Below are positions 1 through 64,000 of a stretch of 64,000 nucleotides of DNA, piece by piece (the stretch's first letter is position 1; the number at the start of each line of letters is the position of its first letter). The notes under the pieces were generated by a model. It saw only the letters and a program-made list of their open reading frames with translations. It ran no database searches and had not been told where the DNA came from. The stretch is from an uncultured Psychroserpens sp. GTDB lineage: Bacteria; Bacteroidota; Bacteroidia; Flavobacteriales; Flavobacteriaceae. The stretch is taken from positions 372,001 through 436,000 of the forward strand of contig NZ_CANMRL010000001.1 of NCBI RefSeq assembly GCF_947500255.1. The letters are read 5' to 3'. The translations under genes and the position numbers were made by a program.

Positions 1-1
1 T

Positions 2-337
2 GAGCATCGTATCATTCGTAAAATGGATGAACCTCGTATTCACTTTGCACTTGTTTGCGCAGCTGTATCCTGTCCAAGATTATACAATAAAGCCTTTACC
101 GAAAAAGATCTAGAAGCAGATCTAGATTTATTAACTCGAGGATTTTTAAGTGATACGTCAAAGAATGAGCTTAGTGAAAACTCCATCAAGCTATCACGAA
201 TATTTAAGTGGTATGGTGGCGATTTTAAAAGCAAGGGTAAGACGTTAATCGATTTTTTAAATCAGTATTCAGACGTTAAAATTTCGGCTAAAGCAAAAAA
301 GAGCTATAAAGATTATAACTGGAGTTTGAATGAATAA
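2..337 (+). CDS. DUF547 domain protein, 5' end outside the window
   Basis: C-terminal 111 residues of a DUF547 protein. The frame is open to the first bases of the window, with family-like sequence upstream of the first ATG (position 23), so the true start lies outside. The stretch RIHFALVCAAVSCPRLYNKA and the ending YKDYNWSLNE are typical of DUF547. It is a paralogue of the complete DUF547 gene at 5077-5784, with which it shares the HF-LVC-A--CP, IFKWY and YNW-LN blocks. The stop overlaps the start of the following glycosyltransferase by 8 bases, suggesting coupled translation. The biochemical function of DUF547 is unknown to me. Confidence 0.9.
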   Translation, partial: EHRIIRKMDEPRIHFALVCAAVSCPRLYNKAFTEKDLEADLDLLTRGFLSDTSKNELSENSIKLSRIFKWYGGDFKSKGKTLIDFLNQYSDVKISAKAKKSYKDYNWSLNE

Positions 338-1025
338 CATCTCGATAATAATTCCTGTTTTAAATGAAGCCCAAACTATTAAAAAACTCTTGTTTCACTT
401 AATAGACAATGCCTCATTACAAACCATTTCAGAAATTATTGTTGTAGATGGTGGTAGCACTGATGGTTCTCAAGAGCTTATAAAAGCTTTAGACCTAAAC
501 ATTAAATTATTGTCTGCCCCAAAAGGCAGAGCCAAACAAATGAATTTAGGTGCGAAGGTTGCTACTGGAGATATATTATATTTCCTGCATGCCGATTCAT
601 TTCCGCCACATCGTTATGACCAACTCATTATTGATGAAATTGAAAAAGGACATCAAGCTGGTTGTTTCAGATTAAAATTTGATAGTAGTCATTGGTGGCT
701 ACGCTTAGCTAGTTGGCTTACACAGTTTCGTTGGAGAGCTTGTCGTGGTGGAGACCAAAGTCAGTTTATCACAAAACAACTGTTTGAGGAAATTGGTGGT
801 TATGACGAAAGCTATATCATTTATGAAGACAATATATTGATCAATGCCCTTTATGAAAGAAAGGAATTTGTTGTAATCAATAAAAAGATTGAAACCTCAG
901 CACGACTCTATCGCAAACATGGTGTATGGAAACTCCAATATCACTTTTGGACCATTTATGTAAAGAAATGGTTTGGGGCTTCTGCCGATGAATTATTTGC
1001 ATATTACAAGAAGCATATTTGCTGA
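330..1025 (+). CDS. Family 2 glycosyltransferase, TIGR04283-like
   Basis: A 231-residue cytoplasmic family 2 glycosyltransferase with a GT-A fold. The N-terminus has the nucleotide-sugar binding pattern ISIIIPVLNEAQTI, followed by VVDGGSTDGS and a metal-binding-like FLHADSFPP near residues 90-98. The short length and the GRAKQMNLGAKVATGDILYF block resemble TIGR04283, a family annotated as arsenosugar-biosynthesis associated. It overlaps the DUF547 gene by 8 bases. DUF547 genes are often neighbours of that pathway in flavobacteria, so the radical SAM partner may lie just left of the window; that is inference. Confidence 0.85.
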   Translation: MNNISIIIPVLNEAQTIKKLLFHLIDNASLQTISEIIVVDGGSTDGSQELIKALDLNIKLLSAPKGRAKQMNLGAKVATGDILYFLHADSFPPHRYDQLIIDEIEKGHQAGCFRLKFDSSHWWLRLASWLTQFRWRACRGGDQSQFITKQLFEEIGGYDESYIIYEDNILINALYERKEFVVINKKIETSARLYRKHGVWKLQYHFWTIYVKKWFGASADELFAYYKKHIC

Positions 1026-1757
1026 TTAGTTCTTATTTCTCCCTAGTTCATTTGGGTATAAATCTGGCAAAGCATCACTCTGAAAAATTGCTTTAGTATT
1101 AATATCTATTGCAGATAACTTTCCAGTGAAAGCTGCACCTGTATCAACATTCCAGAGGTTAAGTGCATTAATTGGCAGGTCGCTATTAAAACGAATCGTT
1201 GGCGTATGCCCAATATAAATTTCCTTATAGTTTTTTAGTCTATATGGATATGATTGCGGAGATTGAATAACTCGTTTTTCCATGGTTAAAGCCATTTCCA
1301 ATAACGTACGATCGAAATAGAAATTCTCTTGATCTATCTCTTGTGTAACACCTTCTTTTGAAGTAAAACCGGCATGAATAAATAACTTGTTTTGATCATC
1401 GATATGATATAAAGGCATGGACTCAAAAAAATCGAGATGCCTACGTTTGTCTTCTTCAGAAAAGTTTTGATAACTCTCAACTGTTTCTTCCCCACCATGT
1501 ATCAACCATACAGATTCACCATAACCAGTTCGCAACCAATCTTCACACCAAACATCATGATTTCCTTTAATAAATATGCAGTTATTGGTTTTAGACAAAC
1601 CGATCAAATATTCAATAACCTGTGCAGATTCGCTCCAACCATCGACATAATCACCTACAAAAATAAGTGCATCGTCTTTGGTTACTTTTGCACGATCTAA
1701 CAGTTGAATAAGAGCTTGTAATCCGCCGTGAATATCTCCTATGGCTAGTGTTCTCAT
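1026..1757 (-). CDS. Calcineurin-like metallophosphoesterase, PrpE/ApaH-like
   Basis: A 243-residue cytoplasmic phosphoesterase of the serine/threonine phosphatase / diadenosine tetraphosphatase group. The metal-binding motifs appear in order: GDIHG near residue 7, GDYVDGW near residue 35 and GNHD near residue 65, followed by the histidines in IHGG, FIHAGF and YIGHTPT. The substrate cannot be read from sequence; protein phosphatase and Ap4A hydrolase activities are both plausible. It is convergent with the preceding glycosyltransferase, and the two stop codons are directly adjacent. Confidence 0.88.
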   Translation of the reverse strand: MRTLAIGDIHGGLQALIQLLDRAKVTKDDALIFVGDYVDGWSESAQVIEYLIGLSKTNNCIFIKGNHDVWCEDWLRTGYGESVWLIHGGEETVESYQNFSEEDKRRHLDFFESMPLYHIDDQNKLFIHAGFTSKEGVTQEIDQENFYFDRTLLEMALTMEKRVIQSPQSYPYRLKNYKEIYIGHTPTIRFNSDLPINALNLWNVDTGAAFTGKLSAIDINTKAIFQSDALPDLYPNELGRNKN

Positions 1758-1810
1758 ATCATTTTCGCTTATCGCAAATCTATAAGATTATAGCATGTAA
1801 AAAAAGAAAA

Positions 1811-3073
1811 TTAAAAATATTGACCAATACCAAATACCAATCCTTGTGTAGAGTTTTCGGTGACACCTATACCATAATCGATTCTAAAAATCGCATTAAA
1901 GATCTTTTTATGAATAAATCGAAGACCAACTCCTGGATAAACTCTAATATTTTGAGAATCGCTAAAATCGCCAAAATCACCTCCAGGATTTCGCCAACTA
2001 CCAGCATCTATAAATGCGTTTCCTTGTAGTGAAAACCAGTCTTTCTCATAGAGTGTGTGACGATATTCTGTATTAAGTACAATTGCGGCTGTACCTCTAT
2101 CAATAGTGTTTCCTACACCTCTAATGTTTAAGTTATTATCTACTGAAAAAGGAGCAAATGGTGTATCGTTATTTGTAGCAACACCTAATCGTAATCGACT
2201 TGCCCAATTCCCTTTGTTTCCGAATCGTTGAAAATATTGAAAATCATTCCAACCAATTAAAAAGGCTGGTAATTGCGATTCGTTTCTAGAGGTCACATAT
2301 TGGAAATTAAAAATACTTCTAAAGCCTTCAACGTATTGATAATCGTAGTTTAGATTATTGTATTCATAAATTAATTTATAGAGCAATTTATGCACTCTTA
2401 ATTCTAAAGGTACGTCTGGGTTTGTAGCTCCAGATTTATATTCATAATCCTCGGTGAAGTAATTCAATCCAAATTCGAATCGGTTATTAAAATTGAGTTG
2501 AAATAAACCTAATACTTCTATAGATTCATTATTGTATTTATAATCTGAGGTTGTATTATCAAAAAACACAGGTTCTTGTGTTGTGAGGTCTTGATAATTG
2601 ACAGCTAACCCTAACTGTCTAGAAAACAAATAAGGTGCTCTAAAATTTAACGCATACGAATCATAAATATCCTTTTGATAGAATCCGCCAAAGGTCATAT
2701 TTTGACCAAATAAATTAAACTCATATAATCCTAAACGGTAGGCAAATTCATCATCATTTGTCGTGTAGACATTAGCAGATGGAATAATAGTAAAATTCTC
2801 TTCAATATTATAAAAGACATTATAGGTATTCTCTTCATCTGCAGGAAATACTTGATAGTAAGCATGTGCTATTGATGGTAAACGTTTTAGGAGTTTGATA
2901 TCGGCCTCGATTACTGATGAATCTAGTTTTACTCCTGTTTTTATATTAGAAATCTTTCTAACAAATGATGCCTTGAGTTTTTTATGTCCTTGAACTTTTA
3001 AATCGGCCACAGTAGCGTCTTGTGCCTGTACAAATGTTGTTACTAAAAGCAGTAATGCGATTACAGTTTTCAT
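1811..3073 (-). CDS. BamA/TamA-like outer-membrane beta-barrel protein
   Basis: A 420-residue outer-membrane protein. A signal peptide (cleavage after VQAQ) is followed by one POTRA-like segment, roughly residues 22-95, containing KVQGHKKLKASFVRK and a short beta-rich end. The rest alternates aromatic and polar residues like a 16-strand barrel and ends in a typical barrel strand finishing with F. The late block NIRGVGNTIDRGTAAIVLNT resembles the conserved BamA/TamA strand region. With one POTRA it is shorter than BamA, so it is probably an accessory Omp85-type protein rather than the essential assembly factor. The cargo is unknown. Confidence 0.8.
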   Translation of the reverse strand: MKTVIALLLLVTTFVQAQDATVADLKVQGHKKLKASFVRKISNIKTGVKLDSSVIEADIKLLKRLPSIAHAYYQVFPADEENTYNVFYNIEENFTIIPSANVYTTNDDEFAYRLGLYEFNLFGQNMTFGGFYQKDIYDSYALNFRAPYLFSRQLGLAVNYQDLTTQEPVFFDNTTSDYKYNNESIEVLGLFQLNFNNRFEFGLNYFTEDYEYKSGATNPDVPLELRVHKLLYKLIYEYNNLNYDYQYVEGFRSIFNFQYVTSRNESQLPAFLIGWNDFQYFQRFGNKGNWASRLRLGVATNNDTPFAPFSVDNNLNIRGVGNTIDRGTAAIVLNTEYRHTLYEKDWFSLQGNAFIDAGSWRNPGGDFGDFSDSQNIRVYPGVGLRFIHKKIFNAIFRIDYGIGVTENSTQGLVFGIGQYF

Positions 3074-3137
3074 GTGATTGTTGTTAGACCTCTTTGGTCG
3101 TTTACATCACATTTCCTTACGTTAAATGACGAGTATT

Positions 3138-4136
3138 TTAATTGGTTTTATAAAAAGTTTGTAAGACCATTTCCACAGGTTTGTTTTGTGGTGTAAATTG
3201 ATTGTCTTTTTCTCCACCACTTCTATCATAATTATGAAACCATTTCCAAATAAAACCACCAGCAAACCATTCTTCATTCCAAAACTCTTCAAATAAAGCT
3301 TGAGTTGCATTGGTTTGCCCTTCAAAATTTAATGATTTGATTGTATGATCACTTTCCCATGGTTCTTTACCTGTGTAGTCCATACTTCGGTAACCATATT
3401 CGGTAAACAAAACAGGTTTGTTATGTGTATCAGAAAGTGATTTAATGACTGTTTTATGCTTTTGCCATCCTGCTTTACATTCTTCAACCGTAGGTGTTTG
3501 TTGATCACTCACCGGAAAATAGGCATCAACACCAATATAATCTAATTCGCTCCAAAATGGTGTGCGCTTAAATTCATCCCAATTAGCAGCATATGTTAAT
3601 TGGCCTTTATAAATGGTTTTGATTTTTTTGATTAAGCTATTCCAATAGTCTGGACGTTCTTTTACAAAGTTCTCTAACTCTGTACCAATACATAGAATTT
3701 CAGCTTTTGTTTCTTGAGCCAGATCGGCATACTCTAAAATAAATTTGGAATACGATTCTTCGAGTGTTTTCCAATCGGCTTCATTAGTCATTTTAATGTA
3801 TCCTGTAAACTCTCCTCGCCAAACCCAAATTTGAGGTTTGACCATAATTTTAATCTGTTTCTTTCTAAGTTCTTCTATGTATTGTTTGGCTCCAGCTCTG
3901 GTTTCACCATACCATTGGCGATCTGTATTATGTGCAATTTCTGGATGCTCTAAATTTCGAATGAAGCCAAAAGGCATAATTGCCGTATAATTTGCACCAA
4001 CGTTAACTACTGGTTTTGTATGAGATTCGTCGATAGCATCAGGAGCAGCTACAAAACTTAAACCATTAATTTTTTCGGGCTGTGCAGCACACGATGTAAT
4101 GACACATAATAAAATTAGGAGTCTAAAAATTCTCAT
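3138..4136 (-). CDS. GH113-like glycoside hydrolase lipoprotein
   Basis: A 332-residue lipoprotein with a TIM-barrel glycosidase domain. The lipobox ends at Cys16 (VITSC). Two candidate catalytic glutamates lie where GH113 beta-mannanases carry them: Glu153 in IGTELENF and Glu246 in LFTEYGYRS. YIGVDAYFPVSD and FIWKWFHNYDR also fit that family. The likely role is cleavage of a beta-mannan or related glycan at the cell surface or in the periplasm; the exact substrate is inferred. Its start codon lies in the loop of a perfect 14-bp inverted repeat. A large glycosyltransferase operon lies 2 kb away. Confidence 0.8.
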   Translation of the reverse strand: MRIFRLLILLCVITSCAAQPEKINGLSFVAAPDAIDESHTKPVVNVGANYTAIMPFGFIRNLEHPEIAHNTDRQWYGETRAGAKQYIEELRKKQIKIMVKPQIWVWRGEFTGYIKMTNEADWKTLEESYSKFILEYADLAQETKAEILCIGTELENFVKERPDYWNSLIKKIKTIYKGQLTYAANWDEFKRTPFWSELDYIGVDAYFPVSDQQTPTVEECKAGWQKHKTVIKSLSDTHNKPVLFTEYGYRSMDYTGKEPWESDHTIKSLNFEGQTNATQALFEEFWNEEWFAGGFIWKWFHNYDRSGGEKDNQFTPQNKPVEMVLQTFYKTN

Positions 4137-4159
4137 GAGATTTAATTTAGACTCCTAAT
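4114..4159 (-). promoter_or_regulatory. Perfect inverted repeat enclosing a start codon
   Basis: Arms at 4114-4127 and 4146-4159 are perfect 14-base reverse complements (ATTAGGAGTCTAAA and TTTAGACTCCTAAT), separated by 18 bases. The loop contains the ATG of the GH113-like gene (4134-4136, minus strand), inside the small palindrome TCTCATGAGA. In the mRNA, codons 4-8 would pair with the leader. A weak U-rich run follows the second arm, so attenuation or termination of read-through from the upstream barrel gene is an alternative to translational control. The structure is observed; the function is inferred. Confidence 0.6.
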
Positions 4160-4172
4160 TTAATACTAAAGA

Positions 4173-5042
4173 CTAGAATAATGCTCTTAAGCCTATGTTA
4201 AATGTTTGTCCGAGACCTGTATTATTTCCTCTAACAAAATTGGTATATAAGGTTTCAATATTCAAAACTTTACTCAATTGGTACTTTGCACCTCCTCCAA
4301 CAGCAGTAAAATCTTGTTCAAAATCATTACCAGTATCTATACGTTGTTGATGCTGTACCAATGCTAATATTGTAAATTTCTGACTTGGAAAATAGCTTAA
4401 AAATACGCCTGGTGTAAGGCTTAAACTATTATTGGCAAAACTATCTTCTTTTTTTCCGAAGTTATATTCAGTATTAAGTTCTGTAAAAATCTGCCAGTCT
4501 CCACTAGGAAACGTATAGTCATAAAAGAATCTATTTTGAAAAATAAACCCTTTTTGGTCTAAAAACACACCATCTTCAGTCTCATTATCCACTAATGGAA
4601 TATGAAAAGCGGTTTGAATTGTAAAATTACTTACACTTTTAATTGGATTGAATTTTACAGCTGGTGCAAATGATGTAAACCCAGAACGAGCAGTTCCTCT
4701 TTCGCCATCAAATGAAAACACATCTAATGCATTTCTATCGTTGATAACGTTTGAACGAAACTCTAATAATAATCCAACATTAAAACTACTGCTCTCTGAA
4801 ACACCTGTGAATATATCTAATGTAGATGTGAAAAATGTTTGTCTTGGTTCTTCTCCATCTGAAAATGTACTTTCTGTTTGTGTGTAAAGGTTATTAAACC
4901 ATTTAATATCCCATTGCCCTTTATTTAATAATTTTGAAGGTGTATATTCTTGAATAACACTTTTTTCAGGTTCTTGATCTTCTTGAGAAAATCCTAAAAA
5001 TGTAAAACTTACTATAGCTATTAATGTGATTATTTTTTTCAT
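4173..5042 (-). CDS. Putative outer-membrane beta-barrel protein
   Basis: A 289-residue secreted protein of unknown function. It has a signal peptide (FTFLGFSQ) and then amphipathic beta-strands throughout, ending in an aromatic strand (FNIGLRALF), as outer-membrane barrels do. I recognise no specific family. The gene lies between a DUF547 gene (35 bases upstream in transcription order) and the GH113-like lipoprotein (36 bases downstream), all on the minus strand. A role as a pore or transporter for this envelope cluster is a guess from context. Confidence 0.65.
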   Translation of the reverse strand: MKKIITLIAIVSFTFLGFSQEDQEPEKSVIQEYTPSKLLNKGQWDIKWFNNLYTQTESTFSDGEEPRQTFFTSTLDIFTGVSESSSFNVGLLLEFRSNVINDRNALDVFSFDGERGTARSGFTSFAPAVKFNPIKSVSNFTIQTAFHIPLVDNETEDGVFLDQKGFIFQNRFFYDYTFPSGDWQIFTELNTEYNFGKKEDSFANNSLSLTPGVFLSYFPSQKFTILALVQHQQRIDTGNDFEQDFTAVGGGAKYQLSKVLNIETLYTNFVRGNNTGLGQTFNIGLRALF

Positions 5043-5076
5043 TTTAATTCTTTTTTGGTTGTTTAATTTTTCTTTT

Positions 5077-5784
5077 TTATTGTTTGTTTAAATTCCAATT
5101 GTATGCGTAATAGGACACTTTAGATTTTGTAGCAATTTTATCAGTTCTAAAGGTGTTGATGAAATCTATTTCGCTACCATTTTTCACAAAGTCTTCTTTA
5201 TACCATTTAAAAATTTCTGAAAGCTCAACTTTGTTCTTTTTTACTTTTATGAAATTGGAATTATTAAGTGCTATTTCGGTTTGCTTCTGTAATTGCTTTT
5301 CTAAAGTAGTTGGCAAATAAGCCTTATTAATTAGAGGCGGACAACCATTAGCACCACATACTAATACAAAGTGAAAACGTGCATCGCCAAATTGCGCTCT
5401 TAATTTTTTGTTTTCTATATCGTTTAATGTGATAGATTCACCTGCAATTTTATATTTGGTTTTATCAAAGAAACCCGCTTTATCTAAAGGTGATTTTATT
5501 GGATAGTTATCTATAATACCTTTAATCACAGAGATATTATAGGCATTAATCCAAAATGCTTGATAGGTTTTAGCATCGTTTTTTGACACAGAAATAGTTT
5601 CGGTTAAAGACACTAACTTATGTAAAGCCTCTGGGTTGTCATTTATCTTTGAGTAAGCCACTTTCCCATTGGATACATTAGCCTTAAAAAAAGCATCTGC
5701 AGTTTTAAAAAATTCAGAAGTACTCTGCGCAAATCCAAAACTTAATGCTCCAAAAAATGCTAGTATTAATATGATCTTTTTCAT
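5077..5784 (-). CDS. DUF547 domain protein (complete)
   Basis: A 235-residue secreted protein with a signal peptide ending near FAQS. The DUF547 core spans most of the mature chain: QAFWINAYNISVIKG, then FHFVLVCGANGCPPL, IFKWY and the C-terminal YAYNWNLN. It is a paralogue of the truncated DUF547 protein at the window's left edge; two in 6 kb is notable. DUF547 proteins have a cysteine-protease-like fold by reputation, but I cannot confirm catalytic residues or a substrate. It is first in a minus-strand run with the barrel protein and the GH113-like lipoprotein. Confidence 0.87.
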   Translation of the reverse strand: MKKIILILAFFGALSFGFAQSTSEFFKTADAFFKANVSNGKVAYSKINDNPEALHKLVSLTETISVSKNDAKTYQAFWINAYNISVIKGIIDNYPIKSPLDKAGFFDKTKYKIAGESITLNDIENKKLRAQFGDARFHFVLVCGANGCPPLINKAYLPTTLEKQLQKQTEIALNNSNFIKVKKNKVELSEIFKWYKEDFVKNGSEIDFINTFRTDKIATKSKVSYYAYNWNLNKQ

Positions 5785-5989
5785 GATTATAAATTCTTTT
5801 ATTACAATTTTTACTATGGCTAAGTCGGTTAAAAACCCTTTACTTACAAGGATTTTAAAAAAAACGCCCTGTCTAATTTCCGAAGAAAACCTTACAGAAA
5901 AATTTTAATTTAAAACAGATATAAATTAGAAAGCACAATTAAGTTCTTATCTTTAGTAACGACAGAATCGTAGTAACAACCAAAAAATT

Positions 5990-7294
5990 ATGGAGCATAT
6001 CGTTATCATTGGAAATGGAATTTCAGGTGTCACACTTGCAAGACACATTAGAAAGCTTTCTGACAAAAAAATCACTATTGTTTCGGCAGAAACCGATTAC
6101 TTTTTCTCTCGTACTGCATTAATGTATGTTTATATGGGACATATGAAGTTTGAGCATACACAACCTTATGAAGATTGGTTCTGGAGAAAGAACAGAATTG
6201 AACTTGTTAGAGGTTATGTTCATCATATTGATACCGACAATAAGGTCCTTAAAATTAACGAGAGAGATTTTTTAAGTTATGACAAATTAGTTATAGCAAC
6301 AGGAAGCAAACCTAACAAATTTGGATGGCCTGGTCAAGACTTATTAGGTGTTCAAGGTTTATATAGCAAACAAGATTTAGATGCTTTAGAGAAAAATGCA
6401 CCTAATAATGACGTTTGTAAGCGAGCTGTTATTGTAGGTGGTGGACTTATAGGTATTGAATTAGCTGAAATGTTAAATTCTAGACATATTCCTGTTACTT
6501 TTTTAGTTCGCGAATCCAGTTTCTGGAACGGCGTATTACCTCAAGGTGAAAGTGCTATGATCAACAGACATATTAAAAATCACCATATAGATTTACGCTT
6601 ATCTACAAACCTAAAAGAAATTAAAAGTGACGATAACGGACGAGTAAAATCTATAATCATTGAAGAAACAGGCGAGGAGATTCCTTGTGATGTAGTTGGT
6701 CTAACTGCAGGTGTATCTCCTAATATTGACTTCATAAAATCTTCAAACATTGAAACTGGGCGTGGTGTAAAAGTAAATAGATATTTAGAAACCAATATAC
6801 CAGATGTTTATGCTATAGGCGATTGTGCTGAGCAACATGAAGCCATTGGAAACCGGAGACCTATCGAAGCTGTTTGGTATACTGGACGTATGATGGGCGA
6901 AACCTTAGCACAAACCATTTGTGGAAATCGTATTCAATATAAACCAGGACATTGGTTTAATTCGGCCAAGTTCTTAGATATCGAATATCAAACCTATGGT
7001 TGGGTATTTAGCGAAAAAAGCAAACAAGATTATGAACAACATTTTCATTGGAAACATGAAGACGACACCAAGTGTATAACAGTAGCCTATCATAAAGATA
7101 CTAATGCGTTTTTAGGAATTAACACTTTTGGAATACGAATGCGACATGAGACTTTTGATACATGGCTTACTGAAAATAGAGATGTCGACTATGTAATGAA
7201 TCATCTCATAGAGGCCAATTTTGATCCTGAATTTTACAAGCATTTTGAAAAAGATATTTTAAGTGCCTACAACAACCAACTACAAACCGCATAA
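5990..7294 (+). CDS. NAD(P)/FAD-dependent oxidoreductase, first gene of redox-glycan operon
   Basis: A 434-residue soluble flavoprotein with two Rossmann folds. The FAD-binding IIGNGISGVTLARHI is at the N-terminus, the NAD(P)-binding AVIVGGGLIGIELAE near residue 145, and the second FAD motif VYAIGDCAEQ near residue 272. No redox-active CxxC is visible, so it resembles rubredoxin-reductase, NirB-type or type II NADH dehydrogenase-like enzymes rather than disulfide reductases. Only 2 bases separate it from the membrane iron-sulfur gene, the obvious electron acceptor. The natural substrate is unknown. Confidence 0.85.
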   Translation: MEHIVIIGNGISGVTLARHIRKLSDKKITIVSAETDYFFSRTALMYVYMGHMKFEHTQPYEDWFWRKNRIELVRGYVHHIDTDNKVLKINERDFLSYDKLVIATGSKPNKFGWPGQDLLGVQGLYSKQDLDALEKNAPNNDVCKRAVIVGGGLIGIELAEMLNSRHIPVTFLVRESSFWNGVLPQGESAMINRHIKNHHIDLRLSTNLKEIKSDDNGRVKSIIIEETGEEIPCDVVGLTAGVSPNIDFIKSSNIETGRGVKVNRYLETNIPDVYAIGDCAEQHEAIGNRRPIEAVWYTGRMMGETLAQTICGNRIQYKPGHWFNSAKFLDIEYQTYGWVFSEKSKQDYEQHFHWKHEDDTKCITVAYHKDTNAFLGINTFGIRMRHETFDTWLTENRDVDYVMNHLIEANFDPEFYKHFEKDILSAYNNQLQTA

Positions 7295-7296
7295 TT

Positions 7297-8886
7297 ATGA
7301 GTAATAAATTAAACTATAGTATGTCTTTAGCTAAACCTGATGCTCAAGACTTATCAAAGAAGCAAAAATTAGCTGTAGGAATGGGAGTCATTGGACTGTT
7401 CATCTTAGTCTTAGCTTTATTTAATCTTGACTTACCTAATACCTCAATATTTTTAACCGTTTCATTATCGTTAATTTCTGTAGGAACAATTCTATTTGCA
7501 AATGACGCCTATCTTACAAAACTAAAAGGTATCAAGAATGATGGTGTTTGGTTTAAGTCGATATCCTCTCGTGGTTCACTAGGATGGATTACCGGAATCG
7601 TACTGACCTCGTTTTACGTGGTACTTTATTTCTATGAAGGCCTTCTTGGAGCTGGTGTTGATGGTGCAGCGAACACAGGTTTAATTGGGTTATTCGATCC
7701 ATTAAGTCAACTACTAAGCGGAAGACCTGCAAGTCAGTGGTTTGTTTACGGAACACTTTATACTATTGCTATTTTAGCCTTTGGCTACAAATTTATTTTG
7801 AAATACAGACATAATCGTTATGAACAAATCAGAACCATTTCGGTAATGTTCTTTCAATTAGCATTTGCCTTTTTAATTCCTGAATTTATGTATGTCATGA
7901 ATTCAGATTTGCCATACTATGATCTTAAAAATGTTTGGCCACTTAACTATTATAACTTTGAACAGTATCGTATCAATTCATTTATCAATGGTGGTACTAT
8001 TGGTATGGCTATGCTCATTTTTGGAATTGTATCCATTTTTGTAATCACACCTATATTAACGTTCAAATTTGGAAAACGTTGGTATTGTTCATGGGTTTGT
8101 GGTTGTGGTGGATTAGCAGAAACTGCTGGTGATTCGTTTAGACATTTGAGTGATAAAAGTCAGAGTGCCTGGAAAATAGAACGATGGGTAATTCATAGTG
8201 TTTTAGTTTTTGTGGTATTAATGACAACAGCTGTTATTTATACGTATTTAGGCTATGACCCAGATAAATATTGGTTAACAAGAGATGTGTTTTTATTCTC
8301 TGTAGCTGGTTTTCTTACTCTAATTTTTGCCTTGGTTATGATTTTTAAGCGCAATGAATTAGGAAAAGATGCTAGATATGGAGCGATTGGTTATTTTGCC
8401 ATTATAATTGCTTTAATTGCCATTCACCTCTTTAGTTCGAAAACCAAACTTTTCATTTTTGAAGCAGAGACTTTAAGAACGTCATACGGTTTTCTTATAG
8501 GTGCTATTTTTTCTGGTGTTATCGGAACGGGCTTCTACCCTATCTTTGGAAATCGTGTTTGGTGTCGTTTTGGTTGCCCAATGGCAGCAATATTAGGGTT
8601 CCAACAGCGTATGTTCTCGCGTTTCAGAATTACAACAAATGGCGGACAATGTATTTCTTGCGGAAATTGTTCTACCTATTGTGAAATGGGAATTGATGTT
8701 AGAGCTTATGCACAAAAAGGCGAAAATATTGTTCGATCTAGTTGTGTTGGTTGTGGCATTTGCTCTGCTGTTTGCCCAAGAGGTGTATTAAAATTGGAGA
8801 ATGATAGTATGAAAGGAAGAATTAATCCGACAGAAGTATTATTAGGTAATGACGTAGACCTAATGGATTTGGTAAATCAAAAATAA
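7297..8886 (+). CDS. Polytopic membrane 4Fe-4S protein, NapH/RdxA-like
   Basis: A 529-residue integral membrane protein with about eight to ten hydrophobic segments. Two membrane-proximal cysteine clusters (WYCSWVCGCGG near residue 262 and WCRFGCPMA near 422) recall the NapH/NosR/RdxA family. A C-terminal cytoplasmic dicluster ferredoxin domain follows, with CISCGNCSTYC near residue 451 and CVGCGICSAVCP near 483. It probably carries electrons from the preceding flavoprotein across or into the membrane. The first cluster has CGCGG where relatives usually have CPxG. Its TAA overlaps the next gene's ATG by one base. Confidence 0.85.
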   Translation: MSNKLNYSMSLAKPDAQDLSKKQKLAVGMGVIGLFILVLALFNLDLPNTSIFLTVSLSLISVGTILFANDAYLTKLKGIKNDGVWFKSISSRGSLGWITGIVLTSFYVVLYFYEGLLGAGVDGAANTGLIGLFDPLSQLLSGRPASQWFVYGTLYTIAILAFGYKFILKYRHNRYEQIRTISVMFFQLAFAFLIPEFMYVMNSDLPYYDLKNVWPLNYYNFEQYRINSFINGGTIGMAMLIFGIVSIFVITPILTFKFGKRWYCSWVCGCGGLAETAGDSFRHLSDKSQSAWKIERWVIHSVLVFVVLMTTAVIYTYLGYDPDKYWLTRDVFLFSVAGFLTLIFALVMIFKRNELGKDARYGAIGYFAIIIALIAIHLFSSKTKLFIFEAETLRTSYGFLIGAIFSGVIGTGFYPIFGNRVWCRFGCPMAAILGFQQRMFSRFRITTNGGQCISCGNCSTYCEMGIDVRAYAQKGENIVRSSCVGCGICSAVCPRGVLKLENDSMKGRINPTEVLLGNDVDLMDLVNQK

Positions 8887-9713
8887 TGAGACTAATAGTA
8901 ATATGCCTTCTGTTTTCGTTTTCAGTATATGGACAAAACACCTATCAGAAAAATCCATTTGAAAATGGAACTATTAAATCTGAAGGCTGGTTAGACAATA
9001 ATCTAAAAACAAAGTATTGGAAATTTTATCATGAAAATGGCCAACTTTCTGAAGAAGGTCATTATAATAACGATAAGAAAAATGGCTTCTGGAAGTTTTA
9101 CAATGCTAAAGGTCAACTTCAAAAAGAAGGGTATTTCAAAAATGGTTTAAGGGCTGGCTATTGGAAAATCTACGATAAAAATAGTATTATCCAAGAAGGA
9201 AACTATAGCAATGGAAAACGAATAAACCATTGGAAGTTTTATTATGCTAATAACGCATTAAAAGAAGAAGGGCATTATTCTAATGATCTAAAAACCAAAT
9301 ATTGGAAATCGTATTACAAAAATGGTCGACTTGAAAAAGAAGGGCATTTTAGGCACAATAAAACGACTGGCTATTGGAGGTTTTATCATAAAAATGGACA
9401 ATTGGAAAAAGATGGTGAGTTTAAGTTAGGAAAATTCACTAGCTATTGGCAATTTTACAACCTAAATGGAAAAAAGACATCTGAAGGTCATTACGTTAAT
9501 GGGAAAAAGAAAAATTGGTGGTTGTTTTATGATTCTGAAGAAAAGATAAATCATAAATGTCAATTAGATAACAATCAAAAAAACGGGTATTGTCTAATGT
9601 ATAAAAATGAAAAACTGGTTTCGGCCGTTAAATATTCCAAAGGAAAAAAAATAAAAGAATGGACGGATTTAGCGTCATTTAAAAAAGAAAATAAACTCAG
9701 CGATCTTAAATGA
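8886..9713 (+). CDS. Secreted MORN-repeat (YwqK-like) protein
   Basis: A 275-residue protein with a short signal peptide (ending VYGQ) followed by about nine degenerate repeats of roughly 23 residues, of the form G-W-x-FY-x-NG-L-EG-Y. These are MORN_2 repeats, often labelled YwqK-family antitoxin; nothing resembling a toxin is adjacent, so that label is probably misleading here. Repeats of this kind form elongated beta-hairpin surfaces for binding. It overlaps the iron-sulfur gene by 1 base and the next glycosyltransferase by 4 (ATGA), so it is translated as part of the operon. Confidence 0.85.
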   Translation: MRLIVICLLFSFSVYGQNTYQKNPFENGTIKSEGWLDNNLKTKYWKFYHENGQLSEEGHYNNDKKNGFWKFYNAKGQLQKEGYFKNGLRAGYWKIYDKNSIIQEGNYSNGKRINHWKFYYANNALKEEGHYSNDLKTKYWKSYYKNGRLEKEGHFRHNKTTGYWRFYHKNGQLEKDGEFKLGKFTSYWQFYNLNGKKTSEGHYVNGKKKNWWLFYDSEEKINHKCQLDNNQKNGYCLMYKNEKLVSAVKYSKGKKIKEWTDLASFKKENKLSDLK

Positions 9714-10408
9714 CCAAAATTAAAGTGATTATTCCTGCTTATAACGAAGCAGATTCTATAACGCATGTTATAAAAGATATTCCAGACATTGTAAACGAAG
9801 TTATTGTAGTGAGCAATAATTCTAACGACGATACCGAAATCAATGCGAAAAATGCAGGAGCTACTGTACTTACTGAACAAAATAGAGGTTATGGTTATGC
9901 CTGTTTGAAAGGAATGCATTATATCGCCAGCCAACCAGAACCAGAGCATCCAGATATTTTAGTATTTCTCGATGGTGATTACAGTGATTACCCTGAAGAG
10001 CTAACAAAGATTGTTGCACCTATAATTGATAATAATATTGATTTTGTTATTGGAGCACGAGTTAAGAGTCTGAGAGAAAAAGGGTCTATGACAGGTCCGC
10101 AAATCTTTGGAAATTGGCTAGCTACTACATTGATGACTTTGTTTTTTAGAGCTAAGTTTTCAGATTTAGGTCCTTTTAGAGCGATTAAGTATGAGAAACT
10201 TCTTCAATTAAAAATGGAAGATAAGACCTATGGCTGGACCGTAGAAATGCAACTCAAGGCATTACGACAAAAATTGAGCTACACTGAGGTCCCTGTAAAC
10301 TATAGAAATAGAATAGGCGTCTCAAAAGTTTCAGGTACGGTAAAAGGTGCTATATTTGCAGGCGTAAAAATCCTAGGCTGGATTTTTAAATACAGTTTTA
10401 AAAAATGA
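9710..10408 (+). CDS. Family 2 glycosyltransferase, polyprenyl-phosphate type
   Basis: A 232-residue GT2 enzyme resembling dolichol-phosphate mannosyltransferase / polyprenyl-phosphate sugar synthases. KVIIPAYNEADSI opens the nucleotide-sugar binding fold and VFLDGDYSDYP supplies the metal-binding acidic motif near residue 90. YGWTVEMQLKAL and VPVNYRNRIGVSKVSGT are typical of the group. It lacks long C-terminal membrane helices, so it probably acts at the cytoplasmic membrane face. It overlaps its neighbours by 4 bases on both sides. It could charge a lipid carrier used by the GT-C enzyme two genes downstream; that is inference. Confidence 0.85.
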   Translation: MTKIKVIIPAYNEADSITHVIKDIPDIVNEVIVVSNNSNDDTEINAKNAGATVLTEQNRGYGYACLKGMHYIASQPEPEHPDILVFLDGDYSDYPEELTKIVAPIIDNNIDFVIGARVKSLREKGSMTGPQIFGNWLATTLMTLFFRAKFSDLGPFRAIKYEKLLQLKMEDKTYGWTVEMQLKALRQKLSYTEVPVNYRNRIGVSKVSGTVKGAIFAGVKILGWIFKYSFKK

Positions 10409-11895
10409 TTCTTGAAACGACCATAATTGTCATTTACACCATTGCTATCATACTTATTTTTATGTATGCTTTAGCACAGCTCAACCTACTCTTTAATTAC
10501 TTGTCTTCGAAAAGAGCAGATACGACTTGTGACACTTTTGATTTATCTAACCCAGATGAAATTCCTTTAGTGACCATACAATTACCTGTATACAATGAGA
10601 TGTACGTAATGGAGCGCCTGTTAGACAATATTGCGCGTATAGATTACCCTAAAGACAAATTAGAAATACAAGTTCTAGATGATTCAACAGACGAAACTGT
10701 TGAGACCACACGAAAGCATGTAGAAAAATTACGAGCAACTGGCTTAGACATTAAACAGATTACTAGAACAGATAGGACTGGATTTAAAGCTGGAGCACTT
10801 AAAGAAGGTTTAGAAATTGCTAAAGGCGAGTTTATTGCCATTTTCGATGCAGATTTCCTTCCAAAGAAAAACTGGTTGAAACGTACAATCCCATATTTTA
10901 AACAGCCAGATATTGGCGTTGTTCAAACACGTTGGGGACATATCAATAGAAACTATTCTATTCTCACAAAAATTCAAGCATTTGCTTTAGATGCACACTT
11001 TACCTTAGAACAAGTTGGACGAAACAGTAAAGGTCATTTTATCAATTTTAATGGTACTGCTGGCATATGGCGTAAAGAATGTATTTTAGATGCTGGAAAC
11101 TGGGAAGGAGACACCTTAACAGAAGATTTGGATCTAAGTTATAGAGCACAACTCAAAAACTGGAAGTTTAAATATTTAGAAGATGTTGAAACACCTGCCG
11201 AATTGCCTGTAGTAATTAGCGCAGCGCGTTCACAACAATTTAGATGGAATAAAGGAGGTGCCGAAAATTTTAGAAAAATGCTTTGGCGCGTTTTAAAATC
11301 TAAAAATATTTCGACCAAGACTAAAGTCCACGGCCTCTTACATTTACTCAATAGCACCATGTTTTTAAATGTATTTATAGTTGCTGTGTTGAGTATTCCA
11401 ATGCTTTATATCAAAAACGAATATGCACATTTACGTTTTTACTTTTACTTTATGAGTTTCTTTGTAATGAGTACGGTAATTTTCTTTATCTGCTATTGGT
11501 TTATGTACAAGCAAATTTATGGAAGTGGTTTCAAGAGGTTTTTTGGTTATATAGGTATGTTTTTTACATTCTTCTCAATAGCCATGGGCTTTTCTTTACA
11601 TAACTCTATAGCTGTTCTTGAAGGACACATAGGAAAGCGAAGTGAGTTTGTTAGAACACCTAAATTTAATATTAGTACCATAAAAGACTCTTGGAAAGGC
11701 AACAAATACTTGCGCAAAAAACTATCCCTTAATGTCATTGTTGAAGGGCTCTTAATGCTTTATTTTGGATTTGGATTATACTATGCCTTTGTTGTTGGTG
11801 ATCAGGGTGGTGATTTTGGGTTATTTCCGTTCCACTTAATGTTATTTGTTGGATTTGGCTACGTCTTTTTCAAATCTCTATCTTCTAAAGTATAA
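10405..11895 (+). CDS. Processive-type membrane GT2 (cellulose/mannan synthase-like)
   Basis: A 496-residue membrane glycosyltransferase. It has one N-terminal helix, a cytoplasmic GT2 domain from about residue 45 to 290, then four or five helices. All the synthase motifs are present: LDDSTDET, DxD as FDADFLP near residue 147, TED as LTEDLDLSYRAQ near 238, and QQFRW near 276. The layout matches cellulose synthase and CslA-type mannan synthases, so a beta-linked polymer is plausible. The nearby GH113-like hydrolase weakly favours mannan, but the sugar cannot be read from sequence. Confidence 0.85.
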   Translation: MILETTIIVIYTIAIILIFMYALAQLNLLFNYLSSKRADTTCDTFDLSNPDEIPLVTIQLPVYNEMYVMERLLDNIARIDYPKDKLEIQVLDDSTDETVETTRKHVEKLRATGLDIKQITRTDRTGFKAGALKEGLEIAKGEFIAIFDADFLPKKNWLKRTIPYFKQPDIGVVQTRWGHINRNYSILTKIQAFALDAHFTLEQVGRNSKGHFINFNGTAGIWRKECILDAGNWEGDTLTEDLDLSYRAQLKNWKFKYLEDVETPAELPVVISAARSQQFRWNKGGAENFRKMLWRVLKSKNISTKTKVHGLLHLLNSTMFLNVFIVAVLSIPMLYIKNEYAHLRFYFYFMSFFVMSTVIFFICYWFMYKQIYGSGFKRFFGYIGMFFTFFSIAMGFSLHNSIAVLEGHIGKRSEFVRTPKFNISTIKDSWKGNKYLRKKLSLNVIVEGLLMLYFGFGLYYAFVVGDQGGDFGLFPFHLMLFVGFGYVFFKSLSSKV

Positions 11896-13268
11896 TGCAA
11901 TTCTGGAAACTTTATAAAGTTCCGTTACTGCTTACATTTGTTAGCCTTATTCTCTATTGGCTTTTCGCTTATGAACTCATAAGAACAGATTATACAACTC
12001 TTATTGTTTTATATTGTTTGCTTTGGTTGACCTTTATTTTTATTCTGAAATACGCCAAAACTCACTTAAAGTTCTTAACGATTATTGCGTTTTTAAGTCG
12101 TGCTATATTTATTCTAGCCATTCCCAATCTATCTCAAGACTTCTATAGGTTTATTTGGGATGGCCGTATGATTTTAGAAGGTTTAAATCCGTATTTATAT
12201 ACTCCCGAATCATTTATACAAGCAGGAACAGATTTGCCAGTATTACAAGCAGAAGCTTTATACGATGGAATGGGTGAACTCAATGGAAGTCATTACACTA
12301 ACTATCCTCCAATTAATCAACTATGTTTTACAATTGCCGCGTTGTTTTCTGGTCATAGTATTTTAGGTTCAGCACTTGTATTACGACTCTTAATTATTGC
12401 AGCGGACTTTGGTACACTATTCTTCGGAAAACGGCTTTTGAAGAAATTAAATATTCCTGTAAAAAATATCTTTTGGTATATTCTCAATCCGTTTATTATT
12501 ATTGAATTAACTGGAAATCTTCATTTTGAAGGCGTGATGATTTTCTTCCTTGTTTGGAGCTTATACTTACTACATTCTAAACGATGGAAATGGGCTGCAG
12601 TTGTTTTTGCTTTGTCGATTTCGGTAAAATTAATCCCATTGTTGTTTTTACCTTTATTCTTCTACTATTTTATCTCTTCGCGACCAACACCGAAAAAAGG
12701 GTTTTTAAATCTTATTGGATTTTATTCTATTATAGGTATTACTACACTCTTATTATTTGCGCCATTCTTTTCAACAGAATTTATAAACAACTATGCGCAA
12801 ACTGTTGGATTATGGTTTCAAAAATTTGAATTTAACGCCAGTGTCTATTATGTTGCAAGACATATTGGCTATTGGATTACAGGTTATAATGAAATTGCTA
12901 TAATTGGTAAAATATTACCAGCTCTGGTTTTTGTTTTTATCATTTCGTTAGCATTTTTTAAGAAACATGTTGATTTAAAAAGGCTCATAACGCATATGTT
13001 ATTTGCATTTACTTTCTATTTATTTCTAAGTACAACTATTCACCCATGGTATGTTGCTATGCTTTTGATTTTATGTGTGTTTACTGATTATAAGTTTCCT
13101 ATAGTGTGGAGTTTTATTATCATACTAAGTTATCTAGCATACATAAACCTCAATAAAGCCGATAAGTCTGAAAACTTATGGATAATTGCCTTAGAATACA
13201 CGATTGTATATGGCGTTTTTATTTGGGAAGTTTTCATAAGAAAGCCGTCTCAAAAAATTGAGGCTTGA
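11895..13268 (+). CDS. Polytopic GT-C-like glycosyltransferase
   Basis: A 457-residue protein almost entirely of hydrophobic helices (about eleven), with an early extracytoplasmic acidic motif in QDFYRFIWDGRMILEGLNP near residues 78-96. This architecture fits GT-C / GT87-like mannosyltransferases that use lipid-linked sugars on the outer face of the membrane. It is the last gene of the six-gene operon, with its ATG overlapping the preceding TAA. The donor is plausibly made by the polyprenyl-phosphate GT2 two genes upstream; donor and acceptor are unproven. Confidence 0.8.
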   Translation: MQFWKLYKVPLLLTFVSLILYWLFAYELIRTDYTTLIVLYCLLWLTFIFILKYAKTHLKFLTIIAFLSRAIFILAIPNLSQDFYRFIWDGRMILEGLNPYLYTPESFIQAGTDLPVLQAEALYDGMGELNGSHYTNYPPINQLCFTIAALFSGHSILGSALVLRLLIIAADFGTLFFGKRLLKKLNIPVKNIFWYILNPFIIIELTGNLHFEGVMIFFLVWSLYLLHSKRWKWAAVVFALSISVKLIPLLFLPLFFYYFISSRPTPKKGFLNLIGFYSIIGITTLLLFAPFFSTEFINNYAQTVGLWFQKFEFNASVYYVARHIGYWITGYNEIAIIGKILPALVFVFIISLAFFKKHVDLKRLITHMLFAFTFYLFLSTTIHPWYVAMLLILCVFTDYKFPIVWSFIIILSYLAYINLNKADKSENLWIIALEYTIVYGVFIWEVFIRKPSQKIEA

Positions 13269-13292
13269 TCTTAAAGCTTGGGAAGACTAATT

Positions 13293-13598
13293 TTAGTCGT
13301 CGCTCGTTAACCCTGGATCTTGAACCGCTTCTGGATCGTCATTATCAAAAGCCTCATAATCATCTTCATCATAATTTTGCATTGTTACAGCTAGTTTGGT
13401 ACTTACCTTTACCAAATATTTGGTATCATCTGTAGTAACTTCAACTGCTTCAACAATTTCATTTTTGGCGTTTGTAAATGAAATAATATGGCCATCATCA
13501 TATCCATATGGATATTTTTCTACTAATAAAGCTAAAATTTCAGGTGTCAACTTTTTAAAATCAACAATAACACGCTTTAAACTGTCTTTTTTATTCAT
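13293..13598 (-). CDS. Conserved-looking small acidic protein, unknown
   Basis: A 101-residue cytoplasmic protein I do not recognise. The first 70 residues look folded (KKLTPEILALLVEKYPYGYD, then beta-like segments with VEAVEVTTDDTKYLVKV), and the last 25 are highly acidic and probably disordered. There is no signal peptide or membrane segment. It is convergent with the glycosyltransferase operon, whose last stop is 24 bases away, and it has its own upstream region. It is probably a real gene because of its well-formed composition. Confidence 0.7.
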   Translation of the reverse strand: MNKKDSLKRVIVDFKKLTPEILALLVEKYPYGYDDGHIISFTNAKNEIVEAVEVTTDDTKYLVKVSTKLAVTMQNYDEDDYEAFDNDDPEAVQDPGLTSDD

Positions 13599-13886
13599 AA
13601 TTGTATATACCTAGTAGGTTAGAATTAAGATATAACACTCCCTTATTAATATTTAAATAAATCAATAGCTAGTATTAAAATTAAAAAAATAATTTGAGCT
13701 AAAGTAAATTATTTATTGCTAGTCATTAAAATTGAATATTAAATATAGGTTAAGGATTGAAAGTTTATTAACGTTAAAGTCTGATTACTTTTTCTTAGAA
13801 AACCTTAGATTTCATACTTTTATTAAAATTTCACTCACTGAAAAAGCATTTTCGCTAAATGAGAACTTGAGCTTACTCACTATCAT
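13599..13886. other. AT-rich intergenic region
   Basis: About 290 bases between the divergent 101-residue gene and the promoter of the CarboxypepD_reg-like gene. It is very AT-rich with short A and T runs. I see no ORF, tRNA-like fold or convincing hairpin. It presumably carries the minus-strand promoter of the 101-residue gene, which I could not identify. Confidence 0.5.
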
Positions 13887-13917
13887 TTGAAAACTCAAAG
13901 TGAAGTCTATAGATTTG
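13887..13917 (+). promoter_or_regulatory. Flavobacterial-type promoter
   Basis: TTG at 13887-13889, a 20-base spacer, and TAGATTTG at 13910-13917 match the Bacteroidota sigma consensus TTG-N17-23-TAnnTTTG exactly. Transcription would start near 13923. This decides the start of the next gene: the in-frame TTG at 13887 is part of the promoter, so translation must begin at the ATG at 13941. Confidence 0.75.
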
Positions 13918-13940
13918 ATGTAAACAAAACAATTATAATT

Positions 13941-14369
13941 ATGAAAACACTAACGATGAAAAGAATTGCACAAACCTTAGGTGTAATAAGTATTGTAATG
14001 ATTGCCGCAGTTATCTCTAATCCGCTATATGCACAAACGCAAGTTACTGCATCTGCTACAGCTGTTGGTCAACAAATGACGATCAAAGGGAAAGTAAGTG
14101 ATGACAAAGGACCATTACCTGGAGTTAACATTGTACTTAAAGGTAGCAAGGTTGGGGCTATTACTGATGGAAAAGGTGAGTTTACATTTCCGAAGGCATT
14201 AAGCTCAGGAGACATTTTGGTATTTAGCTTCTTAGGTTATGAAAAGCAAGAGGTTAAAATTGATTCAAATACAACATTTATCAATTTAGTATTATCAACC
14301 GATCTTGTTGAGATCATGGGAGCTGTATCTACAGATAAACCATATAAATCTAAGCGCTCAAAAAATTAA
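13941..14369 (+). CDS. CarboxypepD_reg-like secreted protein
   Basis: A 142-residue secreted protein. The signal peptide ends near NPLYAQ. The mature part is one carboxypeptidase-D regulatory-like beta-sandwich: IKGKVSDDKGPLPGVNIVLK, then GAITDGKGEFTF and LVFSFLGYEKQEV. This module normally forms the N-terminus of SusC/TonB-dependent receptors; here it stands alone with a short basic tail. The start was chosen at 13941 because the longer frame would begin inside the promoter. The transglutaminase-like gene follows after 16 bases. The role is unknown; adhesion or envelope binding is likely. Confidence 0.82.
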   Translation: MKTLTMKRIAQTLGVISIVMIAAVISNPLYAQTQVTASATAVGQQMTIKGKVSDDKGPLPGVNIVLKGSKVGAITDGKGEFTFPKALSSGDILVFSFLGYEKQEVKIDSNTTFINLVLSTDLVEIMGAVSTDKPYKSKRSKN

Positions 14370-14385
14370 TATAGCATTTGTTTAG

Positions 14386-15399
14386 ATGAAAACAAGGCTA
14401 TTTGTACTGCTCTTCATAGTTGCATTTCAAACGCATGCACAATTATCTGACTTTGAACATATCAATTTTCGAAAAGCAGATAGTGCGGCAATGGCATGCA
14501 AAGATGAGGGGCTTAGTAATTTACCAGAATTAGCTTATAAACTCACTTCTAATTTAGATACAGATGTAGAACGCTTTAGAGCCATTTATTTATGGGTTTG
14601 CTCTAACATTGCAAATGATTACAGTCTGTATCAAAAAAATAAGAGAAAACGCTACAAGTATAAAAACGATAGTATAAAACTCAATGCTTGGAATACGCGT
14701 TTAAAAAAAGAAATTTTCCGTAAACTCTTAAAACAAAAACGAACCATTTGCACAGGTTATGCTTATATCTTACAAGAGCTTTCGAAAATGGCCAACCTCA
14801 ATTGTAAAATCGTTCATGGGTTTGGACGAACGAGCATGACAGATGTCGAAAAGCTTGATGCTCCAAATCACTCATGGAATGTCATTCAACTTAACGGAAA
14901 GTGGTATCTCTGCGATCCAACTTGGGCTAGTGGGATACCAAATCCTGAAACAAATGAATTTGAATTTCAATATAACGATGGGATGTTTCTTACCAACCCG
15001 AAACTCTTTGCTGTAAACCATTTCCCTATAGATGATAGATGGATGCTTCTAAAGGAAAACAAGCCAACATTCGACGAATTTCTTAATGCTCCAGTTATTT
15101 ATGGCAAGGCCTATACCAACTTAACGGGTCATGATGCACCAAAAAAAATGCATCATATTATTCAAAAGAATGAAAAAGTTGTCTTTAAATATCAACTTCA
15201 TAAATCAGTTGAAGAAGATGATATCAAGTTTCTCATTGACAATGGCTATCATAACAAAAAAATAAAGCCTACATCTACTCTTATTGAGAACGAGAATTTA
15301 ACTCTAGAACACCTATTTGATACTAAAGGGTTTTACGATGTACATTTATACATTGGTGAAGATTTAATTTCAACATATACAGTAAAAGTAAAAAGTTGA
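14386..15399 (+). CDS. Secreted transglutaminase-like domain protein
   Basis: A 337-residue exported protein with a signal peptide ending THAQ. The transglutaminase-like core holds a complete catalytic triad: Cys122 in TICTGYAYILQ, His162 in NHSWN and Asp177 in CDPTWASG. The family includes peptidases and amidases related to papain; the bacterial secreted members are mostly uncharacterised. The C-terminal 100 residues look like a beta-rich accessory domain. It probably shares the promoter of the CarboxypepD_reg-like gene 16 bases upstream. Confidence 0.85.
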   Translation: MKTRLFVLLFIVAFQTHAQLSDFEHINFRKADSAAMACKDEGLSNLPELAYKLTSNLDTDVERFRAIYLWVCSNIANDYSLYQKNKRKRYKYKNDSIKLNAWNTRLKKEIFRKLLKQKRTICTGYAYILQELSKMANLNCKIVHGFGRTSMTDVEKLDAPNHSWNVIQLNGKWYLCDPTWASGIPNPETNEFEFQYNDGMFLTNPKLFAVNHFPIDDRWMLLKENKPTFDEFLNAPVIYGKAYTNLTGHDAPKKMHHIIQKNEKVVFKYQLHKSVEEDDIKFLIDNGYHNKKIKPTSTLIENENLTLEHLFDTKGFYDVHLYIGEDLISTYTVKVKS

Positions 15400-15404
15400 A
15401 TACT

Positions 15405-15944
15405 ATGTCTAAAGTTACTATACACATGGTTTCAAGCTTAGATGGTTTTATAGCCAAAAAAGATGGAACTGTATCATGGCTTCAATCTAAAGACACTTAT
15501 GATAAAGGAATCACCCTCTCTCAAGAAGATATAGAAAACTACCTCAAAACGATACACTGTTATGTTATGGGCTCAAAAACCTACGAACATGCATTAGAGT
15601 TAGGATGGCCTTATGGCGATAAGCCTGTTTATGTATTAAGTCATAGATCTTTGAAATCAGACAAAAAAAATGTCATGTTCTTTTCGGGAGATATAAACAA
15701 ACTCATAACCCATAAACTTAAACCTAAGTATGAGAATATATGGGTTGTTGGAGGCGCAATGATTACCAAAGAAGTAATTCGTTTGAAATTAGCAAATGAA
15801 ATTATCATTTCAATGATGCCAATTATTCTTGGTGACGGCACACTCTTTTTCGATTTTATTGGTCAAGAACACAATCTTCATCTAAAAGATGTTACGGCTT
15901 ATAAAGATGGAATGGTAGAGTTAACTTATGATATAAAACAATAA
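15405..15944 (+). CDS. RibD C-terminal / dihydrofolate-reductase-like protein
   Basis: A 179-residue cytoplasmic protein of the RibD_C fold, often annotated as dihydrofolate reductase family protein. It has VTIHMVSSLDGFIAKKDG at the start, VMGSKTYEHAL in the middle, and NIWVVGGAMITKE as the NADPH-binding glycine region. The actual substrate is unknown; most such proteins are neither folate nor riboflavin enzymes. I chose the ATG at 15405; an in-frame TTG at 15396 would overlap the preceding stop and adds only three residues. Confidence 0.85.
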   Translation: MSKVTIHMVSSLDGFIAKKDGTVSWLQSKDTYDKGITLSQEDIENYLKTIHCYVMGSKTYEHALELGWPYGDKPVYVLSHRSLKSDKKNVMFFSGDINKLITHKLKPKYENIWVVGGAMITKEVIRLKLANEIIISMMPIILGDGTLFFDFIGQEHNLHLKDVTAYKDGMVELTYDIKQ

Positions 15945-15957
15945 TACAAACTATATT

Positions 15958-16317
15958 TTGAACATCGAAGACTACCGAACATATTGTCTATCTAAACAAG
16001 GAGTTACAGAATCATTACCGTTTCCTAAACTTCAAAATGTTCTTGTGTTTAAAGTGGCAGGAAAAATGTTTACAGCAACAGATATTGATACGTTCTCAAG
16101 TTTCAGTATAAAATGCATACCAGAAACTATAGATGACCTAAGAGCTCAATACTCTGCTCTTGAAGAACCATCCTATTTCAGTAAAAAACATTGGAGTAAA
16201 GTTCTGGTAGATGGAAGCATTAAAGATGAAACGCTATACAGTTGGCTAGATATTTCTTATGATTTAGTTGTTTCTAAGCTTACAAAAAAACAAAGACGTC
16301 TTCTACAGCAGCAGTAA
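15958..16317 (+). CDS. MmcQ/YjbR family protein
   Basis: A 119-residue YjbR/MmcQ-like protein (CyaY-like fold). NIEDYRTYCLSKQGVTESLP is the typical N-terminus, with KMFTATDID and the C-terminal KKHWSKVLVDG and LYSWLDISYDLVV. The start is TTG at 15958, because the family pattern begins immediately after it and no ATG is available. The function is unknown; a DNA-binding role is sometimes stated for the family but not visible here. It follows the RibD-like gene by 13 bases. Confidence 0.82.
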   Translation: MNIEDYRTYCLSKQGVTESLPFPKLQNVLVFKVAGKMFTATDIDTFSSFSIKCIPETIDDLRAQYSALEEPSYFSKKHWSKVLVDGSIKDETLYSWLDISYDLVVSKLTKKQRRLLQQQ

Positions 16318-16479
16318 AACTAAATGAAAATTTCAACTTGTAAGTCTAAGTCTGTTTTTTAATATTTAAATTTTAAAAACCAAGTGTTTTCACTTCGGTT
16401 CAGTTTCTTTTACTAAATTAGTATCCTATGCCAACTTATGTTTTAAAAACGTGTTGTCAATAATTTTTAAATACGATTA

Positions 16480-17373
16480 GTGAAAAGAGCAATAAAAAAA
16501 ATAGTCGACAAATTACCATACGTCAAAGGGTTAAAAGCGCAATTAGACCAACTACATGTTCCACCAGGACATTATTATTCACCAACAATATCGAAAGAAG
16601 ATCTCGTAAAACGATCTAAAAACATCTGGAAAGATCATCCAAGGCAAATTATTGGATTGAATCTTAATGAGGAATCTCAATTGAGTTTACTCGACGAATT
16701 TGCTGCCTATTACAAAGAATTACCTTTTGAAGCTACTGAAAAAGAAGGGTTGCGCTATTATTATGAGAACCGAATGTATAGTTATTCCGATGCTATATTT
16801 CTTTTTTGTGTGCTCAGAAAGTATACACCAAAACGTATTATTGAAGTTGGATCTGGGTTTAGTTCTGCAGTTACATTAGACACTAATAATTTGTTCTTCG
16901 ATAACAACATGGAGTGTACTTTTATTGAGCCTTATCCAGAACGGTTAAACTCGCTTCTTTTTGAAAGTGATTCGATTAGACTTCTCCAAAAACCTGTTCA
17001 GGATGTTGAACTTTCGCTTTTTGAAGAATTGGAAGCCAACGATATTCTATTTATTGATTCTACGCATGTTTCTAAAACTGGTAGCGATGTTAACTTTCTT
17101 ATGTTTGACGTTTTACCACGATTGAAAAAAGGTGTGAAAATTCATTTTCATGATATATTCTATCCTTTTGAATATCCGAAACGTTGGGTCATAGATGGTA
17201 AACGAAGCTGGAATGAAGATTATTTATTACGTGCTTTTTTAGCATACAATGATAAGTTCAAAATCATCGCGTTCAATACATTTTTAGAAGAATTTCATGA
17301 AGATTGGTTTAAAGCCAATATGCCTTTATGCTTAAAGAATAGAGGTGGAAGTATCTGGTTGGAGGTACAATAA
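16480..17373 (+). CDS. Class I SAM-dependent methyltransferase
   Basis: A 297-residue soluble protein. The SAM-binding glycine motif is IIEVGSGFSSAVTL near residue 119, followed by the acidic FIEPYPERL, and NDILFIDSTHV at the motif IV position. A late FHDIF motif is common in methyltransferases acting on carbohydrates or natural products (Methyltransf_24-like). Translation starts at GTG 16480. It is preceded by 160 AT-rich bases and convergent with the RluB-like gene. The substrate is unknown. Confidence 0.8.
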   Translation: MKRAIKKIVDKLPYVKGLKAQLDQLHVPPGHYYSPTISKEDLVKRSKNIWKDHPRQIIGLNLNEESQLSLLDEFAAYYKELPFEATEKEGLRYYYENRMYSYSDAIFLFCVLRKYTPKRIIEVGSGFSSAVTLDTNNLFFDNNMECTFIEPYPERLNSLLFESDSIRLLQKPVQDVELSLFEELEANDILFIDSTHVSKTGSDVNFLMFDVLPRLKKGVKIHFHDIFYPFEYPKRWVIDGKRSWNEDYLLRAFLAYNDKFKIIAFNTFLEEFHEDWFKANMPLCLKNRGGSIWLEVQ

Positions 17374-17385
17374 AATAAGACGCTA

Positions 17386-18246
17386 TTATAACATCTGCAA
17401 AGTATTTACTTCTTGTTGTGTCAAATGCTTCCAATGTCCGCGAGGTAAATCTTTTTTCGTCAAGTGGCCAATCTGTACACAATCTACTTTAATAATATCA
17501 TACTTTAGATAATCAAAAATAGTATGTAAAATAGAATTACCTGTATTCTTTATTTTCAGACCAATTTTGGTTTTTGGCTGACCATCGATATAACTAACCT
17601 CTTCTACAGAAACAAGTTTACCTTCAAGTTTAAAGCCTTCTTGGATTTTTTTGAAATCATCAAACTTTAAGTTTTTATCTAGCTCTATTTCAAATAATCG
17701 TGCAACACCATTCTTAGAATTTGTAAACTTCTTAACTACTGCATCATCGTTAGTAAACAATAACAATCCTGTTGAGTTTCTTCCTAAGCGACCAATGGGT
17801 TTAATACGTGTGTTTGTAGAATTAGCGACCAAATCCATAACCGTTCGTCCTTTGCTCTCACTAGTTGTTGTGGCAAACCCTTTAGGTTTGTTTAGTAATA
17901 CATACGTTTTCTTTTCCGGATTAATTCGTGCACCATCAAAACGTACTTCATCATCTAGCTTCACTTTATAACCCATTTCGGTTACTACCTTTCCATTTAC
18001 CGTAACACTTCCGATAGAGATATGCATATCTGCATCTCTTCGAGAACAAATACCCGAATTTGCAATGTATTTGTTTAAACGTATTTCATCTGGATTAGAA
18101 ACTTTAGAAGTTGCAGATGCTTTCTTCTTAGGAAACCTGTTTCCTTTTGCATTATCTCCACCTCTACCATATTTTTTATTAGCAGGTTTCTGATCTCCTT
18201 TTCCCGAAGTTTTTCCTTTTCCGCTACGTCCTTGCTGTCTACTCAT
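17386..18246 (-). CDS. RluB/RsuA-family protein lacking catalytic residues
   Basis: A 286-residue protein with a basic, glycine-rich N-terminal tail (about 50 residues), an S4 RNA-binding domain (RLNKYIANSGICSRRDAD) and a pseudouridine synthase domain. The universally required aspartate of GRLD is Gly155 here (IGRLGRNSTGLLL). The active-site tyrosine is Phe185 (RLFEIEL), and the usual NRxVRR near the C-terminus is NSILHT (237-242). It may therefore bind rRNA without modifying it. The frame is intact and the rest is well conserved, so this is not decay. It is convergent with the methyltransferase gene. Confidence 0.85.
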   Translation of the reverse strand: MSRQQGRSGKGKTSGKGDQKPANKKYGRGGDNAKGNRFPKKKASATSKVSNPDEIRLNKYIANSGICSRRDADMHISIGSVTVNGKVVTEMGYKVKLDDEVRFDGARINPEKKTYVLLNKPKGFATTTSESKGRTVMDLVANSTNTRIKPIGRLGRNSTGLLLFTNDDAVVKKFTNSKNGVARLFEIELDKNLKFDDFKKIQEGFKLEGKLVSVEEVSYIDGQPKTKIGLKIKNTGNSILHTIFDYLKYDIIKVDCVQIGHLTKKDLPRGHWKHLTQQEVNTLQML

Positions 18247-18285
18247 GATGACTAAATTTTGCGCAAAGGTACTATAATAGTTGAA

Positions 18286-19236
18286 CTAATCTATAAATTT
18301 AGTTGTAGATTGACGCTCGCGGTTAACCGATAACTGAGTTACATCTGGTCTTGAGTAATGACCTACAGCATCAAAATTTTGACGTTCTTCTAAAACACGA
18401 TTGAAATCCAGCGTATGATATATTAATCCTTCTTTATGTAAAACAGGTTCTATCAACCATTCGCCATCTGGCCCAGCAATACAACTTCCACCATTAGCAA
18501 GAATCTCAGGTGCTTTCTCAAGAATTTGATTCAAATTTGGTGTGTCTTTCGGAAAATCATCCCTTGTCATTAAACTTGAAACTGAAATCACAAATGAACG
18601 TGACTCTCGAGCAATAAATCGTGTAATATCTTTTGTATTATGATCGCTTCCTGGCCATACAGCAATGTGCACATTTTCTCCTAAACCGTAGAGTGCTGCT
18701 CTTGGTAACGGCATCCAGTTTTCCCAACAATTAAGTCCGCCGAGCGTAAAATCCTTTAACGAATGTACTTGTAAACCATTACCATCACCTGGAGCCCAAG
18801 TTAAACGCTCATCATAGGTAGGTTGCAATTTTCTATGAACAGATTGCACCAAACCATCAGTATCAATATACACCAATGATGCATAAACACTATGACCACC
18901 TCTATCTGTAGGACGTTCAATAATACCTAAATACACGGCAATGCTATGCAGTTTAGCTAATTCGCAAACAGTATCTAAATCTCCTTTTTCAATCGTAATA
19001 GAATTGCTTACATAATGCGCATGCAATTCTTTATTGACCTTAGTATTCCATTCTGCTCCACCAGTTAGTGCTAACCAAAATGGATAACCTGGTACCAAGC
19101 CTTCACCAAAAACAATAAGTTCGGCTTGTTCTTTTGCTGCTTCAACAATAGAGTTTTCAACTTTTTTGAGAGTTTCTACTTTATTTAACCAAACTGGTGA
19201 AATTTGTGCTAGGGCAACTTTTAGTGTATGATTCAT
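18286..19236 (-). CDS. Nitrilase-superfamily carbon-nitrogen hydrolase
   Basis: A 316-residue enzyme with the complete catalytic triad: Glu45 in FGEGLVPGYP, Lys136 in HRKLQPTYDERLTW and Cys170 in GGLNCWENWMPL. The CWEN-MPL surroundings match true nitrilases (nitrile to acid plus ammonia) better than amidases. The start overlaps the stop of the UbiA-like gene by one base (TAATG), so it is probably translated from the isoprenoid operon. The physiological nitrile is unknown. The active site is intact. Confidence 0.87.
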   Translation of the reverse strand: MNHTLKVALAQISPVWLNKVETLKKVENSIVEAAKEQAELIVFGEGLVPGYPFWLALTGGAEWNTKVNKELHAHYVSNSITIEKGDLDTVCELAKLHSIAVYLGIIERPTDRGGHSVYASLVYIDTDGLVQSVHRKLQPTYDERLTWAPGDGNGLQVHSLKDFTLGGLNCWENWMPLPRAALYGLGENVHIAVWPGSDHNTKDITRFIARESRSFVISVSSLMTRDDFPKDTPNLNQILEKAPEILANGGSCIAGPDGEWLIEPVLHKEGLIYHTLDFNRVLEERQNFDAVGHYSRPDVTQLSVNRERQSTTKFID

Positions 19237-20138
19237 TAGATACGATTTAAAACAACATTTACATTAATTAAAACTATACAAAACACACCTGCCACTATAA
19301 TAAACTTTAAAATATTATGAAGTATCAAATAATGTGTTTTAGTATTAGATTTCCATAGCAATAGTAGAAAAACAAGAAGTAAAATTACAGAGAGGTAGAA
19401 AAATAAATACATGTGACCTACATTGTAATTATTGAGCAACAAATAAATAGGGACACTAGTAAGTGCGATCAAAGCAGTTAACATAAGCTTTGAGGCTTTT
19501 TCACCGTAAACAATAGGTATCGTTTTATAGTTGAGTAATAAATCCCCTTTCATGTTTTCTAAATCTTTGGTTAATTCTCGCATTGAAATCATTAAAAACA
19601 AGAAGATGGCGTGCACAAAAATAACAGACTCAAAATTCTTGTAGTATAGAAAAATGGCGAAAAAAGGGAGAATGGTAAGTATCGCAGAGGTCAAGTTTCC
19701 TATGAATGGAAGTTTCTTTAATTTATGTGAGTAGAACCAAATTCCGAAAATGTAAAACGAAAAAAATAATACCGCATAAAATGACACATAACTTGCCATG
19801 ATTACTGCCGAAAAATTTAATACAAAATAAAAAGAAAGTTTAGTGTTTTGACTTATCAGTCTATCAAGTTTAGACTTATTGGGTCTATTGATAAGATCTT
19901 TTTCAGAATCATAAAAATTATTAATGATATAACCTGCTGCAATGGTTACTGCAGAAGCTAAAACTAACATCAATAAGTTAAGGTCAAGCACCACTGCTTT
20001 AAGAGGCTTATCATGTGCTAAAATATAGATAGCTGTTAGGTATTGAGCAATAACAACAATAAGAATATTATAACCGCGAACCACAGAAAACATGCTAAAG
20101 AACTTTAGCAGAATATGTTTTTGTTTACGGGAAAACAT
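19236..20138 (-). CDS. UbiA-family prenyltransferase
   Basis: A 300-residue membrane protein with about eight helices. Two aspartate-rich prenyl-diphosphate binding sites are visible: NNFYDSEKDLINRP (residues 73-86) and RELTKDLENMKGD (188-200). Flavobacterial proteins of this type are annotated as geranylgeranylglycerol-phosphate geranylgeranyltransferase-like, but the acceptor cannot be read from sequence. It sits 10 bases downstream of mevalonate kinase in transcription order, consistent with use of mevalonate-derived prenyl diphosphate. Confidence 0.83.
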   Translation of the reverse strand: MFSRKQKHILLKFFSMFSVVRGYNILIVVIAQYLTAIYILAHDKPLKAVVLDLNLLMLVLASAVTIAAGYIINNFYDSEKDLINRPNKSKLDRLISQNTKLSFYFVLNFSAVIMASYVSFYAVLFFSFYIFGIWFYSHKLKKLPFIGNLTSAILTILPFFAIFLYYKNFESVIFVHAIFLFLMISMRELTKDLENMKGDLLLNYKTIPIVYGEKASKLMLTALIALTSVPIYLLLNNYNVGHMYLFFYLSVILLLVFLLLLWKSNTKTHYLILHNILKFIIVAGVFCIVLINVNVVLNRI

Positions 20139-20148
20139 AAATGACCTT

Positions 20149-21078
20149 TTAGAAGTTATATACGACTTCTAATTTATAATCTTTAAGTGAATGTTTAGCA
20201 CGATCGATATCTTCGGTAAAACCTAAGATATAACCTCCTCCGCCAGAACCGCAAAGTTTTAAGTAATACTCATTAGTTTCGATTCCTTTTTTCCACAGCT
20301 CATGAAACTGTTTTGGAATCATTGGTTTAAAATGGTTGAATACCACTTTAGATAATTGTTTTGTGTTTTTAAATAGCGATTTAATATCTCCTTTTAGGAA
20401 ATCATCTACACAAGCATCTGTATGTTTAATGAATTGATCTTTAAGCATACTTCTAAAGCCTTCTTGCTTCATGTTTTCCATAAAAATTCGAACCATAGGA
20501 GCAGTTTCTCCAATAATTCCAGAATCTAATAAAAACACAGCTCCTTTTCCGTTTGCTTGTTGCGCAGGAATTCCTGTAGCCTCAATATTATCTTTAGAAT
20601 TGATTAAGATTGGAATACTTAGGTAACTATTTAAAGGGTCTAAGCCTGATGACTTCCCATGAAAAAACGATTCCATTTCAGAAAAAATAACTTTAAGTTT
20701 CAATAACTTTTCTCGAGTTAGGTTTTCTAAAACTGTAATTTTATCATGTGCATATTTATCGTAAATCGCAGCAACTAGAGCGCCACTACTCCCAACACCA
20801 TAGCCTTGAGGTATTGACGAATCAAAATACATCCCAGCATCTACATCACGACTTAAAACTTCAATATCAAACGTTACCAATTCATCATCAATATCTTTGA
20901 GATAAGACACAAACTGCTTTAAGCTTTCATTAGATTTTACAGCATCGTGCGACGGATTTTCATCTGTCTTTAATGCGCCGTTGTAAAAATTATAAGGGAT
21001 AGATAAACCTTTAGAATCTTTGATAATTCCATACTCACCAAAGAGTAGAATTTTTGAATAAAAAAGAGGTCCTTTCAT
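20149..21078 (-). CDS. GHMP kinase, probable mevalonate kinase
   Basis: A 309-residue soluble kinase with the three GHMP motifs: YSKILLFGEYG at the N-terminus, the ATP-binding PQGYGVGSSGALVAAIYD near residue 90, and LKLCGSGGGGYILGF near the C-terminus. It would phosphorylate mevalonate in the mevalonate pathway. Adjacency to diphosphomevalonate decarboxylase (90 bases upstream) supports this over galactokinase or phosphomevalonate kinase. It is somewhat shorter than eukaryotic enzymes, as usual for flavobacteria. Confidence 0.85.
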   Translation of the reverse strand: MKGPLFYSKILLFGEYGIIKDSKGLSIPYNFYNGALKTDENPSHDAVKSNESLKQFVSYLKDIDDELVTFDIEVLSRDVDAGMYFDSSIPQGYGVGSSGALVAAIYDKYAHDKITVLENLTREKLLKLKVIFSEMESFFHGKSSGLDPLNSYLSIPILINSKDNIEATGIPAQQANGKGAVFLLDSGIIGETAPMVRIFMENMKQEGFRSMLKDQFIKHTDACVDDFLKGDIKSLFKNTKQLSKVVFNHFKPMIPKQFHELWKKGIETNEYYLKLCGSGGGGYILGFTEDIDRAKHSLKDYKLEVVYNF

Positions 21079-21168
21079 GTATTTTAGCGATTAGCTTTAA
21101 CAAATATACGTATTATTCCAGTATGTCGTTTATAATCAATAGTTAAGACATTTATAAATTATTAACAT

Positions 21169-22254
21169 TTAAGCGTTAATTAATTGAGCTCCAAATCCTA
21201 TTTGATCGCTAATATAATGTCCGTTTTGACAATATCCAACTAATTCATTTTTAATAAAGTCTAGTACAGTTTCTTTTTCATTTTCAGGATACAACACATG
21301 CACATTAGCTCCGGCGTCTAAAGTAAAACATACTTTTGAGTTAGTTGCATTTCTATAAGCCCAAATTTTATTGATAATTTCTAAAGTATTAGGTTTCATC
21401 AAAATGAAATAAGGCATACTCGTCATCATCATGGCGTGTAAGGTAAGGGCCTCACTTTCTACAATCTTGATAAATGCATCAACATCTCCATTTTTAAAAA
21501 TAGAAATGAGCTGAGACATATGTTCATGAGCTTGTTCAAAACGACGATGTGCAAATGGATGATTATGCATCAAGTTATGGCCAACAGTACTACTTACCTG
21601 CTTTTCTCCTTTATCAACCAATAAAATAGTGTCTTGGTAATTTTTAAATTTTTGATGCACCTCATACGGATATTTAACACCATAAAGATCAGAACTTCCT
21701 TCTATTTCTTGATGTGTTCCCCAAACGATTAAGTCACCTTCAATACTTCGGCACGCACTTCCAGAACCTAAACGCGCTAAAAAAGATGCTTTTTGGTTGA
21801 ACATGGCTTCAGAAATATCTCCTAAAAGTACTCTTTCAACACTCATTAAACACAAAGCCAAGGCACTCATTCCTGAAGCGGAAGATGCAATACCAGAACT
21901 ATGTGGAAATGTGTTAGCTGTTTCAATCTTAAAGTGATACACTTTTAAAAACGGAACATAGCGTTCGATACGCTTAAAAAACGTTTCAATTTTTGGTTTG
22001 AAATCGTCTTTTTTTTCATCATCTAGATAGACTTCAAATGAAAACTCACTAGAAGTTTCTTTTTTTGAAAAACTAAGAGTAGTTGTTGTTTTACAGTGAT
22101 CTAATGTAAAACTTACCGAAGGATTTTCTGGAATTTGGTGTTCTTTTTTTCCCCAATATTTCACTAAAGCAATGTTACTAGGAGATGACCAAGTAAAACT
22201 GCCATTGTCGATAGTTTTCACATAAGGTCTTGAAATAAAATAATTTTCAGTCAT
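21169..22254 (-). CDS. mvaD: Diphosphomevalonate decarboxylase
   Basis: A 361-residue GHMP-superfamily enzyme that converts mevalonate diphosphate to isopentenyl diphosphate. The diagnostic block SPSNIALVKYWGKKE is near residue 25, the phosphate loop FPHSSGIASSASGMSALAL near residue 130, and CFTLDAGANVHVLYP near the C-terminus. All are well conserved. It is the first gene of the minus-strand isoprenoid group (decarboxylase, kinase, UbiA, nitrilase). Confidence 0.93.
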   Translation of the reverse strand: MTENYFISRPYVKTIDNGSFTWSSPSNIALVKYWGKKEHQIPENPSVSFTLDHCKTTTTLSFSKKETSSEFSFEVYLDDEKKDDFKPKIETFFKRIERYVPFLKVYHFKIETANTFPHSSGIASSASGMSALALCLMSVERVLLGDISEAMFNQKASFLARLGSGSACRSIEGDLIVWGTHQEIEGSSDLYGVKYPYEVHQKFKNYQDTILLVDKGEKQVSSTVGHNLMHNHPFAHRRFEQAHEHMSQLISIFKNGDVDAFIKIVESEALTLHAMMMTSMPYFILMKPNTLEIINKIWAYRNATNSKVCFTLDAGANVHVLYPENEKETVLDFIKNELVGYCQNGHYISDQIGFGAQLINA

Positions 22255-22341
22255 GTACTATTTAATTCTAAGAAATACTGTAAATGACAGCATAACAACA
22301 ATAGTCAATTAATTTTTAGCAAAAATAGTGAATATCTCTTG

Positions 22342-22884
22342 TTATTTTTCATTTTCTAAAGACATTGCCAATAACTTTACCATGGTTCTATAATTTCTAG
22401 ATGTTGCTCTTACATTTAGCTTCTTTTCAAACATATTCATATTGAATTTTGATTTGCCATAACCTACAGATGAATAAAAATATAGGCAATCTTTAATAAT
22501 TTGAAACTCTTCATTGTCATAAGTGATTTGCATCACCTCGTTAACTAATTCTTTTTTAGGGATCCTGCTAAGTATAGTGAAATAACTATTCTCTTTTTTC
22601 TCTTCGGAAAATGGGCAAGCATCAAAAATCTGTTCTATTTCATTTCTAGTTCTCGCCATAACTGGGACTTCAAATCCGAAATGATCTAAAATCGCTTGTT
22701 GAACGATCTGTTCTACTTTTTCATAATCTTTTTCTGAAGATTTCAATATGATGTTTCCGCTTTGAATATAAGTTTTCACGTCTACAAATCCTTGTTTAGA
22801 CAGTAACTCACGTAATTCGGCCATAGGCACTTTTTTATGACCGCCAACATTAATTCCTCTTAAAAGTACAAGGTATATATTCAT
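22342..22884 (-). CDS. DUF1697 protein
   Basis: A 180-residue soluble protein of family DUF1697: IYLVLLRGINVGGHKKVPMA opens it and VKTYIQSGNIIL follows. The start was placed at 22884 within an ATGATGA overlap with the stop of the preceding flavoprotein gene; the alternative ATG is 3 bases upstream, and a longer frame has no family-like residues. The overlap indicates translational coupling. The function of DUF1697 is unknown. Confidence 0.85.
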   Translation of the reverse strand: MNIYLVLLRGINVGGHKKVPMAELRELLSKQGFVDVKTYIQSGNIILKSSEKDYEKVEQIVQQAILDHFGFEVPVMARTRNEIEQIFDACPFSEEKKENSYFTILSRIPKKELVNEVMQITYDNEEFQIIKDCLYFYSSVGYGKSKFNMNMFEKKLNVRATSRNYRTMVKLLAMSLENEK

Positions 22885-24095
22885 CATTTTGATATGGCTT
22901 TTGCAGCAATATAAGCTCCTGTCCAAGCATTCTGAAAGTTAAATCCTCCAGTAACAGCATCTATATTTAAAATCTCACCTGCAAAATACAGATTTTCATA
23001 AAATTTACTTTCAAAGGTTTTGAAATTTACTTCTTTAAGGTTAATGCCACCAGCCGTTACAAACTCTTCTTTGAAAGTACTTTTACCGTTTACAGCAAAT
23101 ACAGCCTGTGTAAGCTGTGAAGCCAATTGTTCGGTTTGGAATTTATTAAGATCTGCCCAACGTGTGTCATTAGTTATGTTTGAGGCCAATACTAATTTTT
23201 GCCATAAACGTTTTGGTAATTCAAATTGCGCCAATTTAAGCACTGTTTTTCTAGCTAAATCTTGTTTTAGAGTCTTTAAATGATCTAAGCAATCGTCTAA
23301 TGATTGTTTAATAAAGTTCACTTCAATTTGAAACTTATAATCACGTTTAGCCAATTCTATGGCTCCAAAAGCAGAGAGCTTTAAAATGGCTGGAGCACTC
23401 ATGCCAACATGTGTGATTAGCAATGGTCCTTCGCTCCATAGATTTGAACCTTTTACTTTTACTTCAACATCTAAGGCAACAACGCCAGGAATACCTTTAA
23501 TGCGCTCATCTTTAATATCAAATGTAAATAAGGACGGAACTGGTTGAACTACAGTATGACCTAACTCTTCTAACACCTTCCAAATTTTAGGATTACTACC
23601 AGTAGCTACCATTATTTTTTTTGCCGAAAAATCACCTTGAGTTGTCTCTAATAGCCATTGTTCATTTGACTGTTTTAAAGACTTCAGTACATGATTATAC
23701 AGGACATCAACCTTATGTTTTTTTACTTCGTTTAAAAAGCAATCAATAATCGTTTGAGACGAATTGGTTACAGGAAACATACGTCCATCATCTTCAATTT
23801 TTAAGGCCACACCTCTTTTATCGAACCACTCAATAGTATCACCTGTCATAAATTGGTGAAATGGTCCTAAGAGCTCTTTTTCCCCTCTTGGATAATTACC
23901 TACTAGTTCAGGTGGCACAAACTCGGCATGCGTTACATTACATCGTCCTCCTCCAGATATTTTTACTTTTTGAAGTCCTGTTTTTCCACGTTCGAGAATA
24001 GCGACACTTAGGTTTGGATTGAGTTCGGCAATATTAATAGCTGCAAAAAAACCTGCCGCACCTCCTCCAACTATTATTACATCATATGATTTCAT
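22884..24095 (-). CDS. BaiN/YhiN-like FAD-binding oxidoreductase
   Basis: A 403-residue flavoprotein of the HI0933/BaiN group. The FAD dinucleotide motif VIIVGGGAAGFFAAIN is at the N-terminus, followed by KISGGGRCNVTHAE, MVATGSNPK and the C-terminal LYFAGEILNIDAVTGGFNFQ, all hallmarks of the family. It is probably cytoplasmic; the substrate is not known from sequence. It overlaps the GDPD gene upstream by 4 bases (ATGA) and DUF1697 downstream, forming a three-gene coupled operon. Confidence 0.9.
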   Translation of the reverse strand: MKSYDVIIVGGGAAGFFAAINIAELNPNLSVAILERGKTGLQKVKISGGGRCNVTHAEFVPPELVGNYPRGEKELLGPFHQFMTGDTIEWFDKRGVALKIEDDGRMFPVTNSSQTIIDCFLNEVKKHKVDVLYNHVLKSLKQSNEQWLLETTQGDFSAKKIMVATGSNPKIWKVLEELGHTVVQPVPSLFTFDIKDERIKGIPGVVALDVEVKVKGSNLWSEGPLLITHVGMSAPAILKLSAFGAIELAKRDYKFQIEVNFIKQSLDDCLDHLKTLKQDLARKTVLKLAQFELPKRLWQKLVLASNITNDTRWADLNKFQTEQLASQLTQAVFAVNGKSTFKEEFVTAGGINLKEVNFKTFESKFYENLYFAGEILNIDAVTGGFNFQNAWTGAYIAAKAISK

Positions 24096-24778
24096 AGGCG
24101 ATCTGGATTATCAGAAATTATAGCATCTACACCATAAGTTTTCATTCGTTGAATGGTTTGAACGTCATTGACCGTCCATGTAATGACTTTATAACCTTCC
24201 TTTTGAGCTCGTTTCACATTTTCACGTGTTACCAAAGCTACATTTGGATGAATAGCATAAGCATTTATAGTATTAGCAAATTCTAAAGCATCAGTAACAC
24301 TAGCTTTTGTTAGAATCGCTAAACGCAAATTAGCATTGATTTTAAACACCGTTTCAAGTTCATGGTGCTGAAAACTTGAGATGATAAAATCTTCGGCTGT
24401 CCATCCTTTAGTATTCATAAAATGAGTGACTACATTGCATGTTTCTAGAGCTGTATCCTTTCCTTTGAGTTCTATATTGAGTATACATTTTCTATCAATG
24501 ATATTTAAGACCTCTTCCAAAGTTGGAATAGCATATTGGCCATCAACCTTTATTTTTTTCAACTCACTTAAGGTATGTTTAGATACTTCTCCCATCCCAT
24601 TGGTCATTCTATCCAGAGTAAAATCATGAAATACAACAAGTTCACCAGAAGCACATTTATGAACATCAACTTCAATACCATCTACATTAAGTTCCATTGC
24701 CTTTTCTATAGACTCAAGAGTATTTTCAGCGATATGGCCTTTAGCGCCTCTATGTCCAATTTTAAGTGGTTTTTTCAT
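24092..24778 (-). CDS. Glycerophosphodiester phosphodiesterase
   Basis: A 228-residue GDPD with the TIM-barrel catalytic motifs: IGHRGAKGHIAENTLESI at the start, GIEVDVHKCASGELVVFHD and ILNIELKG. It hydrolyses glycerophosphodiesters to glycerol-3-phosphate and an alcohol. I chose the ATG at 24778 because family members begin a few residues before HRG. An upstream ATG at 24847 adds 23 hydrophobic residues that could act as a signal anchor, so a periplasmic form is possible. It is first in the operon with BaiN and DUF1697. Confidence 0.87.
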   Translation of the reverse strand: MKKPLKIGHRGAKGHIAENTLESIEKAMELNVDGIEVDVHKCASGELVVFHDFTLDRMTNGMGEVSKHTLSELKKIKVDGQYAIPTLEEVLNIIDRKCILNIELKGKDTALETCNVVTHFMNTKGWTAEDFIISSFQHHELETVFKINANLRLAILTKASVTDALEFANTINAYAIHPNVALVTRENVKRAQKEGYKVITWTVNDVQTIQRMKTYGVDAIISDNPDRL

Positions 24779-24853
24779 AGAGTATAAAAGTATTAAATTC
24801 AACTGTAGAACTATCAACAAAACTAATTTTATCAAATCTTTATACACTTAGTT

Positions 24854-24885
24854 TTGTGATTCTCAAGAAAAAGGCTTTAACTTTA
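24854..24885 (+). promoter_or_regulatory. Flavobacterial-type promoter
   Basis: TTG at 24854-24856, a 21-base spacer, and TAACTTTA at 24878-24885 lie 19 bases before the ATG at 24904. This fits TTG-N17-23-TAnnTTTG with one mismatch and would give a very short leader. It overlaps the 5' end of the longer, less favoured GDPD frame. Confidence 0.55.
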
Positions 24886-24903
24886 TTTTGAAAACAGATT
24901 TTT

Positions 24904-25713
24904 ATGCGCTCACATTTCAATTTAGTTGTTCTTTTAATAGTCCTCACAGCATCATGTGATACTGGAAAACTAACCGTAATTGCAGATCTACCATCTAGTT
25001 TAAAAGAAACCTCAGCGATTGAAGTCACTAAAAATCCTGAGTTATTATGGGTTATTGAAGATGCTGGTAATAAGAATAATTTATATGCACTTAACCGTGA
25101 AGGTTCTATTATCAAAGACATAGATATTGACAATATTCAGAATATTGATTGGGAAGACCTCACCTCAGATGATGATGGAAATATGTATATAGGCGACTTT
25201 GGAAACAACTCAAAAAAGCGTAAAAACTTTGCTATATATAAAGTAACAAATCCCAAAAACATTGATAAATCTACGACTGCTAATGTGATTAGTTTTACAC
25301 TTCCTAAGAAGATAAAGTCTAAGGATTTTGAATCTTTCTTTTTATATAATAATGCGTTCTATCTATTCAGTAAAGATCATAAGAAATGTAAATTATTTAA
25401 GGTTCCAAATACCATAGGCGATCATGTGGCTGAGTTTATTTCAGAATATAAATTTGAAGGGAAATACAAGAAAGTGACTTCGGCCGATATTAGCGACGAT
25501 GGAAGAACAGTGGTATTACTCACACATGACAAGCTATGGAAATTAACCAATTACACCTCTGATGACTTTTTTAACGGAACCGTAGAGACAGTCAAATTTG
25601 AGCATGACTCTCAAAAAGAAGGCATTACATTAATAAATTCGAACACTGTTTTAATTACAGATGAAAAAACAAAAAATGAAGGCGGAAATATTTATAGTTT
25701 TAGTTTTGATTAA
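24904..25713 (+). CDS. Putative lipoprotein with beta-propeller-like repeats
   Basis: A 269-residue lipoprotein with lipobox LTASC (Cys18). The mature chain has repeated short beta-segments such as LLWVIEDAGNKNNLYAL, DWEDLTSDDDGNMYIGDFG and YKKVTSADISDDGRTVVLLT, resembling a propeller of the SdiA-regulated or phytase-like type. The enzymatic activity is unknown. It is divergent from the GDPD operon. Its stop codon overlaps the stop of the convergent channel gene, both sharing the tetranucleotide TTAA. Confidence 0.72.
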   Translation: MRSHFNLVVLLIVLTASCDTGKLTVIADLPSSLKETSAIEVTKNPELLWVIEDAGNKNNLYALNREGSIIKDIDIDNIQNIDWEDLTSDDDGNMYIGDFGNNSKKRKNFAIYKVTNPKNIDKSTTANVISFTLPKKIKSKDFESFFLYNNAFYLFSKDHKKCKLFKVPNTIGDHVAEFISEYKFEGKYKKVTSADISDDGRTVVLLTHDKLWKLTNYTSDDFFNGTVETVKFEHDSQKEGITLINSNTVLITDEKTKNEGGNIYSFSFD

Positions 25714-26387
25714 TCGTTAGACTTTGCATTATGCTGAATATATTTCCCAACAACAATTGCCGTTACTATCACTAAATAAAACTGCCCCATAAGTCCAGTA
25801 ATTAACGACGCTTTTTGTGCGAGAGGTGACACAGGAACTATATCACCATAACCAATAGTCATCAACGTAATATAGGAATAGTACATTATCGAGTCTAGAC
25901 CCATAGATGCATTAGTGGAGTCAATTACAATACCTTTAAAAGAGTTAGGTTCTACAATTTCTATAGTTGTAAAAAGAAAAAACGCAATAAAGCCAAGAGA
26001 AATATAACCACACATAAGCCCAATAACCACAAGGTTATTAACACGTTTGGCTTTCCATATTTGAAGTATAATCTGGTGAGCAACGATAATATAAAAAATA
26101 AAATAAACGCTTAATCTTATGAGGAAATTCTCTTGAAACTCAGTTTGTCTATTCATCATACTACTGCCAAATACCACAAGAGATATCCCAAAGAGAATAA
26201 TTAAAAACCACATGAGTTTTCTTTTTTTCGATACTAAAAAAATGCCAGCTATGGTATTAACCAAAAACAAGATTGGTGTTAACACATTTTCAAAAAATTC
26301 ACTAGGAAATAGCAACGATCCAAACAATATAAACAATTGTGTCGCAAAGAAAATTTCGAATCTATGTTTATATAAATCTTTAATCAT
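25710..26387 (-). CDS. Two-pore-helix type potassium channel
   Basis: A 225-residue membrane protein with about six helices and one pore loop carrying the K+ selectivity filter TIGYGD (residues 177-182). The last helix plus pore resembles KcsA-like Ion_trans_2 channels. There is no cytoplasmic RCK domain; only about 15 residues follow the last helix. It overlaps the end of the RND permease gene by 8 bases, so it is translated as the fourth gene of the efflux operon, an unusual partner. Confidence 0.88.
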   Translation of the reverse strand: MIKDLYKHRFEIFFATQLFILFGSLLFPSEFFENVLTPILFLVNTIAGIFLVSKKRKLMWFLIILFGISLVVFGSSMMNRQTEFQENFLIRLSVYFIFYIIVAHQIILQIWKAKRVNNLVVIGLMCGYISLGFIAFFLFTTIEIVEPNSFKGIVIDSTNASMGLDSIMYYSYITLMTIGYGDIVPVSPLAQKASLITGLMGQFYLVIVTAIVVGKYIQHNAKSND

Positions 26388-29300
26388 CTAATAACTCCTT
26401 ATTGAACTCATAATCTTTATAATTCACCTTAAATAGGGCGCTGTATAGCGATGGGATAAACAATAATGTTATTATTGTTCCAAATAACAATCCTACCATA
26501 ATCCCAATAGCCATACCTTCCCACATCTCTCCTCCAGAAATATATAGAGGAATTAAACCTAATACTGTTGTAAACGTAGCAAGAAGAATAGGTCTAAATC
26601 GTTGCAAACAAGCGGCAATGACTGCATCTTGTTCTGACCTTCCTAAATCACGTTGTTCAACTTCCATGCGGTCAATAAGTACAATAGCATTATTAATAAC
26701 GATTCCAGCTAAAGAGATCACACCTAAAAATGGCATAAAACCGAATGCTTCACCAAATACCAATAAGCCAATAACAACACCAATGATACCTAAAGGAATT
26801 GTAAGTACGACCATTGTCATTTTTCTAAAGGAGTTAAACTGAATAATTAAAAGCAGAACAATTATAAATGCCGAAACAGGCAAGTATCCAATTACAGAAC
26901 CCATACTTTCGGCAGTTTGCTTAGCATCACCTCCAAACTCATATTGATAATCTTGCGGCCAATTTTGTTGTTGTTCTATTAACCATGGCGTTATTGCTTT
27001 AGTAATTTCAGAGGCATTTCCACTTGCTCTTAATTCACTAGTCACATTTATGGTTCGACGCAAATCAAAACGTTTAATTTTTGAATATTGCCATTGCGGA
27101 ACAATTGAAGCCACCTGCAATAGAGGCACACTTTTACCAGAATTTTGCGAATATATATTCAACGTCTCTAATGATGCTAGTGATTGTTGTTGACTCACAT
27201 CACTTCGCATTATTATTGGTATAGACTTATCATCTTCACGATACTCACCTGTTTGAAAGCCATCCAACACAGTTCTGAGCGATGTAGCAATATCTTCACT
27301 CGTTATTCCAGCAGTTTGAGCCCTATTTTGATCTATTTCAATTAAGAATTTTTTACTCTTTGGTCCCCAATCATCTTTTACATTTTTGGTTCCAGTAATA
27401 GTAGATAATTTTAACTTAACTGCTTCAGCGATTCGAGACAATTCATCAGGGTTTTTACCAGAAACTTTAATCTCAATAGGTGTTCCGCTACCTCCTGCAC
27501 CCAAAACCCCAACTTTTATATCTGCGTTAGGAAAATTATCAAACGTAAACTTATCAAGTTTTGTAATCATCTCATTGTTTTCATTAAAAGATGATGTATT
27601 AACCAGAATATGAGCATAATTTGAATTTGCTTCATCTGGAGAATATCCTAAATCATATGATTCAGGTCCTTCACCGATGTAAGACGACCAATCTGAAATA
27701 CCATTAACTCTATTGGTATTGACTTGCAACGAATCTGCCATAAATTGTTCAATACGCTTAACGACTTCGGTTGTACGTTCGATTTTATTTCCTTCAGGTA
27801 AATTTATATCTATAGTAATCATATTTCGATCACTATCGGGAAAGAAGATGAAAGGTATTTTTGTAAATCCATATAAGGATGCAAAAAAGATAAGAAATAT
27901 CCCTATGATCACTTTCCATTTATTGGTTAATGCAATTAAGATTAGATCCTTGTAATATCTTTTGTATTTATTAATAATCCTATCTATAAAACTAGGTTTG
28001 CTTTCTCCTTTTGGTTTTACTTTTAAAAAGAGATAACAGAATAACGTAATAACTGTTAATGCTATCATCCAAGACGACAATAACGCTATTGAAATCACAA
28101 CAAAAATTGGCCCAACGATATCTCCCATAGTCGTTGGAGATAAATAAAACGCTAAAAATGCTGCCGAAGTTGTTAAGGTTGAAATTAGTAAAGGCATCCA
28201 TAATTCTGAAAAGGCTTCAACAGCTGCACGTTTTTTATCAATACCTTGTTCCATCTTAACCATGATGGTTTCGGCTACTACAATAGCATTATCAACCAAC
28301 ATCCCAAGAGCCATAATTAAAGCCGCTAATGTTACTTGATTTAATCCCATATCAATAACTCCCATAATCATCAAAGTCATGATGGTCACTATTGGAATAA
28401 GACTCGCAATAACAAAACCTGTTCTAAAGCCTAAAAAGACGAGCATTACCAACAATACAATGGCAATTGATTGCATGAGATTGACTATAAAATCATTGAC
28501 TTTCACATCAATATAAGTGTCTAATGAAGAGACTCTCGTAATTTCTAAACCAAGGGGTAATTTTTGTTGCCATTCATTAACTACAGCATTAACCTCTTCT
28601 CCAAGTGAAATCACGTTGGCATTTTCTTTTAAGTTCACATGTAATGAAATGGCATCTTTTCCATTGATACGGACTTTTTGCGTTGGTGGATCGATATACC
28701 CTTGCTCTACAGAAGTAATATCACCTAGTTTCACTAACTGTGTCCCATTATTATTACCAACAGATATAAGCATATTCCTAATATCTTCTACAGAATTAAA
28801 GTTTCCTGTTGGTTCTAAAATAATACGTTCGTCTCCTAAATTAATCTGCCCTCCAGAATTTAAGATATTAGTTGAAGCAATAGATTGTTGCAATTTTGAA
28901 GCAGACAATCCATACTCTTTTAATCGCGTATTATCAAATTCAACAAAAATGCGTTCATCTTGCTCACCTCCCATTTCAACCTTTGCAGCGTCCGGTATTT
29001 TAATAAGAGCGTCTTTGATATCATCCGCATATTCCTTCATCTCGGCATAGGAGTATCCATCAGAAGTTAACCCAATTACAATCCCATAAACATCTCCTAC
29101 ACCATCATCTTTTAAAGATGGTTGAACACCTTGAGGTAAGCCTTGTAAATCATTTAATTTACGTCGTAATCGATCCCAAACCGCTTGCATTTTTTTAGGC
29201 GAAACCTCATCTTTCAAAGTTACTGTGACAACAGATAAACCTGATCTCGAAGTACTTTTTACTTCTTTTAATTCTGGAAGTTCTTGAGCTACTTTTTCTA

Positions 29301-29499
29301 TTTTATCTGTAACCAATTGCTCTACACGTTCTGGACCAGCACCTGGAAACTGAGATACTACAGTAGCAACTCTTACTGTATAAGGAGGCATGCTATCTCT
29401 TGACAAACCAGAATACATGGTTAAACCCATAAGTATTATGGTAGCCAATACCATAAAAGTAATTCTGTTTTTATCTATAGAAAATTGTGATAAATTCAT
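26380..29499 (-). CDS. RND efflux permease (AcrB family)
   Basis: A 1039-residue inner-membrane proton-driven pump with the usual duplicated architecture: one helix, a large periplasmic loop, helices 2-7, a second loop, helices 8-12. The TM4 proton-relay region reads GMLVDNAIVVAE, so one aspartate of the classical DD pair is Asn, a pattern seen in other RND branches. It works with the adaptor (18 bases upstream) and the TolC-type gene before that. The substrates are unknown; a drug/solvent type rather than heavy-metal type seems likelier. Confidence 0.93.
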   Translation of the reverse strand: MNLSQFSIDKNRITFMVLATIILMGLTMYSGLSRDSMPPYTVRVATVVSQFPGAGPERVEQLVTDKIEKVAQELPELKEVKSTSRSGLSVVTVTLKDEVSPKKMQAVWDRLRRKLNDLQGLPQGVQPSLKDDGVGDVYGIVIGLTSDGYSYAEMKEYADDIKDALIKIPDAAKVEMGGEQDERIFVEFDNTRLKEYGLSASKLQQSIASTNILNSGGQINLGDERIILEPTGNFNSVEDIRNMLISVGNNNGTQLVKLGDITSVEQGYIDPPTQKVRINGKDAISLHVNLKENANVISLGEEVNAVVNEWQQKLPLGLEITRVSSLDTYIDVKVNDFIVNLMQSIAIVLLVMLVFLGFRTGFVIASLIPIVTIMTLMIMGVIDMGLNQVTLAALIMALGMLVDNAIVVAETIMVKMEQGIDKKRAAVEAFSELWMPLLISTLTTSAAFLAFYLSPTTMGDIVGPIFVVISIALLSSWMIALTVITLFCYLFLKVKPKGESKPSFIDRIINKYKRYYKDLILIALTNKWKVIIGIFLIFFASLYGFTKIPFIFFPDSDRNMITIDINLPEGNKIERTTEVVKRIEQFMADSLQVNTNRVNGISDWSSYIGEGPESYDLGYSPDEANSNYAHILVNTSSFNENNEMITKLDKFTFDNFPNADIKVGVLGAGGSGTPIEIKVSGKNPDELSRIAEAVKLKLSTITGTKNVKDDWGPKSKKFLIEIDQNRAQTAGITSEDIATSLRTVLDGFQTGEYREDDKSIPIIMRSDVSQQQSLASLETLNIYSQNSGKSVPLLQVASIVPQWQYSKIKRFDLRRTINVTSELRASGNASEITKAITPWLIEQQQNWPQDYQYEFGGDAKQTAESMGSVIGYLPVSAFIIVLLLIIQFNSFRKMTMVVLTIPLGIIGVVIGLLVFGEAFGFMPFLGVISLAGIVINNAIVLIDRMEVEQRDLGRSEQDAVIAACLQRFRPILLATFTTVLGLIPLYISGGEMWEGMAIGIMVGLLFGTIITLLFIPSLYSALFKVNYKDYEFNKELLDD

Positions 29500-29517
29500 T
29501 TAGTTGGTTGTTTAGAA

Positions 29518-30597
29518 TTACTGTAGTCTTACTTCTTGTCCGTCTAATAATGTTTGTAAACCCGCAGTTGCTATTTTCTGTCCTTCTGTCAATCCAGATA
29601 CTATTTCAAAGCCATCTCCTGTTAAGTTACCAATCGTAATTGGTTGTTTCTTTACTTTAGTTGTTTCACCTTCTTCAACGAGAAATACGAATCGACCATT
29701 ACTATCTTCTCCAACCGCATTAGCAGGAACGACTAATACAGTGCTTTTTGTTTTACTATCTCCAAAATCAAAAGTAACATTGGCAGCCATACCACTTTTT
29801 ATTTCATCGCTAGGATTAGTTATTGTAACACGTACTGGATATGTTGATGTATTTGAATCTACAGACGGAGCAACCTCAGTCACCTTTCCTTTAAACTTTT
29901 TATCAGACAAAGAAGTGAAACTTACATTCACAAGCATATCTTGTTTTACACCATTAATGACACTTTCTGGAATCCCTAAAGTAATTTCCATATCCTTTCC
30001 TGCATTAAGCGTAGCAACGGCTTGACCAGCGCTAACATTCTCATCAATTTCAGACATCACTGCAGCTATAACACCATTTTCTGGAGCATTGATATATCCA
30101 AAACGTATTTGCTCTTGCTGAATAGCTACACCTCGTTTAGCTGATTCATGACTCTGTTGTGCTGTTTTATAAGCATTCTTCGCCGCTTCAAAATCACTTA
30201 ATGAAGAACTTCCTTTTTCGTATAAAGACCGTACTCGATTTAAACTCAGTTTAGCGGTATTCATTTGTGATGCTGCGCTATTTAAATCTGTTATAGCTTG
30301 CTCATATGACAATCGAGATTGCACATTATCCAGCTTAGCCAATAGTTGTCCTTTTTTTACTTTTTGACCCAATTTAACATCAAATTGCGTAATGATTCCA
30401 TTATTCCGGAAACTCAAATTAATAATCTTATCTGTTTGAGCGGTTCCGCTAAATGATCTTATTTTCTCTCCTCCTAAATACGTTACCGTTTGATATTTAA
30501 CAGGGCGAACAAATTTTTCCACAGCTTTTTTTTCTTCAGAACAGGAAAAAAATGCCATTAATAAAAGGAGGTAAATACTAGTTTTATTTTTCATCAT
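29518..30597 (-). CDS. RND periplasmic adaptor lipoprotein (MFP/HlyD family)
   Basis: A 359-residue membrane-fusion lipoprotein with lipobox FFSC near residue 19. The lipoyl half-motifs GQKVKKGQLLAKLDN and YINAPENGVIAAV flank an alpha-hairpin of about 75 residues rich in Ala, Gln and Ser, followed by beta-barrel and membrane-proximal domains ending ATAGLQTLLDGQEVRL. It bridges the permease and the outer-membrane channel. It lies 5 bases downstream of the TolC fusion gene in transcription order. Confidence 0.92.
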   Translation of the reverse strand: MMKNKTSIYLLLLMAFFSCSEEKKAVEKFVRPVKYQTVTYLGGEKIRSFSGTAQTDKIINLSFRNNGIITQFDVKLGQKVKKGQLLAKLDNVQSRLSYEQAITDLNSAASQMNTAKLSLNRVRSLYEKGSSSLSDFEAAKNAYKTAQQSHESAKRGVAIQQEQIRFGYINAPENGVIAAVMSEIDENVSAGQAVATLNAGKDMEITLGIPESVINGVKQDMLVNVSFTSLSDKKFKGKVTEVAPSVDSNTSTYPVRVTITNPSDEIKSGMAANVTFDFGDSKTKSTVLVVPANAVGEDSNGRFVFLVEEGETTKVKKQPITIGNLTGDGFEIVSGLTEGQKIATAGLQTLLDGQEVRLQ

Positions 30598-30602
30598 AAA
30601 TT

Positions 30603-32945
30603 CTAATTTCTTGTGTTTAAATACTCTAAAAAGCGCTGATTAAATTCGTTGTTTTTGGCTTGATCATTCAGCAGAAAATAATACCCCAGAAAGCGCTCCA
30701 TTTGCAAAGCATTGATTAGATAGTTATATACTGCACTTACACTTGCGACTCTTGCGCTTAAATAGTTGTTTTGGGCATCTATTAATTGTACAATATTTAC
30801 AGCACCGTTTGAATAGGATGTTTGTGTTAAATCAAGTGCTTCTTTGGCAGTTTCTTCAGAAACTTTAGACAATTCAATATTAGATATTTGATTGATAATA
30901 TTTAAAACCGAATTTCTAATATTTGCGGATAAAGCTAATTCTGTATTCTCTTTATTAATATTTAATTGATCTTTTTGAATAATAGCTGTTTGCCTATTGA
31001 TATTAGTTTGATTGCTATTTAATATAGGAATAGATACATTTAAAGCGATATTGTAATTATCATCTAAAAAAGACGTTCCTGGTGGCGCCGTACTACCTAT
31101 ACCATTTCTATCAAAAATTCTATTATATTGTCCTTGTAAGGCAATTGTTGGTAAAAAACGACCATAACTATTTAACTTTATATTCCGTTCGGTGGCATCT
31201 AAGTTATAATCTAAGGCTTTTAATTCGGGAGCATTGTTTTTTGATTCTTGAATTAAGAATTCAATAAAGGGTTCTCTTAACTTCGGATTATCTAATAAAT
31301 CAATAAAACTATCGTAATTATACTGTTGTAAAAAGCCTTGATCTAAATTGACATCTTCAATACTTATTTCAGTATTTACAGGATTATTAAGCAATTGATT
31401 CAAAGTCACAAAGCTCTGCTCTAATTGATTAATTGCCTCAACCATAGCTTGTGTATTTTGTGCCATTTGGCTACGAAAACGTAATAAATCTGATTTTCCA
31501 GATTCGCCAGCTTCGTAGTTTTGTTCGGCAATTTGCAAATTTCTCCGTGTCAATTCTAAATTACCCATTTGAATCTGTAAGTTTGCTTTAAGTATTAAGG
31601 CGTTGAAATACGCATTAGAAGCATCAAAAACTGAGTTTAATTGCTCGGCATTGAAATTTTCCTGTTGTGCTTGCAATACACTCTTTTGAATAGAAATATT
31701 GGCATTAGCTGCTTCAGAAAACACGGTTTGTTGTAAGGTAATATTTCCTGCCGTTTGAAATTCTGGACTTTGCCCATTACTAATCTCTGCAAGGTTTGGG
31801 TCTGTATAAGTGCCATTAGCTGCGGCAGTTAAACTTGGCAAATAGTTACTTTTAGCTGTCTTAAGATCCTGTCCACTTAATTCAACATCTTTTTGAATGG
31901 ACTGCAATGATAAATTTTGATCTAGTACTGTATTGATGACATCTATTAAATTGTATTGCTTCTCAGAAATTACGTTTTCAAACTTACCCACAAAATCTGT
32001 ATCGTTGATTAAACTATACTTGATTGGAATTCCAACCAATTCAGTGGTATTAAAATTTATAGTTAAACGTTCACTAAAATCAATAAATACTGGCATTTCA
32101 GACAACGGAGTTCCATTAATATAGCCTTCTACTGAAAGTGATATACGACGAATAAATTGGTTTAAATTATCTTGAGATTGATTAGTTACCATCAAACCTT
32201 GTTCAACCTGTTTTATACCATTAGATGTAAATGATGGTAGCTTTTTATCAATAAAAGCTTGAGCCAATAATTTCACCTCATCGTCTTTTAAGAAAAACCC
32301 ACTAGCTAAGTATACAGCATCAATATCGTCCAAGTTCGACGTGATATCTGAAACTGTTTTAAAAGGAATTAGTTTGTAGCTGGCATCCAAAGCTTCAAAC
32401 TCTTTATCAAAGGTATCTTTTAAAGGTAAAAGGTTTACCATATGGTCTTCAACCAAGATTCCTAATGTTTTATAATTGGTAAGGGTTTTAAACTTGATAA
32501 AATCTTCATTGTAAGATTCAGATTCTATTAAATAGGTGAAGTTATCAATTCCAGAAGTAGTCTTACTAAAATCGATTGAACTAAAATCTCTATTAACAGC
32601 ACCAAATAAAATGGTAGGCTTTTCATAAACAGGTTGCTTACTCACTATCTCATTATTAACGACACCAAAGGCAAGAATAATGTCGGTATCATTAGAAACA
32701 AGCGTATTATAATGTAGTCTCGCGTTTTCTAAGTTGTAGTTATTGACAAGAATATTTTTTTCAGAAAATATAATATTAGCGTCTTCTCCTACTACAGCAA
32801 TAATCTGGTTTTGAATTTTTTGAAGCAAAGGCTCCATTTCTTCGGTTCTATTGTCTAGTAAAATACCAATAGCATAAGTATCTTTTTTTTGTGAAAAGGC
32901 AAATGTAACAAAAGTCAACGCTAATACTAAGATGATTTTTTTCAT
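30603..32945 (-). CDS. Fusion of ABC substrate-binding-like domain and TolC-family efflux protein
   Basis: A 780-residue exported protein. After a signal peptide (TFAFSQ), residues about 20-330 look like a type 1 periplasmic binding protein of the ABC_sub_bind group (DAVYLASGFF, VEGYINGTPLSEMPVF, then LTINFNTTELVGIPI). Residues about 335-775 are a TolC/OEP protein with long Ala/Gln/Asn-rich helices, e.g. AEQNYEAGESGKSDLLRFRS. Ordinary TolC proteins have about 450 residues. The extra domain could sense or capture the efflux substrate. It is the first gene of the RND operon. Confidence 0.88.
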   Translation of the reverse strand: MKKIILVLALTFVTFAFSQKKDTYAIGILLDNRTEEMEPLLQKIQNQIIAVVGEDANIIFSEKNILVNNYNLENARLHYNTLVSNDTDIILAFGVVNNEIVSKQPVYEKPTILFGAVNRDFSSIDFSKTTSGIDNFTYLIESESYNEDFIKFKTLTNYKTLGILVEDHMVNLLPLKDTFDKEFEALDASYKLIPFKTVSDITSNLDDIDAVYLASGFFLKDDEVKLLAQAFIDKKLPSFTSNGIKQVEQGLMVTNQSQDNLNQFIRRISLSVEGYINGTPLSEMPVFIDFSERLTINFNTTELVGIPIKYSLINDTDFVGKFENVISEKQYNLIDVINTVLDQNLSLQSIQKDVELSGQDLKTAKSNYLPSLTAAANGTYTDPNLAEISNGQSPEFQTAGNITLQQTVFSEAANANISIQKSVLQAQQENFNAEQLNSVFDASNAYFNALILKANLQIQMGNLELTRRNLQIAEQNYEAGESGKSDLLRFRSQMAQNTQAMVEAINQLEQSFVTLNQLLNNPVNTEISIEDVNLDQGFLQQYNYDSFIDLLDNPKLREPFIEFLIQESKNNAPELKALDYNLDATERNIKLNSYGRFLPTIALQGQYNRIFDRNGIGSTAPPGTSFLDDNYNIALNVSIPILNSNQTNINRQTAIIQKDQLNINKENTELALSANIRNSVLNIINQISNIELSKVSEETAKEALDLTQTSYSNGAVNIVQLIDAQNNYLSARVASVSAVYNYLINALQMERFLGYYFLLNDQAKNNEFNQRFLEYLNTRN

Positions 32946-33023
32946 TTCAAATTGTTATTTTGTAAATATAACTGTTATACAAATAAATAACTACTACTAA
33001 TTATAACTAAAATCAAATCATAA

Positions 33024-33155
33024 GTTAGATTACACAGTTATGCTACTGGTGATCCTGTACCAGTTCCAAAATTTATTTATGTGTTAATTGCGATAGTTCT
33101 CTTTGTTTCTGTATTGGCATATTTCAGAAATAAAAAATTCAAAAAATCTTTATAA
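33024..33155 (+). pseudogene. Possible gene remnant encoding a membrane anchor
   Basis: An open frame of 43 codons that ends at TAA 33153-33155 and has no ATG before its hydrophobic part. The sequence ATGDPVPVPKFIYVLIAIVL is followed by a basic tail (NKKFKKSL), which looks like the C-terminal anchor of a longer protein. The upstream part is missing: a stop precedes it at 33021. It could be the last piece of a deleted gene, or a small protein with a non-ATG start. Together with the dyad, -7 element and micro-ORF, it accounts for most of the 480-base gap. Confidence 0.35.
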
Positions 33156-33163
33156 ACACTCAC

Positions 33164-33177
33164 ATGACAAAAGTCAT
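33164..33177. promoter_or_regulatory. CRP/FNR-like dyad operator
   Basis: ATGAC-AAAA-GTCAT is a perfect dyad with 5-base arms and 4-base spacing, the geometry of CRP/FNR-superfamily sites. Its centre (33170.5) is about 41 bases before the transcription start predicted from the TAACTTTG element at 33200, the class II activator position. The downstream genes are fumarate-respiration genes. The site is observed; the regulator is inferred and not in the window. Confidence 0.5.
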
Positions 33178-33199
33178 ATTCCTCAAGATTTTAACATGC

Positions 33200-33207
33200 T
33201 AACTTTG
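33200..33207 (+). promoter_or_regulatory. Promoter -7 element TAACTTTG
   Basis: An exact match to the Bacteroidota -7 consensus TAnnTTTG, 42 bases before the micro-ORF. At the -33 position there is TTC (33179-33181, 18-base spacer) instead of TTG. A weak -33 would fit a promoter that needs an activator bound at the adjacent dyad. Confidence 0.55.
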
Positions 33208-33249
33208 TATAACATATAATAAAAAGCTGTTTCATTTAAATATAAAATA

Positions 33250-33354
33250 ATGGAAATCTTACAAATTTGTTTAAAATTATTAGTCCTAATAGTACCATTA
33301 GTTAGTATTGGTTTATATGGATTAATAAAAGGAAAGAAGGATTTAAAAAAGTGA
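33250..33354 (+). CDS. 34-residue putative membrane microprotein
   Basis: ATG to TGA encodes 34 residues: a short start, one hydrophobic helix (LLVLIVPLVSIGLYGLI) and a strongly basic end (KGKKDLKK). It lies between a promoter-like element and the cytochrome b subunit gene, 73 bases before the latter. Single-helix microproteins often accompany respiratory membrane complexes, but no family is recognised. It could also be chance, since the leader is short and AT-rich. Confidence 0.45.
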   Translation: MEILQICLKLLVLIVPLVSIGLYGLIKGKKDLKK

Positions 33355-33427
33355 TGTTTTTTCACTAAATTAGTAGCTAATATTCTAAGATTTAGAAGAA
33401 GTATCCAATCAATCAAAATTAACTTCG

Positions 33428-34090
33428 ATGAATCCACTGTTTTTTAGAAAAACAATTATTGCTGCGACAGGCCTTTTTCTTTGTGTATTTTTGATTGTAC
33501 ATCTCTCTGCAAATTGTATTTTACTATTACCAGAGGATATTGCCAGAGATTTATATAACTCCTACTCGACAACATTACGGGAAAGTCCCTTAATTAAGAT
33601 CATAGCTTACGTTTTATATGCATCCATAATTCTTCACGCATTTTATGCTTTATTGGTAACACTTAGAAATCGCAAAGCTAAACCTCAAAAATATGTTGTT
33701 AATCACTCCAATGAAAATAGCACCTGGACCTCTCAAAATATGGGATTAATAGGCACAATAATATTACTATTCATTATTGTGCATTTAGCAAATTTCTGGG
33801 CACGAATTAAACTTGGAATGGGAGAAGAAGTTCGGTTAGATGATATGGGCAACAAAGATGTTTATGAAGTAACATATAACTTATTTCAAAACATCTACTT
33901 TGTTATCTTTTATACCCTAATTTCTATTCCTCTGGCATTACATTTACATCACGGTTTAAAAAGCGCCTTCAAAACCTTAGGCTTTTATCATAAAAAAGGA
34001 TTGAAATTTTTAGCAAAAGTATCCTTAATATATGCGATTATAATGGGTGTTGGTTTTGGGATTATTCCTTTTATCGTTTATTTCAAATAA
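33428..34090 (+). CDS. sdhC: Succinate dehydrogenase/fumarate reductase cytochrome b subunit
   Basis: A 220-residue membrane anchor with five helices, of the single-subunit b558 type found in Bacteroidota, Bacillus and Wolinella. Histidines for haem and quinone binding occur in helices: IVHLSANCILLL, IILHAFYALL, IIVHLANFW and LHLHHGL. It anchors the flavoprotein and iron-sulfur subunits and exchanges electrons with (mena)quinone. The flavoprotein gene follows after 7 bases. The context favours the fumarate-reducing direction. Confidence 0.92.
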   Translation: MNPLFFRKTIIAATGLFLCVFLIVHLSANCILLLPEDIARDLYNSYSTTLRESPLIKIIAYVLYASIILHAFYALLVTLRNRKAKPQKYVVNHSNENSTWTSQNMGLIGTIILLFIIVHLANFWARIKLGMGEEVRLDDMGNKDVYEVTYNLFQNIYFVIFYTLISIPLALHLHHGLKSAFKTLGFYHKKGLKFLAKVSLIYAIIMGVGFGIIPFIVYFK

Positions 34091-34097
34091 CTAGAAG

Positions 34098-36008
34098 ATG
34101 ACATTAGATTCAAAAATTCCAGAAGGAAAACTCGAAGATAAATGGCGTAACTACCAAGTTAAGTCCCAATTAATAAACCCTGCAAATAAGAAAAAGCTCA
34201 ATATCATTATTGTTGGCTCTGGATTATCTGGTGCTGGAGCAGCTTCTACTCTAGCTGAATTAGGCTATGATGTGAAGTGCTTCTGTTATCAGGATTCTGC
34301 CAGACGTGCCCATTCTGTCGCAGCTCAAGGCGGAATAAATGCCGCTAAAAACTATCAACATGATGGCGATAGTGTGTATCGTATGTTTTACGACACATTA
34401 AAGGGTGGTGACTTTAGGTCACGTGAAGCCAACACTTATCGGTTAGCAGAATTATCTGCTCCGCTCATTGACCATTTTGTACAGCAAGGGGTACCTTTTG
34501 CAAGAGAATATGGAGGCACTTTGGTTAATCGGAGTTTTGGTGGTGTACAAGTCCAACGCACGTTTTATGCTCGTGGACAAACAGGTCAGCAATTACTTTT
34601 GGCTGCTTATTCTCAATTATATAAAATGGTACGTGCTAAAAAAGTTGAAATGTTTCCGCGAAGCGAAATGTTAGATTTAGTTGTTATTGATGGAAAAGCA
34701 AAAGGTATTATCGTTAGAGATTTAGTGACTGGTAAATTAAAACGTTTTGCTGCTGATGCTGTTGTCTTAGCAACTGGAGGCTATTCTCGTGTATTTAGAC
34801 TATCAACTTTAGCTATTGGTTGCAATGGAAGTGCATTATGGAAAGCACATAAAAAAGGCGCATTATTTGGAGCGCCAAGTTTTACTCAAATTCATCCCAC
34901 AGCATTACCACAGTCTAGTGAAGCACAATCCAAGCTTACCTTAATGTCTGAATCACTTCGTAATGATGGACGCATTTGGGTTCCAAAACAAAAAGGAGAT
35001 TCAAGAAAAGCAAATGATATTCCTGAAGAAGAGCGCGATTATTACTTAGAGCGTCGCTATCCTAGTTTTGGAAATCTTGCCCCTCGTGATATTGCCTCAC
35101 GCGCAGCTAAAGAACGTATAGATGCTGGTTTTGGCGTAGGACGATTAAAAAATGCAGTCTATTTAGATTTTAGACATGCTATTGAAAAATTTGGTTTGGA
35201 AACTATAAAAGATAGGTATGGCAATCTGTTTACGATGTATAAAAAAATTACGGGAATAGACGCTTATAAAGAACCAATGCAAATCTCACCTGCGGCACAT
35301 TTCTCTATGGGTGGACTTTGGGTAGATTATGAATTAATGACAACCATTCCTGGCTTATATGCTGTTGGAGAATGTAATTTTTCTGATCATGGTGCTAACA
35401 GACTAGGTGCTAATTCATTATTGCAAGCAAGTGTTGATGGCTATTTCATATTACCAAATACTATAAATAATTATTTGGCTTCCGAAATAAAAACAGATCA
35501 CCCAACTACAGATCATCTAGAGTTTGAAAAAGCAGAAAAAGAAACCAAAGCACATATAGAACGAATTCTTGCTATAAATGGAACAAAAACAGTCGATCAT
35601 TTTCATAGAAAACTAGGTAAAGTCATGTGGCAAGAATGTGCGATGAGCCGAAATAAATCTGGATTAGAAAAAGCAATTACTCAAATCAAAACGATTAGAG
35701 ATCAGTTTTGGAGTGATGTGAAAGTTACAGGTCACGATAAGGAAATGAATACTGAACTTGAAAAAGCATTACGCTTGGCCGATTTCATTGAATTAGGAAT
35801 TTTAATGTGCACAGACGCTTTAGAGCGTGAAGAATCCTGTGGTGCGCACTTTAGAGAAGAATACCAAACTGAAGATGGAGAAGCTGTGCGTGTAGATAAA
35901 GACTATAGTTATGTTTCAGCCTGGGAATATGATAATGGTGATTTCAAACTACACAAGGAGACACTAGAATTTGAATTTGTTAAACCTTCAGTAAGAAGCT
36001 ATAAATAA
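34098..36008 (+). CDS. sdhA: Succinate dehydrogenase/fumarate reductase flavoprotein subunit
   Basis: A 636-residue subunit of the Bacteroidota/Bacillus type. It has the FAD dinucleotide motif [14 protein letters not shown] near residue 36, the covalent-flavin histidine in [14 protein letters not shown], the substrate-site IHPTALPQS, and the C-terminal [15 protein letters not shown]. It catalyses succinate/fumarate interconversion. Sequence alone does not tell the direction. The neighbouring aspartase and Dcu-type antiporter genes suggest fumarate reduction. It is 7 bases from both partner subunits. Confidence 0.94.
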
Positions 36009-36015
36009 TTAGATT

Positions 36016-36759
36016 ATGCGAGTAACATTCAAAATATGGAGACAAGAGGGACCTGATGATAAAGGAGTCATAAGAGCATATGAAGTAGATGGATTATCAG
36101 AAGACATGTCGTTTCTGGAAGCATTAGATCATTTAAATGAGTTGCTTGTTCTTAAAAACGAAAAAGTCGTTGCTTTTGAATACGATTGTCGTGAAGGTAT
36201 TTGCGGTCAATGTGGTGTGTTTATTAATGGTCGTGCTCATGGGCCTCACGATAATATAACAACCTGTCAATTGCATATGCGTAGTTTTAATGACGGAGAC
36301 ACGATTATTGTTGAACCTTGGAGAGCAGCATCATTTCCAGTAATTAAAGATTTAGTAGTCGATCGTTCTTCATTAGATAGGATTATTGAACACGGTGCTT
36401 TTATAAGTGCAAAAACAGGAACAGCACCAGAAGCAAATGCCATTCCAATACCAAAAGATGTGTCAGATAGAGCTATGGATGCCGCAGCCTGTATTGGTTG
36501 TGGCGCTTGTGTAGCAACTTGTAAAAATTCATCTGCTGCGTTATTTACTTCAGCAAAAATAAATCATTTAAATACATTACCTCAAGGTAAAGCAGAAGAA
36601 CATAAACGTGTGGCAGAAATGACATTTCAAATGGAAATTGAAGGCTTCGGAAGTTGTACCTTTACTGGTGCTTGCGAAGTAGAATGTCCTGAAGGTATTT
36701 CTATAATCAATATTGCAGAAATGAATGCTCGTGTAGTAAAATCTAAATTATTGAGATAA
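36016..36759 (+). CDS. sdhB: Succinate dehydrogenase/fumarate reductase iron-sulfur subunit
   Basis: A 247-residue subunit. The [2Fe-2S] ligands lie in CREGICGQCGVF with a later Cys in TTCQLHM. The C-terminal clusters are in ACIGCGACVATCKNSSA, FGSCTFTGACEVECPEG. The second cluster motif is complete, so the electron path from flavin to quinone is intact. It is encoded immediately after the flavoprotein subunit. Confidence 0.94.
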   Translation: MRVTFKIWRQEGPDDKGVIRAYEVDGLSEDMSFLEALDHLNELLVLKNEKVVAFEYDCREGICGQCGVFINGRAHGPHDNITTCQLHMRSFNDGDTIIVEPWRAASFPVIKDLVVDRSSLDRIIEHGAFISAKTGTAPEANAIPIPKDVSDRAMDAAACIGCGACVATCKNSSAALFTSAKINHLNTLPQGKAEEHKRVAEMTFQMEIEGFGSCTFTGACEVECPEGISIINIAEMNARVVKSKLLR

Positions 36760-36776
36760 TCAAACATATATATAAA

Positions 36777-37199
36777 ATGAACTTAAAAAGAACTTTATTA
36801 ATCGCCATTGGATGTTTTAGCATACAAGTTATGTTTGCTCAAGAACTCACCGCAGAACAAAAAGAACGTCTTGAATACAAGATCGATATTTTCACTTCTG
36901 GAGAAAAAGAAATACAAGAATTATGGTATGAAGACCAAATGGACAAAATGAAACTTAAGGGAGAACTAAGAGAAAATTATAAAAAAATCGTAGTCTATCA
37001 TGCTTATAAAATGGAGCGTCTAGATGATTTAGATAAAAAGTTAAATGATAAAGAGGTATACAAAGCTTTGCAGAAACAGTTAAAATTGATGAATACTGAT
37101 GTCAAAGAGATTTTAAATACTGAACAATATGTAATCCATGATGACACATGGAAGGCGATATTAAGAGCAGTTTACTATCAAAAGAAATGGGATAACTGA
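36777..37199 (+). CDS. Small secreted helical protein, unknown
   Basis: A 140-residue exported protein: signal peptide ending VMFAQ, then an all-helical, highly charged chain with no cysteine in the mature part. I recognise no family. It starts 17 bases after the iron-sulfur subunit, so it belongs to the fumarate operon. The 143-residue protein at 55351-55782 has the same size and a similar pattern (W-x3-Q-x3-M-L, then spaced E, Y, K and R), suggesting distant paralogy. A periplasmic role is likely. Confidence 0.7.
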   Translation: MNLKRTLLIAIGCFSIQVMFAQELTAEQKERLEYKIDIFTSGEKEIQELWYEDQMDKMKLKGELRENYKKIVVYHAYKMERLDDLDKKLNDKEVYKALQKQLKLMNTDVKEILNTEQYVIHDDTWKAILRAVYYQKKWDN

Positions 37200-37252
37200 T
37201 ATTACTATTAACAAAACTCTTTGTATCAATTAACAACTAAAATTAAAACATT

Positions 37253-38554
37253 ATGATTTGGATAGAATTATTAGTCGTTCTCTTTTTTATCTTCCTAGGA
37301 TCTAAAATGGGAGGTATTGGTATTGGTTATGCTGGTGGAGCTGGTGTTGTTGTACTCACACTTATTTTTGGTTTAGAGGCTGGCTCTGTTCCTGTAGATG
37401 TTATTTTAATTATTATGGCAGTAATTTCTGCAATCGCAGCAATGCAAAAAGCTGGCGGACTGGATTATTTAGTCCATTTATCTGAAAAAATATTGCGCAA
37501 AAACCCTAAGCGCGTCACTTTCATAGCACCTACCGTTACGTACTGGATGACTTTATTGGCTGGAACGGGACATACAGCTTATGCTGCACTTCCTGTAATT
37601 ACAGAAGTAGCAAAAGAAGGTGGTGTTAGGCCATCTAAACCTTTGAGTATTTCGGTTGTGGCTTCTCAAATTGCAATTACTGCCTCTCCTATTTCTGCTG
37701 CAGTTGTAATATTTGCTAGTTTTCTAGAACCTTTAGGTATTTCATATTTACAATTGTTAGCAGTAGCAATTCCATCAACAATTCTAGCGTGTATGGTTGG
37801 TGCAATTGTAGCAAATAAATTAGGAAAACCTTTAGCCGAAGATCCAGAATATCAAAGACGAGTTGCTGCAGGGTTAGTAAAACATAAAAGCGGAAAACAT
37901 CATGAAGATCCTAAAAGTGCAAAATGGTCTGTAGGCATTTTTTTAGTTGCTATTATATTGATAGTTACTTATGCAAGTATGATTTCTAAAAAAGTAGGCC
38001 TCATAGAAAATCCTGTGATTGGTAGAAACGAAGCTATTATGGCAGTAATGCTATTAGCAGCAACAGTAATCGCTTTAGTTTGTAAAATAAAAATGAATGA
38101 CATTACAAGTATGTCTACTTTTAAATCGGGTATGAGTGCTGCTATTTGTGTACTTGGTGTGGCTTGGTTAGGTGATACTTTTGTTAGCAATCATATAGAA
38201 GAAATTAAGAGTGCAGCTGGTGGTGTTTTAAATGAATATTCTTGGATGTTGGCTGTCGTTTTATTCTTTGCTAGTATGTTACTATACTCTCAAGCTGCAA
38301 CAACAACCGCTTTAATGCCTGCAGCTTTAGCTTTAGGAGTTAGTCCTCTAGCCGCTATTGCTTCTTTTGCAGCAGTAAGTGCATTATTCGTATTACCTAC
38401 CTACCCTACACTATTAGCCGCCGTTGAAATGGATGATACAGGAACTACCAAAATTGGTAAATATGTTTTTAACCACTCTTTTATTATCCCAGGAATAGTA
38501 ACCATTACAGCAAGTGTCATCTTCGGATTTATATTAGGAGGTTTAATTTTATAA
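37253..38554 (+). CDS. Anaerobic C4-dicarboxylate transporter, DcuA/DcuB family
   Basis: A 433-residue transporter with about ten to twelve helices. The N-terminal FLGSKMGGIGIGYAGGAGVV, the ALPVITEVAKEGGVRPSKPL block and ISVVASQIAITASPISAAVV are characteristic of Dcu transporters, which exchange aspartate or fumarate for succinate during fumarate respiration. Its position between fumarate reductase and aspartase matches that role. Dcu proteins in enteric bacteria are largely anaerobic; use here is inferred. Confidence 0.92.
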   Translation: MIWIELLVVLFFIFLGSKMGGIGIGYAGGAGVVVLTLIFGLEAGSVPVDVILIIMAVISAIAAMQKAGGLDYLVHLSEKILRKNPKRVTFIAPTVTYWMTLLAGTGHTAYAALPVITEVAKEGGVRPSKPLSISVVASQIAITASPISAAVVIFASFLEPLGISYLQLLAVAIPSTILACMVGAIVANKLGKPLAEDPEYQRRVAAGLVKHKSGKHHEDPKSAKWSVGIFLVAIILIVTYASMISKKVGLIENPVIGRNEAIMAVMLLAATVIALVCKIKMNDITSMSTFKSGMSAAICVLGVAWLGDTFVSNHIEEIKSAAGGVLNEYSWMLAVVLFFASMLLYSQAATTTALMPAALALGVSPLAAIASFAAVSALFVLPTYPTLLAAVEMDDTGTTKIGKYVFNHSFIIPGIVTITASVIFGFILGGLIL

Positions 38555-38578
38555 AATTTTAATAAAACATCAAAAAAC

Positions 38579-39160
38579 ATGAAACAAAAAATAATTATTT
38601 ATTCCCTTGGATTAGTTACAGGCTTACTGGTATGGTTTGCTTACGATCGCTATGAATCTTTCAGCAATGCTGCGTCTATTGAGGAATTCTACAAAGACTA
38701 TGAGAAAAATGAATTCATGGTAGAAGAAAAAGCACCTGAATTTATCGCAAGTGATTTATATAAAATGAAATTAACGTCCTTAGATAAAAAAGAAACGAAT
38801 ATCAAAAAAGGAAAGAAAATCGTTTTTATCAATTTCTGGGCAACATGGTGCAAACCTTGTATAGATGAAATGCCTTCAATTCAAAGACTGTACGATCGAT
38901 CAAATGAAAATGTAGATTTTTATCTATTGACATATGAAGATATAGATAAGGCAAAAGAATTTATAAATAAAAAAGGGTTTTCCTTCCCTGTTTATTCTTT
39001 CAACGGTAAATCTAATTTGCCAGAATATTTTCAATATAATGGAGGAAGTATTCCAGACACTTATATTATTCATAATGACAAAATTCAATTCCATCATGTA
39101 GGAGCTGCACCTTGGGATTCTAAAAAAGTGGATTCATTGTTTACTAAAATTTTAAAATAA
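38579..39160 (+). CDS. TlpA/ResA-like membrane-anchored thioredoxin
   Basis: A 193-residue protein with an N-terminal signal anchor (IIIYSLGLVTGLLVWFAYD) and a thioredoxin fold facing the periplasm. The redox motif is WCKPC in FINFWATWCKPCIDEMPS near residues 85-95, and the cis-proline region reads GGSIPDTYII. It could reduce periplasmic disulfides or help mature the respiratory complex. It lies 24 bases after the Dcu gene and 44 before aspartase. Confidence 0.87.
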   Translation: MKQKIIIYSLGLVTGLLVWFAYDRYESFSNAASIEEFYKDYEKNEFMVEEKAPEFIASDLYKMKLTSLDKKETNIKKGKKIVFINFWATWCKPCIDEMPSIQRLYDRSNENVDFYLLTYEDIDKAKEFINKKGFSFPVYSFNGKSNLPEYFQYNGGSIPDTYIIHNDKIQFHHVGAAPWDSKKVDSLFTKILK

Positions 39161-39165
39161 AACAT

Positions 39166-39188
39166 TTCAGTTCTAACATCGAACTGAG
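39166..39188 (+). other. Intercistronic hairpin
   Basis: TTCAGTTC and GAACTGAG form a stem (seven pairs, the last bases wobbling) with the 7-base loop TAACATC, between the TlpA-like gene and aspartase. No U-run follows, so termination is unlikely. It could stabilise or process the transcript. The role is speculative. Confidence 0.35.
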
Positions 39189-39204
39189 TTAAAAATAAGA
39201 CATC

Positions 39205-40623
39205 ATGAAAACAAGAAAAGAAACTGATCTTCTAGGAGACTTAGAAATTTATGACGAATTATATTATGGAGTACATACACAAAGGGCTATTAACAACTTT
39301 AAAATTTCAGGCTCTAAAATTGGTGATTTCCCCATCTTTGTTAAAGGTTTAGTACTAACCAAAAAAGCTTGTGCATCTGCTAACAAAGAAATTGGAACTA
39401 TACCAGCAGATAAGGCAGATATGATTATTCAAGCTTGTGATCACATACTTGATAATCTAAAGAAGTATGCACAATTTTTTCCTTCCGATGTTTTTCAAGG
39501 AGGTGCTGGTACTTCAGTAAACATGAATGCAAATGAAGTTATTACCAATGTAGGTCTTGAACTTAATGGTCACGAAAAAGGAAGTTATGATATTTTACAC
39601 CCTAACGACCATGTGAATAAGTCTCAATCTACAAATGATGCATATCCAACAGGCTTTAGAGTTGCTGTTTATTATTATATGAATCAGTTATTAGATCGCA
39701 TTAATCTTTTAACAACGAGCTTAGATAAGAAGGCTGCAGAATTCAAGAAGGTTCTTAAAATGGGTAGAACTCAATTACAAGATGCCGTACCAATGTCTTT
39801 AGGTGACGAATTTGGGGCTTGGTCTGCAAATTTAAAAGAAGAAACAAAGAATCTAAAACATTGTCGCGACTTAATCTTAGAAGTTAATTTAGGAGCAACT
39901 GCAATAGGTACAGGTGTAAATGCACCAGATGGCTTTACTCAATTATCTATAGGATATTTACAACAATATACTAAAGCAAGTTTTGTTCCTGCTGAAAATT
40001 TGATTGAAGCCACTTCAGACTGTGGTGCTTATGTTATGATTTCTGGAGCATTAAAACGCACCAGTGTTAAATTATCTAAAATTTGTAACGATCTACGGTT
40101 ATTATCTTCTGGACCACGTTGTGGGCTTAATGAAATCAATCTACCAGAAATGCAAGCAGGTTCATCTATTATGCCAGCAAAAGTAAATCCAGTAATTCCT
40201 GAAGTAGTCAACCAAGTATGCTTTAAAATTATTGGTAATGATGTTACAATTTCTTTCGCTGCTGAAGCAGGACAATTACAATTAAATGTTATGGAACCTG
40301 TAATTGCACAATGTATGTTTGAGTCTGTAGAATTGTTATCTAATGCTTGCATTACCCTTGCTGAAAAATGTATAGATGGAATAACTGCTAATGAAGAGCA
40401 CACCAAACAAATGGTGTTTAATTCAGTAGGTATAATTACATTTTTGAATCCTTATATAGGTCATCATATGGGTGATGTTTTAGGTAAAGAAGCTGTAGAA
40501 ACCGGTAAAACAATTCGTGAATTAGTTCTTGAAAAAGAATTACTTTCTGAAGAAGAATTAGATAAAATTTTAAGTGTAGATAATTTAATGAATCCTAAAT
40601 ACACTGCAGCGTTACATAAATAA
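39205..40623 (+). CDS. aspA: Aspartate ammonia-lyase
   Basis: A 472-residue fumarase/aspartase-superfamily lyase converting aspartate to fumarate and ammonia. The signature loop [15 protein letters not shown] is complete; [11 protein letters not shown] and [20 protein letters not shown] are aspartase-like. Fumarase C has very similar motifs, but [20 protein letters not shown] at the N-terminus and the neighbouring Dcu transporter favour aspartase. It feeds fumarate to the reductase encoded upstream. Confidence 0.9.
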
Positions 40624-40646
40624 TTTCTTAATCAAAAATTATCCAG

Positions 40647-41786
40647 ATGAAAAAACCTTTTAATACTTTCAGAAAAAGAACACTATTGTTGGTATTATGC
40701 TCTATTTCCTGTCATATATATGGGCAAGAAAATGATAAAAAAGAAAGCGAAACCAATACAAATTGGATTGAAGAAATTACATCTCGAGTGACGCCTTATG
40801 GAAGTATAAGGCTTGGTGCTGGTTTTGCCGAGGAAGGCGAAATTGGAATTTCAAATAATTCGCCACGAGTAGGTTTAACGTTTAGTCATAGACTCTCACA
40901 AAATGAAGCAGATAATTTTAATATTATAGGACGTGTTGAATTTGGATTAAATTTAACGTCAAGAGATGACACTGTTGAATTTGCTGTTGATGCAGACGAA
41001 GGTATAGCTCAAGTAGGAGATGCTGTTTTTACAAGAATTGGATATGCAGGCATTTCTTATAAAGAGTTCTCAATTATTTTCGGAAAAAACAACTCTATTT
41101 ATTACAGTTTAGCTGCTGGTCAAGTAGACAACTTCCTTGCTTTTGGAGGAACAGGTCTTGGTGTTTGGAACATATCTGATGGTGGCGTTTCTGGAACAGG
41201 TAGGGCAAATCAAGTATTACAACTAAACTATAAGAAAGAAGGTTTAAGTCTTGGTGCTCAAGCTCAAGTTCGAGACATTTCTGTAAATAGTGAAAGTATT
41301 GACACCTATGGGTTTGGAGCCAATTACAAATTAAATGGGTTTGTTATAGGTATCGCTTATAATAAAGTAAATGATGGTGTAGAAGATCCTGAGCCTAATC
41401 AGGCTAAAGACGGAGATGAAGCCTTTATAACTGCGGCTTCTTTTGAAAAAAATCGTTTTAAAGTAGCCTTGTCATATGGAATTTTTAAGAATCATCATAG
41501 AACAGGAGATATGTTCTACGATAGTAAAGGCATAGAGTTTTATTCACGTTATAAGTTTTCTACTAATAAGCGATGGCATGTAGCAGCTGGATTTAGTTCA
41601 TTAAAACCAGACTCAGGAGAAAATTTAGGTGATTTTGATACAAAATTTGGAATCTTTGAGGTCGCCTATAATTTTAAAAAGTCGAGTCATATTTTTGTGA
41701 GTACAAAACAAGACCAAAGTAAAAATAGCTTTGACGATAGAAGAAATCAGAGTATCTATGGTATTGGAATACGATTTAATTTTTAA
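40647..41786 (+). CDS. Outer-membrane porin
   Basis: A 379-residue outer-membrane protein with a signal peptide (CHIYGQ) and about sixteen beta-strands ending in YGIGIRFNF, the typical C-terminal barrel signature. TPYGSIRLGAGFAEEGE at the beginning resembles general Gram-negative porins. Located 23 bases after aspartase, it probably admits dicarboxylates or aspartate for this operon; specificity is inferred from context only. Confidence 0.82.
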   Translation: MKKPFNTFRKRTLLLVLCSISCHIYGQENDKKESETNTNWIEEITSRVTPYGSIRLGAGFAEEGEIGISNNSPRVGLTFSHRLSQNEADNFNIIGRVEFGLNLTSRDDTVEFAVDADEGIAQVGDAVFTRIGYAGISYKEFSIIFGKNNSIYYSLAAGQVDNFLAFGGTGLGVWNISDGGVSGTGRANQVLQLNYKKEGLSLGAQAQVRDISVNSESIDTYGFGANYKLNGFVIGIAYNKVNDGVEDPEPNQAKDGDEAFITAASFEKNRFKVALSYGIFKNHHRTGDMFYDSKGIEFYSRYKFSTNKRWHVAAGFSSLKPDSGENLGDFDTKFGIFEVAYNFKKSSHIFVSTKQDQSKNSFDDRRNQSIYGIGIRFNF

Positions 41787-41830
41787 TGCAACTCTTAAAA
41801 AGTTAAGCATTATGAAATCCGCCAAATTAA

Positions 41831-43651
41831 ATGAAAGTTAATCCTAATAAAATAAAAAAACTCATTACCCAAATTGAATCTCTTATTGAACTTCTTATGA
41901 GTGAAGAACAGCGCTATAAAGATGTCTTTAATTCTGTACATTCGCACTATTCAGAGAGTACTAAAAACTTGGTTTATTACAACAGTATTAGGAAAGTAGA
42001 TTTAAGATCTCTACAAAAAAAATTACAAAATTTAGGTCTTTCTAGGCTAGCCAAAGCTGAAGGACATATTATGTCTAGTTTGGTAAAAACAAGATTTATT
42101 CTCTATAAGCTTTTGGATGAATTACCGCCATATGCAATCAAACCTGGATTATCCATAAAAAATGGAAAACGTTTATTAAATAAGCACTCTAAAGAACTTT
42201 TAGGATACCGTTCTAAAGGAAGACGTGTTAGAATAATGGTAACACAACCAACACAGGCTGCCTATGATTATAATATGGTTCATGAAATGGTAGGACTTGG
42301 AATGAACTGTGCTCGAATTAATTGCGCACATGATGATCCAGAAGTCTGGGAAAAAATTATAAATAACATAAAAAAAGCATCCAAAGCTCATGGCAAAACC
42401 ATAAAAATAGCTATGGATTTGGCTGGACCAAAAATTAGAACTGGGCATATTACACCAGGTCCAAAAATCAAAAAATTCTCACCAGAAAGAGATGAATCGG
42501 GTAAAATAATTAATCCTGCTATAATTGAACTTGTCCCAGTTATAATGGAAGATTCAGAGTACAACTCATTACCCGTTTCTGCAGAATGGTTGAAAAAATT
42601 AGAGAAAAGTGATCTTTTATTTTTAAAAGATTCACGAGATAAACATAGAGAATTCAAAGTCATTGAAATATCAATAAACAAAGTAATCGTTCATTGTTAC
42701 GAAACGTCATACATAGAAACAGGAACTTTAATTTGTTGTAATAGATCAACCATGTTGGATACTCATATTGGAGAATTACCTCCAATTGAGCAACATATAT
42801 TATTAAAGACAAATGATAGTCTTATTATTACAAAAGATAATGTTCTTGGTAGTCCTGCTGTATATGACGATGAAGGAAAGCTAATCGAAAATGCTCATAT
42901 CTCTTGTCAAACACCAGAAGTATTTAATCGTATCAAAGAAGGTGAGATTATTCTATTTGATGATGGTAAAATTGAAGGTCGTATAGAAACGATTCTTGAA
43001 GACTATTTGAAGGTAAAAATAACAAGAGCAAAAGATACAGGTTCCAAGTTAAAAGCCGAAAAAGGAATGAACTTTCCTGAAACAAATCTTGGTATTAGTG
43101 GTTTAACAGAAAAAGATAAGATTGATTTAGAGTTTGTTACTCAACATGCCGATGTCGTTAATTTTTCTTTTGTTAATTCTAAAGAAGATGTCGAAGAATT
43201 ACTTGTAGAATTAAAGAAATGGAACGTTACTAATTCTTTAAGTATTATCTTAAAAATTGAAACAAAATTTGCCTTTGACAATCTTATTGAGATATTATTA
43301 GCTGCCATGAAGGTGAAACATATTGGCGTTATGATTGCAAGAGGAGATTTGGCAGTTGAAACTGGTTGGGAAAATATTGGCAGAATACAAGAGGAAATAC
43401 TAGCACTATGTAGTGCTGCACATATTCCTGTGATTTGGGCAACGCAAGTATTAGAAAACTTTGCAAAAAAAGGATTACCTTCAAGATCAGAAATAACAGA
43501 TGCAGTGCATTCACTTCAAGCTGAATGTATTATGTTAAACAAAGGTCCTTATATGGAAAATGTTCTCCAATTGTTAACCAAAATTCTATCAAACATGGAA
43601 CATTATCATGAAAAAAATGAAACCATGCTTCCTAAAATGGAAAAGGCTTAA
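41831..43651 (+). CDS. Atypical pyruvate kinase with N-terminal helical extension
   Basis: A 606-residue protein. Residues 1-130 form a helical extension not found in classical pyruvate kinase. The barrel begins at RRVRIMVTQPTQAAYDYN and contains KIAMDLAGPKIRTG, GLTEKDKIDLEF, ILKIETKFAFDNL, GVMIARGDLAVE and PVIWATQVLENF. The allosteric C-terminal domain is absent; the protein stops about 50 residues after the catalytic ATQ block. In place of the usual ATQMLESM the motif is ATQVLENF. It could make ATP from PEP in the fumarate-respiring state or be a divergent homologue. Confidence 0.82.
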   Translation: MKVNPNKIKKLITQIESLIELLMSEEQRYKDVFNSVHSHYSESTKNLVYYNSIRKVDLRSLQKKLQNLGLSRLAKAEGHIMSSLVKTRFILYKLLDELPPYAIKPGLSIKNGKRLLNKHSKELLGYRSKGRRVRIMVTQPTQAAYDYNMVHEMVGLGMNCARINCAHDDPEVWEKIINNIKKASKAHGKTIKIAMDLAGPKIRTGHITPGPKIKKFSPERDESGKIINPAIIELVPVIMEDSEYNSLPVSAEWLKKLEKSDLLFLKDSRDKHREFKVIEISINKVIVHCYETSYIETGTLICCNRSTMLDTHIGELPPIEQHILLKTNDSLIITKDNVLGSPAVYDDEGKLIENAHISCQTPEVFNRIKEGEIILFDDGKIEGRIETILEDYLKVKITRAKDTGSKLKAEKGMNFPETNLGISGLTEKDKIDLEFVTQHADVVNFSFVNSKEDVEELLVELKKWNVTNSLSIILKIETKFAFDNLIEILLAAMKVKHIGVMIARGDLAVETGWENIGRIQEEILALCSAAHIPVIWATQVLENFAKKGLPSRSEITDAVHSLQAECIMLNKGPYMENVLQLLTKILSNMEHYHEKNETMLPKMEKA

Positions 43652-43665
43652 CTATACTAGCAATT

Positions 43666-43882
43666 AATAATGATTTCGTCTTTAATAATTTGTCCAACTA
43701 TTTGTTGTGAAAAGGTTAAAGCTGCAGATTGTCTTAAAGATTGGTCCAATAGTGCAGATTCACCTGTCCAAATCTAAGTCTCTTTCCCTCCTACTAGTTC
43801 TCCTTTTAAATTATACAAAACAGCCTTGTTAACATATGATTTTGTAAGCACATAATGTCCTAATTCATTAACTGTAATGTAA
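43666..43882 (-). pseudogene. 3' fragment of a duplicated lipoprotein gene
   Basis: These 217 bases align without gaps to 53426-53642 (about 85% identity by eye), the last 72 codons of the lipoprotein gene at 53417-54067. In this copy the codon for Trp in KETWVWTG has become TAG, so the frame is dead. Just past its last base the sequence jumps to the HtrA-like 3' end, exactly as if a single internal deletion of about 1.5 kb had removed everything between. It fills most of the 300-base gap between the pyruvate kinase and UspA genes. Confidence 0.85.
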
Positions 43883-43933
43883 ACTTTAAAACATCAATAG
43901 CTCTTGAAATTTCTTCGATTTTCATACATTTAC
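43883..43933 (+). repeat. Copy of the HtrA-like gene 3' end
   Basis: 51 bases matching 55179-55229 with one mismatch (T at 43904 versus G at 55200). It includes the last codons and stop of the HtrA-like protease gene plus 33 bases downstream. It abuts the lipoprotein-gene fragment and now forms the promoter region of the UspA gene. Confidence 0.9.
43904..43932 (+). promoter_or_regulatory. Promoter of the UspA-family gene
   Basis: TTG (43904-43906), an 18-base spacer and TACATTTA (43925-43932) fit TTG-N17-23-TAnnTTTG with one mismatch, 21 bases before the ATG. It lies inside the duplicated segment. The other copy has GTG in place of TTG, so the -33 element here may have arisen, or been retained, by a single substitution. 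Confidence 0.6.
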
Positions 43934-43953
43934 ACCTAACGAAAACAAACACT

Positions 43954-44784
43954 ATGAAAAAAATAATCTTACCTGTAGATTTTTCGAAGCATTCAGAATA
44001 TGCTTTAGAAACTGCAGCTACTCTAGCTAAAAAGCACAATGCACAACTTATTGTCATGAATATGCTTGAATTATCAGAATCTATCTTTTCAGAATCTAGT
44101 TCAGATAAACAAGAAGAAATGTTATTTATGCTGGCTTCGGCAAATAAAACATTTGAAAGCTTTCTGGATAAAGATTATTTGGAAGGTATAGATGTTGTTC
44201 CAATGATCAAACGTCATAAAGTATTTAAAGAAGTGGATATTATAGCTAAACAGGAAGATGCCGATTTGATTGTAATGGGCTCAAGAGGGCATAGTAATCA
44301 TGACGGAATATTTACTGGTTCTAATACTGAAAAAGTTGTAAGACATAGCGACACACCTGTACTTGTTGTTAAGGGTAAACATACTAATGTTGATTTTGAC
44401 AATGTCGTATTAGCGACAGATTTTTCTGAAGAAAGTATTCCAGCATTTAAAAAGGCCTCTAACCTTTTGAATACATTAGGAAATAAAATCACGCTGTTGC
44501 ATATAAACACACCTCATAACGGTTTCAGAAGTACCGATGAAATTGAAACTAAAGCGAATGAATTCTTAAAAAAAGCAGATGCGAAAGATTGGAAAGATCA
44601 CATCAAATATGCTTCTGACTATTCTGTTGAAGATGGGGTTTTAAATCACTCTAAGAGAACTGGAGCACAGTTATTAGCAATGACAACCCATGGTAAAACA
44701 GGCCTAAGTCATTTCTTTGGTGGTAGTATTGCTGAAGATGTTGTTAATCACTCTATGCTTCCAGTTATTACGTTTAAGTTGTAA
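43954..44784 (+). CDS. Tandem universal stress protein
   Basis: A 276-residue protein with two UspA domains. Both start with the family pattern (KKIILPVDFSKHSEYALE; FDNVVLATDFSEESIPAFKK), and each has an ATP-loop-like region: VMGSRGHSNHDGIFTGSNTE in the first and MTTHGKTGLSHFFGGSIAE in the second. It probably binds ATP and modulates stress or anaerobic survival. It follows the fumarate operon but has its own promoter. A strong terminator follows. Confidence 0.92.
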   Translation: MKKIILPVDFSKHSEYALETAATLAKKHNAQLIVMNMLELSESIFSESSSDKQEEMLFMLASANKTFESFLDKDYLEGIDVVPMIKRHKVFKEVDIIAKQEDADLIVMGSRGHSNHDGIFTGSNTEKVVRHSDTPVLVVKGKHTNVDFDNVVLATDFSEESIPAFKKASNLLNTLGNKITLLHINTPHNGFRSTDEIETKANEFLKKADAKDWKDHIKYASDYSVEDGVLNHSKRTGAQLLAMTTHGKTGLSHFFGGSIAEDVVNHSMLPVITFKL

Positions 44785-44807
44785 CCACAAGCAAATTTGA
44801 ATTCTAT

Positions 44808-44839
44808 AAAAAAGCCTAAACATAAATTTAGGCTTTTTT
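44808..44839. terminator. Bidirectional Rho-independent terminator
   Basis: A 13-base perfect stem (AAAAAAGCCTAAA with TTTAGGCTTTTTT) and a 6-base loop CATAAA. A-run and T-run lie on the outer sides, so it can terminate both the UspA gene (plus) and the TerB-like gene (minus). It lies between the two convergent stops. Confidence 0.85.
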
Positions 44840-44852
44840 ACTTATACAATTC

Positions 44853-45278
44853 TCACATCATCATATTGTCTATCCCTTCTTTATAACTGTCAAAATCACA
44901 ATTATCATCAAATAAATCCAATGACTTTGCTACAATATACTTAACATTACTTGGATCAAATCCCATAGCAGTAGCCATTCGCGTTAACCATTTTGTCTGT
45001 TCTTCACCTTCGATACTTCTATCAGAATGAATCACTTTCACAACGTTATAAAAATGAGATACACGATGTTGATGCAAATATGGAGCAACAATATCATATG
45101 ACATATAAGTATTAGATATAGTATTATACTCAGCATCTGATAGTTCCAATTTATTAGCCAAATGCTTTAGAAATAGTTTTTCTTTTTCAGATGCATTTCC
45201 ATCTCTAAATGTAATTTTCATTATAGCCGCAAAGGCATCGTGGTATTGGCTTTTAGAATGTGCATTTTGTGAACTCAT
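44853..45278 (-). CDS. TerB-like helical protein, copy 1
   Basis: A 141-residue cytoplasmic helical protein. AIMKITFRDGNASEKEKLFL and RMATAMGFDPSNVKYIVAKS resemble the TerB/DUF533 fold, in which acidic residues after DG bind metal. A paralogue lies at 46452-46862 on the other side of the cyclase gene, also on the minus strand. Calling it tellurite resistance would be unjustified; TerB-like folds are widespread in stress and membrane-associated systems. Confidence 0.7.
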   Translation of the reverse strand: MSSQNAHSKSQYHDAFAAIMKITFRDGNASEKEKLFLKHLANKLELSDAEYNTISNTYMSYDIVAPYLHQHRVSHFYNVVKVIHSDRSIEGEEQTKWLTRMATAMGFDPSNVKYIVAKSLDLFDDNCDFDSYKEGIDNMMM

Positions 45279-45374
45279 ACTCTAAATTTAAATATTTATA
45301 ATATAAAGATAAGCTATTTCAAAATTAGTAAATAAGGATTACTTTTATGCAGTTATACCAACAACCAATTTCTA

Positions 45375-46433
45375 ATGAAACTTTTACAAAAAAAACTTCA
45401 TATTCTCAAAGCTTATTTAATTGGTTGGTTTATTGCAAGTATCATATGGTATATGGCATCAAAATTCAGCTCCAATACTATTAATTTCATAAATCAATCA
45501 TTTACAAATGATACTGTGATATTTCTTGTAACATGGATTTCGCAAGCACTACTTTATGGTTTATTACATCTCGCCATAGATCGGTTTATAAAAAACAGAG
45601 TTGCTTTTTATAAGCTTCAAGTTTATTCACTCTTCTCACAAATCATCACTGCTGTATTTTTGATTTTAATAATCTTTTTCTCATTTAAGATTACTAAGGT
45701 CATATCATCAAAAATTACAATTTTAGAGTTTTTAGATAAATTAGATGGCCTATGGATTGTGTTTCTATATGCATTAATTGTGAATTTTGCCATAAGTACC
45801 ATAATCTATATTGATTTAGTATTGGGTAGAGGAAATCTTCTTAAAATGATTAGCGGCAAATTTTATACGCCTAAAGAAGATGAAAAAGTGTTTATGTTTT
45901 TAGATCTAAAAAGCTCAACCACCTATGCCGAAAAATTAGGCCATATTAAGTATAGTAGATTAATTCAGGATTGCTTTCATGATTTAGCTATCGTCAATGA
46001 TTATAAGGCAAGAATTTATCAATATGTTGGAGATGAAGCTGTACTAACTTGGTCAATAAAAGATGGAATAGAGCATAATAATTGTATAAATGCCTTTTTT
46101 GCATTTAAGGATGTACTAAATGAGAAAAGCACATACTATCAAAAGAACTATGGACTTGTTCCCGAATTCAAAGCAGGAGTCAATTTGGGAATTATAATGG
46201 TGACTGAAGTTGGTGTACTAAAGCGAGAAATTGCTTATCATGGAGATACAATTAATACAACTTCAAGATTGGAAGGTGAATGCAATAGATTAGGTGCTGA
46301 ATTGGTTATTTCAGAAAATGTTTTAAACGCCATTGATTTAAATGCTCAATATGCAATAAAGTTTGAGGATAACCTTTTATTAAAAGGGAAAAACACTAAA
46401 GTCAAAATGTATTCATTAAAAAAAACAACCTGA
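45375..46433 (+). CDS. Membrane class III adenylate/guanylate cyclase
   Basis: A 352-residue protein with four N-terminal helices (to about residue 150) and a C-terminal class III cyclase domain. Metal-binding aspartates are present: Asp177 in FLDLKSSTTYAEKLG and Asp220 in YVGDEAVLTW. HGDTINTTSRLEGECNRLGA supplies the transition-state Asn and Arg (N-x3-R). It is thus probably an active cAMP or cGMP synthase. It is flanked by two TerB-like paralogues. A 70-base remnant of a second copy lies at 55.8 kb. Confidence 0.88.
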   Translation: MKLLQKKLHILKAYLIGWFIASIIWYMASKFSSNTINFINQSFTNDTVIFLVTWISQALLYGLLHLAIDRFIKNRVAFYKLQVYSLFSQIITAVFLILIIFFSFKITKVISSKITILEFLDKLDGLWIVFLYALIVNFAISTIIYIDLVLGRGNLLKMISGKFYTPKEDEKVFMFLDLKSSTTYAEKLGHIKYSRLIQDCFHDLAIVNDYKARIYQYVGDEAVLTWSIKDGIEHNNCINAFFAFKDVLNEKSTYYQKNYGLVPEFKAGVNLGIIMVTEVGVLKREIAYHGDTINTTSRLEGECNRLGAELVISENVLNAIDLNAQYAIKFEDNLLLKGKNTKVKMYSLKKTT

Positions 46434-46451
46434 TCTTTTTGGTTCAAATAA

Positions 46452-46862
46452 TCATGTACTTATCTTTTTGATTTCATCTTTATAAGATTCCAAATCACAA
46501 CCCTCTCTAATTAAAGCTAATGATTTAGCAACTATATCTTTAACATTACTAGGGTCAAAACCCATAGCAATTGCCATCCGTTCTAGCCATGTTATACGAG
46601 TACTATTAAACATTAAATTCTCTCCGTAAATTATCTCAGTAATTTTGTATAATGCTTCCTTACGTTCATCAAATGTATAAGGGGCAATTATTTTATAACT
46701 CATGTAGTTTTCTGAAATATCAAAATACTCTGAAGATGTAATTCCTATTTTCTTTCCAAAAACTTGAAGGAATCCTTTTTCCTCCTCTGAGGCATCACCA
46801 TCTCTAAGAGTAATCTTCATTACCGCAGCATAGGCTTCAAAATATTTACTTTTCGCACTCAT
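46452..46862 (-). CDS. TerB-like helical protein, copy 2
   Basis: About 136 residues. Strongly similar to copy 1 (YAAVMKITLRDGDASEEEK and LERMAIAMGFDPSNVKDI versus the matching blocks). I placed the start at 46862 because the paralogue alignment begins MSAKSKYFEAYAA; an ATG at 46880 adds six residues, and the still longer frame up to 47021 overlaps the next gene and is not conserved. It is convergent with the cyclase gene, 18 bases apart. Confidence 0.68.
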   Translation of the reverse strand: MSAKSKYFEAYAAVMKITLRDGDASEEEKGFLQVFGKKIGITSSEYFDISENYMSYKIIAPYTFDERKEALYKITEIIYGENLMFNSTRITWLERMAIAMGFDPSNVKDIVAKSLALIREGCDLESYKDEIKKIST

Positions 46863-47022
46863 TTTAGCAAGTTTTTTCATTACAAGATTAGTTCTATAAA
46901 AATAAATTTTTAAAACGAATAATTGTATTGAAATCCATAATATTAACCTGTGGTTGTTAAAAAGGGAATAAAGGCGTAACTTGGAATTTAATCTCTTATT
47001 CACACTCCTATTCAGATTCATT

Positions 47023-48618
47023 ATGAGATTTTATGTGTTTTTAGTATTTGTTCTATCCTCTGGATTAATGGGCTTAAAAGCTCAAGAAGAGGCTAATTTA
47101 CTTATTAAAGATGGCGTAAACGCTATGGTAGAAAAGGATTACTCAAAATCTCTTGAACTACTTAACCAAGCCAAAGAATTGGCAATTAAAAATCAATGGT
47201 ACGAACAACAATTTCTAGCCATTAATAATATTGGTGCCAATTATTATAATATGCTCGATTATGGTAAGGCTCTAGAATATTATTTGGAAGCATATACTAT
47301 TGCCATTAAAGACTTAGAACCTCAACAAGAAATGATTGTTCTAAATAATATTGCAATTCTCTATTCTAAGGAAGAAAAATTCGACAAATCTGAAGAGTAT
47401 TTTCTCAAGGCATATGACATCGCTAAAAAAAATAATGCAACTGTTAATTTAAGTATTTATGCTATTAATCTAGCCTCTGTTGCAAATAAAAAAAATGAAG
47501 TGTCTAAAGCTAGGTCATTTCTAGATGAAGCCATTAATTTATCCCAAGAATCTCCTGATTTTTTATTGGAAGCTAAAGCCTTGTTAGTAGAAAACTATTT
47601 ATTAAGAGATAATACTGAAAGCTCAAAGAGATTAGCTTTTGAATTATTGCCGCAATTAAATAATGTTACTAATTCTGAACTTAAAAACAATTTATTATTA
47701 TTGATTTCTAGAGCTTTTGAAAAGGAAAATCATATAGAAGATGCTATTTCTTATGCCGAAATGTCTGTGGAAGCTAGTATCACTTTAGAAAGTAAAATAA
47801 ATGCTTTCGAACGACTTTCTAATTTGCTAACTAAAAATGAATCCTATATAGCAGCTTTAAATATAAAAGATTCATTGATTATTGCTAAAGAGAAATTAAA
47901 TACCATAAATGATGGTCAATTATTTGAAAGAAGTAAAGAAAAGTTTGAGATTGAAAATTATAGAAAAGAATTAAATGACCAACAACAGGAAATTGAAAAA
48001 GAGAGAAAGGCTTTCTATACAATTTTGGGCGCAGCTTTATTATTGTTTCTTCTAATTATTTGGGCTTTAAGAAACCAAATTTTAAAAAATAAACAGCGTA
48101 AAATTCTTGAAAAAAGAAATCAAGAAATTCTGACTTTAGAATTAGAGAAAGAAAAAAATGAAAATTTATTACTCGAAAAACAGCTAAAAAGCGAAATTGA
48201 GTCCAAGAACAGAAAACTCTCGGCAAAGGCGCTTTTCTTATCAGATAGAAATAAGCTTGTTACGACTATTATTTCCGAATTAGAAGCAAACAATACCTTG
48301 GAACATTCTTCAACTATTAAACAGCATATTAAGAACCTAAAAAGCTACTTAAAAACAGATGAAGAATGGGACAGCTTTATTAAGCATTTTGAAGAAGTAA
48401 ACCAAGGGTTTTTAAGCAATCTTAAAAGAAAGCATACTTCAATTAATGCTAATGATATTCGGTTCATTTCTTATGTATATATGGACCTTTCTCCAAAAGA
48501 GATTGCTACAGTTTTTAATATCACTCCCGAAGCTTGTAGAAAACGGAAAGAACGTATTTCAAAAAAACTTGGATTAGGTGAGAGTAACGATCTCTACCAC
48601 TATTTAGCTTCTCTATAA
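47023..48618 (+). CDS. TPR sensor protein with C-terminal LuxR-like HTH
   Basis: A 531-residue protein. It has a signal peptide or anchor (ending LKAQ), about six tetratricopeptide repeats (residues 25-290, e.g. NNIGANYYNMLDYGKALEYY), one transmembrane helix (AAFYTILGAALLLFLLIIW region, about residue 332-352), a coiled coil rich in Glu and Lys, and a C-terminal helix-turn-helix (MDLSPKEIATVFNITPEACR). It would carry a periplasmic signal to DNA. I chose the ATG at 47023 because it gives a proper signal peptide. Such genes are common and uncharacterised in flavobacteria. Confidence 0.82.
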   Translation: MRFYVFLVFVLSSGLMGLKAQEEANLLIKDGVNAMVEKDYSKSLELLNQAKELAIKNQWYEQQFLAINNIGANYYNMLDYGKALEYYLEAYTIAIKDLEPQQEMIVLNNIAILYSKEEKFDKSEEYFLKAYDIAKKNNATVNLSIYAINLASVANKKNEVSKARSFLDEAINLSQESPDFLLEAKALLVENYLLRDNTESSKRLAFELLPQLNNVTNSELKNNLLLLISRAFEKENHIEDAISYAEMSVEASITLESKINAFERLSNLLTKNESYIAALNIKDSLIIAKEKLNTINDGQLFERSKEKFEIENYRKELNDQQQEIEKERKAFYTILGAALLLFLLIIWALRNQILKNKQRKILEKRNQEILTLELEKEKNENLLLEKQLKSEIESKNRKLSAKALFLSDRNKLVTTIISELEANNTLEHSSTIKQHIKNLKSYLKTDEEWDSFIKHFEEVNQGFLSNLKRKHTSINANDIRFISYVYMDLSPKEIATVFNITPEACRKRKERISKKLGLGESNDLYHYLASL

Positions 48619-48623
48619 GGCAT

Positions 48624-48656
48624 TGTCACGTTATTCTAATAAAATGTCACACTATT
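48624..48656 (+). promoter_or_regulatory. Helically phased direct repeats upstream of T9SS gene
   Basis: TGTCACGTTATT (48624-48635) and TGTCACACTATT (48645-48656) match at 10 of 12 positions and start exactly 21 bases apart, two DNA turns. They lie between the TPR-HTH gene and the T9SS gene that starts at 48723. Tandem sites with this spacing suit a dimeric activator. Confidence 0.45.
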
Positions 48657-48722
48657 TCGGTCTACATTTTTGCTAGATGTTTTGGTTTTTAGAAAGATTT
48701 GCCTAAATCTAAATTAATTACC

Positions 48723-51047
48723 ATGAAAACAACTTTACAATCATTTTTTACTCTAGCACTAATTATAAGTTGCTCTTTTAATTCCTTTGCTCAAATTAGC
48801 TATGAAGGAAATAGTACATACGGAAGGTTAGACGATGTAACCTATGACCTTAATACAGAAAACACATTATATGCAGTTTCACTTGGAAACCACATAATGA
48901 AATCTATTGATAATGGTATCAATTGGGAAGTCATGTATTCATTTCCTGAAAGCGGTACTCAAATTAGTGACTTAAGATTAATGGGGAATGATACCCTTAG
49001 TTTTATTATTAAAAACTCTGGTCAGAACGCGAATAACACCATTTATTTTTTCGATTTAAACACTCAAAATATATCACAACAGATTACAGCACCTAATCCA
49101 GGCTTATCAGATCAACAATGGGTTACATCTTATGATATTTATAATCAAGATCCAAACATTATCTTGTTTGCTCAAGGATTTAATTATCAGAACATAAATT
49201 ATGTAAAAGTATTTTACACAACCAATGCTGGAAGTACTTGGTCTGAAGTTTATTTTAATACAAATTATGATTCTGTATTTATAAACAAGGTTGCGATTCA
49301 CCCTAATAATCCTGGTAGTTTATATATGTCGAGAAATTATGGACCAAATGGTGTTGATGGTGGTTTATTTGTATCAAATGATGCCGGTGGAACATGGACT
49401 GAAAAATTAGCAGGTATTGTATTAAGTCCAATTACTTTTAATCCACAGAATGCTTCAGAGATGTTATTAGGAACTTCATCATCGTTTGGTGGTGGAGATC
49501 AGAATCTATACCACTCTTTAGATAATGGTGACACTTGGCAACCTATGACCATAACATGGACCAATCTATACGACTGGGCTGATGACGATATCACTCGAAT
49601 TGAATTTAATCCTACAGATGCCAATAAGATAATAGTACTAGATACCAATGAAATGATAATATCAAGTGATGGTGGTGCAACATGGACTAACCATATTTAC
49701 CCGCTTAATGATGACTTCACTGAAAACCCAGACTCTTATTTTTATGGGCTTAATGTGTCTTTCAACCCTTTCAATAACAATGAATTAATGGTCAATGCCA
49801 ACTATCATCCTTTTAAATCGACTGATGGTGGTGTAACTTTAGAAAAATTAGAGAATCCTTTCTTTCTTTCTAATAAAGTAGCAGTCTCTCAAATTGGATC
49901 TGAAAATTTATATTATGGTGTACAAGGTGGTTTAGTCCATAAAGACATGACTACAAATTTAGAAACAGCACATAATATCATACCTCTTAATATTGGGAAT
50001 ATTGGTAATGGAAATACATATTTTATAGATCGAACTACTGAAGGTAGAGTCTATAGTTTTACAAGTGGAGGCTTTGGTAATACATTACTTAATGTGAGTA
50101 ATGAATTTGGAGCAAATCCATTTCCTATTTACGGTGTACAATTTGACAACCTTCTTAGTACGACTACAGATCCATCAAATAATAATATTGTTTGGGCGTC
50201 TTTTCAAAATTCAGGAACCTACAAAATTGATTTTTCAGATCCAATGAGTCCTACACCTACACAAATTACACTTCCTGAAAGTGGGTTGCATTGGTCAACA
50301 GCTTTTGATGGTCAAAATCCTAATACTGTATTTGTTTCAGTTGGTACAAACTTTTACAAATCTTCAGATAATGGTGCTACCTGGGAGTTGAAGAGTGACG
50401 GCATTTCCTTAACACCAAATAGTGATGCTATTTTAGATATTAAACAAAATCCAAATAATAATCAAGAAATCGTAATTGCAACTACTCAAGGTATATTTAA
50501 GACAACAGATTATGCTGAAAACTGGACACAGGTCTATATAGGTGATAATGTCACTTCAATAAAATATTCTGGTACTAATCATCTTGCCGCTTCAATATAT
50601 TCGTCACCAACAACTGAAGCTCAAATATTAGTGAGTAAAAATAATGCTGATACTTGGATCGAAATTCCTGTTCAAGCCATTGAAAATGTTGGCTCTCAGA
50701 GTATGGACTTTACTTTTGATGTTAATTCTGTTACAGTATATATAGCAACTCCAGACCTTGGGATTATGACGTATAATATTAATACAGACACATTATCAAC
50801 TCCAGATAATGAATACAGCGAATTAGATATTAAAATGTATCCAAATCCTGCAAAAGACATTTTAAATATTCAAATTCCAGAACATTTAAATATTGATAAC
50901 GTGAGTATATTTTCAGCAACAGGTCAAAAAGTCAATGACTATGACACGCTTCAAAACATAAACGTGTCTTCTCTATCAACTGGGTTATACTTTGTTCGTA
51001 TTCAAAGTGGGAAAACTGTTTGGATAAAAAGACTTAGTAAACTCTAA
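48723..51047 (+). CDS. T9SS cargo protein with BNR/sortilin-like propeller repeats
   Basis: A 774-residue secreted protein: signal peptide ending NSFAQ, then repeated Asp-box motifs (SIDNGINWE, SNDAGGTWTE, SLDNGDTWQ, SSDGGATWT, SSDNGATWE) forming one or two beta-propellers. A C-terminal type A sorting domain begins YPNPAKDILNIQIPEHLNID and ends FVRIQSGKTVWIKRLSKL. It is exported by type IX secretion and anchored or released at the surface. Asp boxes do not imply sialidase activity; no arginine triad is visible. The sorting domain is nearly identical in DNA to that of the next gene. The start at 48723 gives a proper signal peptide. Confidence 0.85.
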   Translation: MKTTLQSFFTLALIISCSFNSFAQISYEGNSTYGRLDDVTYDLNTENTLYAVSLGNHIMKSIDNGINWEVMYSFPESGTQISDLRLMGNDTLSFIIKNSGQNANNTIYFFDLNTQNISQQITAPNPGLSDQQWVTSYDIYNQDPNIILFAQGFNYQNINYVKVFYTTNAGSTWSEVYFNTNYDSVFINKVAIHPNNPGSLYMSRNYGPNGVDGGLFVSNDAGGTWTEKLAGIVLSPITFNPQNASEMLLGTSSSFGGGDQNLYHSLDNGDTWQPMTITWTNLYDWADDDITRIEFNPTDANKIIVLDTNEMIISSDGGATWTNHIYPLNDDFTENPDSYFYGLNVSFNPFNNNELMVNANYHPFKSTDGGVTLEKLENPFFLSNKVAVSQIGSENLYYGVQGGLVHKDMTTNLETAHNIIPLNIGNIGNGNTYFIDRTTEGRVYSFTSGGFGNTLLNVSNEFGANPFPIYGVQFDNLLSTTTDPSNNNIVWASFQNSGTYKIDFSDPMSPTPTQITLPESGLHWSTAFDGQNPNTVFVSVGTNFYKSSDNGATWELKSDGISLTPNSDAILDIKQNPNNNQEIVIATTQGIFKTTDYAENWTQVYIGDNVTSIKYSGTNHLAASIYSSPTTEAQILVSKNNADTWIEIPVQAIENVGSQSMDFTFDVNSVTVYIATPDLGIMTYNINTDTLSTPDNEYSELDIKMYPNPAKDILNIQIPEHLNIDNVSIFSATGQKVNDYDTLQNINVSSLSTGLYFVRIQSGKTVWIKRLSKL
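50838..51047 (+). repeat. Duplicated T9SS sorting-module DNA, copy A
   Basis: 210 bases that align gap-free with 52249-52458 at roughly 90% identity by eye, beginning at the YPNPAKD codons and ending at the stop codon. The preceding parts of the two genes are unrelated in sequence. This points to a recent duplication or gene conversion limited to the sorting domain. Confidence 0.9.
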
Positions 51048-51156
51048 TCTTAATCTTCTATATAAAAAGTATAGACAATCGTATTCTTATTTCATTTGGA
51101 ACTAATTGTATAATTAATTAGCACCTTATTTTATTAACTGACTAAATCTTATTTAA

Positions 51157-52458
51157 ATGAAAATCAATGCACTTAGTATAAACAGAATTTCAACTTTTAT
51201 TATAATCCTGCTTATGTATTCAAGCAACTGTAATGCACAGTTAAATATTCTTGATATTGGATTTATATTAACTGATGTTAGTGATGATGGTACCATTGCT
51301 GTAGGTCATAATAATGCAGAACATTTTATATGGACCGAAGCTAATGGTGTAAATTTAATTGGAGGTGTCGAACCTTCATTTTACGGTGGTCAAACTAGAA
51401 TTAATGGGGATGGGACTATAATTGCAGGCACACGCATTAATCCAAGTAACAGTCTAGGGGAACTAAGTTCGTATGATGTCGATACACAAGCATGGACATC
51501 ATACGGTTCTTTAGGTTTCTCGTCTCAAGGCTCTGCAAGTTCTGCTTGGGGAATTTCATCAGATGGATCAACAATTGTTGGCCTAGGCTGGTTCAGCTCT
51601 GGGTCTGCTCATGCCATAAAATGGACAGCCGATGGAGGTCTAGAAGATCTTGGAAGTACAGTACCTGGTCAAAGCACAAGAGCGAATGCCGTCAATAATG
51701 ATGGTAGCGTAATTGGTGGATGGCAAGATAATTCAGATGGAATTCGGCAAGGTGCCATATGGACTAATGGTGTTCAGACCTTATTAACCCATTCTAATAA
51801 CAATCCCGCTGCTGAAGTTGGCACTTTATCTGATGACGGCCTTTGGGCTGGTGGTGGTGGACAATCACCTACAAATGAATTTCAGGCATGGAAATGGAGT
51901 CAATCATCAGGAATCATTAATATTGGACCTTCTCCAGTAAGTGGATGGAGAGGAACCACAACAGGCTTATCATCTGATGGTGAAATTGCAGTTGGTTATT
52001 ATAGACAATGGCCAGGACCAGCAGCTTTTGGAAGAGGTTTTATACATACAGAAAGCGAAGGATTAGTGGACCTTACCGACTATGCTATTTCAGTAGGTAT
52101 AGATGTTCAAGGCGCTATATTAGCATTACCCTTAGGATTATCTGACGATGGTTCCACCGTAGTTGGAGTGACAAATAATGGCAGAGGATTTATTTTTAGA
52201 TTACCTCTACTTGGAGTTGAAGATAATGTATTTGATGATTTTTCGTTGTATCCAAATCCTGCCAAGGATATTTTAAATTTTCAAATTCCAGAACATTTAA
52301 ATATTGATCGTGTGAGTATATTTTCGGCAATAGGTCAAAAAGTCAACGACTATGACACGCTTCAAAGTATAAACGTGTCTTCTCTATCAACTGGGTTATA
52401 TTTTGTTCGTATTCAAAGTGGAAAAACAGTTTGGATAAAAAGATTTAGCAAATTATAA
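51157..52458 (+). CDS. T9SS cargo protein with HAF-like repeats
   Basis: A 433-residue secreted protein with a signal peptide ending CNAQ. The body consists of about seven repeats of roughly 45 residues with the pattern SDDG-T-AVG and A-IWT-G-L, resembling HAF extracellular repeats, probably a beta-propeller. The C-terminal type A sorting domain (YPNPAKDILNFQIPEHLNID onwards) matches that of the preceding gene almost base for base. Its function is unknown; surface binding is plausible. A terminator-like hairpin follows. Confidence 0.83.
   Translation: MKINALSINRISTFIIILLMYSSNCNAQLNILDIGFILTDVSDDGTIAVGHNNAEHFIWTEANGVNLIGGVEPSFYGGQTRINGDGTIIAGTRINPSNSLGELSSYDVDTQAWTSYGSLGFSSQGSASSAWGISSDGSTIVGLGWFSSGSAHAIKWTADGGLEDLGSTVPGQSTRANAVNNDGSVIGGWQDNSDGIRQGAIWTNGVQTLLTHSNNNPAAEVGTLSDDGLWAGGGGQSPTNEFQAWKWSQSSGIINIGPSPVSGWRGTTTGLSSDGEIAVGYYRQWPGPAAFGRGFIHTESEGLVDLTDYAISVGIDVQGAILALPLGLSDDGSTVVGVTNNGRGFIFRLPLLGVEDNVFDDFSLYPNPAKDILNFQIPEHLNIDRVSIFSAIGQKVNDYDTLQSINVSSLSTGLYFVRIQSGKTVWIKRFSKL
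52249..52458 (+). repeat. Duplicated T9SS sorting-module DNA, copy B
   Basis: Partner of 50838-51047, same length, no indels. Synonymous changes dominate the differences, while the encoded residues differ mainly at conservative positions. Confidence 0.9.
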
Positions 52459-52509
52459 TTTGCATATTCTTTTCTTATTATATCATAGATAATCCCTCTA
52501 TTTTATTTC

Positions 52510-52537
52510 AACAGGTATCATAAATATGGTGCCTGTT
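52510..52537 (+). terminator. Putative Rho-independent terminator
   Basis: AACAGGTATCAT and ATGGTGCCTGTT form a 12-base stem with two G-U pairs and a 4-base AAAT loop, followed by TT. It lies 52 bases after the HAF-repeat gene. The remaining bases to the next gene (52679) are AT-rich with nothing recognisable. Confidence 0.6.
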
Positions 52538-52678
52538 TTGCATTTATTATATCTCATAAATTATTAGGATTCGATTTTCCAATAGGATAACATCAAATAT
52601 TGAAGTAAATTTAAATTCTCTATTAGAATTATTTCTAGTAATCAAACGTTTTAAAAGAATAAAATCATAATCTCAATA

Positions 52679-53407
52679 ATGAAAAAAAACACATTCATTA
52701 CTTTTTTTACTATTGTATTAGTGCTAGTATCTCATAGTAGTTTTGCACAAGATGACGATTTAGATTTTAGAAAAAATCACATTAGCGTTGACCCTATACT
52801 TCCGCTTTTTGGAACATTTCAAATACATTATGAACGTGGCATAGGAATTAATACATCTTTGGGTGTGTCTTTTGGTTATAAAGGGTCTTCTGGTGTCTTT
52901 GAAGTGACTCAAATAAGCTTTGATCGCTTTGATTCTAATGATTTAAATTTCTCTGGATTTAAAGTTATTCCAGAATTTAGATGGTATTTTCAAAAACGTA
53001 AATCAGGACTCAATGGTCTGTATTTAGGTGCTTATTTTAAATATCAAGACGCAAGTGCAGATTTAGGAGGCGTATATACATCTAGAGAAGACGAAGTCAG
53101 TGATATTTTAATTGACGCAAACTTAAAGTCCTCCGTTTTTGGAATAGAACTTGGATATAAATGGCTGTTAAAAAAAGGTTTTTTTATTGATCTAATTTTT
53201 GCAGGCCCTGGATTTAGCACTAATAGAATTACTTTAACAGAAATTAGTCCTGTGCCTCAAGCTTTTTATGATGATTTATCAGAAGCATTGCAAGATATAG
53301 GCATCATAGATTTTATTGATCCCGATTTTAGAGTTAATGGTAATCAAGAAACTAAAATTACACTTCCAGCTTGGCGATATGGAATAAAGTTAGGATACTC
53401 GTTTTAA
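52679..53407 (+). CDS. Putative outer-membrane beta-barrel protein
   Basis: A 242-residue secreted protein with signal peptide ending SFAQ. The mature part begins NHISVDPILPLFGTFQIHYE and alternates beta-strands, ending YGIKLGYSF, a typical barrel terminus. It resembles small DUF3575-type outer-membrane proteins of Bacteroidota but I cannot assign a family. It is convergent with the lipoprotein gene, whose stop is 9 bases away. Confidence 0.72.
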   Translation: MKKNTFITFFTIVLVLVSHSSFAQDDDLDFRKNHISVDPILPLFGTFQIHYERGIGINTSLGVSFGYKGSSGVFEVTQISFDRFDSNDLNFSGFKVIPEFRWYFQKRKSGLNGLYLGAYFKYQDASADLGGVYTSREDEVSDILIDANLKSSVFGIELGYKWLLKKGFFIDLIFAGPGFSTNRITLTEISPVPQAFYDDLSEALQDIGIIDFIDPDFRVNGNQETKITLPAWRYGIKLGYSF

Positions 53408-53416
53408 AACTAAAAT

Positions 53417-54067
53417 CTATTTTGGAATAATGATTTCATCTTTAATAATCTGTCCAACCATTTGTTGTGAAAAGGTTAAAGCTGCAGATTGTAATGAATA
53501 AGGGTCCACTAGCGAAGATTCACCAGTCCAAACCCAAGTCTCTTTCCCTTCTACTAGCTCTCCTTTTAAATTATATAAAACAGCTTCAATAACATAAGAT
53601 TTTGTAGGCACATAATATCCAGGTTCGCTAACGGTAATGTAACGTTGGTAAATATGCTTCCCCACTTTATAATAACCAGCTGGTACTGAGTAGCTATTCC
53701 CTTGTTGATAGCGATGACCATCGTTAGTACTAATTAAACTCATAGTAATTACGCCATCCAGATTATTATCCTTAATTATTTTTATCAGGTTTGCTGGTTG
53801 TTGATCCTTTTCACTCATATTTTGAGGAAATATATCTATCCCTTGAACCACATTAATCCCATTGTTTTTAAATAAATTAACAGCTGTTCTTTCAAATGCT
53901 AATCTAGACGTCAAATCATTACTTATGCCAATAACTGCTATTTTAGAATATGTTTTATCTGTATATCCTTCTTTCACAAAACTAGAGGACAGTCTCGGAG
54001 CGCAACTAAAAATCAAAAAAGAAATAGAAAAGAGAATAAAACCACTTTTAATGGATAAAGTTTTCAT
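53417..54067 (-). CDS. Putative lipoprotein, DUF4136/CsgG-like fold possible
   Basis: A 216-residue lipoprotein (lipobox IFSC, near Cys22). The mature domain alternates strands and helices (YSKIAVIGISNDLTSRLAFE, LDGVITMSLIST, VIEAVLYNLKGELVEGKETW), reminiscent of DUF4136 or CsgG-type envelope domains. A dead 217-base copy of its 3' end lies at 43666-43882. It is divergent from the HtrA-like gene, 112 bases apart. The exact function is unknown. Confidence 0.72.
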   Translation of the reverse strand: MKTLSIKSGFILFSISFLIFSCAPRLSSSFVKEGYTDKTYSKIAVIGISNDLTSRLAFERTAVNLFKNNGINVVQGIDIFPQNMSEKDQQPANLIKIIKDNNLDGVITMSLISTNDGHRYQQGNSYSVPAGYYKVGKHIYQRYITVSEPGYYVPTKSYVIEAVLYNLKGELVEGKETWVWTGESSLVDPYSLQSAALTFSQQMVGQIIKDEIIIPK

Positions 54068-54179
54068 AACGAAATTAGAATTTAAAAATGAATATTTCAG
54101 TTCAATTATATTAAAAAATAGCCTAATTTAGAGCTATATAAAGATACGTATTCTTTATCAAAAAAGAGTTTATAGTCCT

Positions 54180-55196
54180 ATGAAAAACACATTAATCATT
54201 ATCATTTTTTTCTTCAGTTTTGTCCTCAATGCTCAAGATCTTTCAAAAATTTATGAACAAGTAAGTCCTGCTGTAGTAGCCATTTTTACTCAAGAAAACA
54301 CCATCACTACTAATCAGGCAAATACTTCACAAAAAGTTAGCACTAGTGGTTTGGGTTCAGGTTTTATGATTTCAAACGAATTAATAATTACTGCCGCTCA
54401 TGTCGTTAGAGTGCCCGAATCCTTGGTTGTTAAGTTTTCAGATGGAGAAACCATACCTGCCAAAGTGATATCATCATATGACAGCGCTGATATAGCACTA
54501 ATTAAATTATTAAGACCAAAACTAAATGCAATCACAGTGTCCTTTGGAGATTCTGATAAAATGAAAATTGGCCAACAAGTATTTGTAATAGGTGTTCCTC
54601 TTGGTGTAGGCTTTTCACTATCATCAGGATACATTAGCGCATTCAAAAGACAAAATTTAGGAAAAAACCAATTTACAAACACAGAGTTCATTCAAACAGA
54701 TGCTGCTATAAATCAAGGTAACTCTGGAGGTCCAATGTTTAATTTAGAAGGCGAAGTTATAGGTGTTGTAAGTCATATAAAATCAAATTCGGGAGGCTCC
54801 GATGGGATTGGTTATGCTTCAAGTTCAAATTTAGTGGCTAAATTATTATTGAATAATAAAATCCCTTGGTTTGGAGCCGAGTTTTACACGCTCACAGGGA
54901 AAGAAGCTAATCTTTTTAACTTGCCTCAAAAAAGCGGACTATTAGTTCAACGAGTTGCATCATTAAGTATTTTTGATGATATGGGAGTAAAAGGAGGTGA
55001 TATGGAGATTTCTATTGGGCTAAAAAAAATAATTGCAGGAGGTGATATTATATTAGCCTTTAATGATATACAGTTTGAATTAACTGACGACACTTTAATT
55101 AAACTCGCTGAATTTGGACAAAATTTATCAAATGATGACGCCTTCGAAATTACAGTTCTAAGATCAGGCAAAATTATCACTTTAAAACATCAATAG
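54180..55196 (+). CDS. HtrA/Deg-like S1C serine protease
   Basis: A 338-residue exported protease with signal peptide ending LNAQ and a complete triad: His74 in ITAAHVVRV, Asp104 in DSADIALIKL and Ser182 in QGNSGGPMF. Residues about 220-338 form one PDZ-like domain (KKIIAGGDIILAFNDIQF). It probably degrades or holds misfolded envelope proteins. Classical DegP has two PDZ domains; one resembles DegS. The 3' end is duplicated at 43883-43933. Confidence 0.9.
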   Translation: MKNTLIIIIFFFSFVLNAQDLSKIYEQVSPAVVAIFTQENTITTNQANTSQKVSTSGLGSGFMISNELIITAAHVVRVPESLVVKFSDGETIPAKVISSYDSADIALIKLLRPKLNAITVSFGDSDKMKIGQQVFVIGVPLGVGFSLSSGYISAFKRQNLGKNQFTNTEFIQTDAAINQGNSGGPMFNLEGEVIGVVSHIKSNSGGSDGIGYASSSNLVAKLLLNNKIPWFGAEFYTLTGKEANLFNLPQKSGLLVQRVASLSIFDDMGVKGGDMEISIGLKKIIAGGDIILAFNDIQFELTDDTLIKLAEFGQNLSNDDAFEITVLRSGKIITLKHQ

Positions 55197-55229
55197 CTCG
55201 TGAAATTTCTTCGATTTTCATACATTTAC
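55179..55229 (+). repeat. HtrA-like gene 3' end, intact copy
   Basis: Partner of 43883-43933 (50 of 51 bases identical). Includes GTG-N18-TACATTTA, a promoter-like pattern with a defective -33 element, about 120 bases before the next gene. Confidence 0.85.
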
Positions 55230-55350
55230 GTCTTATTAATTCAGAAGTGTATTTTATTTTTGCACTAAATGTTATGAGTCCCTGAAAAGTTTAAACTTAT
55301 TAAGTGAATAGAACTTAACTTAAAAATGAATCCAATTAAAGATTAAAATC

Positions 55351-55782
55351 ATGAAAATTATTAAAGCGTTAATCATTTTAGTATGCGTGTTTTCAATGTC
55401 AGCTGTAAATGCTCAAAGTCAAAAGGAAAATGAAAAGGAAGAATATGGATATGGTATTTTTTCAATGGAAGAGTTCTCTAGTTTACATATTTGGGTTGAT
55501 AACCAAGTTGAAGGATTGATGCTTAGCGCTGAAACACTAATAGAATATGAGACTTTATTTGCATTTCACCTTGATAAAATAGGACGCTATAAGGATAAAG
55601 AAAACAGAGATAAAGTCTTGCCTGAAGCTGAGTATTTAAAAAGCATTAAGGAAAATATTGGTAACTTAAATTCGAGTGTTGAACCCATTTTATCTAAAGA
55701 TCAAAACAAAAAACACTTAAAGCTAATGGCTGAATTTGAAAAAATCCTTACCAATAAGCTTTTACTGAATAAAAAGAAATAA
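55351..55782 (+). CDS. Small secreted helical protein, unknown
   Basis: A 143-residue exported protein with signal peptide ending AVNAQ and a charged all-helical mature part (EEFSSLHIWVDNQVEGLMLS onward, ending KLLLNKKK). No family is recognised. It resembles the 140-residue protein of the fumarate operon in size, composition and spacing of W, Q, M, H, K and R residues. It lies after the HtrA-like gene. Confidence 0.65.
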   Translation: MKIIKALIILVCVFSMSAVNAQSQKENEKEEYGYGIFSMEEFSSLHIWVDNQVEGLMLSAETLIEYETLFAFHLDKIGRYKDKENRDKVLPEAEYLKSIKENIGNLNSSVEPILSKDQNKKHLKLMAEFEKILTNKLLLNKKK

Positions 55783-55802
55783 AAAAAAGCATTCTATCAA
55801 GA

Positions 55803-55872
55803 CTAATGCAAGATTAGAAGGTTAATGTAATAGACTAGGTGCAGAATCACTTATTTCAGAAAACGTTTTTTA
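55803..55872 (+). pseudogene. Remnant of an adenylate cyclase gene
   Basis: About 70 bases aligning with 46258-46327 of the intact cyclase gene at roughly 80% identity by eye. It still encodes RLEG, then a stop where the intact gene has Glu, then CNRLGAESLISENVF. The upstream cyclase coding sequence is absent. It is the last trace of a second cyclase copy. Confidence 0.75.
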
Positions 55873-55890
55873 AAAAACACAATTCATTTC

Positions 55891-58800
55891 TTAAAACCCA
55901 AAACCTAGTTTAAAAGCGAAACGTAAACCATCATCACTATTAAATGCTGAAATATTTGCAGTGATCATATCTGCAGCATTAGCAAAAATACCACCTCCAA
56001 ATGAATTATTCCATCGATCGGAATCTTCACCATCTAGCCAAACACGACCATAATCTACACCACCATAAAAGCCAATATTTAATGGTAATAATCCTGTTTT
56101 GATTTTATTTAAATTGAGCCTTAAATCGGTACTTTGAACAAAAGCACTGTTACCAATAAAACGTTCATTTCTATAGCCACGAAGTCCTTCATTTGCTCCT
56201 AAATTCGCACCTTGATAAAATTCGAAATCATCTCCCAAATTGATCTGCGCTTTAAGTTTTGTCGCTAAAACTAATTGTCCGCTTGGCACTAATTTATAAT
56301 CGAAGCTAAGTTCTGGAATGATATATCCAAAACCACTGGATGTACTCACATTATTTTTATATCCTGTTTCTAATGCTATCATCATACCCAATGTTGGAAA
56401 AGCAGCATTATCTGTATTGGCATAGTGATACTTTGCTTCAATGCCATAAAAATCTTGCTTGTCAAACACAGAATTATTAGCAGGTAGTAAAGCGATAAAA
56501 CGACCTTCAGTTCGTTCTACTTCATTAGACTCGTAACTCACACCAACTTTAAAACTAGCACCTAATTGTCCTCTCCAAATTAATGAAGGTGACACTTTAA
56601 ATGTTCTAATCTTTACACGATTATAATCGAGATCTACATCTAAACCATCGTCATCATCAGCTTCAGGGTTTAGCGACTCGTTACCAAATCCAAAAAAGTT
56701 AACGGCATAATTAGGACTTGTAAAATGTGCTTGAATTCCTAGATTCATATGTCCGACTACATTAGCAAACTCGCCATTATATCCCAAATCAAAACCTTGT
56801 GTAGCAAAATAGTAAGCCGCAGAAAAGATATGTTGTGATGTAAAAGGATTACGTTCAAAGCCGTAATTAGTTAAAGTATTAGTGAAGCCTAATTTGAATC
56901 CGTCATCAGGATTAGCACCTAAGGTTGGAATAAACTGATTACTACTATTTTTTAGTTTTTTATAGTCGTAGATATTCGTCTCATAATCATCGGTTAGTTT
57001 GACTTTTCCTTTGTTGGTTAAAAACTCGCTTTCTTTTGATTTATAATCGTATATCTTTACTTTTTTACCATTTTGAATATCATAAACATCTTTATTTTGC
57101 CCACCAATCAATCGTATCTTTATGAGCTTGTTGCCTTCACCTGACACCTTAAATACATCATCGTCATCTAAACCATAAATCCAAATCTCTTTGGTGTCTT
57201 CACAGGTATAAGTACGCTCGTGAAACACATCAGATTTCTCGCCTTTTTTAATACGATAAGCGGTGACTTTTGTATCGCCATTTGGCAATCGTACAATATC
57301 AAACCAATCGTCTTTATCGGTTCCTTTAATCAAACCAAACATGTTGATATGATTGTAGTATTCATCAGATATCTTCTGAAGATTTGATCGTCTGCCTTGT
57401 AATTTTCGCTTGATATCTTGAACCGTTTCTTGATTGACTTCAGAAGGGAAATACGTAAACGCTTCATCAATAACCGCGTCTGTAAGATTAGTAACGATCT
57501 GTTGTACTTGTGCATTCCAAACGTCGCGATTTGATTCATTTATTAAAGCCATATCCAAAGGGTAAGGCTCTAGATTAAACCACTTCGGACTCTTTAACTC
57601 TTCATCATAACTTTTCATTAAGCGTAATGCAGGTACAACCGTTGTTGCAAAACTAAGTAATGCACCATCGGCCATGATAGAAAACGCCTGATCACGATCT
57701 CGAGGTACAGGTCGATAAATCGTTTTTCCATTTTCTTTAAACTTAGCCCAACGCCATTGATCTTCATGTCTGTCCCAGTCACCAATAAGCATGTCAAATA
57801 AACGTGCCCTAATGTATGCTGGTTCGTCTAGAATATGATCTTCGTCTTCATGAAGTTCTTTTAGTAAATCATCTGTACTTATCAATTCATCTGAAAACCC
57901 AAAACTCACTTTATCTCCATGACCATCCGAAGCACGTTCTTCTATCATATATAGTTCATCTCCAAACTCATCATTATACATGCCTAGAGCTTCTTGTTTA
58001 GGAATGTAATATAAAACAGGATTCGTATGATAAACACCTACAGCCTTAGATAACGTTGCAATAGTAAAAGGTGCATATGGATGAGACCCAGTAAACACAT
58101 CTAAAAGTAAACCTTCGGTATACGTATCATCAAATTGTCCTTCAATATATTGATCTTTAAAAGCTACAGCTTGTAAATATTGTAATGCATTTTTACGAAG
58201 GGCTCTCATCACATATTCTCTCCCTTGCTTATCTTCTAATCGAACAGATTTTGATTGGTGCCCTCCTCCTTTACGAGTTGGCCTTAAACCTCCAAATAGC
58301 GTATCAAGACTTACTGTTGGGGCAGATATTTTTTGACTAAATTCTTCTCTGTAACGTTCTCCCCAAAGTGTTTTATAGAACCCTCCTTTCGTCGTTTCTT
58401 CTTCAGTGTATATTGAAGCTGTTGTCTGTTTGGCTATATTATCGTTATAATTTACACTTGCTATTTCTTTTGTAGCCGCATGTATTTCTTTTTGAAAAAC
58501 TGTTTCATTAGTAGAAGCCTTTACAAAGCTTACAAAAGACGATCCATCTTTAAACACATCAAGAACAGCATAACCTTGAGTTCCATATGAAAACTGACCA
58601 CCTTGAACATTTCGTGTTGCCGAAATTTTAGATCCTGATCCACTAACAATTTGAGGTAAGTTATCCTGAATTAAATATTGCAAGCTATGTTCATGACCTG
58701 AAACAAAAATCGTTTTATCATTCTCTTGAGATAGTGTGATAATACGTTTTCTAAACTCATTATAGTATCTATTCTGAATATCAACAGTGGTCACACCTCC

Positions 58801-59613
58801 AGTTTTTCGAATCACATTTTTTAGGGTACCTAAAATTGGAATGGGTTTCATATGACTCGCAAATGAAAATTGACCACCATGCGAACCATTAGTAAATATA
58901 GGATGATGTAAAGCGATGATTGTTGTTTTTCCTCTCGCCTTTTTTATCAAACCTTCAAATTCGTCAAAAAATTTATTCCTTGTTTTAATTTCACAATCAT
59001 CATTAATGGTTGGGTGATCGTCCCAATTGGTTAAATACCATTCCGAATCGACTAAGATCATTACAATGTCTTCAGATATAGTGACCTTTTCTAAAGGGCA
59101 TCCATTTTCAGGTAAAAATGTATTCTTCCCTAGTTGATCTTCAATATACTTCTCTTGTCGTTTTAAGCCTTCAACACCATTACTATACCAATCATGATTA
59201 CCAGGAATAAAAATAGTTTCTCCTTTAAAATCCTTAACAACATCTGTTTGTGCTTTGAGTTGATACTCGGCAAAAGCCCTTGACTCATCGCCTTTTTCTG
59301 GCAGTCCCTTTGGATAAATATTATCACCTAAAAATAGAGCTGTACTATTTTTTGAAGCGTTTTTTAGTTCCTTTTCAAAAGCTATCAAGCCTTGTGAAAG
59401 CTCTCCTATTGGAGAATTTCCCGCATCTCCAATTAAGTAAAATGTATGCGCTATCTCTTTGTTTTCTGGATAAGTATCAAAATGCGCCTTAATATCATCA
59501 CTAATATGCGACAGATTAGATCCCTCGATATTATACTGCGCTTTAAAATTAGCGCAGGCATTTAAAAGAATACTTACTAAAATTAATGGAGCTAATTTAT
59601 TGAAGGTTTTCAT
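55891..59613 (-). CDS. Giant lipoprotein: metallophosphoesterase, kinase-like domain and beta-barrel
   Basis: A 1240-residue outer-membrane lipoprotein (lipobox LLNAC, Cys20). Residues 55-400 are a calcineurin-like phosphoesterase with GDAGN (62), GDNIYPKG (96), GNHDW (138) and GHEHS (306). Residues about 440-770 contain a kinase-like pattern: a glycine-rich strand (KGGGHQSKSVRLEDKQGREY), GDWDRHEDQW (611-620) and PRDRDQAF (637-644), recalling the catalytic and metal motifs of lipid-kinase/FAM20-type folds. From about 870 a beta-barrel follows, with the BamA-like strand NLGANEGLRGYRNERF and final aromatic residue. The role of the middle domain is inference. Confidence 0.85.
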   Translation of the reverse strand: MKTFNKLAPLILVSILLNACANFKAQYNIEGSNLSHISDDIKAHFDTYPENKEIAHTFYLIGDAGNSPIGELSQGLIAFEKELKNASKNSTALFLGDNIYPKGLPEKGDESRAFAEYQLKAQTDVVKDFKGETIFIPGNHDWYSNGVEGLKRQEKYIEDQLGKNTFLPENGCPLEKVTISEDIVMILVDSEWYLTNWDDHPTINDDCEIKTRNKFFDEFEGLIKKARGKTTIIALHHPIFTNGSHGGQFSFASHMKPIPILGTLKNVIRKTGGVTTVDIQNRYYNEFRKRIITLSQENDKTIFVSGHEHSLQYLIQDNLPQIVSGSGSKISATRNVQGGQFSYGTQGYAVLDVFKDGSSFVSFVKASTNETVFQKEIHAATKEIASVNYNDNIAKQTTASIYTEEETTKGGFYKTLWGERYREEFSQKISAPTVSLDTLFGGLRPTRKGGGHQSKSVRLEDKQGREYVMRALRKNALQYLQAVAFKDQYIEGQFDDTYTEGLLLDVFTGSHPYAPFTIATLSKAVGVYHTNPVLYYIPKQEALGMYNDEFGDELYMIEERASDGHGDKVSFGFSDELISTDDLLKELHEDEDHILDEPAYIRARLFDMLIGDWDRHEDQWRWAKFKENGKTIYRPVPRDRDQAFSIMADGALLSFATTVVPALRLMKSYDEELKSPKWFNLEPYPLDMALINESNRDVWNAQVQQIVTNLTDAVIDEAFTYFPSEVNQETVQDIKRKLQGRRSNLQKISDEYYNHINMFGLIKGTDKDDWFDIVRLPNGDTKVTAYRIKKGEKSDVFHERTYTCEDTKEIWIYGLDDDDVFKVSGEGNKLIKIRLIGGQNKDVYDIQNGKKVKIYDYKSKESEFLTNKGKVKLTDDYETNIYDYKKLKNSSNQFIPTLGANPDDGFKLGFTNTLTNYGFERNPFTSQHIFSAAYYFATQGFDLGYNGEFANVVGHMNLGIQAHFTSPNYAVNFFGFGNESLNPEADDDDGLDVDLDYNRVKIRTFKVSPSLIWRGQLGASFKVGVSYESNEVERTEGRFIALLPANNSVFDKQDFYGIEAKYHYANTDNAAFPTLGMMIALETGYKNNVSTSSGFGYIIPELSFDYKLVPSGQLVLATKLKAQINLGDDFEFYQGANLGANEGLRGYRNERFIGNSAFVQSTDLRLNLNKIKTGLLPLNIGFYGGVDYGRVWLDGEDSDRWNNSFGGGIFANAADMITANISAFNSDDGLRFAFKLGFGF

Positions 59614-59646
59614 TTGGACGGTTTTGTTTTCTAAAGATATTGATTC

Positions 59647-60591
59647 TTAATCTAATTTTTCCCATAGACTATCTGTAAAATAATGTTTACAGTCTAGAAA
59701 ATGTTTTTTTATACTGAAATTCGCCTTTTTAGATAGTTCTTCTATTTCTGAAAGTCCGTATTTTTTTGAGAGCTCAGTCCATATCAATTCGTTTTGTTTG
59801 AATTCAATTGTTGCTCCTAATTTTTTGATATCAACCGTTTGTGCTTTTAGGCTCACTATATAACTTTTTACTTCGCCATTTACAGGGTTGTAATGACAGT
59901 AAAAATCGAAGTCATCTATCTTGAAATCGGCATCAAATTCGCGATTGATTCTAATTAAAAGGTTGAGATTAAATCGTTTGGTCACGCCTCCTTCATCATA
60001 ATAAGCATTATGAATTGTTATCGGATTCTTTTTTAAATCCATACCAATGAGCAACTTGTCATTTTTATTCATATTCTTATTAAAAAGTCTTAGTAAGTTA
60101 CTAGCATCTTCTTGAGAATAATTACCAATGTTACTTCCTAAAAACAACAGTAAACTTGGTGTTTTGCTCTTAGACGTCTCTTTTAGTATTTCAAAATAAT
60201 CACCTACTTTAGGTGTGATTGAAAGTTCGGGCAAACGTTCTGTTAATTTTTGAGTTAATATTGTAATAGCTTCTTGGGAGATATCTATGGGTATGTAATT
60301 AAAGGCAACTGAATTGTTTACCAAATACTCTAAAAGCTTGAATGTTTTGAATCCATCACCTGCGCCAAGTTCAATAATATTGAACGGTTGTTGAAACGCT
60401 AAGGCATCTACTATTTGTTGTGCTTGAAGTGAGAGGATTTCAAATTCTGAGTCGGTAAGATAATACTCAGGCATTTGCATAATCTCTTGAAATATGCGAC
60501 TGCCATTATCATCATAAAAATATTTAGAAGAAAGTTGCTTCTGCTCATTGGTTAAACCATCAATGATGTCTTTTGCAAATGTATTGTTCAT
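59647..60591 (-). CDS. egtD: L-histidine N-alpha-methyltransferase EgtD
   Basis: A 314-residue SAM-dependent enzyme that trimethylates histidine to hercynine, the first step of ergothioneine synthesis. The N-terminal KYFYDDNGSRIFQEIMQMPE and TDSEFEIL are diagnostic; the SAM motif is IIELGAGDGFKTFKLLE, and LLFLGSNIGNY follows. It starts 1 base after the EgtB stop (same operon). Confidence 0.93.
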   Translation of the reverse strand: MNNTFAKDIIDGLTNEQKQLSSKYFYDDNGSRIFQEIMQMPEYYLTDSEFEILSLQAQQIVDALAFQQPFNIIELGAGDGFKTFKLLEYLVNNSVAFNYIPIDISQEAITILTQKLTERLPELSITPKVGDYFEILKETSKSKTPSLLLFLGSNIGNYSQEDASNLLRLFNKNMNKNDKLLIGMDLKKNPITIHNAYYDEGGVTKRFNLNLLIRINREFDADFKIDDFDFYCHYNPVNGEVKSYIVSLKAQTVDIKKLGATIEFKQNELIWTELSKKYGLSEIEELSKKANFSIKKHFLDCKHYFTDSLWEKLD

Positions 60592-60592
60592 A

Positions 60593-61738
60593 TTACTTTA
60601 CGAGTCTAATTCCTGAAAATTGCCATCTCATTTCTGGATGAAAAAAATTGCGATATGTTGATCTGCTATGTCCATCTACTGTTGCTGCCGAAGCGCCTCT
60701 AAGTACCATTTGATTGATCATAAACTTACCGTTATATTCGCCTAGAGCGCCAGGTGCTTTGGAGTAATTAGGATAGGGCAAGTAAGCACTATTAGTCCAT
60801 TCCCAAAGCTCGCCATAGTTAAAATGCTTTGATGCCACTTCCCATTCAAACTCTGTAGGTAAACGCATTTGTTTCCATTCGGCAAACGCATGAGCTTCAT
60901 AAAAACTAATGTGATTAACAGGTGTTTTAAGATTAACTTCTTGAAAACCTTGAAGTGTATAGTGATGCCATATCCCATCAATTTTATGCCAATACTCTGG
61001 TGCTTTTATAGCATTTTGTTGAATAAAATCCCAACCTTCAGCATGCCATAAATTGAAATTATCATAACCTCCAGCGTCTATGAAATTTATGTAATCTTGA
61101 TTGGAAATTAACTGATTGGAAATTTCAAATTCATGTAAATACACTTTATGTTTTCCTAATTCATTATCATAACAAAATGAGTCATCATTATGGCCAATAT
61201 CATAAATACCTTCTTCAATTTTTAACCATTTTGAAGGCTGTTCAATTTCAGTAAAATAAATATCACTTTCAATTGTTGGAAACGTTGGTTGGTTTCCTAA
61301 AATGTATTTAACATCATAATAAAACAACTCCTGGTGTTGTTGCTCATGTTGAATGCCGAGTTCTATTATTTTTTTAATCTCTTCTGAAATGTCCTCAGAT
61401 AAAAACTTGAGCATTTCTTGATCCACGTATTGCCTATATTGATAAACTTCATCAACTGTTGGGCGCGTCATTAAACCTCTATTAGGCCTTAATACACGTG
61501 TACCTGCATTGTTATAATAGCTATTGAACAAATAGGCAAAATCCTCGTCAAAAGTTTTGTAACCAGATTTAAATTTAGAAAGCACAAACTGCTCAAAAAA
61601 CCATGTGCTATGTGCCAAATGCCATTTTGGAGGTGACACGAATATAACAGGTTGTACAGAATAGTCTTCGGTTTTTAGAGTTCTGCAAATTGATGTAAAT
61701 CGTTGTCTTGTTTTTAGATACGAATCTTTTAATGTCAT
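60593..61738 (-). CDS. egtB: Ergothioneine biosynthesis sulfoxide synthase EgtB
   Basis: A 381-residue nonheme-iron enzyme joining hercynine and a thiol donor. An N-terminal DinB-like domain provides the histidines (HLAHSTWFFEQF and GIQHEQQHQEL), and the C-terminal formylglycine-enzyme/sulfatase-like domain ends RWQFSGIRLVK. Its pairing with EgtD is diagnostic. EgtA, EgtC and EgtE are not seen in the window, so the thiol donor (cysteine or gamma-glutamylcysteine) is undetermined. Confidence 0.93.
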   Translation of the reverse strand: MTLKDSYLKTRQRFTSICRTLKTEDYSVQPVIFVSPPKWHLAHSTWFFEQFVLSKFKSGYKTFDEDFAYLFNSYYNNAGTRVLRPNRGLMTRPTVDEVYQYRQYVDQEMLKFLSEDISEEIKKIIELGIQHEQQHQELFYYDVKYILGNQPTFPTIESDIYFTEIEQPSKWLKIEEGIYDIGHNDDSFCYDNELGKHKVYLHEFEISNQLISNQDYINFIDAGGYDNFNLWHAEGWDFIQQNAIKAPEYWHKIDGIWHHYTLQGFQEVNLKTPVNHISFYEAHAFAEWKQMRLPTEFEWEVASKHFNYGELWEWTNSAYLPYPNYSKAPGALGEYNGKFMINQMVLRGASAATVDGHSRSTYRNFFHPEMRWQFSGIRLVK

Positions 61739-61761
61739 TGATTGATGATGAAATTTTTGAA

Positions 61762-62979
61762 TTATATAAGTTCTGTGTCAATAATCACTTCACTTTGTAA
61801 CGTTTTATGAACTGGACACTTTGAAGCAATTTCTTTTAATCGTTGCTTTTGTGAATCGTCTAAGTTACCGATAAAAGTCAACTTTTTTGACAAATGATCT
61901 ATTCGTTTTGGAGATTCAATGTCTAACATTAAATCATCACTATGTTTCTTAGAATAGGTTATATGAGCATATACCTCTTGTAAATCCCATTGTTTACGTT
62001 CGGCATATAATTTTAGGGTCATCACTGTACAAGCAGCTAATCCTGCACTTAGAAAATCATAAGGTGAGGGCCCAAAATCATCACCGCCAACACTATCAGG
62101 TTCATCAGCAATAAAATTGTGCTTTGACGTTTGAATTGTAGTTGTAAAATTATCGTTTCTCAAATTTAAATGTGCCACCAACTGTTCTCCTCCTGTATCA
62201 AGCATCTTATTTTCCTTAGGTTCAAAGTAACGCTGCACCCAACTGCCTATAATATCTCCAGCATATAAGCTATCTCGAGTATTAGACAGTAAATGATCTG
62301 CATCATCAAGGGTCACAAAACTCTTTGGATGATGTGCATTATGATATAATTGCTCGGCATTTTTTATACCTACAATTGTATCGATTGGCGAATGTAAAAT
62401 AAGTAGTGGTTTTCTAAGAGATTTTACTATTGCTGGTAAATCTGTTTTATCAAAATCTGAAACGAAATCTTCGTCTATTTTGAAAGGTCTACCACCAATA
62501 TTAACTTCTACTTTACCCTTTTGCTTTATATCTTCGATACCATGAGAAAACAAATGTTTAACATGATTTACTGTGGCTGGAGCACCAATTGTTGCTACTG
62601 CCTTGATATTATTCAATTTTGAAGCGGCGACTAAAACAGCTGCTCCACCAAGAGAGTGTCCTACAAGTAAAGCTGGAGCTTCGTAGTTTTCTGTTAGATA
62701 ATCATTAACAGCTATGAGGTCATCAACATTTGCAGAAAAATGACTGTCTGCAAATTCACCTTCACTACGTCCCAGCCCTGTGAAATCAAATCTTACCACG
62801 CCAAAACCGTGATTAGTTAGTGACCGACTAATATTTTTGACAGCACTTAATGTACTGCTACAGGTAAAACAATGTGCGAAAATGGCAAAATAACTTGGCT
62901 TTTGATTAGCAGGCAATTCTAAATATGCCTGAAGTTTATGACCTTTATTGTTTTCTATTTTTAATCTCTCGTTACTCAT
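61762..62979 (-). CDS. Alpha/beta hydrolase-OsmC fusion protein
   Basis: A 405-residue two-domain cytoplasmic protein. Residues 1-250 are an alpha/beta hydrolase with nucleophile elbow [11 protein letters not shown] and a late His in DDADHLLSN. Residues about 270-405 are an OsmC/Ohr domain with the two reactive cysteines in [17 protein letters not shown] and [11 protein letters not shown]. OsmC domains reduce organic hydroperoxides. The fusion is known in Bacteroidota and proteobacteria. It starts 10 bases after the MsrA-like gene. Confidence 0.9.
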
Positions 62980-62989
62980 AATTATGCAT

Positions 62990-63517
62990 TTACAGTGTTG
63001 CTTCCAACTTTAAATGATCTAACTTATCACAGTTAACTTTGTTGGTATAATTAGTTAATAATAGTTTCAATTTAGGGTTAATAAACGTTTTACAAAACGG
63101 TTTTTCGGGGTTTTTAAAATAGTAATTAGTAATCTCTTCTCTTGAGGTTTTAAATGTATTGAAATCTAAAACAAGGGTAATTAATTCATCTTTATGTTGC
63201 TTGTTCAAAGCACTTAAAATATGTTTGGATTTTGCTTTTACAACTTCTGAAAATGTATAAATTGCCGAACGATATTTATCGCGCATAGAGTGGTTCTTGG
63301 TACTCTTATGTGTTAATACATGAATTTCTATTAGCAGCTCAAGACTAACCTCTTTTGGATTATACGTCACTAGAACACCTTCAGAAAAACTTGCAAATTC
63401 ATTAGTGGATGCGATATAACCTTGTTCTACAGAAATGACTCCTTTTAACGATTGAAATACAGCTTCTGTACACCAATGACAACCGCCTCCAAATCCTATT
63501 TTATCTTCACTATTCAT
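62990..63517 (-). CDS. msrA: Peptide-methionine (S)-S-oxide reductase, MsrA-like
   Basis: A 175-residue MsrA-like protein. The active-site region is [20 protein letters not shown] with the catalytic Cys; typical MsrA has GCFW, here [24 protein letters not shown] and [12 protein letters not shown] are family-like. The start at 63517 overlaps the DUF427 gene stop; the longer frame is not family-like. It repairs oxidised methionine. Confidence 0.85.
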
Positions 63518-63798
63518 CAATCTGTAACCTCTACACCTCTCCAAAAAGCTACATGCCCTTTTATCGATTTGGCTAATTGAGATACTTCTGGATAATACCA
63601 GGCGGCATCTCTATTTTCTTTTCCATCGACTTCTAAAGTGTAATAAGACGCTTCACCTTTCCATGCACATGTGGTATGTGTATCACTTGGTTTAAAAAAC
63701 TCCTTTTTAATACTTTCGTGTGGAAAATAATGGTTGTTTTCTATAACAACTGTGTCATTACTTTCTGCTATAATTTGATTATTCCAAATGGCTTTCAT
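63517..63798 (-). CDS. DUF427 protein
   Basis: A 93-residue DUF427 protein: IWNNQIIAESNDTVVIENNH at the start, then THTTCAWKGEASYYTLEVDG and AAWYYPEVSQLAKSIKGHVA. The function is unknown. It is coupled to MsrA by a one-base overlap and follows the aldo/keto reductase gene by 7 bases. Confidence 0.9.
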   Translation of the reverse strand: MKAIWNNQIIAESNDTVVIENNHYFPHESIKKEFFKPSDTHTTCAWKGEASYYTLEVDGKENRDAAWYYPEVSQLAKSIKGHVAFWRGVEVTD

Positions 63799-63805
63799 AA
63801 TTATT

Positions 63806-64000
63806 TTAATTCCAATTTAATTGTTTTCGTTCGTTCCAGTAGTTAGTCGTATTAACAGCAAAATCCTTAAGCCGTTCTATATCATTTTCAGATAATTTAA
63901 ATGATGTCACCTTTGCATTGGATTCTAAATGCGTAACATTTGAGGCTCCACTTAAAACAATACTATCTTTTATTGTCTGCTGACAAAATTTTAAAGCAAC
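63806..64000 (-). CDS. Aldo/keto reductase, C-terminal part (cut by window)
   Basis: The last 64 residues of a protein whose start lies outside the window. ALKFCQQTIKDSIVLSGASN resembles the C-terminal aldo/keto reductase segment that binds NADPH, followed by LSENDIERLKDFAVNTTNYW. It probably heads or belongs to the redox-defence operon. Confidence is limited by the missing N-terminal part. Confidence 0.75.
   Translation of the reverse strand, partial: VALKFCQQTIKDSIVLSGASNVTHLESNAKVTSFKLSENDIERLKDFAVNTTNYWNERKQLNWN

Follow-up and report, generated by a model that had tools for sequence, protein, structure and literature searches.

Gene order of a Psychroserpens island probably derived from one tandem duplication and complementary gene loss

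The stretch from 43.7 to 55.9 kb of the window (the whole 64-kb piece of a Psychroserpens genome that was analysed) sits inside a 23-kb island, and its gene order is very probably best explained by one tandem duplication of the segment from block X to the gene TerB2, followed by complementary loss from the two copies. According to this model the segment that begins directly behind the porin gene and ends with TerB2, with the composition X-pyk-OMP-lipoprotein-HtrA-USP-TerB-cyclase-TerB2, would have been duplicated once, and complementary deletions would have converted the order ABCD into B-D-A-C (A being X, B pyk, C OMP-lipoprotein-HtrA and D USP to TerB2). Copy 1 would retain pyk, USP, TerB, cyclase and TerB2, and copy 2 would retain X, OMP, lipoprotein and HtrA. 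Scraps of the lost copies would be left between pyk and USP (lipoprotein and HtrA tail), between X and OMP (pyk leader) and after HtrA (cyclase). The model builds on collinear self-matches, on the scraps, on a relative that has the order in single copy, and on a partial order in another genus, all of which are observed directly; the second copy presumably arose as a tandem repeat, and the event would have taken place in the lineage of the island before the island arrived in this genome. The original prediction had recognized duplicated lipoprotein, HtrA and cyclase sequences, but the unit is larger and includes X, pyk, OMP and TerB2; the change in gene order, the third scrap (52582-52665) and the absence of the island from close relatives had been missed.

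The island and the gene order in relatives

The island (32871-55890) carries fumarate-reductase-type genes, Dcu, an aspartase-like gene, the porin gene and pyk, and continues to HtrA. The closest relative, G004, has no island and only 164 bp at the same place, and the island is missing at this site in all four congeners for which the surroundings of g1240 were fetched (G004, G010, G001 and G011), a count that covers these four genomes, with 18 more in the genus. When compared with G010, dS is 0.24-0.79 in 14 of 17 island genes, the exceptions being HtrA (1.0), USP (1.65) and the cyclase (not computable), whereas six flanking core genes give 1.35-2.4 or are not computable. Judged from these values, the island apparently moves between lineages. 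A Pfam scan of 18 island genes, a set without the ORFs at 36777 and 39205, revealed no mobility domains, transposase and integrase included, and the island is not assigned to any integrative-element family.

The congener G010 has a contiguous single-copy cluster with the order X (three genes)-AcH-pyk-OMP-lipoprotein-HtrA-USP-TerB-cyclase-TerB2, in which DNA self-comparison found no such scraps. The order in the window is pyk-[lipoprotein and HtrA scraps]-USP-TerB-cyclase-TerB2-X-OMP-lipoprotein-HtrA-ORF143-[cyclase scrap]. G368, which belongs to another genus, has porin, two ORFs, pyk, OMP, HtrA and TerB contiguously; block X is missing from the fetched G368 region, and of all fetched regions just those of G000 and G010 contain it. 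A weak lipoprotein-like scrap was also seen between OMP and HtrA in G368. The same families occur in other orders in G038, G060 and G143, so the cluster is fluid in any case, and the HtrA neighbourhoods of Algibacter, Tamlana and others, with few other cluster genes, were of no help. These comparisons derive from a family search in 397 genomes, of which 30, the window's own included, gave a match with an E value of at most 1e-120; the surroundings were fetched for six of the other 29 (G368, G060, G299, G259, G143 and G252) and also for G038, whose match coordinates are the same as those of G161 of that list. Within the genus a full-length match to pyk606 is found in only 2 of 23 genomes, and none of the fetched regions holds an intermediate with both copies intact.

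Remnants of the lost gene copies

Self-BLAST of the 64-kb window gave three matches, for the lipoprotein, the HtrA tail and the cyclase, which are collinear and on the same strand. This bears out the prediction that two regions share the same genes in the same order and orientation, and no fetched region of a relative has the fragments without a duplication.

Copy 1 opens with the pyruvate-kinase-family gene pyk (41831-43651, plus strand, 606 aa), which lies 44 bp from the porin gene and is devoid of the leader seen in G368. Downstream lies a dead lipoprotein 3' fragment with one in-frame stop (43666-43882, minus strand), matching 53426-53642 over 217 bp without gaps (85.7%, E 2e-60). It is joined to the end of HtrA (43883-43933, plus strand), which is identical in 50 of 51 positions (E 4e-18) to 55179-55229 (plus strand) in copy 2; the match had been taken as a 51-base HtrA segment, but only 18 bases, the end of the HtrA coding sequence, are coding and the other 33 bp belong to the HtrA-USP intergenic region. 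The intact counterparts are the lipoprotein gene at 53417-54067 (minus strand) and the HtrA-like protease gene at 54180-55196 (plus strand). The junction at 43882/43883 is exact, and the two intact flanks share 0 bases there. The stretch absent from it corresponds to 53643-55178 of the window, which spans 1,536 bp; in the alignment with single-copy G010 its length is about 1,535 bp. A single deletion of 1,536 bases, as had been proposed, fits the exact join; copy 1, however, needs a second deletion, since OMP is also gone between the end of pyk (43651) and the start of the fragment (43666).

When compared with G010, the lipoprotein fragment and the intact copy have 21 sites in common, with 22 private changes in the dead fragment versus 8 in the live copy (relative-rate p 0.011). 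The 22 changes are spread evenly over the codon positions (6/8/8); the shared sites, this even spread and the faster change are as would be expected of a dead duplicate that arose within the lineage, and the fragment looks older than the presence/absence difference of the island. The HtrA tail differs at 1 of 51 positions and the lipoprotein fragment at 31 of 217 (Fisher p 0.014); because the tail is more alike, the scraps need not be of one age, barring selection on the 51 bases.

Copy 1 continues with the universal stress protein gene (USP, 43954-44784, plus strand), the first TerB-like gene (44853-45278, minus strand), the intact adenylate/guanylate cyclase-domain gene (45375-46433, plus strand) and TerB2 (46452-46862, minus strand), which is related to the first TerB-like gene, has no Pfam match of its own and ends the copy. 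The 104 bp that follow (46863-46966) are the presumed junction of the tandem duplication, for which no source was found among the G010 and window islands. Copy 2 then starts with block X (46967-52615, plus strand), encoding a TPR protein and two proteins that carry Por secretion tails, one with Sortilin/BNR repeats (782 aa) and one of 433 aa; a terminator-like hairpin lies at 52510-52537. The outer-membrane barrel gene OMP (52679-53407, plus strand, 242 aa) precedes the intact lipoprotein and HtrA genes. Downstream of HtrA, ORF143 (55351-55782, plus strand, no Pfam match) takes the place of the lost USP, TerB and cyclase 5' part, and behind it the copy-2 cyclase scrap (55791-55889, plus strand) terminates at the island edge at 55890/55891. 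Self-BLAST pairs 46264-46324 with 55809-55869 (85%, E 2e-10), and with one gap the alignment extends over the whole scrap, which contains two in-frame TAA. The predicted dead cyclase remnant with a stop is thus real but longer than the 70 bases ascribed to it. Its alignment score is 99 against the cyclase of the window and 56 against that of G010. Each of the scraps of lipoprotein, HtrA tail and cyclase is nearer to the intact copy of the window than to G010, and these distances together with the single-copy cluster of G010 and the contiguous pyk-OMP-HtrA-TerB run of G368 support the old segmental duplication with complementary loss that had been suggested.

The third scrap lies between X and OMP, in the slot that duplication and loss predict for it. 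The 84 bases at 52582-52665 (plus strand), probably the leader that belonged to the lost second copy of pyk, are 80% identical to the sequence immediately 5' of pyk in G368 (score 83; the best of 1000 shuffles reached 42 and none equalled the score). The same leader scores only 21 upstream of the window's own pyk. Its 5' part overlaps the spacer between g433 and AcH in G010, so X was upstream of pyk in both lineages. The more distant pyk leaders of G060, G299, G259, G143 and G038 had no match to 52459-52678 above shuffles, their scores being reached by 48 to 199 of 200 shuffles; the result therefore rests on G368 and the partial overlap in G010. The retained leader may now serve OMP, with pyk probably read from the porin side. 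Sigma-70-type promoters, the type scanned for, were not in excess (20 versus 17.9, sd 4.1, in shuffles).

No trace of a second USP or TerB gene was found by local alignment with shuffles or by tblastx/blastn of the island gaps against G010 and G368. The same searches for AcH gave nothing above chance, and local alignment with shuffles and tblastx/blastn against G010 and G368 brought up no X scrap at 41787-41830, where the first copy of X would have stood. The idea that AcH was removed together with the copy-2 deletion was dropped: AcH stands between leader and pyk only in G010, the genome of the window has just a 59% paralogue of AcH on another contig, and nothing in the G368 region that was fetched matches AcH, so that it is more likely an addition in G010. 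In DNA self-BLAST (E 1e-3) none of the genes of the duplicated unit is kept twice, and the only further self-matches in the island were the relatedness of TerB1 and TerB2, present in G010 too, and Por-tail repeats in X.

Duplication and loss versus other explanations

The derived order consists of two collinear runs of the G010 order, pyk-USP-TerB-cyclase-TerB2 and X-OMP-lipoprotein-HtrA. Enumeration of block orders revealed that one duplication-loss step yields the order of the window and that a single block transposition cannot. The order alone is weak evidence, however, because 12 of the 24 block orders can be reached by one duplication-loss step. One duplication predicts scraps in four slots, of which three are occupied and the fourth (X) is empty, and the losses fall on both copies in the self-BLAST. 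Two or more independent moves of blocks, or small events of the copy-and-paste type, without a tandem duplication could also be imagined, as two block transpositions can produce this order. Transposition is common in bacteria, which speaks for such moves. We consider them very unlikely, however: cut-and-paste gives no second, diverged copy of the cyclase or of the lipoprotein 3' end, it would be a coincidence that three of the four slots predicted by a single duplication hold scraps, and there is no transposase among the 18 Pfam-scanned island genes.

A related cluster could instead have been acquired from another strain and recombined beside the resident one, the redundant genes then being lost in a complementary manner. 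The apparent movement of the island between lineages, with its low dS to G010 relative to the core, and the uneven divergence within it, to which HtrA, USP and cyclase contribute, are in line with such an acquisition. The comparable copies (lipoprotein, HtrA tail and cyclase), however, resemble each other more closely than they resemble G010, which would make the donor a near relative and the process hardly unlike a duplication; we regard this origin as improbable. Finally, X might have lain outside the unit and been inserted later between two copies of pyk-OMP-...-TerB2, as its absence from the fetched G368 region would allow. This is disfavoured and appears extremely improbable, for the pyk leader follows X in the window and X lies upstream of AcH-pyk in G010.

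Relation to known systems of gene-order change

Going beyond tandem duplication with complementary loss, the locus may be a natural relic of a completed order change of the SNAP/TDRL type, with complementary loss of leaders as well as of genes, with transcription units newly formed, and with the finished arrangement carried later to another genome on an island, a reading to which we give slightly less than an even chance. As part of it, OMP would have inherited the pyk leader, pyk would have come to lie behind the porin gene, and ORF143 behind the old upstream sequence of USP. Tandem duplication-random loss (DRL/TDRL) is described, in the extracts of the article considered here, for animal mitochondrial genomes such as those of Aneides salamanders (PMC5745709). 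Those cases share with ours the tandem copying of a segment, opposite losses, a new order and pseudogene scraps that mark the former places; they differ in that we deal with a bacterial chromosome, a seemingly mobile island and a gene parted from its leader.

For bacterial gene order the SNAP hypothesis (Brandis and Hughes 2020, PMC7055797) likewise invokes segmental duplication, after which both copies lose genes asymmetrically and a new order becomes fixed. A further element of SNAP is positive selection for dosage when a new niche is entered; for the present locus such selection would be hypothetical. The unit, which in G010 spans about 14.5 kb and, leaving AcH aside, has 11 genes, lies towards the lower limit of the 'tens to hundreds of genes' named in the abstract of that paper. 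Its authors regard pseudogenes with matching active copies as possible remains of old duplications and recommend searching for them; in 2020 they saw no direct empirical evidence of rearrangements caused by SNAP in modern bacterial species, on the ground that nothing unique marks an event once it is complete. Rearrangements of operon clusters have similarly been ascribed to segmental duplication and/or transposons (Brandis 2021, PMC8046335); duplication with asymmetric loss is the mechanism in common, but the author of that paper describes the precise mechanism as not determinable, whereas here the scraps and the single-copy relative allow it to be read. Among the matches listed by full-text searches, mostly of open papers (for example 20 of 60 or 10 of 616) and judged by titles and beginnings of abstracts, there was no natural bacterial relic of such a duplication and loss. 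By its title, a study by Cao et al. of 2022 in Mol Biol Evol reportedly concerns large-scale irreversible gene-order rearrangement brought about by positive selection in the course of niche adaptation, and would be an experiment and not a natural relic.

The locus bears on the question of how gene order changes in bacteria. Its three scraps, taken together with the single-copy cluster of G010 and with G368 as a partial outgroup, allow one event, including the parting of a gene from its leader, to be read step by step. The locus also suggests a recipe for finding others: at each breakpoint of a locally shuffled cluster one would look for the scrap that duplication and loss predict.

Remnants of lost copies and gene order in relatives

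The three matches behind the original prediction of an old segmental duplication with complementary gene loss are genuine, on the same strand and collinear (self-search of the window: E 2e-60, 4e-18 and 2e-10). The lipoprotein fragment (43666-43882) directly adjoins an HtrA tail (43883-43933) without a gap, and 20 bases separate this tail from the start of the universal stress protein (USP) gene. The join equals the outcome of losing the equivalent of 53643-55178, as had been proposed, but a single deletion is not enough, since a second one, removing the outer-membrane barrel gene (OMP), is required between the pyruvate-kinase-family gene (pyk) and the fragment. The cyclase remnant does carry a stop; its alignment, however, spans 55791-55889 (one gap) and contains two in-frame stops.

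The congener G010 has a single copy of the cluster in the order porin, X (three genes of 535, 782 and 433 aa), AcH (439 aa, which we take to be acetyl-CoA hydrolase-like), pyk, OMP, lipoprotein, HtrA, USP, TerB, cyclase and TerB2, and self-comparison of G010 revealed no scraps of the window's kind. G368, from another genus, has Dcu, an aspartase-like gene, a 356-aa ORF, porin and two ORFs followed by pyk (84% at the amino acid level), OMP, HtrA and TerB. As pyk, OMP, HtrA and TerB are contiguous there too, their contiguity is older than the arrangement of the window, where pyk and OMP lie 9 kb apart. The X, USP and lipoprotein genes are missing from the G368 cluster, with only distant relatives (24-28% at the amino acid level) 10-20 kb off. 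A weak lipoprotein-like match of 38 bp (E 0.001) lies between OMP and HtrA at G368:C4:73779-73816 (L146 8979-9016) and suggests that the lipoprotein gene was lost independently in this lineage. The same families occur in yet other orders in G038, G060 and G143, which counts against over-reading gene order.

With X as block A, pyk as B, OMP-lipoprotein-HtrA as C and USP to TerB2 as D, G010 reads ABCD and the window BDAC. Enumeration showed that no single block transposition leads from ABCD to BDAC, that two suffice and that one tandem duplication with complementary loss suffices as well, while the reverse change is impossible by one duplication-loss step. Because 12 of the 24 block orders are within reach of one such step, the order by itself is weak evidence. 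The duplication-loss model, though, also defines four slots for the lost copies, namely A1 ahead of pyk, C1 in the pyk-USP interval, B2 in the X-OMP interval and D2 behind HtrA, and the scraps already described occupy C1 and D2. A search for a third scrap in the listed intergenic gaps of at least 41 bp revealed in slot B2, immediately 5' of OMP (ATG 52679), a stretch (52582-52665) that matches at 80% the 81 bases of G368 ending within the pyk start codon (E 1e-15; score 83, top of 1000 shuffles 42). Toward its 5' end this stretch overlaps the G010 spacer that follows X, a place at which pyk is now preceded by AcH, so that X stood before pyk in both lineages. Only 44 bp separate the window's own pyk gene (41831) from the porin, and it has no such leader (best local score upstream 21). 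Local alignment of the gap before pyk found no scrap of the first X copy in slot A1; three of the four predicted slots hold scraps.

The island and its site

G004, judged by this region the closest relative among the genomes compared, is collinear with positions 2-32870 (except for an additional ~0.9 kb of G004 at 16320) and 55891-64000, with 95-97% identity in each aligned block and a divergence of 0.4-8.4% per full kb, and has 164 bp in place of the 23 kb at 32871-55890. This island comprises genes for a fumarate reductase/succinate dehydrogenase flavoprotein and iron-sulfur protein, a DcuA/DcuB transporter, a presumably aspartase-like gene, the porin and then the shuffled cluster, whose cyclase scrap forms the right edge. 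It is also missing at the same site in the congeners G001, G011 and G010, the first two additionally being without the efflux genes left of it. The G010 site is filled by a different 5-kb insert (L117 3137-8089; G010:C1:463136-468088), whose ORFs we assume to be TonB-dependent-receptor-like and lipoprotein-like; perhaps the site is an insertion hotspot.

Some 160 bp in from the left edge, 33030-33153 corresponds to the last ~123 bp of a gene that is full-length (1045 aa) in G010 (80.6% to G010), presumably cytochrome-c-biogenesis-like and preceded there by what we take to be nrfHA-like genes. With the cyclase scrap on the right, both edges thus coincide with or are close to cut genes of a G010-like cluster. 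The 5' end (signal peptide, 32871-32945) of a 780-aa outer-membrane efflux gene is sharply unlike G004 from the island edge onward, as if replaced together with the island.

Age and probable movement of the island

With G010 as third sequence, the 217 bp of the lipoprotein show 22 private changes in the fragment, 8 in the intact copy and 21 in G010, and one all-different site. The changes spread over the codon positions as 6/8/8 in the fragment versus 6/1/14 in G010; the even spread resembles that of dead DNA, the comparison of third positions between the fragment and G010 being suggestive only (Fisher p 0.07). The fragment branch amounts to ~0.109 changes per site (95% 0.066-0.172), and for 12 genes outside the tract the median synonymous divergence between the window's genome and G004 is ~0.23, or ~0.115 per branch. 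The HtrA tail/USP upstream stretch differs at 1/51 sites versus 31/217 in the fragment (Fisher p 0.014). Constraint on the USP upstream stretch in both copies would explain this; alternatively, the two stretches may differ in age or conversion may have occurred later.

Flanking segments 29250-32870 and 55891-56141 are nearly identical to G004, most neighbouring kilobases differing by 3-8%, and form a tract of recent recombination on both sides of the island site. Mismatches number 0-4 in each of the 14 windows (250 bp) of 29.25-32.75 kb; there are 6 in the final 121 bp up to the left edge and 1 in the 250 bp that follow the island; the two left-adjacent genes have synonymous divergences of 0.034 and 0.051. 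Because this tract has a recent common ancestor and only one of the two genomes carries the island, the gain or loss of the island seems to postdate the decay of the fragment, provided that the two flanks were not exchanged independently of each other. Since the site lacks the island in 4/4 relatives examined, the simpler reading is that the island arrived already rearranged; loss in G004 is the less simple one.

Compared with G010, dS is 0.24-0.79 for 14 of the 17 island genes versus 1.35-2.4 for five core genes (a sixth was not computable), which points to horizontal movement. HtrA (1.0), USP (1.65) and cyclase (not computable) at 43954-46433 and 54180-55196 fall outside this pattern, their divergence from G010 being much higher than that of most island genes, and the island is therefore a mosaic. 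The 782- and 433-aa proteins end in Por secretion tails (50836-51048 and 52247-52459) that are 91% identical in the window and 77% in G010, likely by recent gene conversion.

Proposed course of events

Natural bacterial relics of duplication-loss were absent among the literature matches listed, a 2022 paper on such rearrangement being outside this scope. As outlined in PMC5745709, duplication-random loss of mitochondrial genomes is the same process as that proposed here. Our case also matches the bacterial SNAP proposal of PMC7055797, whose authors state that direct empirical evidence from present-day species was lacking as of 2020 and, as a test, put forward pseudogenes for which an active copy exists. 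SNAP is defined by selection as its driver, which is only a possible factor here, and we class the finding as duplication-random loss rather than SNAP.

From the directly observed scraps, slots and single-copy order, a tandem duplication from just after porin to TerB2 (~14.5 kb in G010) can be reconstructed, which would have arisen through a non-homologous join; no repeat was found at the ends of the duplicated unit. At least five deletions would have followed, removing X1 and the pyk1 leader, OMP1, lipoprotein1/HtrA1, pyk2, and USP2-TerB-cyclase2 5' part, and the copy-2 TerB2 was probably lost at the island edge. Small ORFs of 140 and 143 aa lie at 36777-37199 and 55351-55782; the latter, ORF143, has no Pfam match, and weak relatives lie near HtrA, cyclase or Dcu genes in G038, G037, G368 and Tamlana. 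The losses would have swapped upstream sequences: OMP would now stand behind the leader of pyk, ORF143 would have been placed behind the former USP upstream stretch, and pyk may perhaps be read from the porin side.
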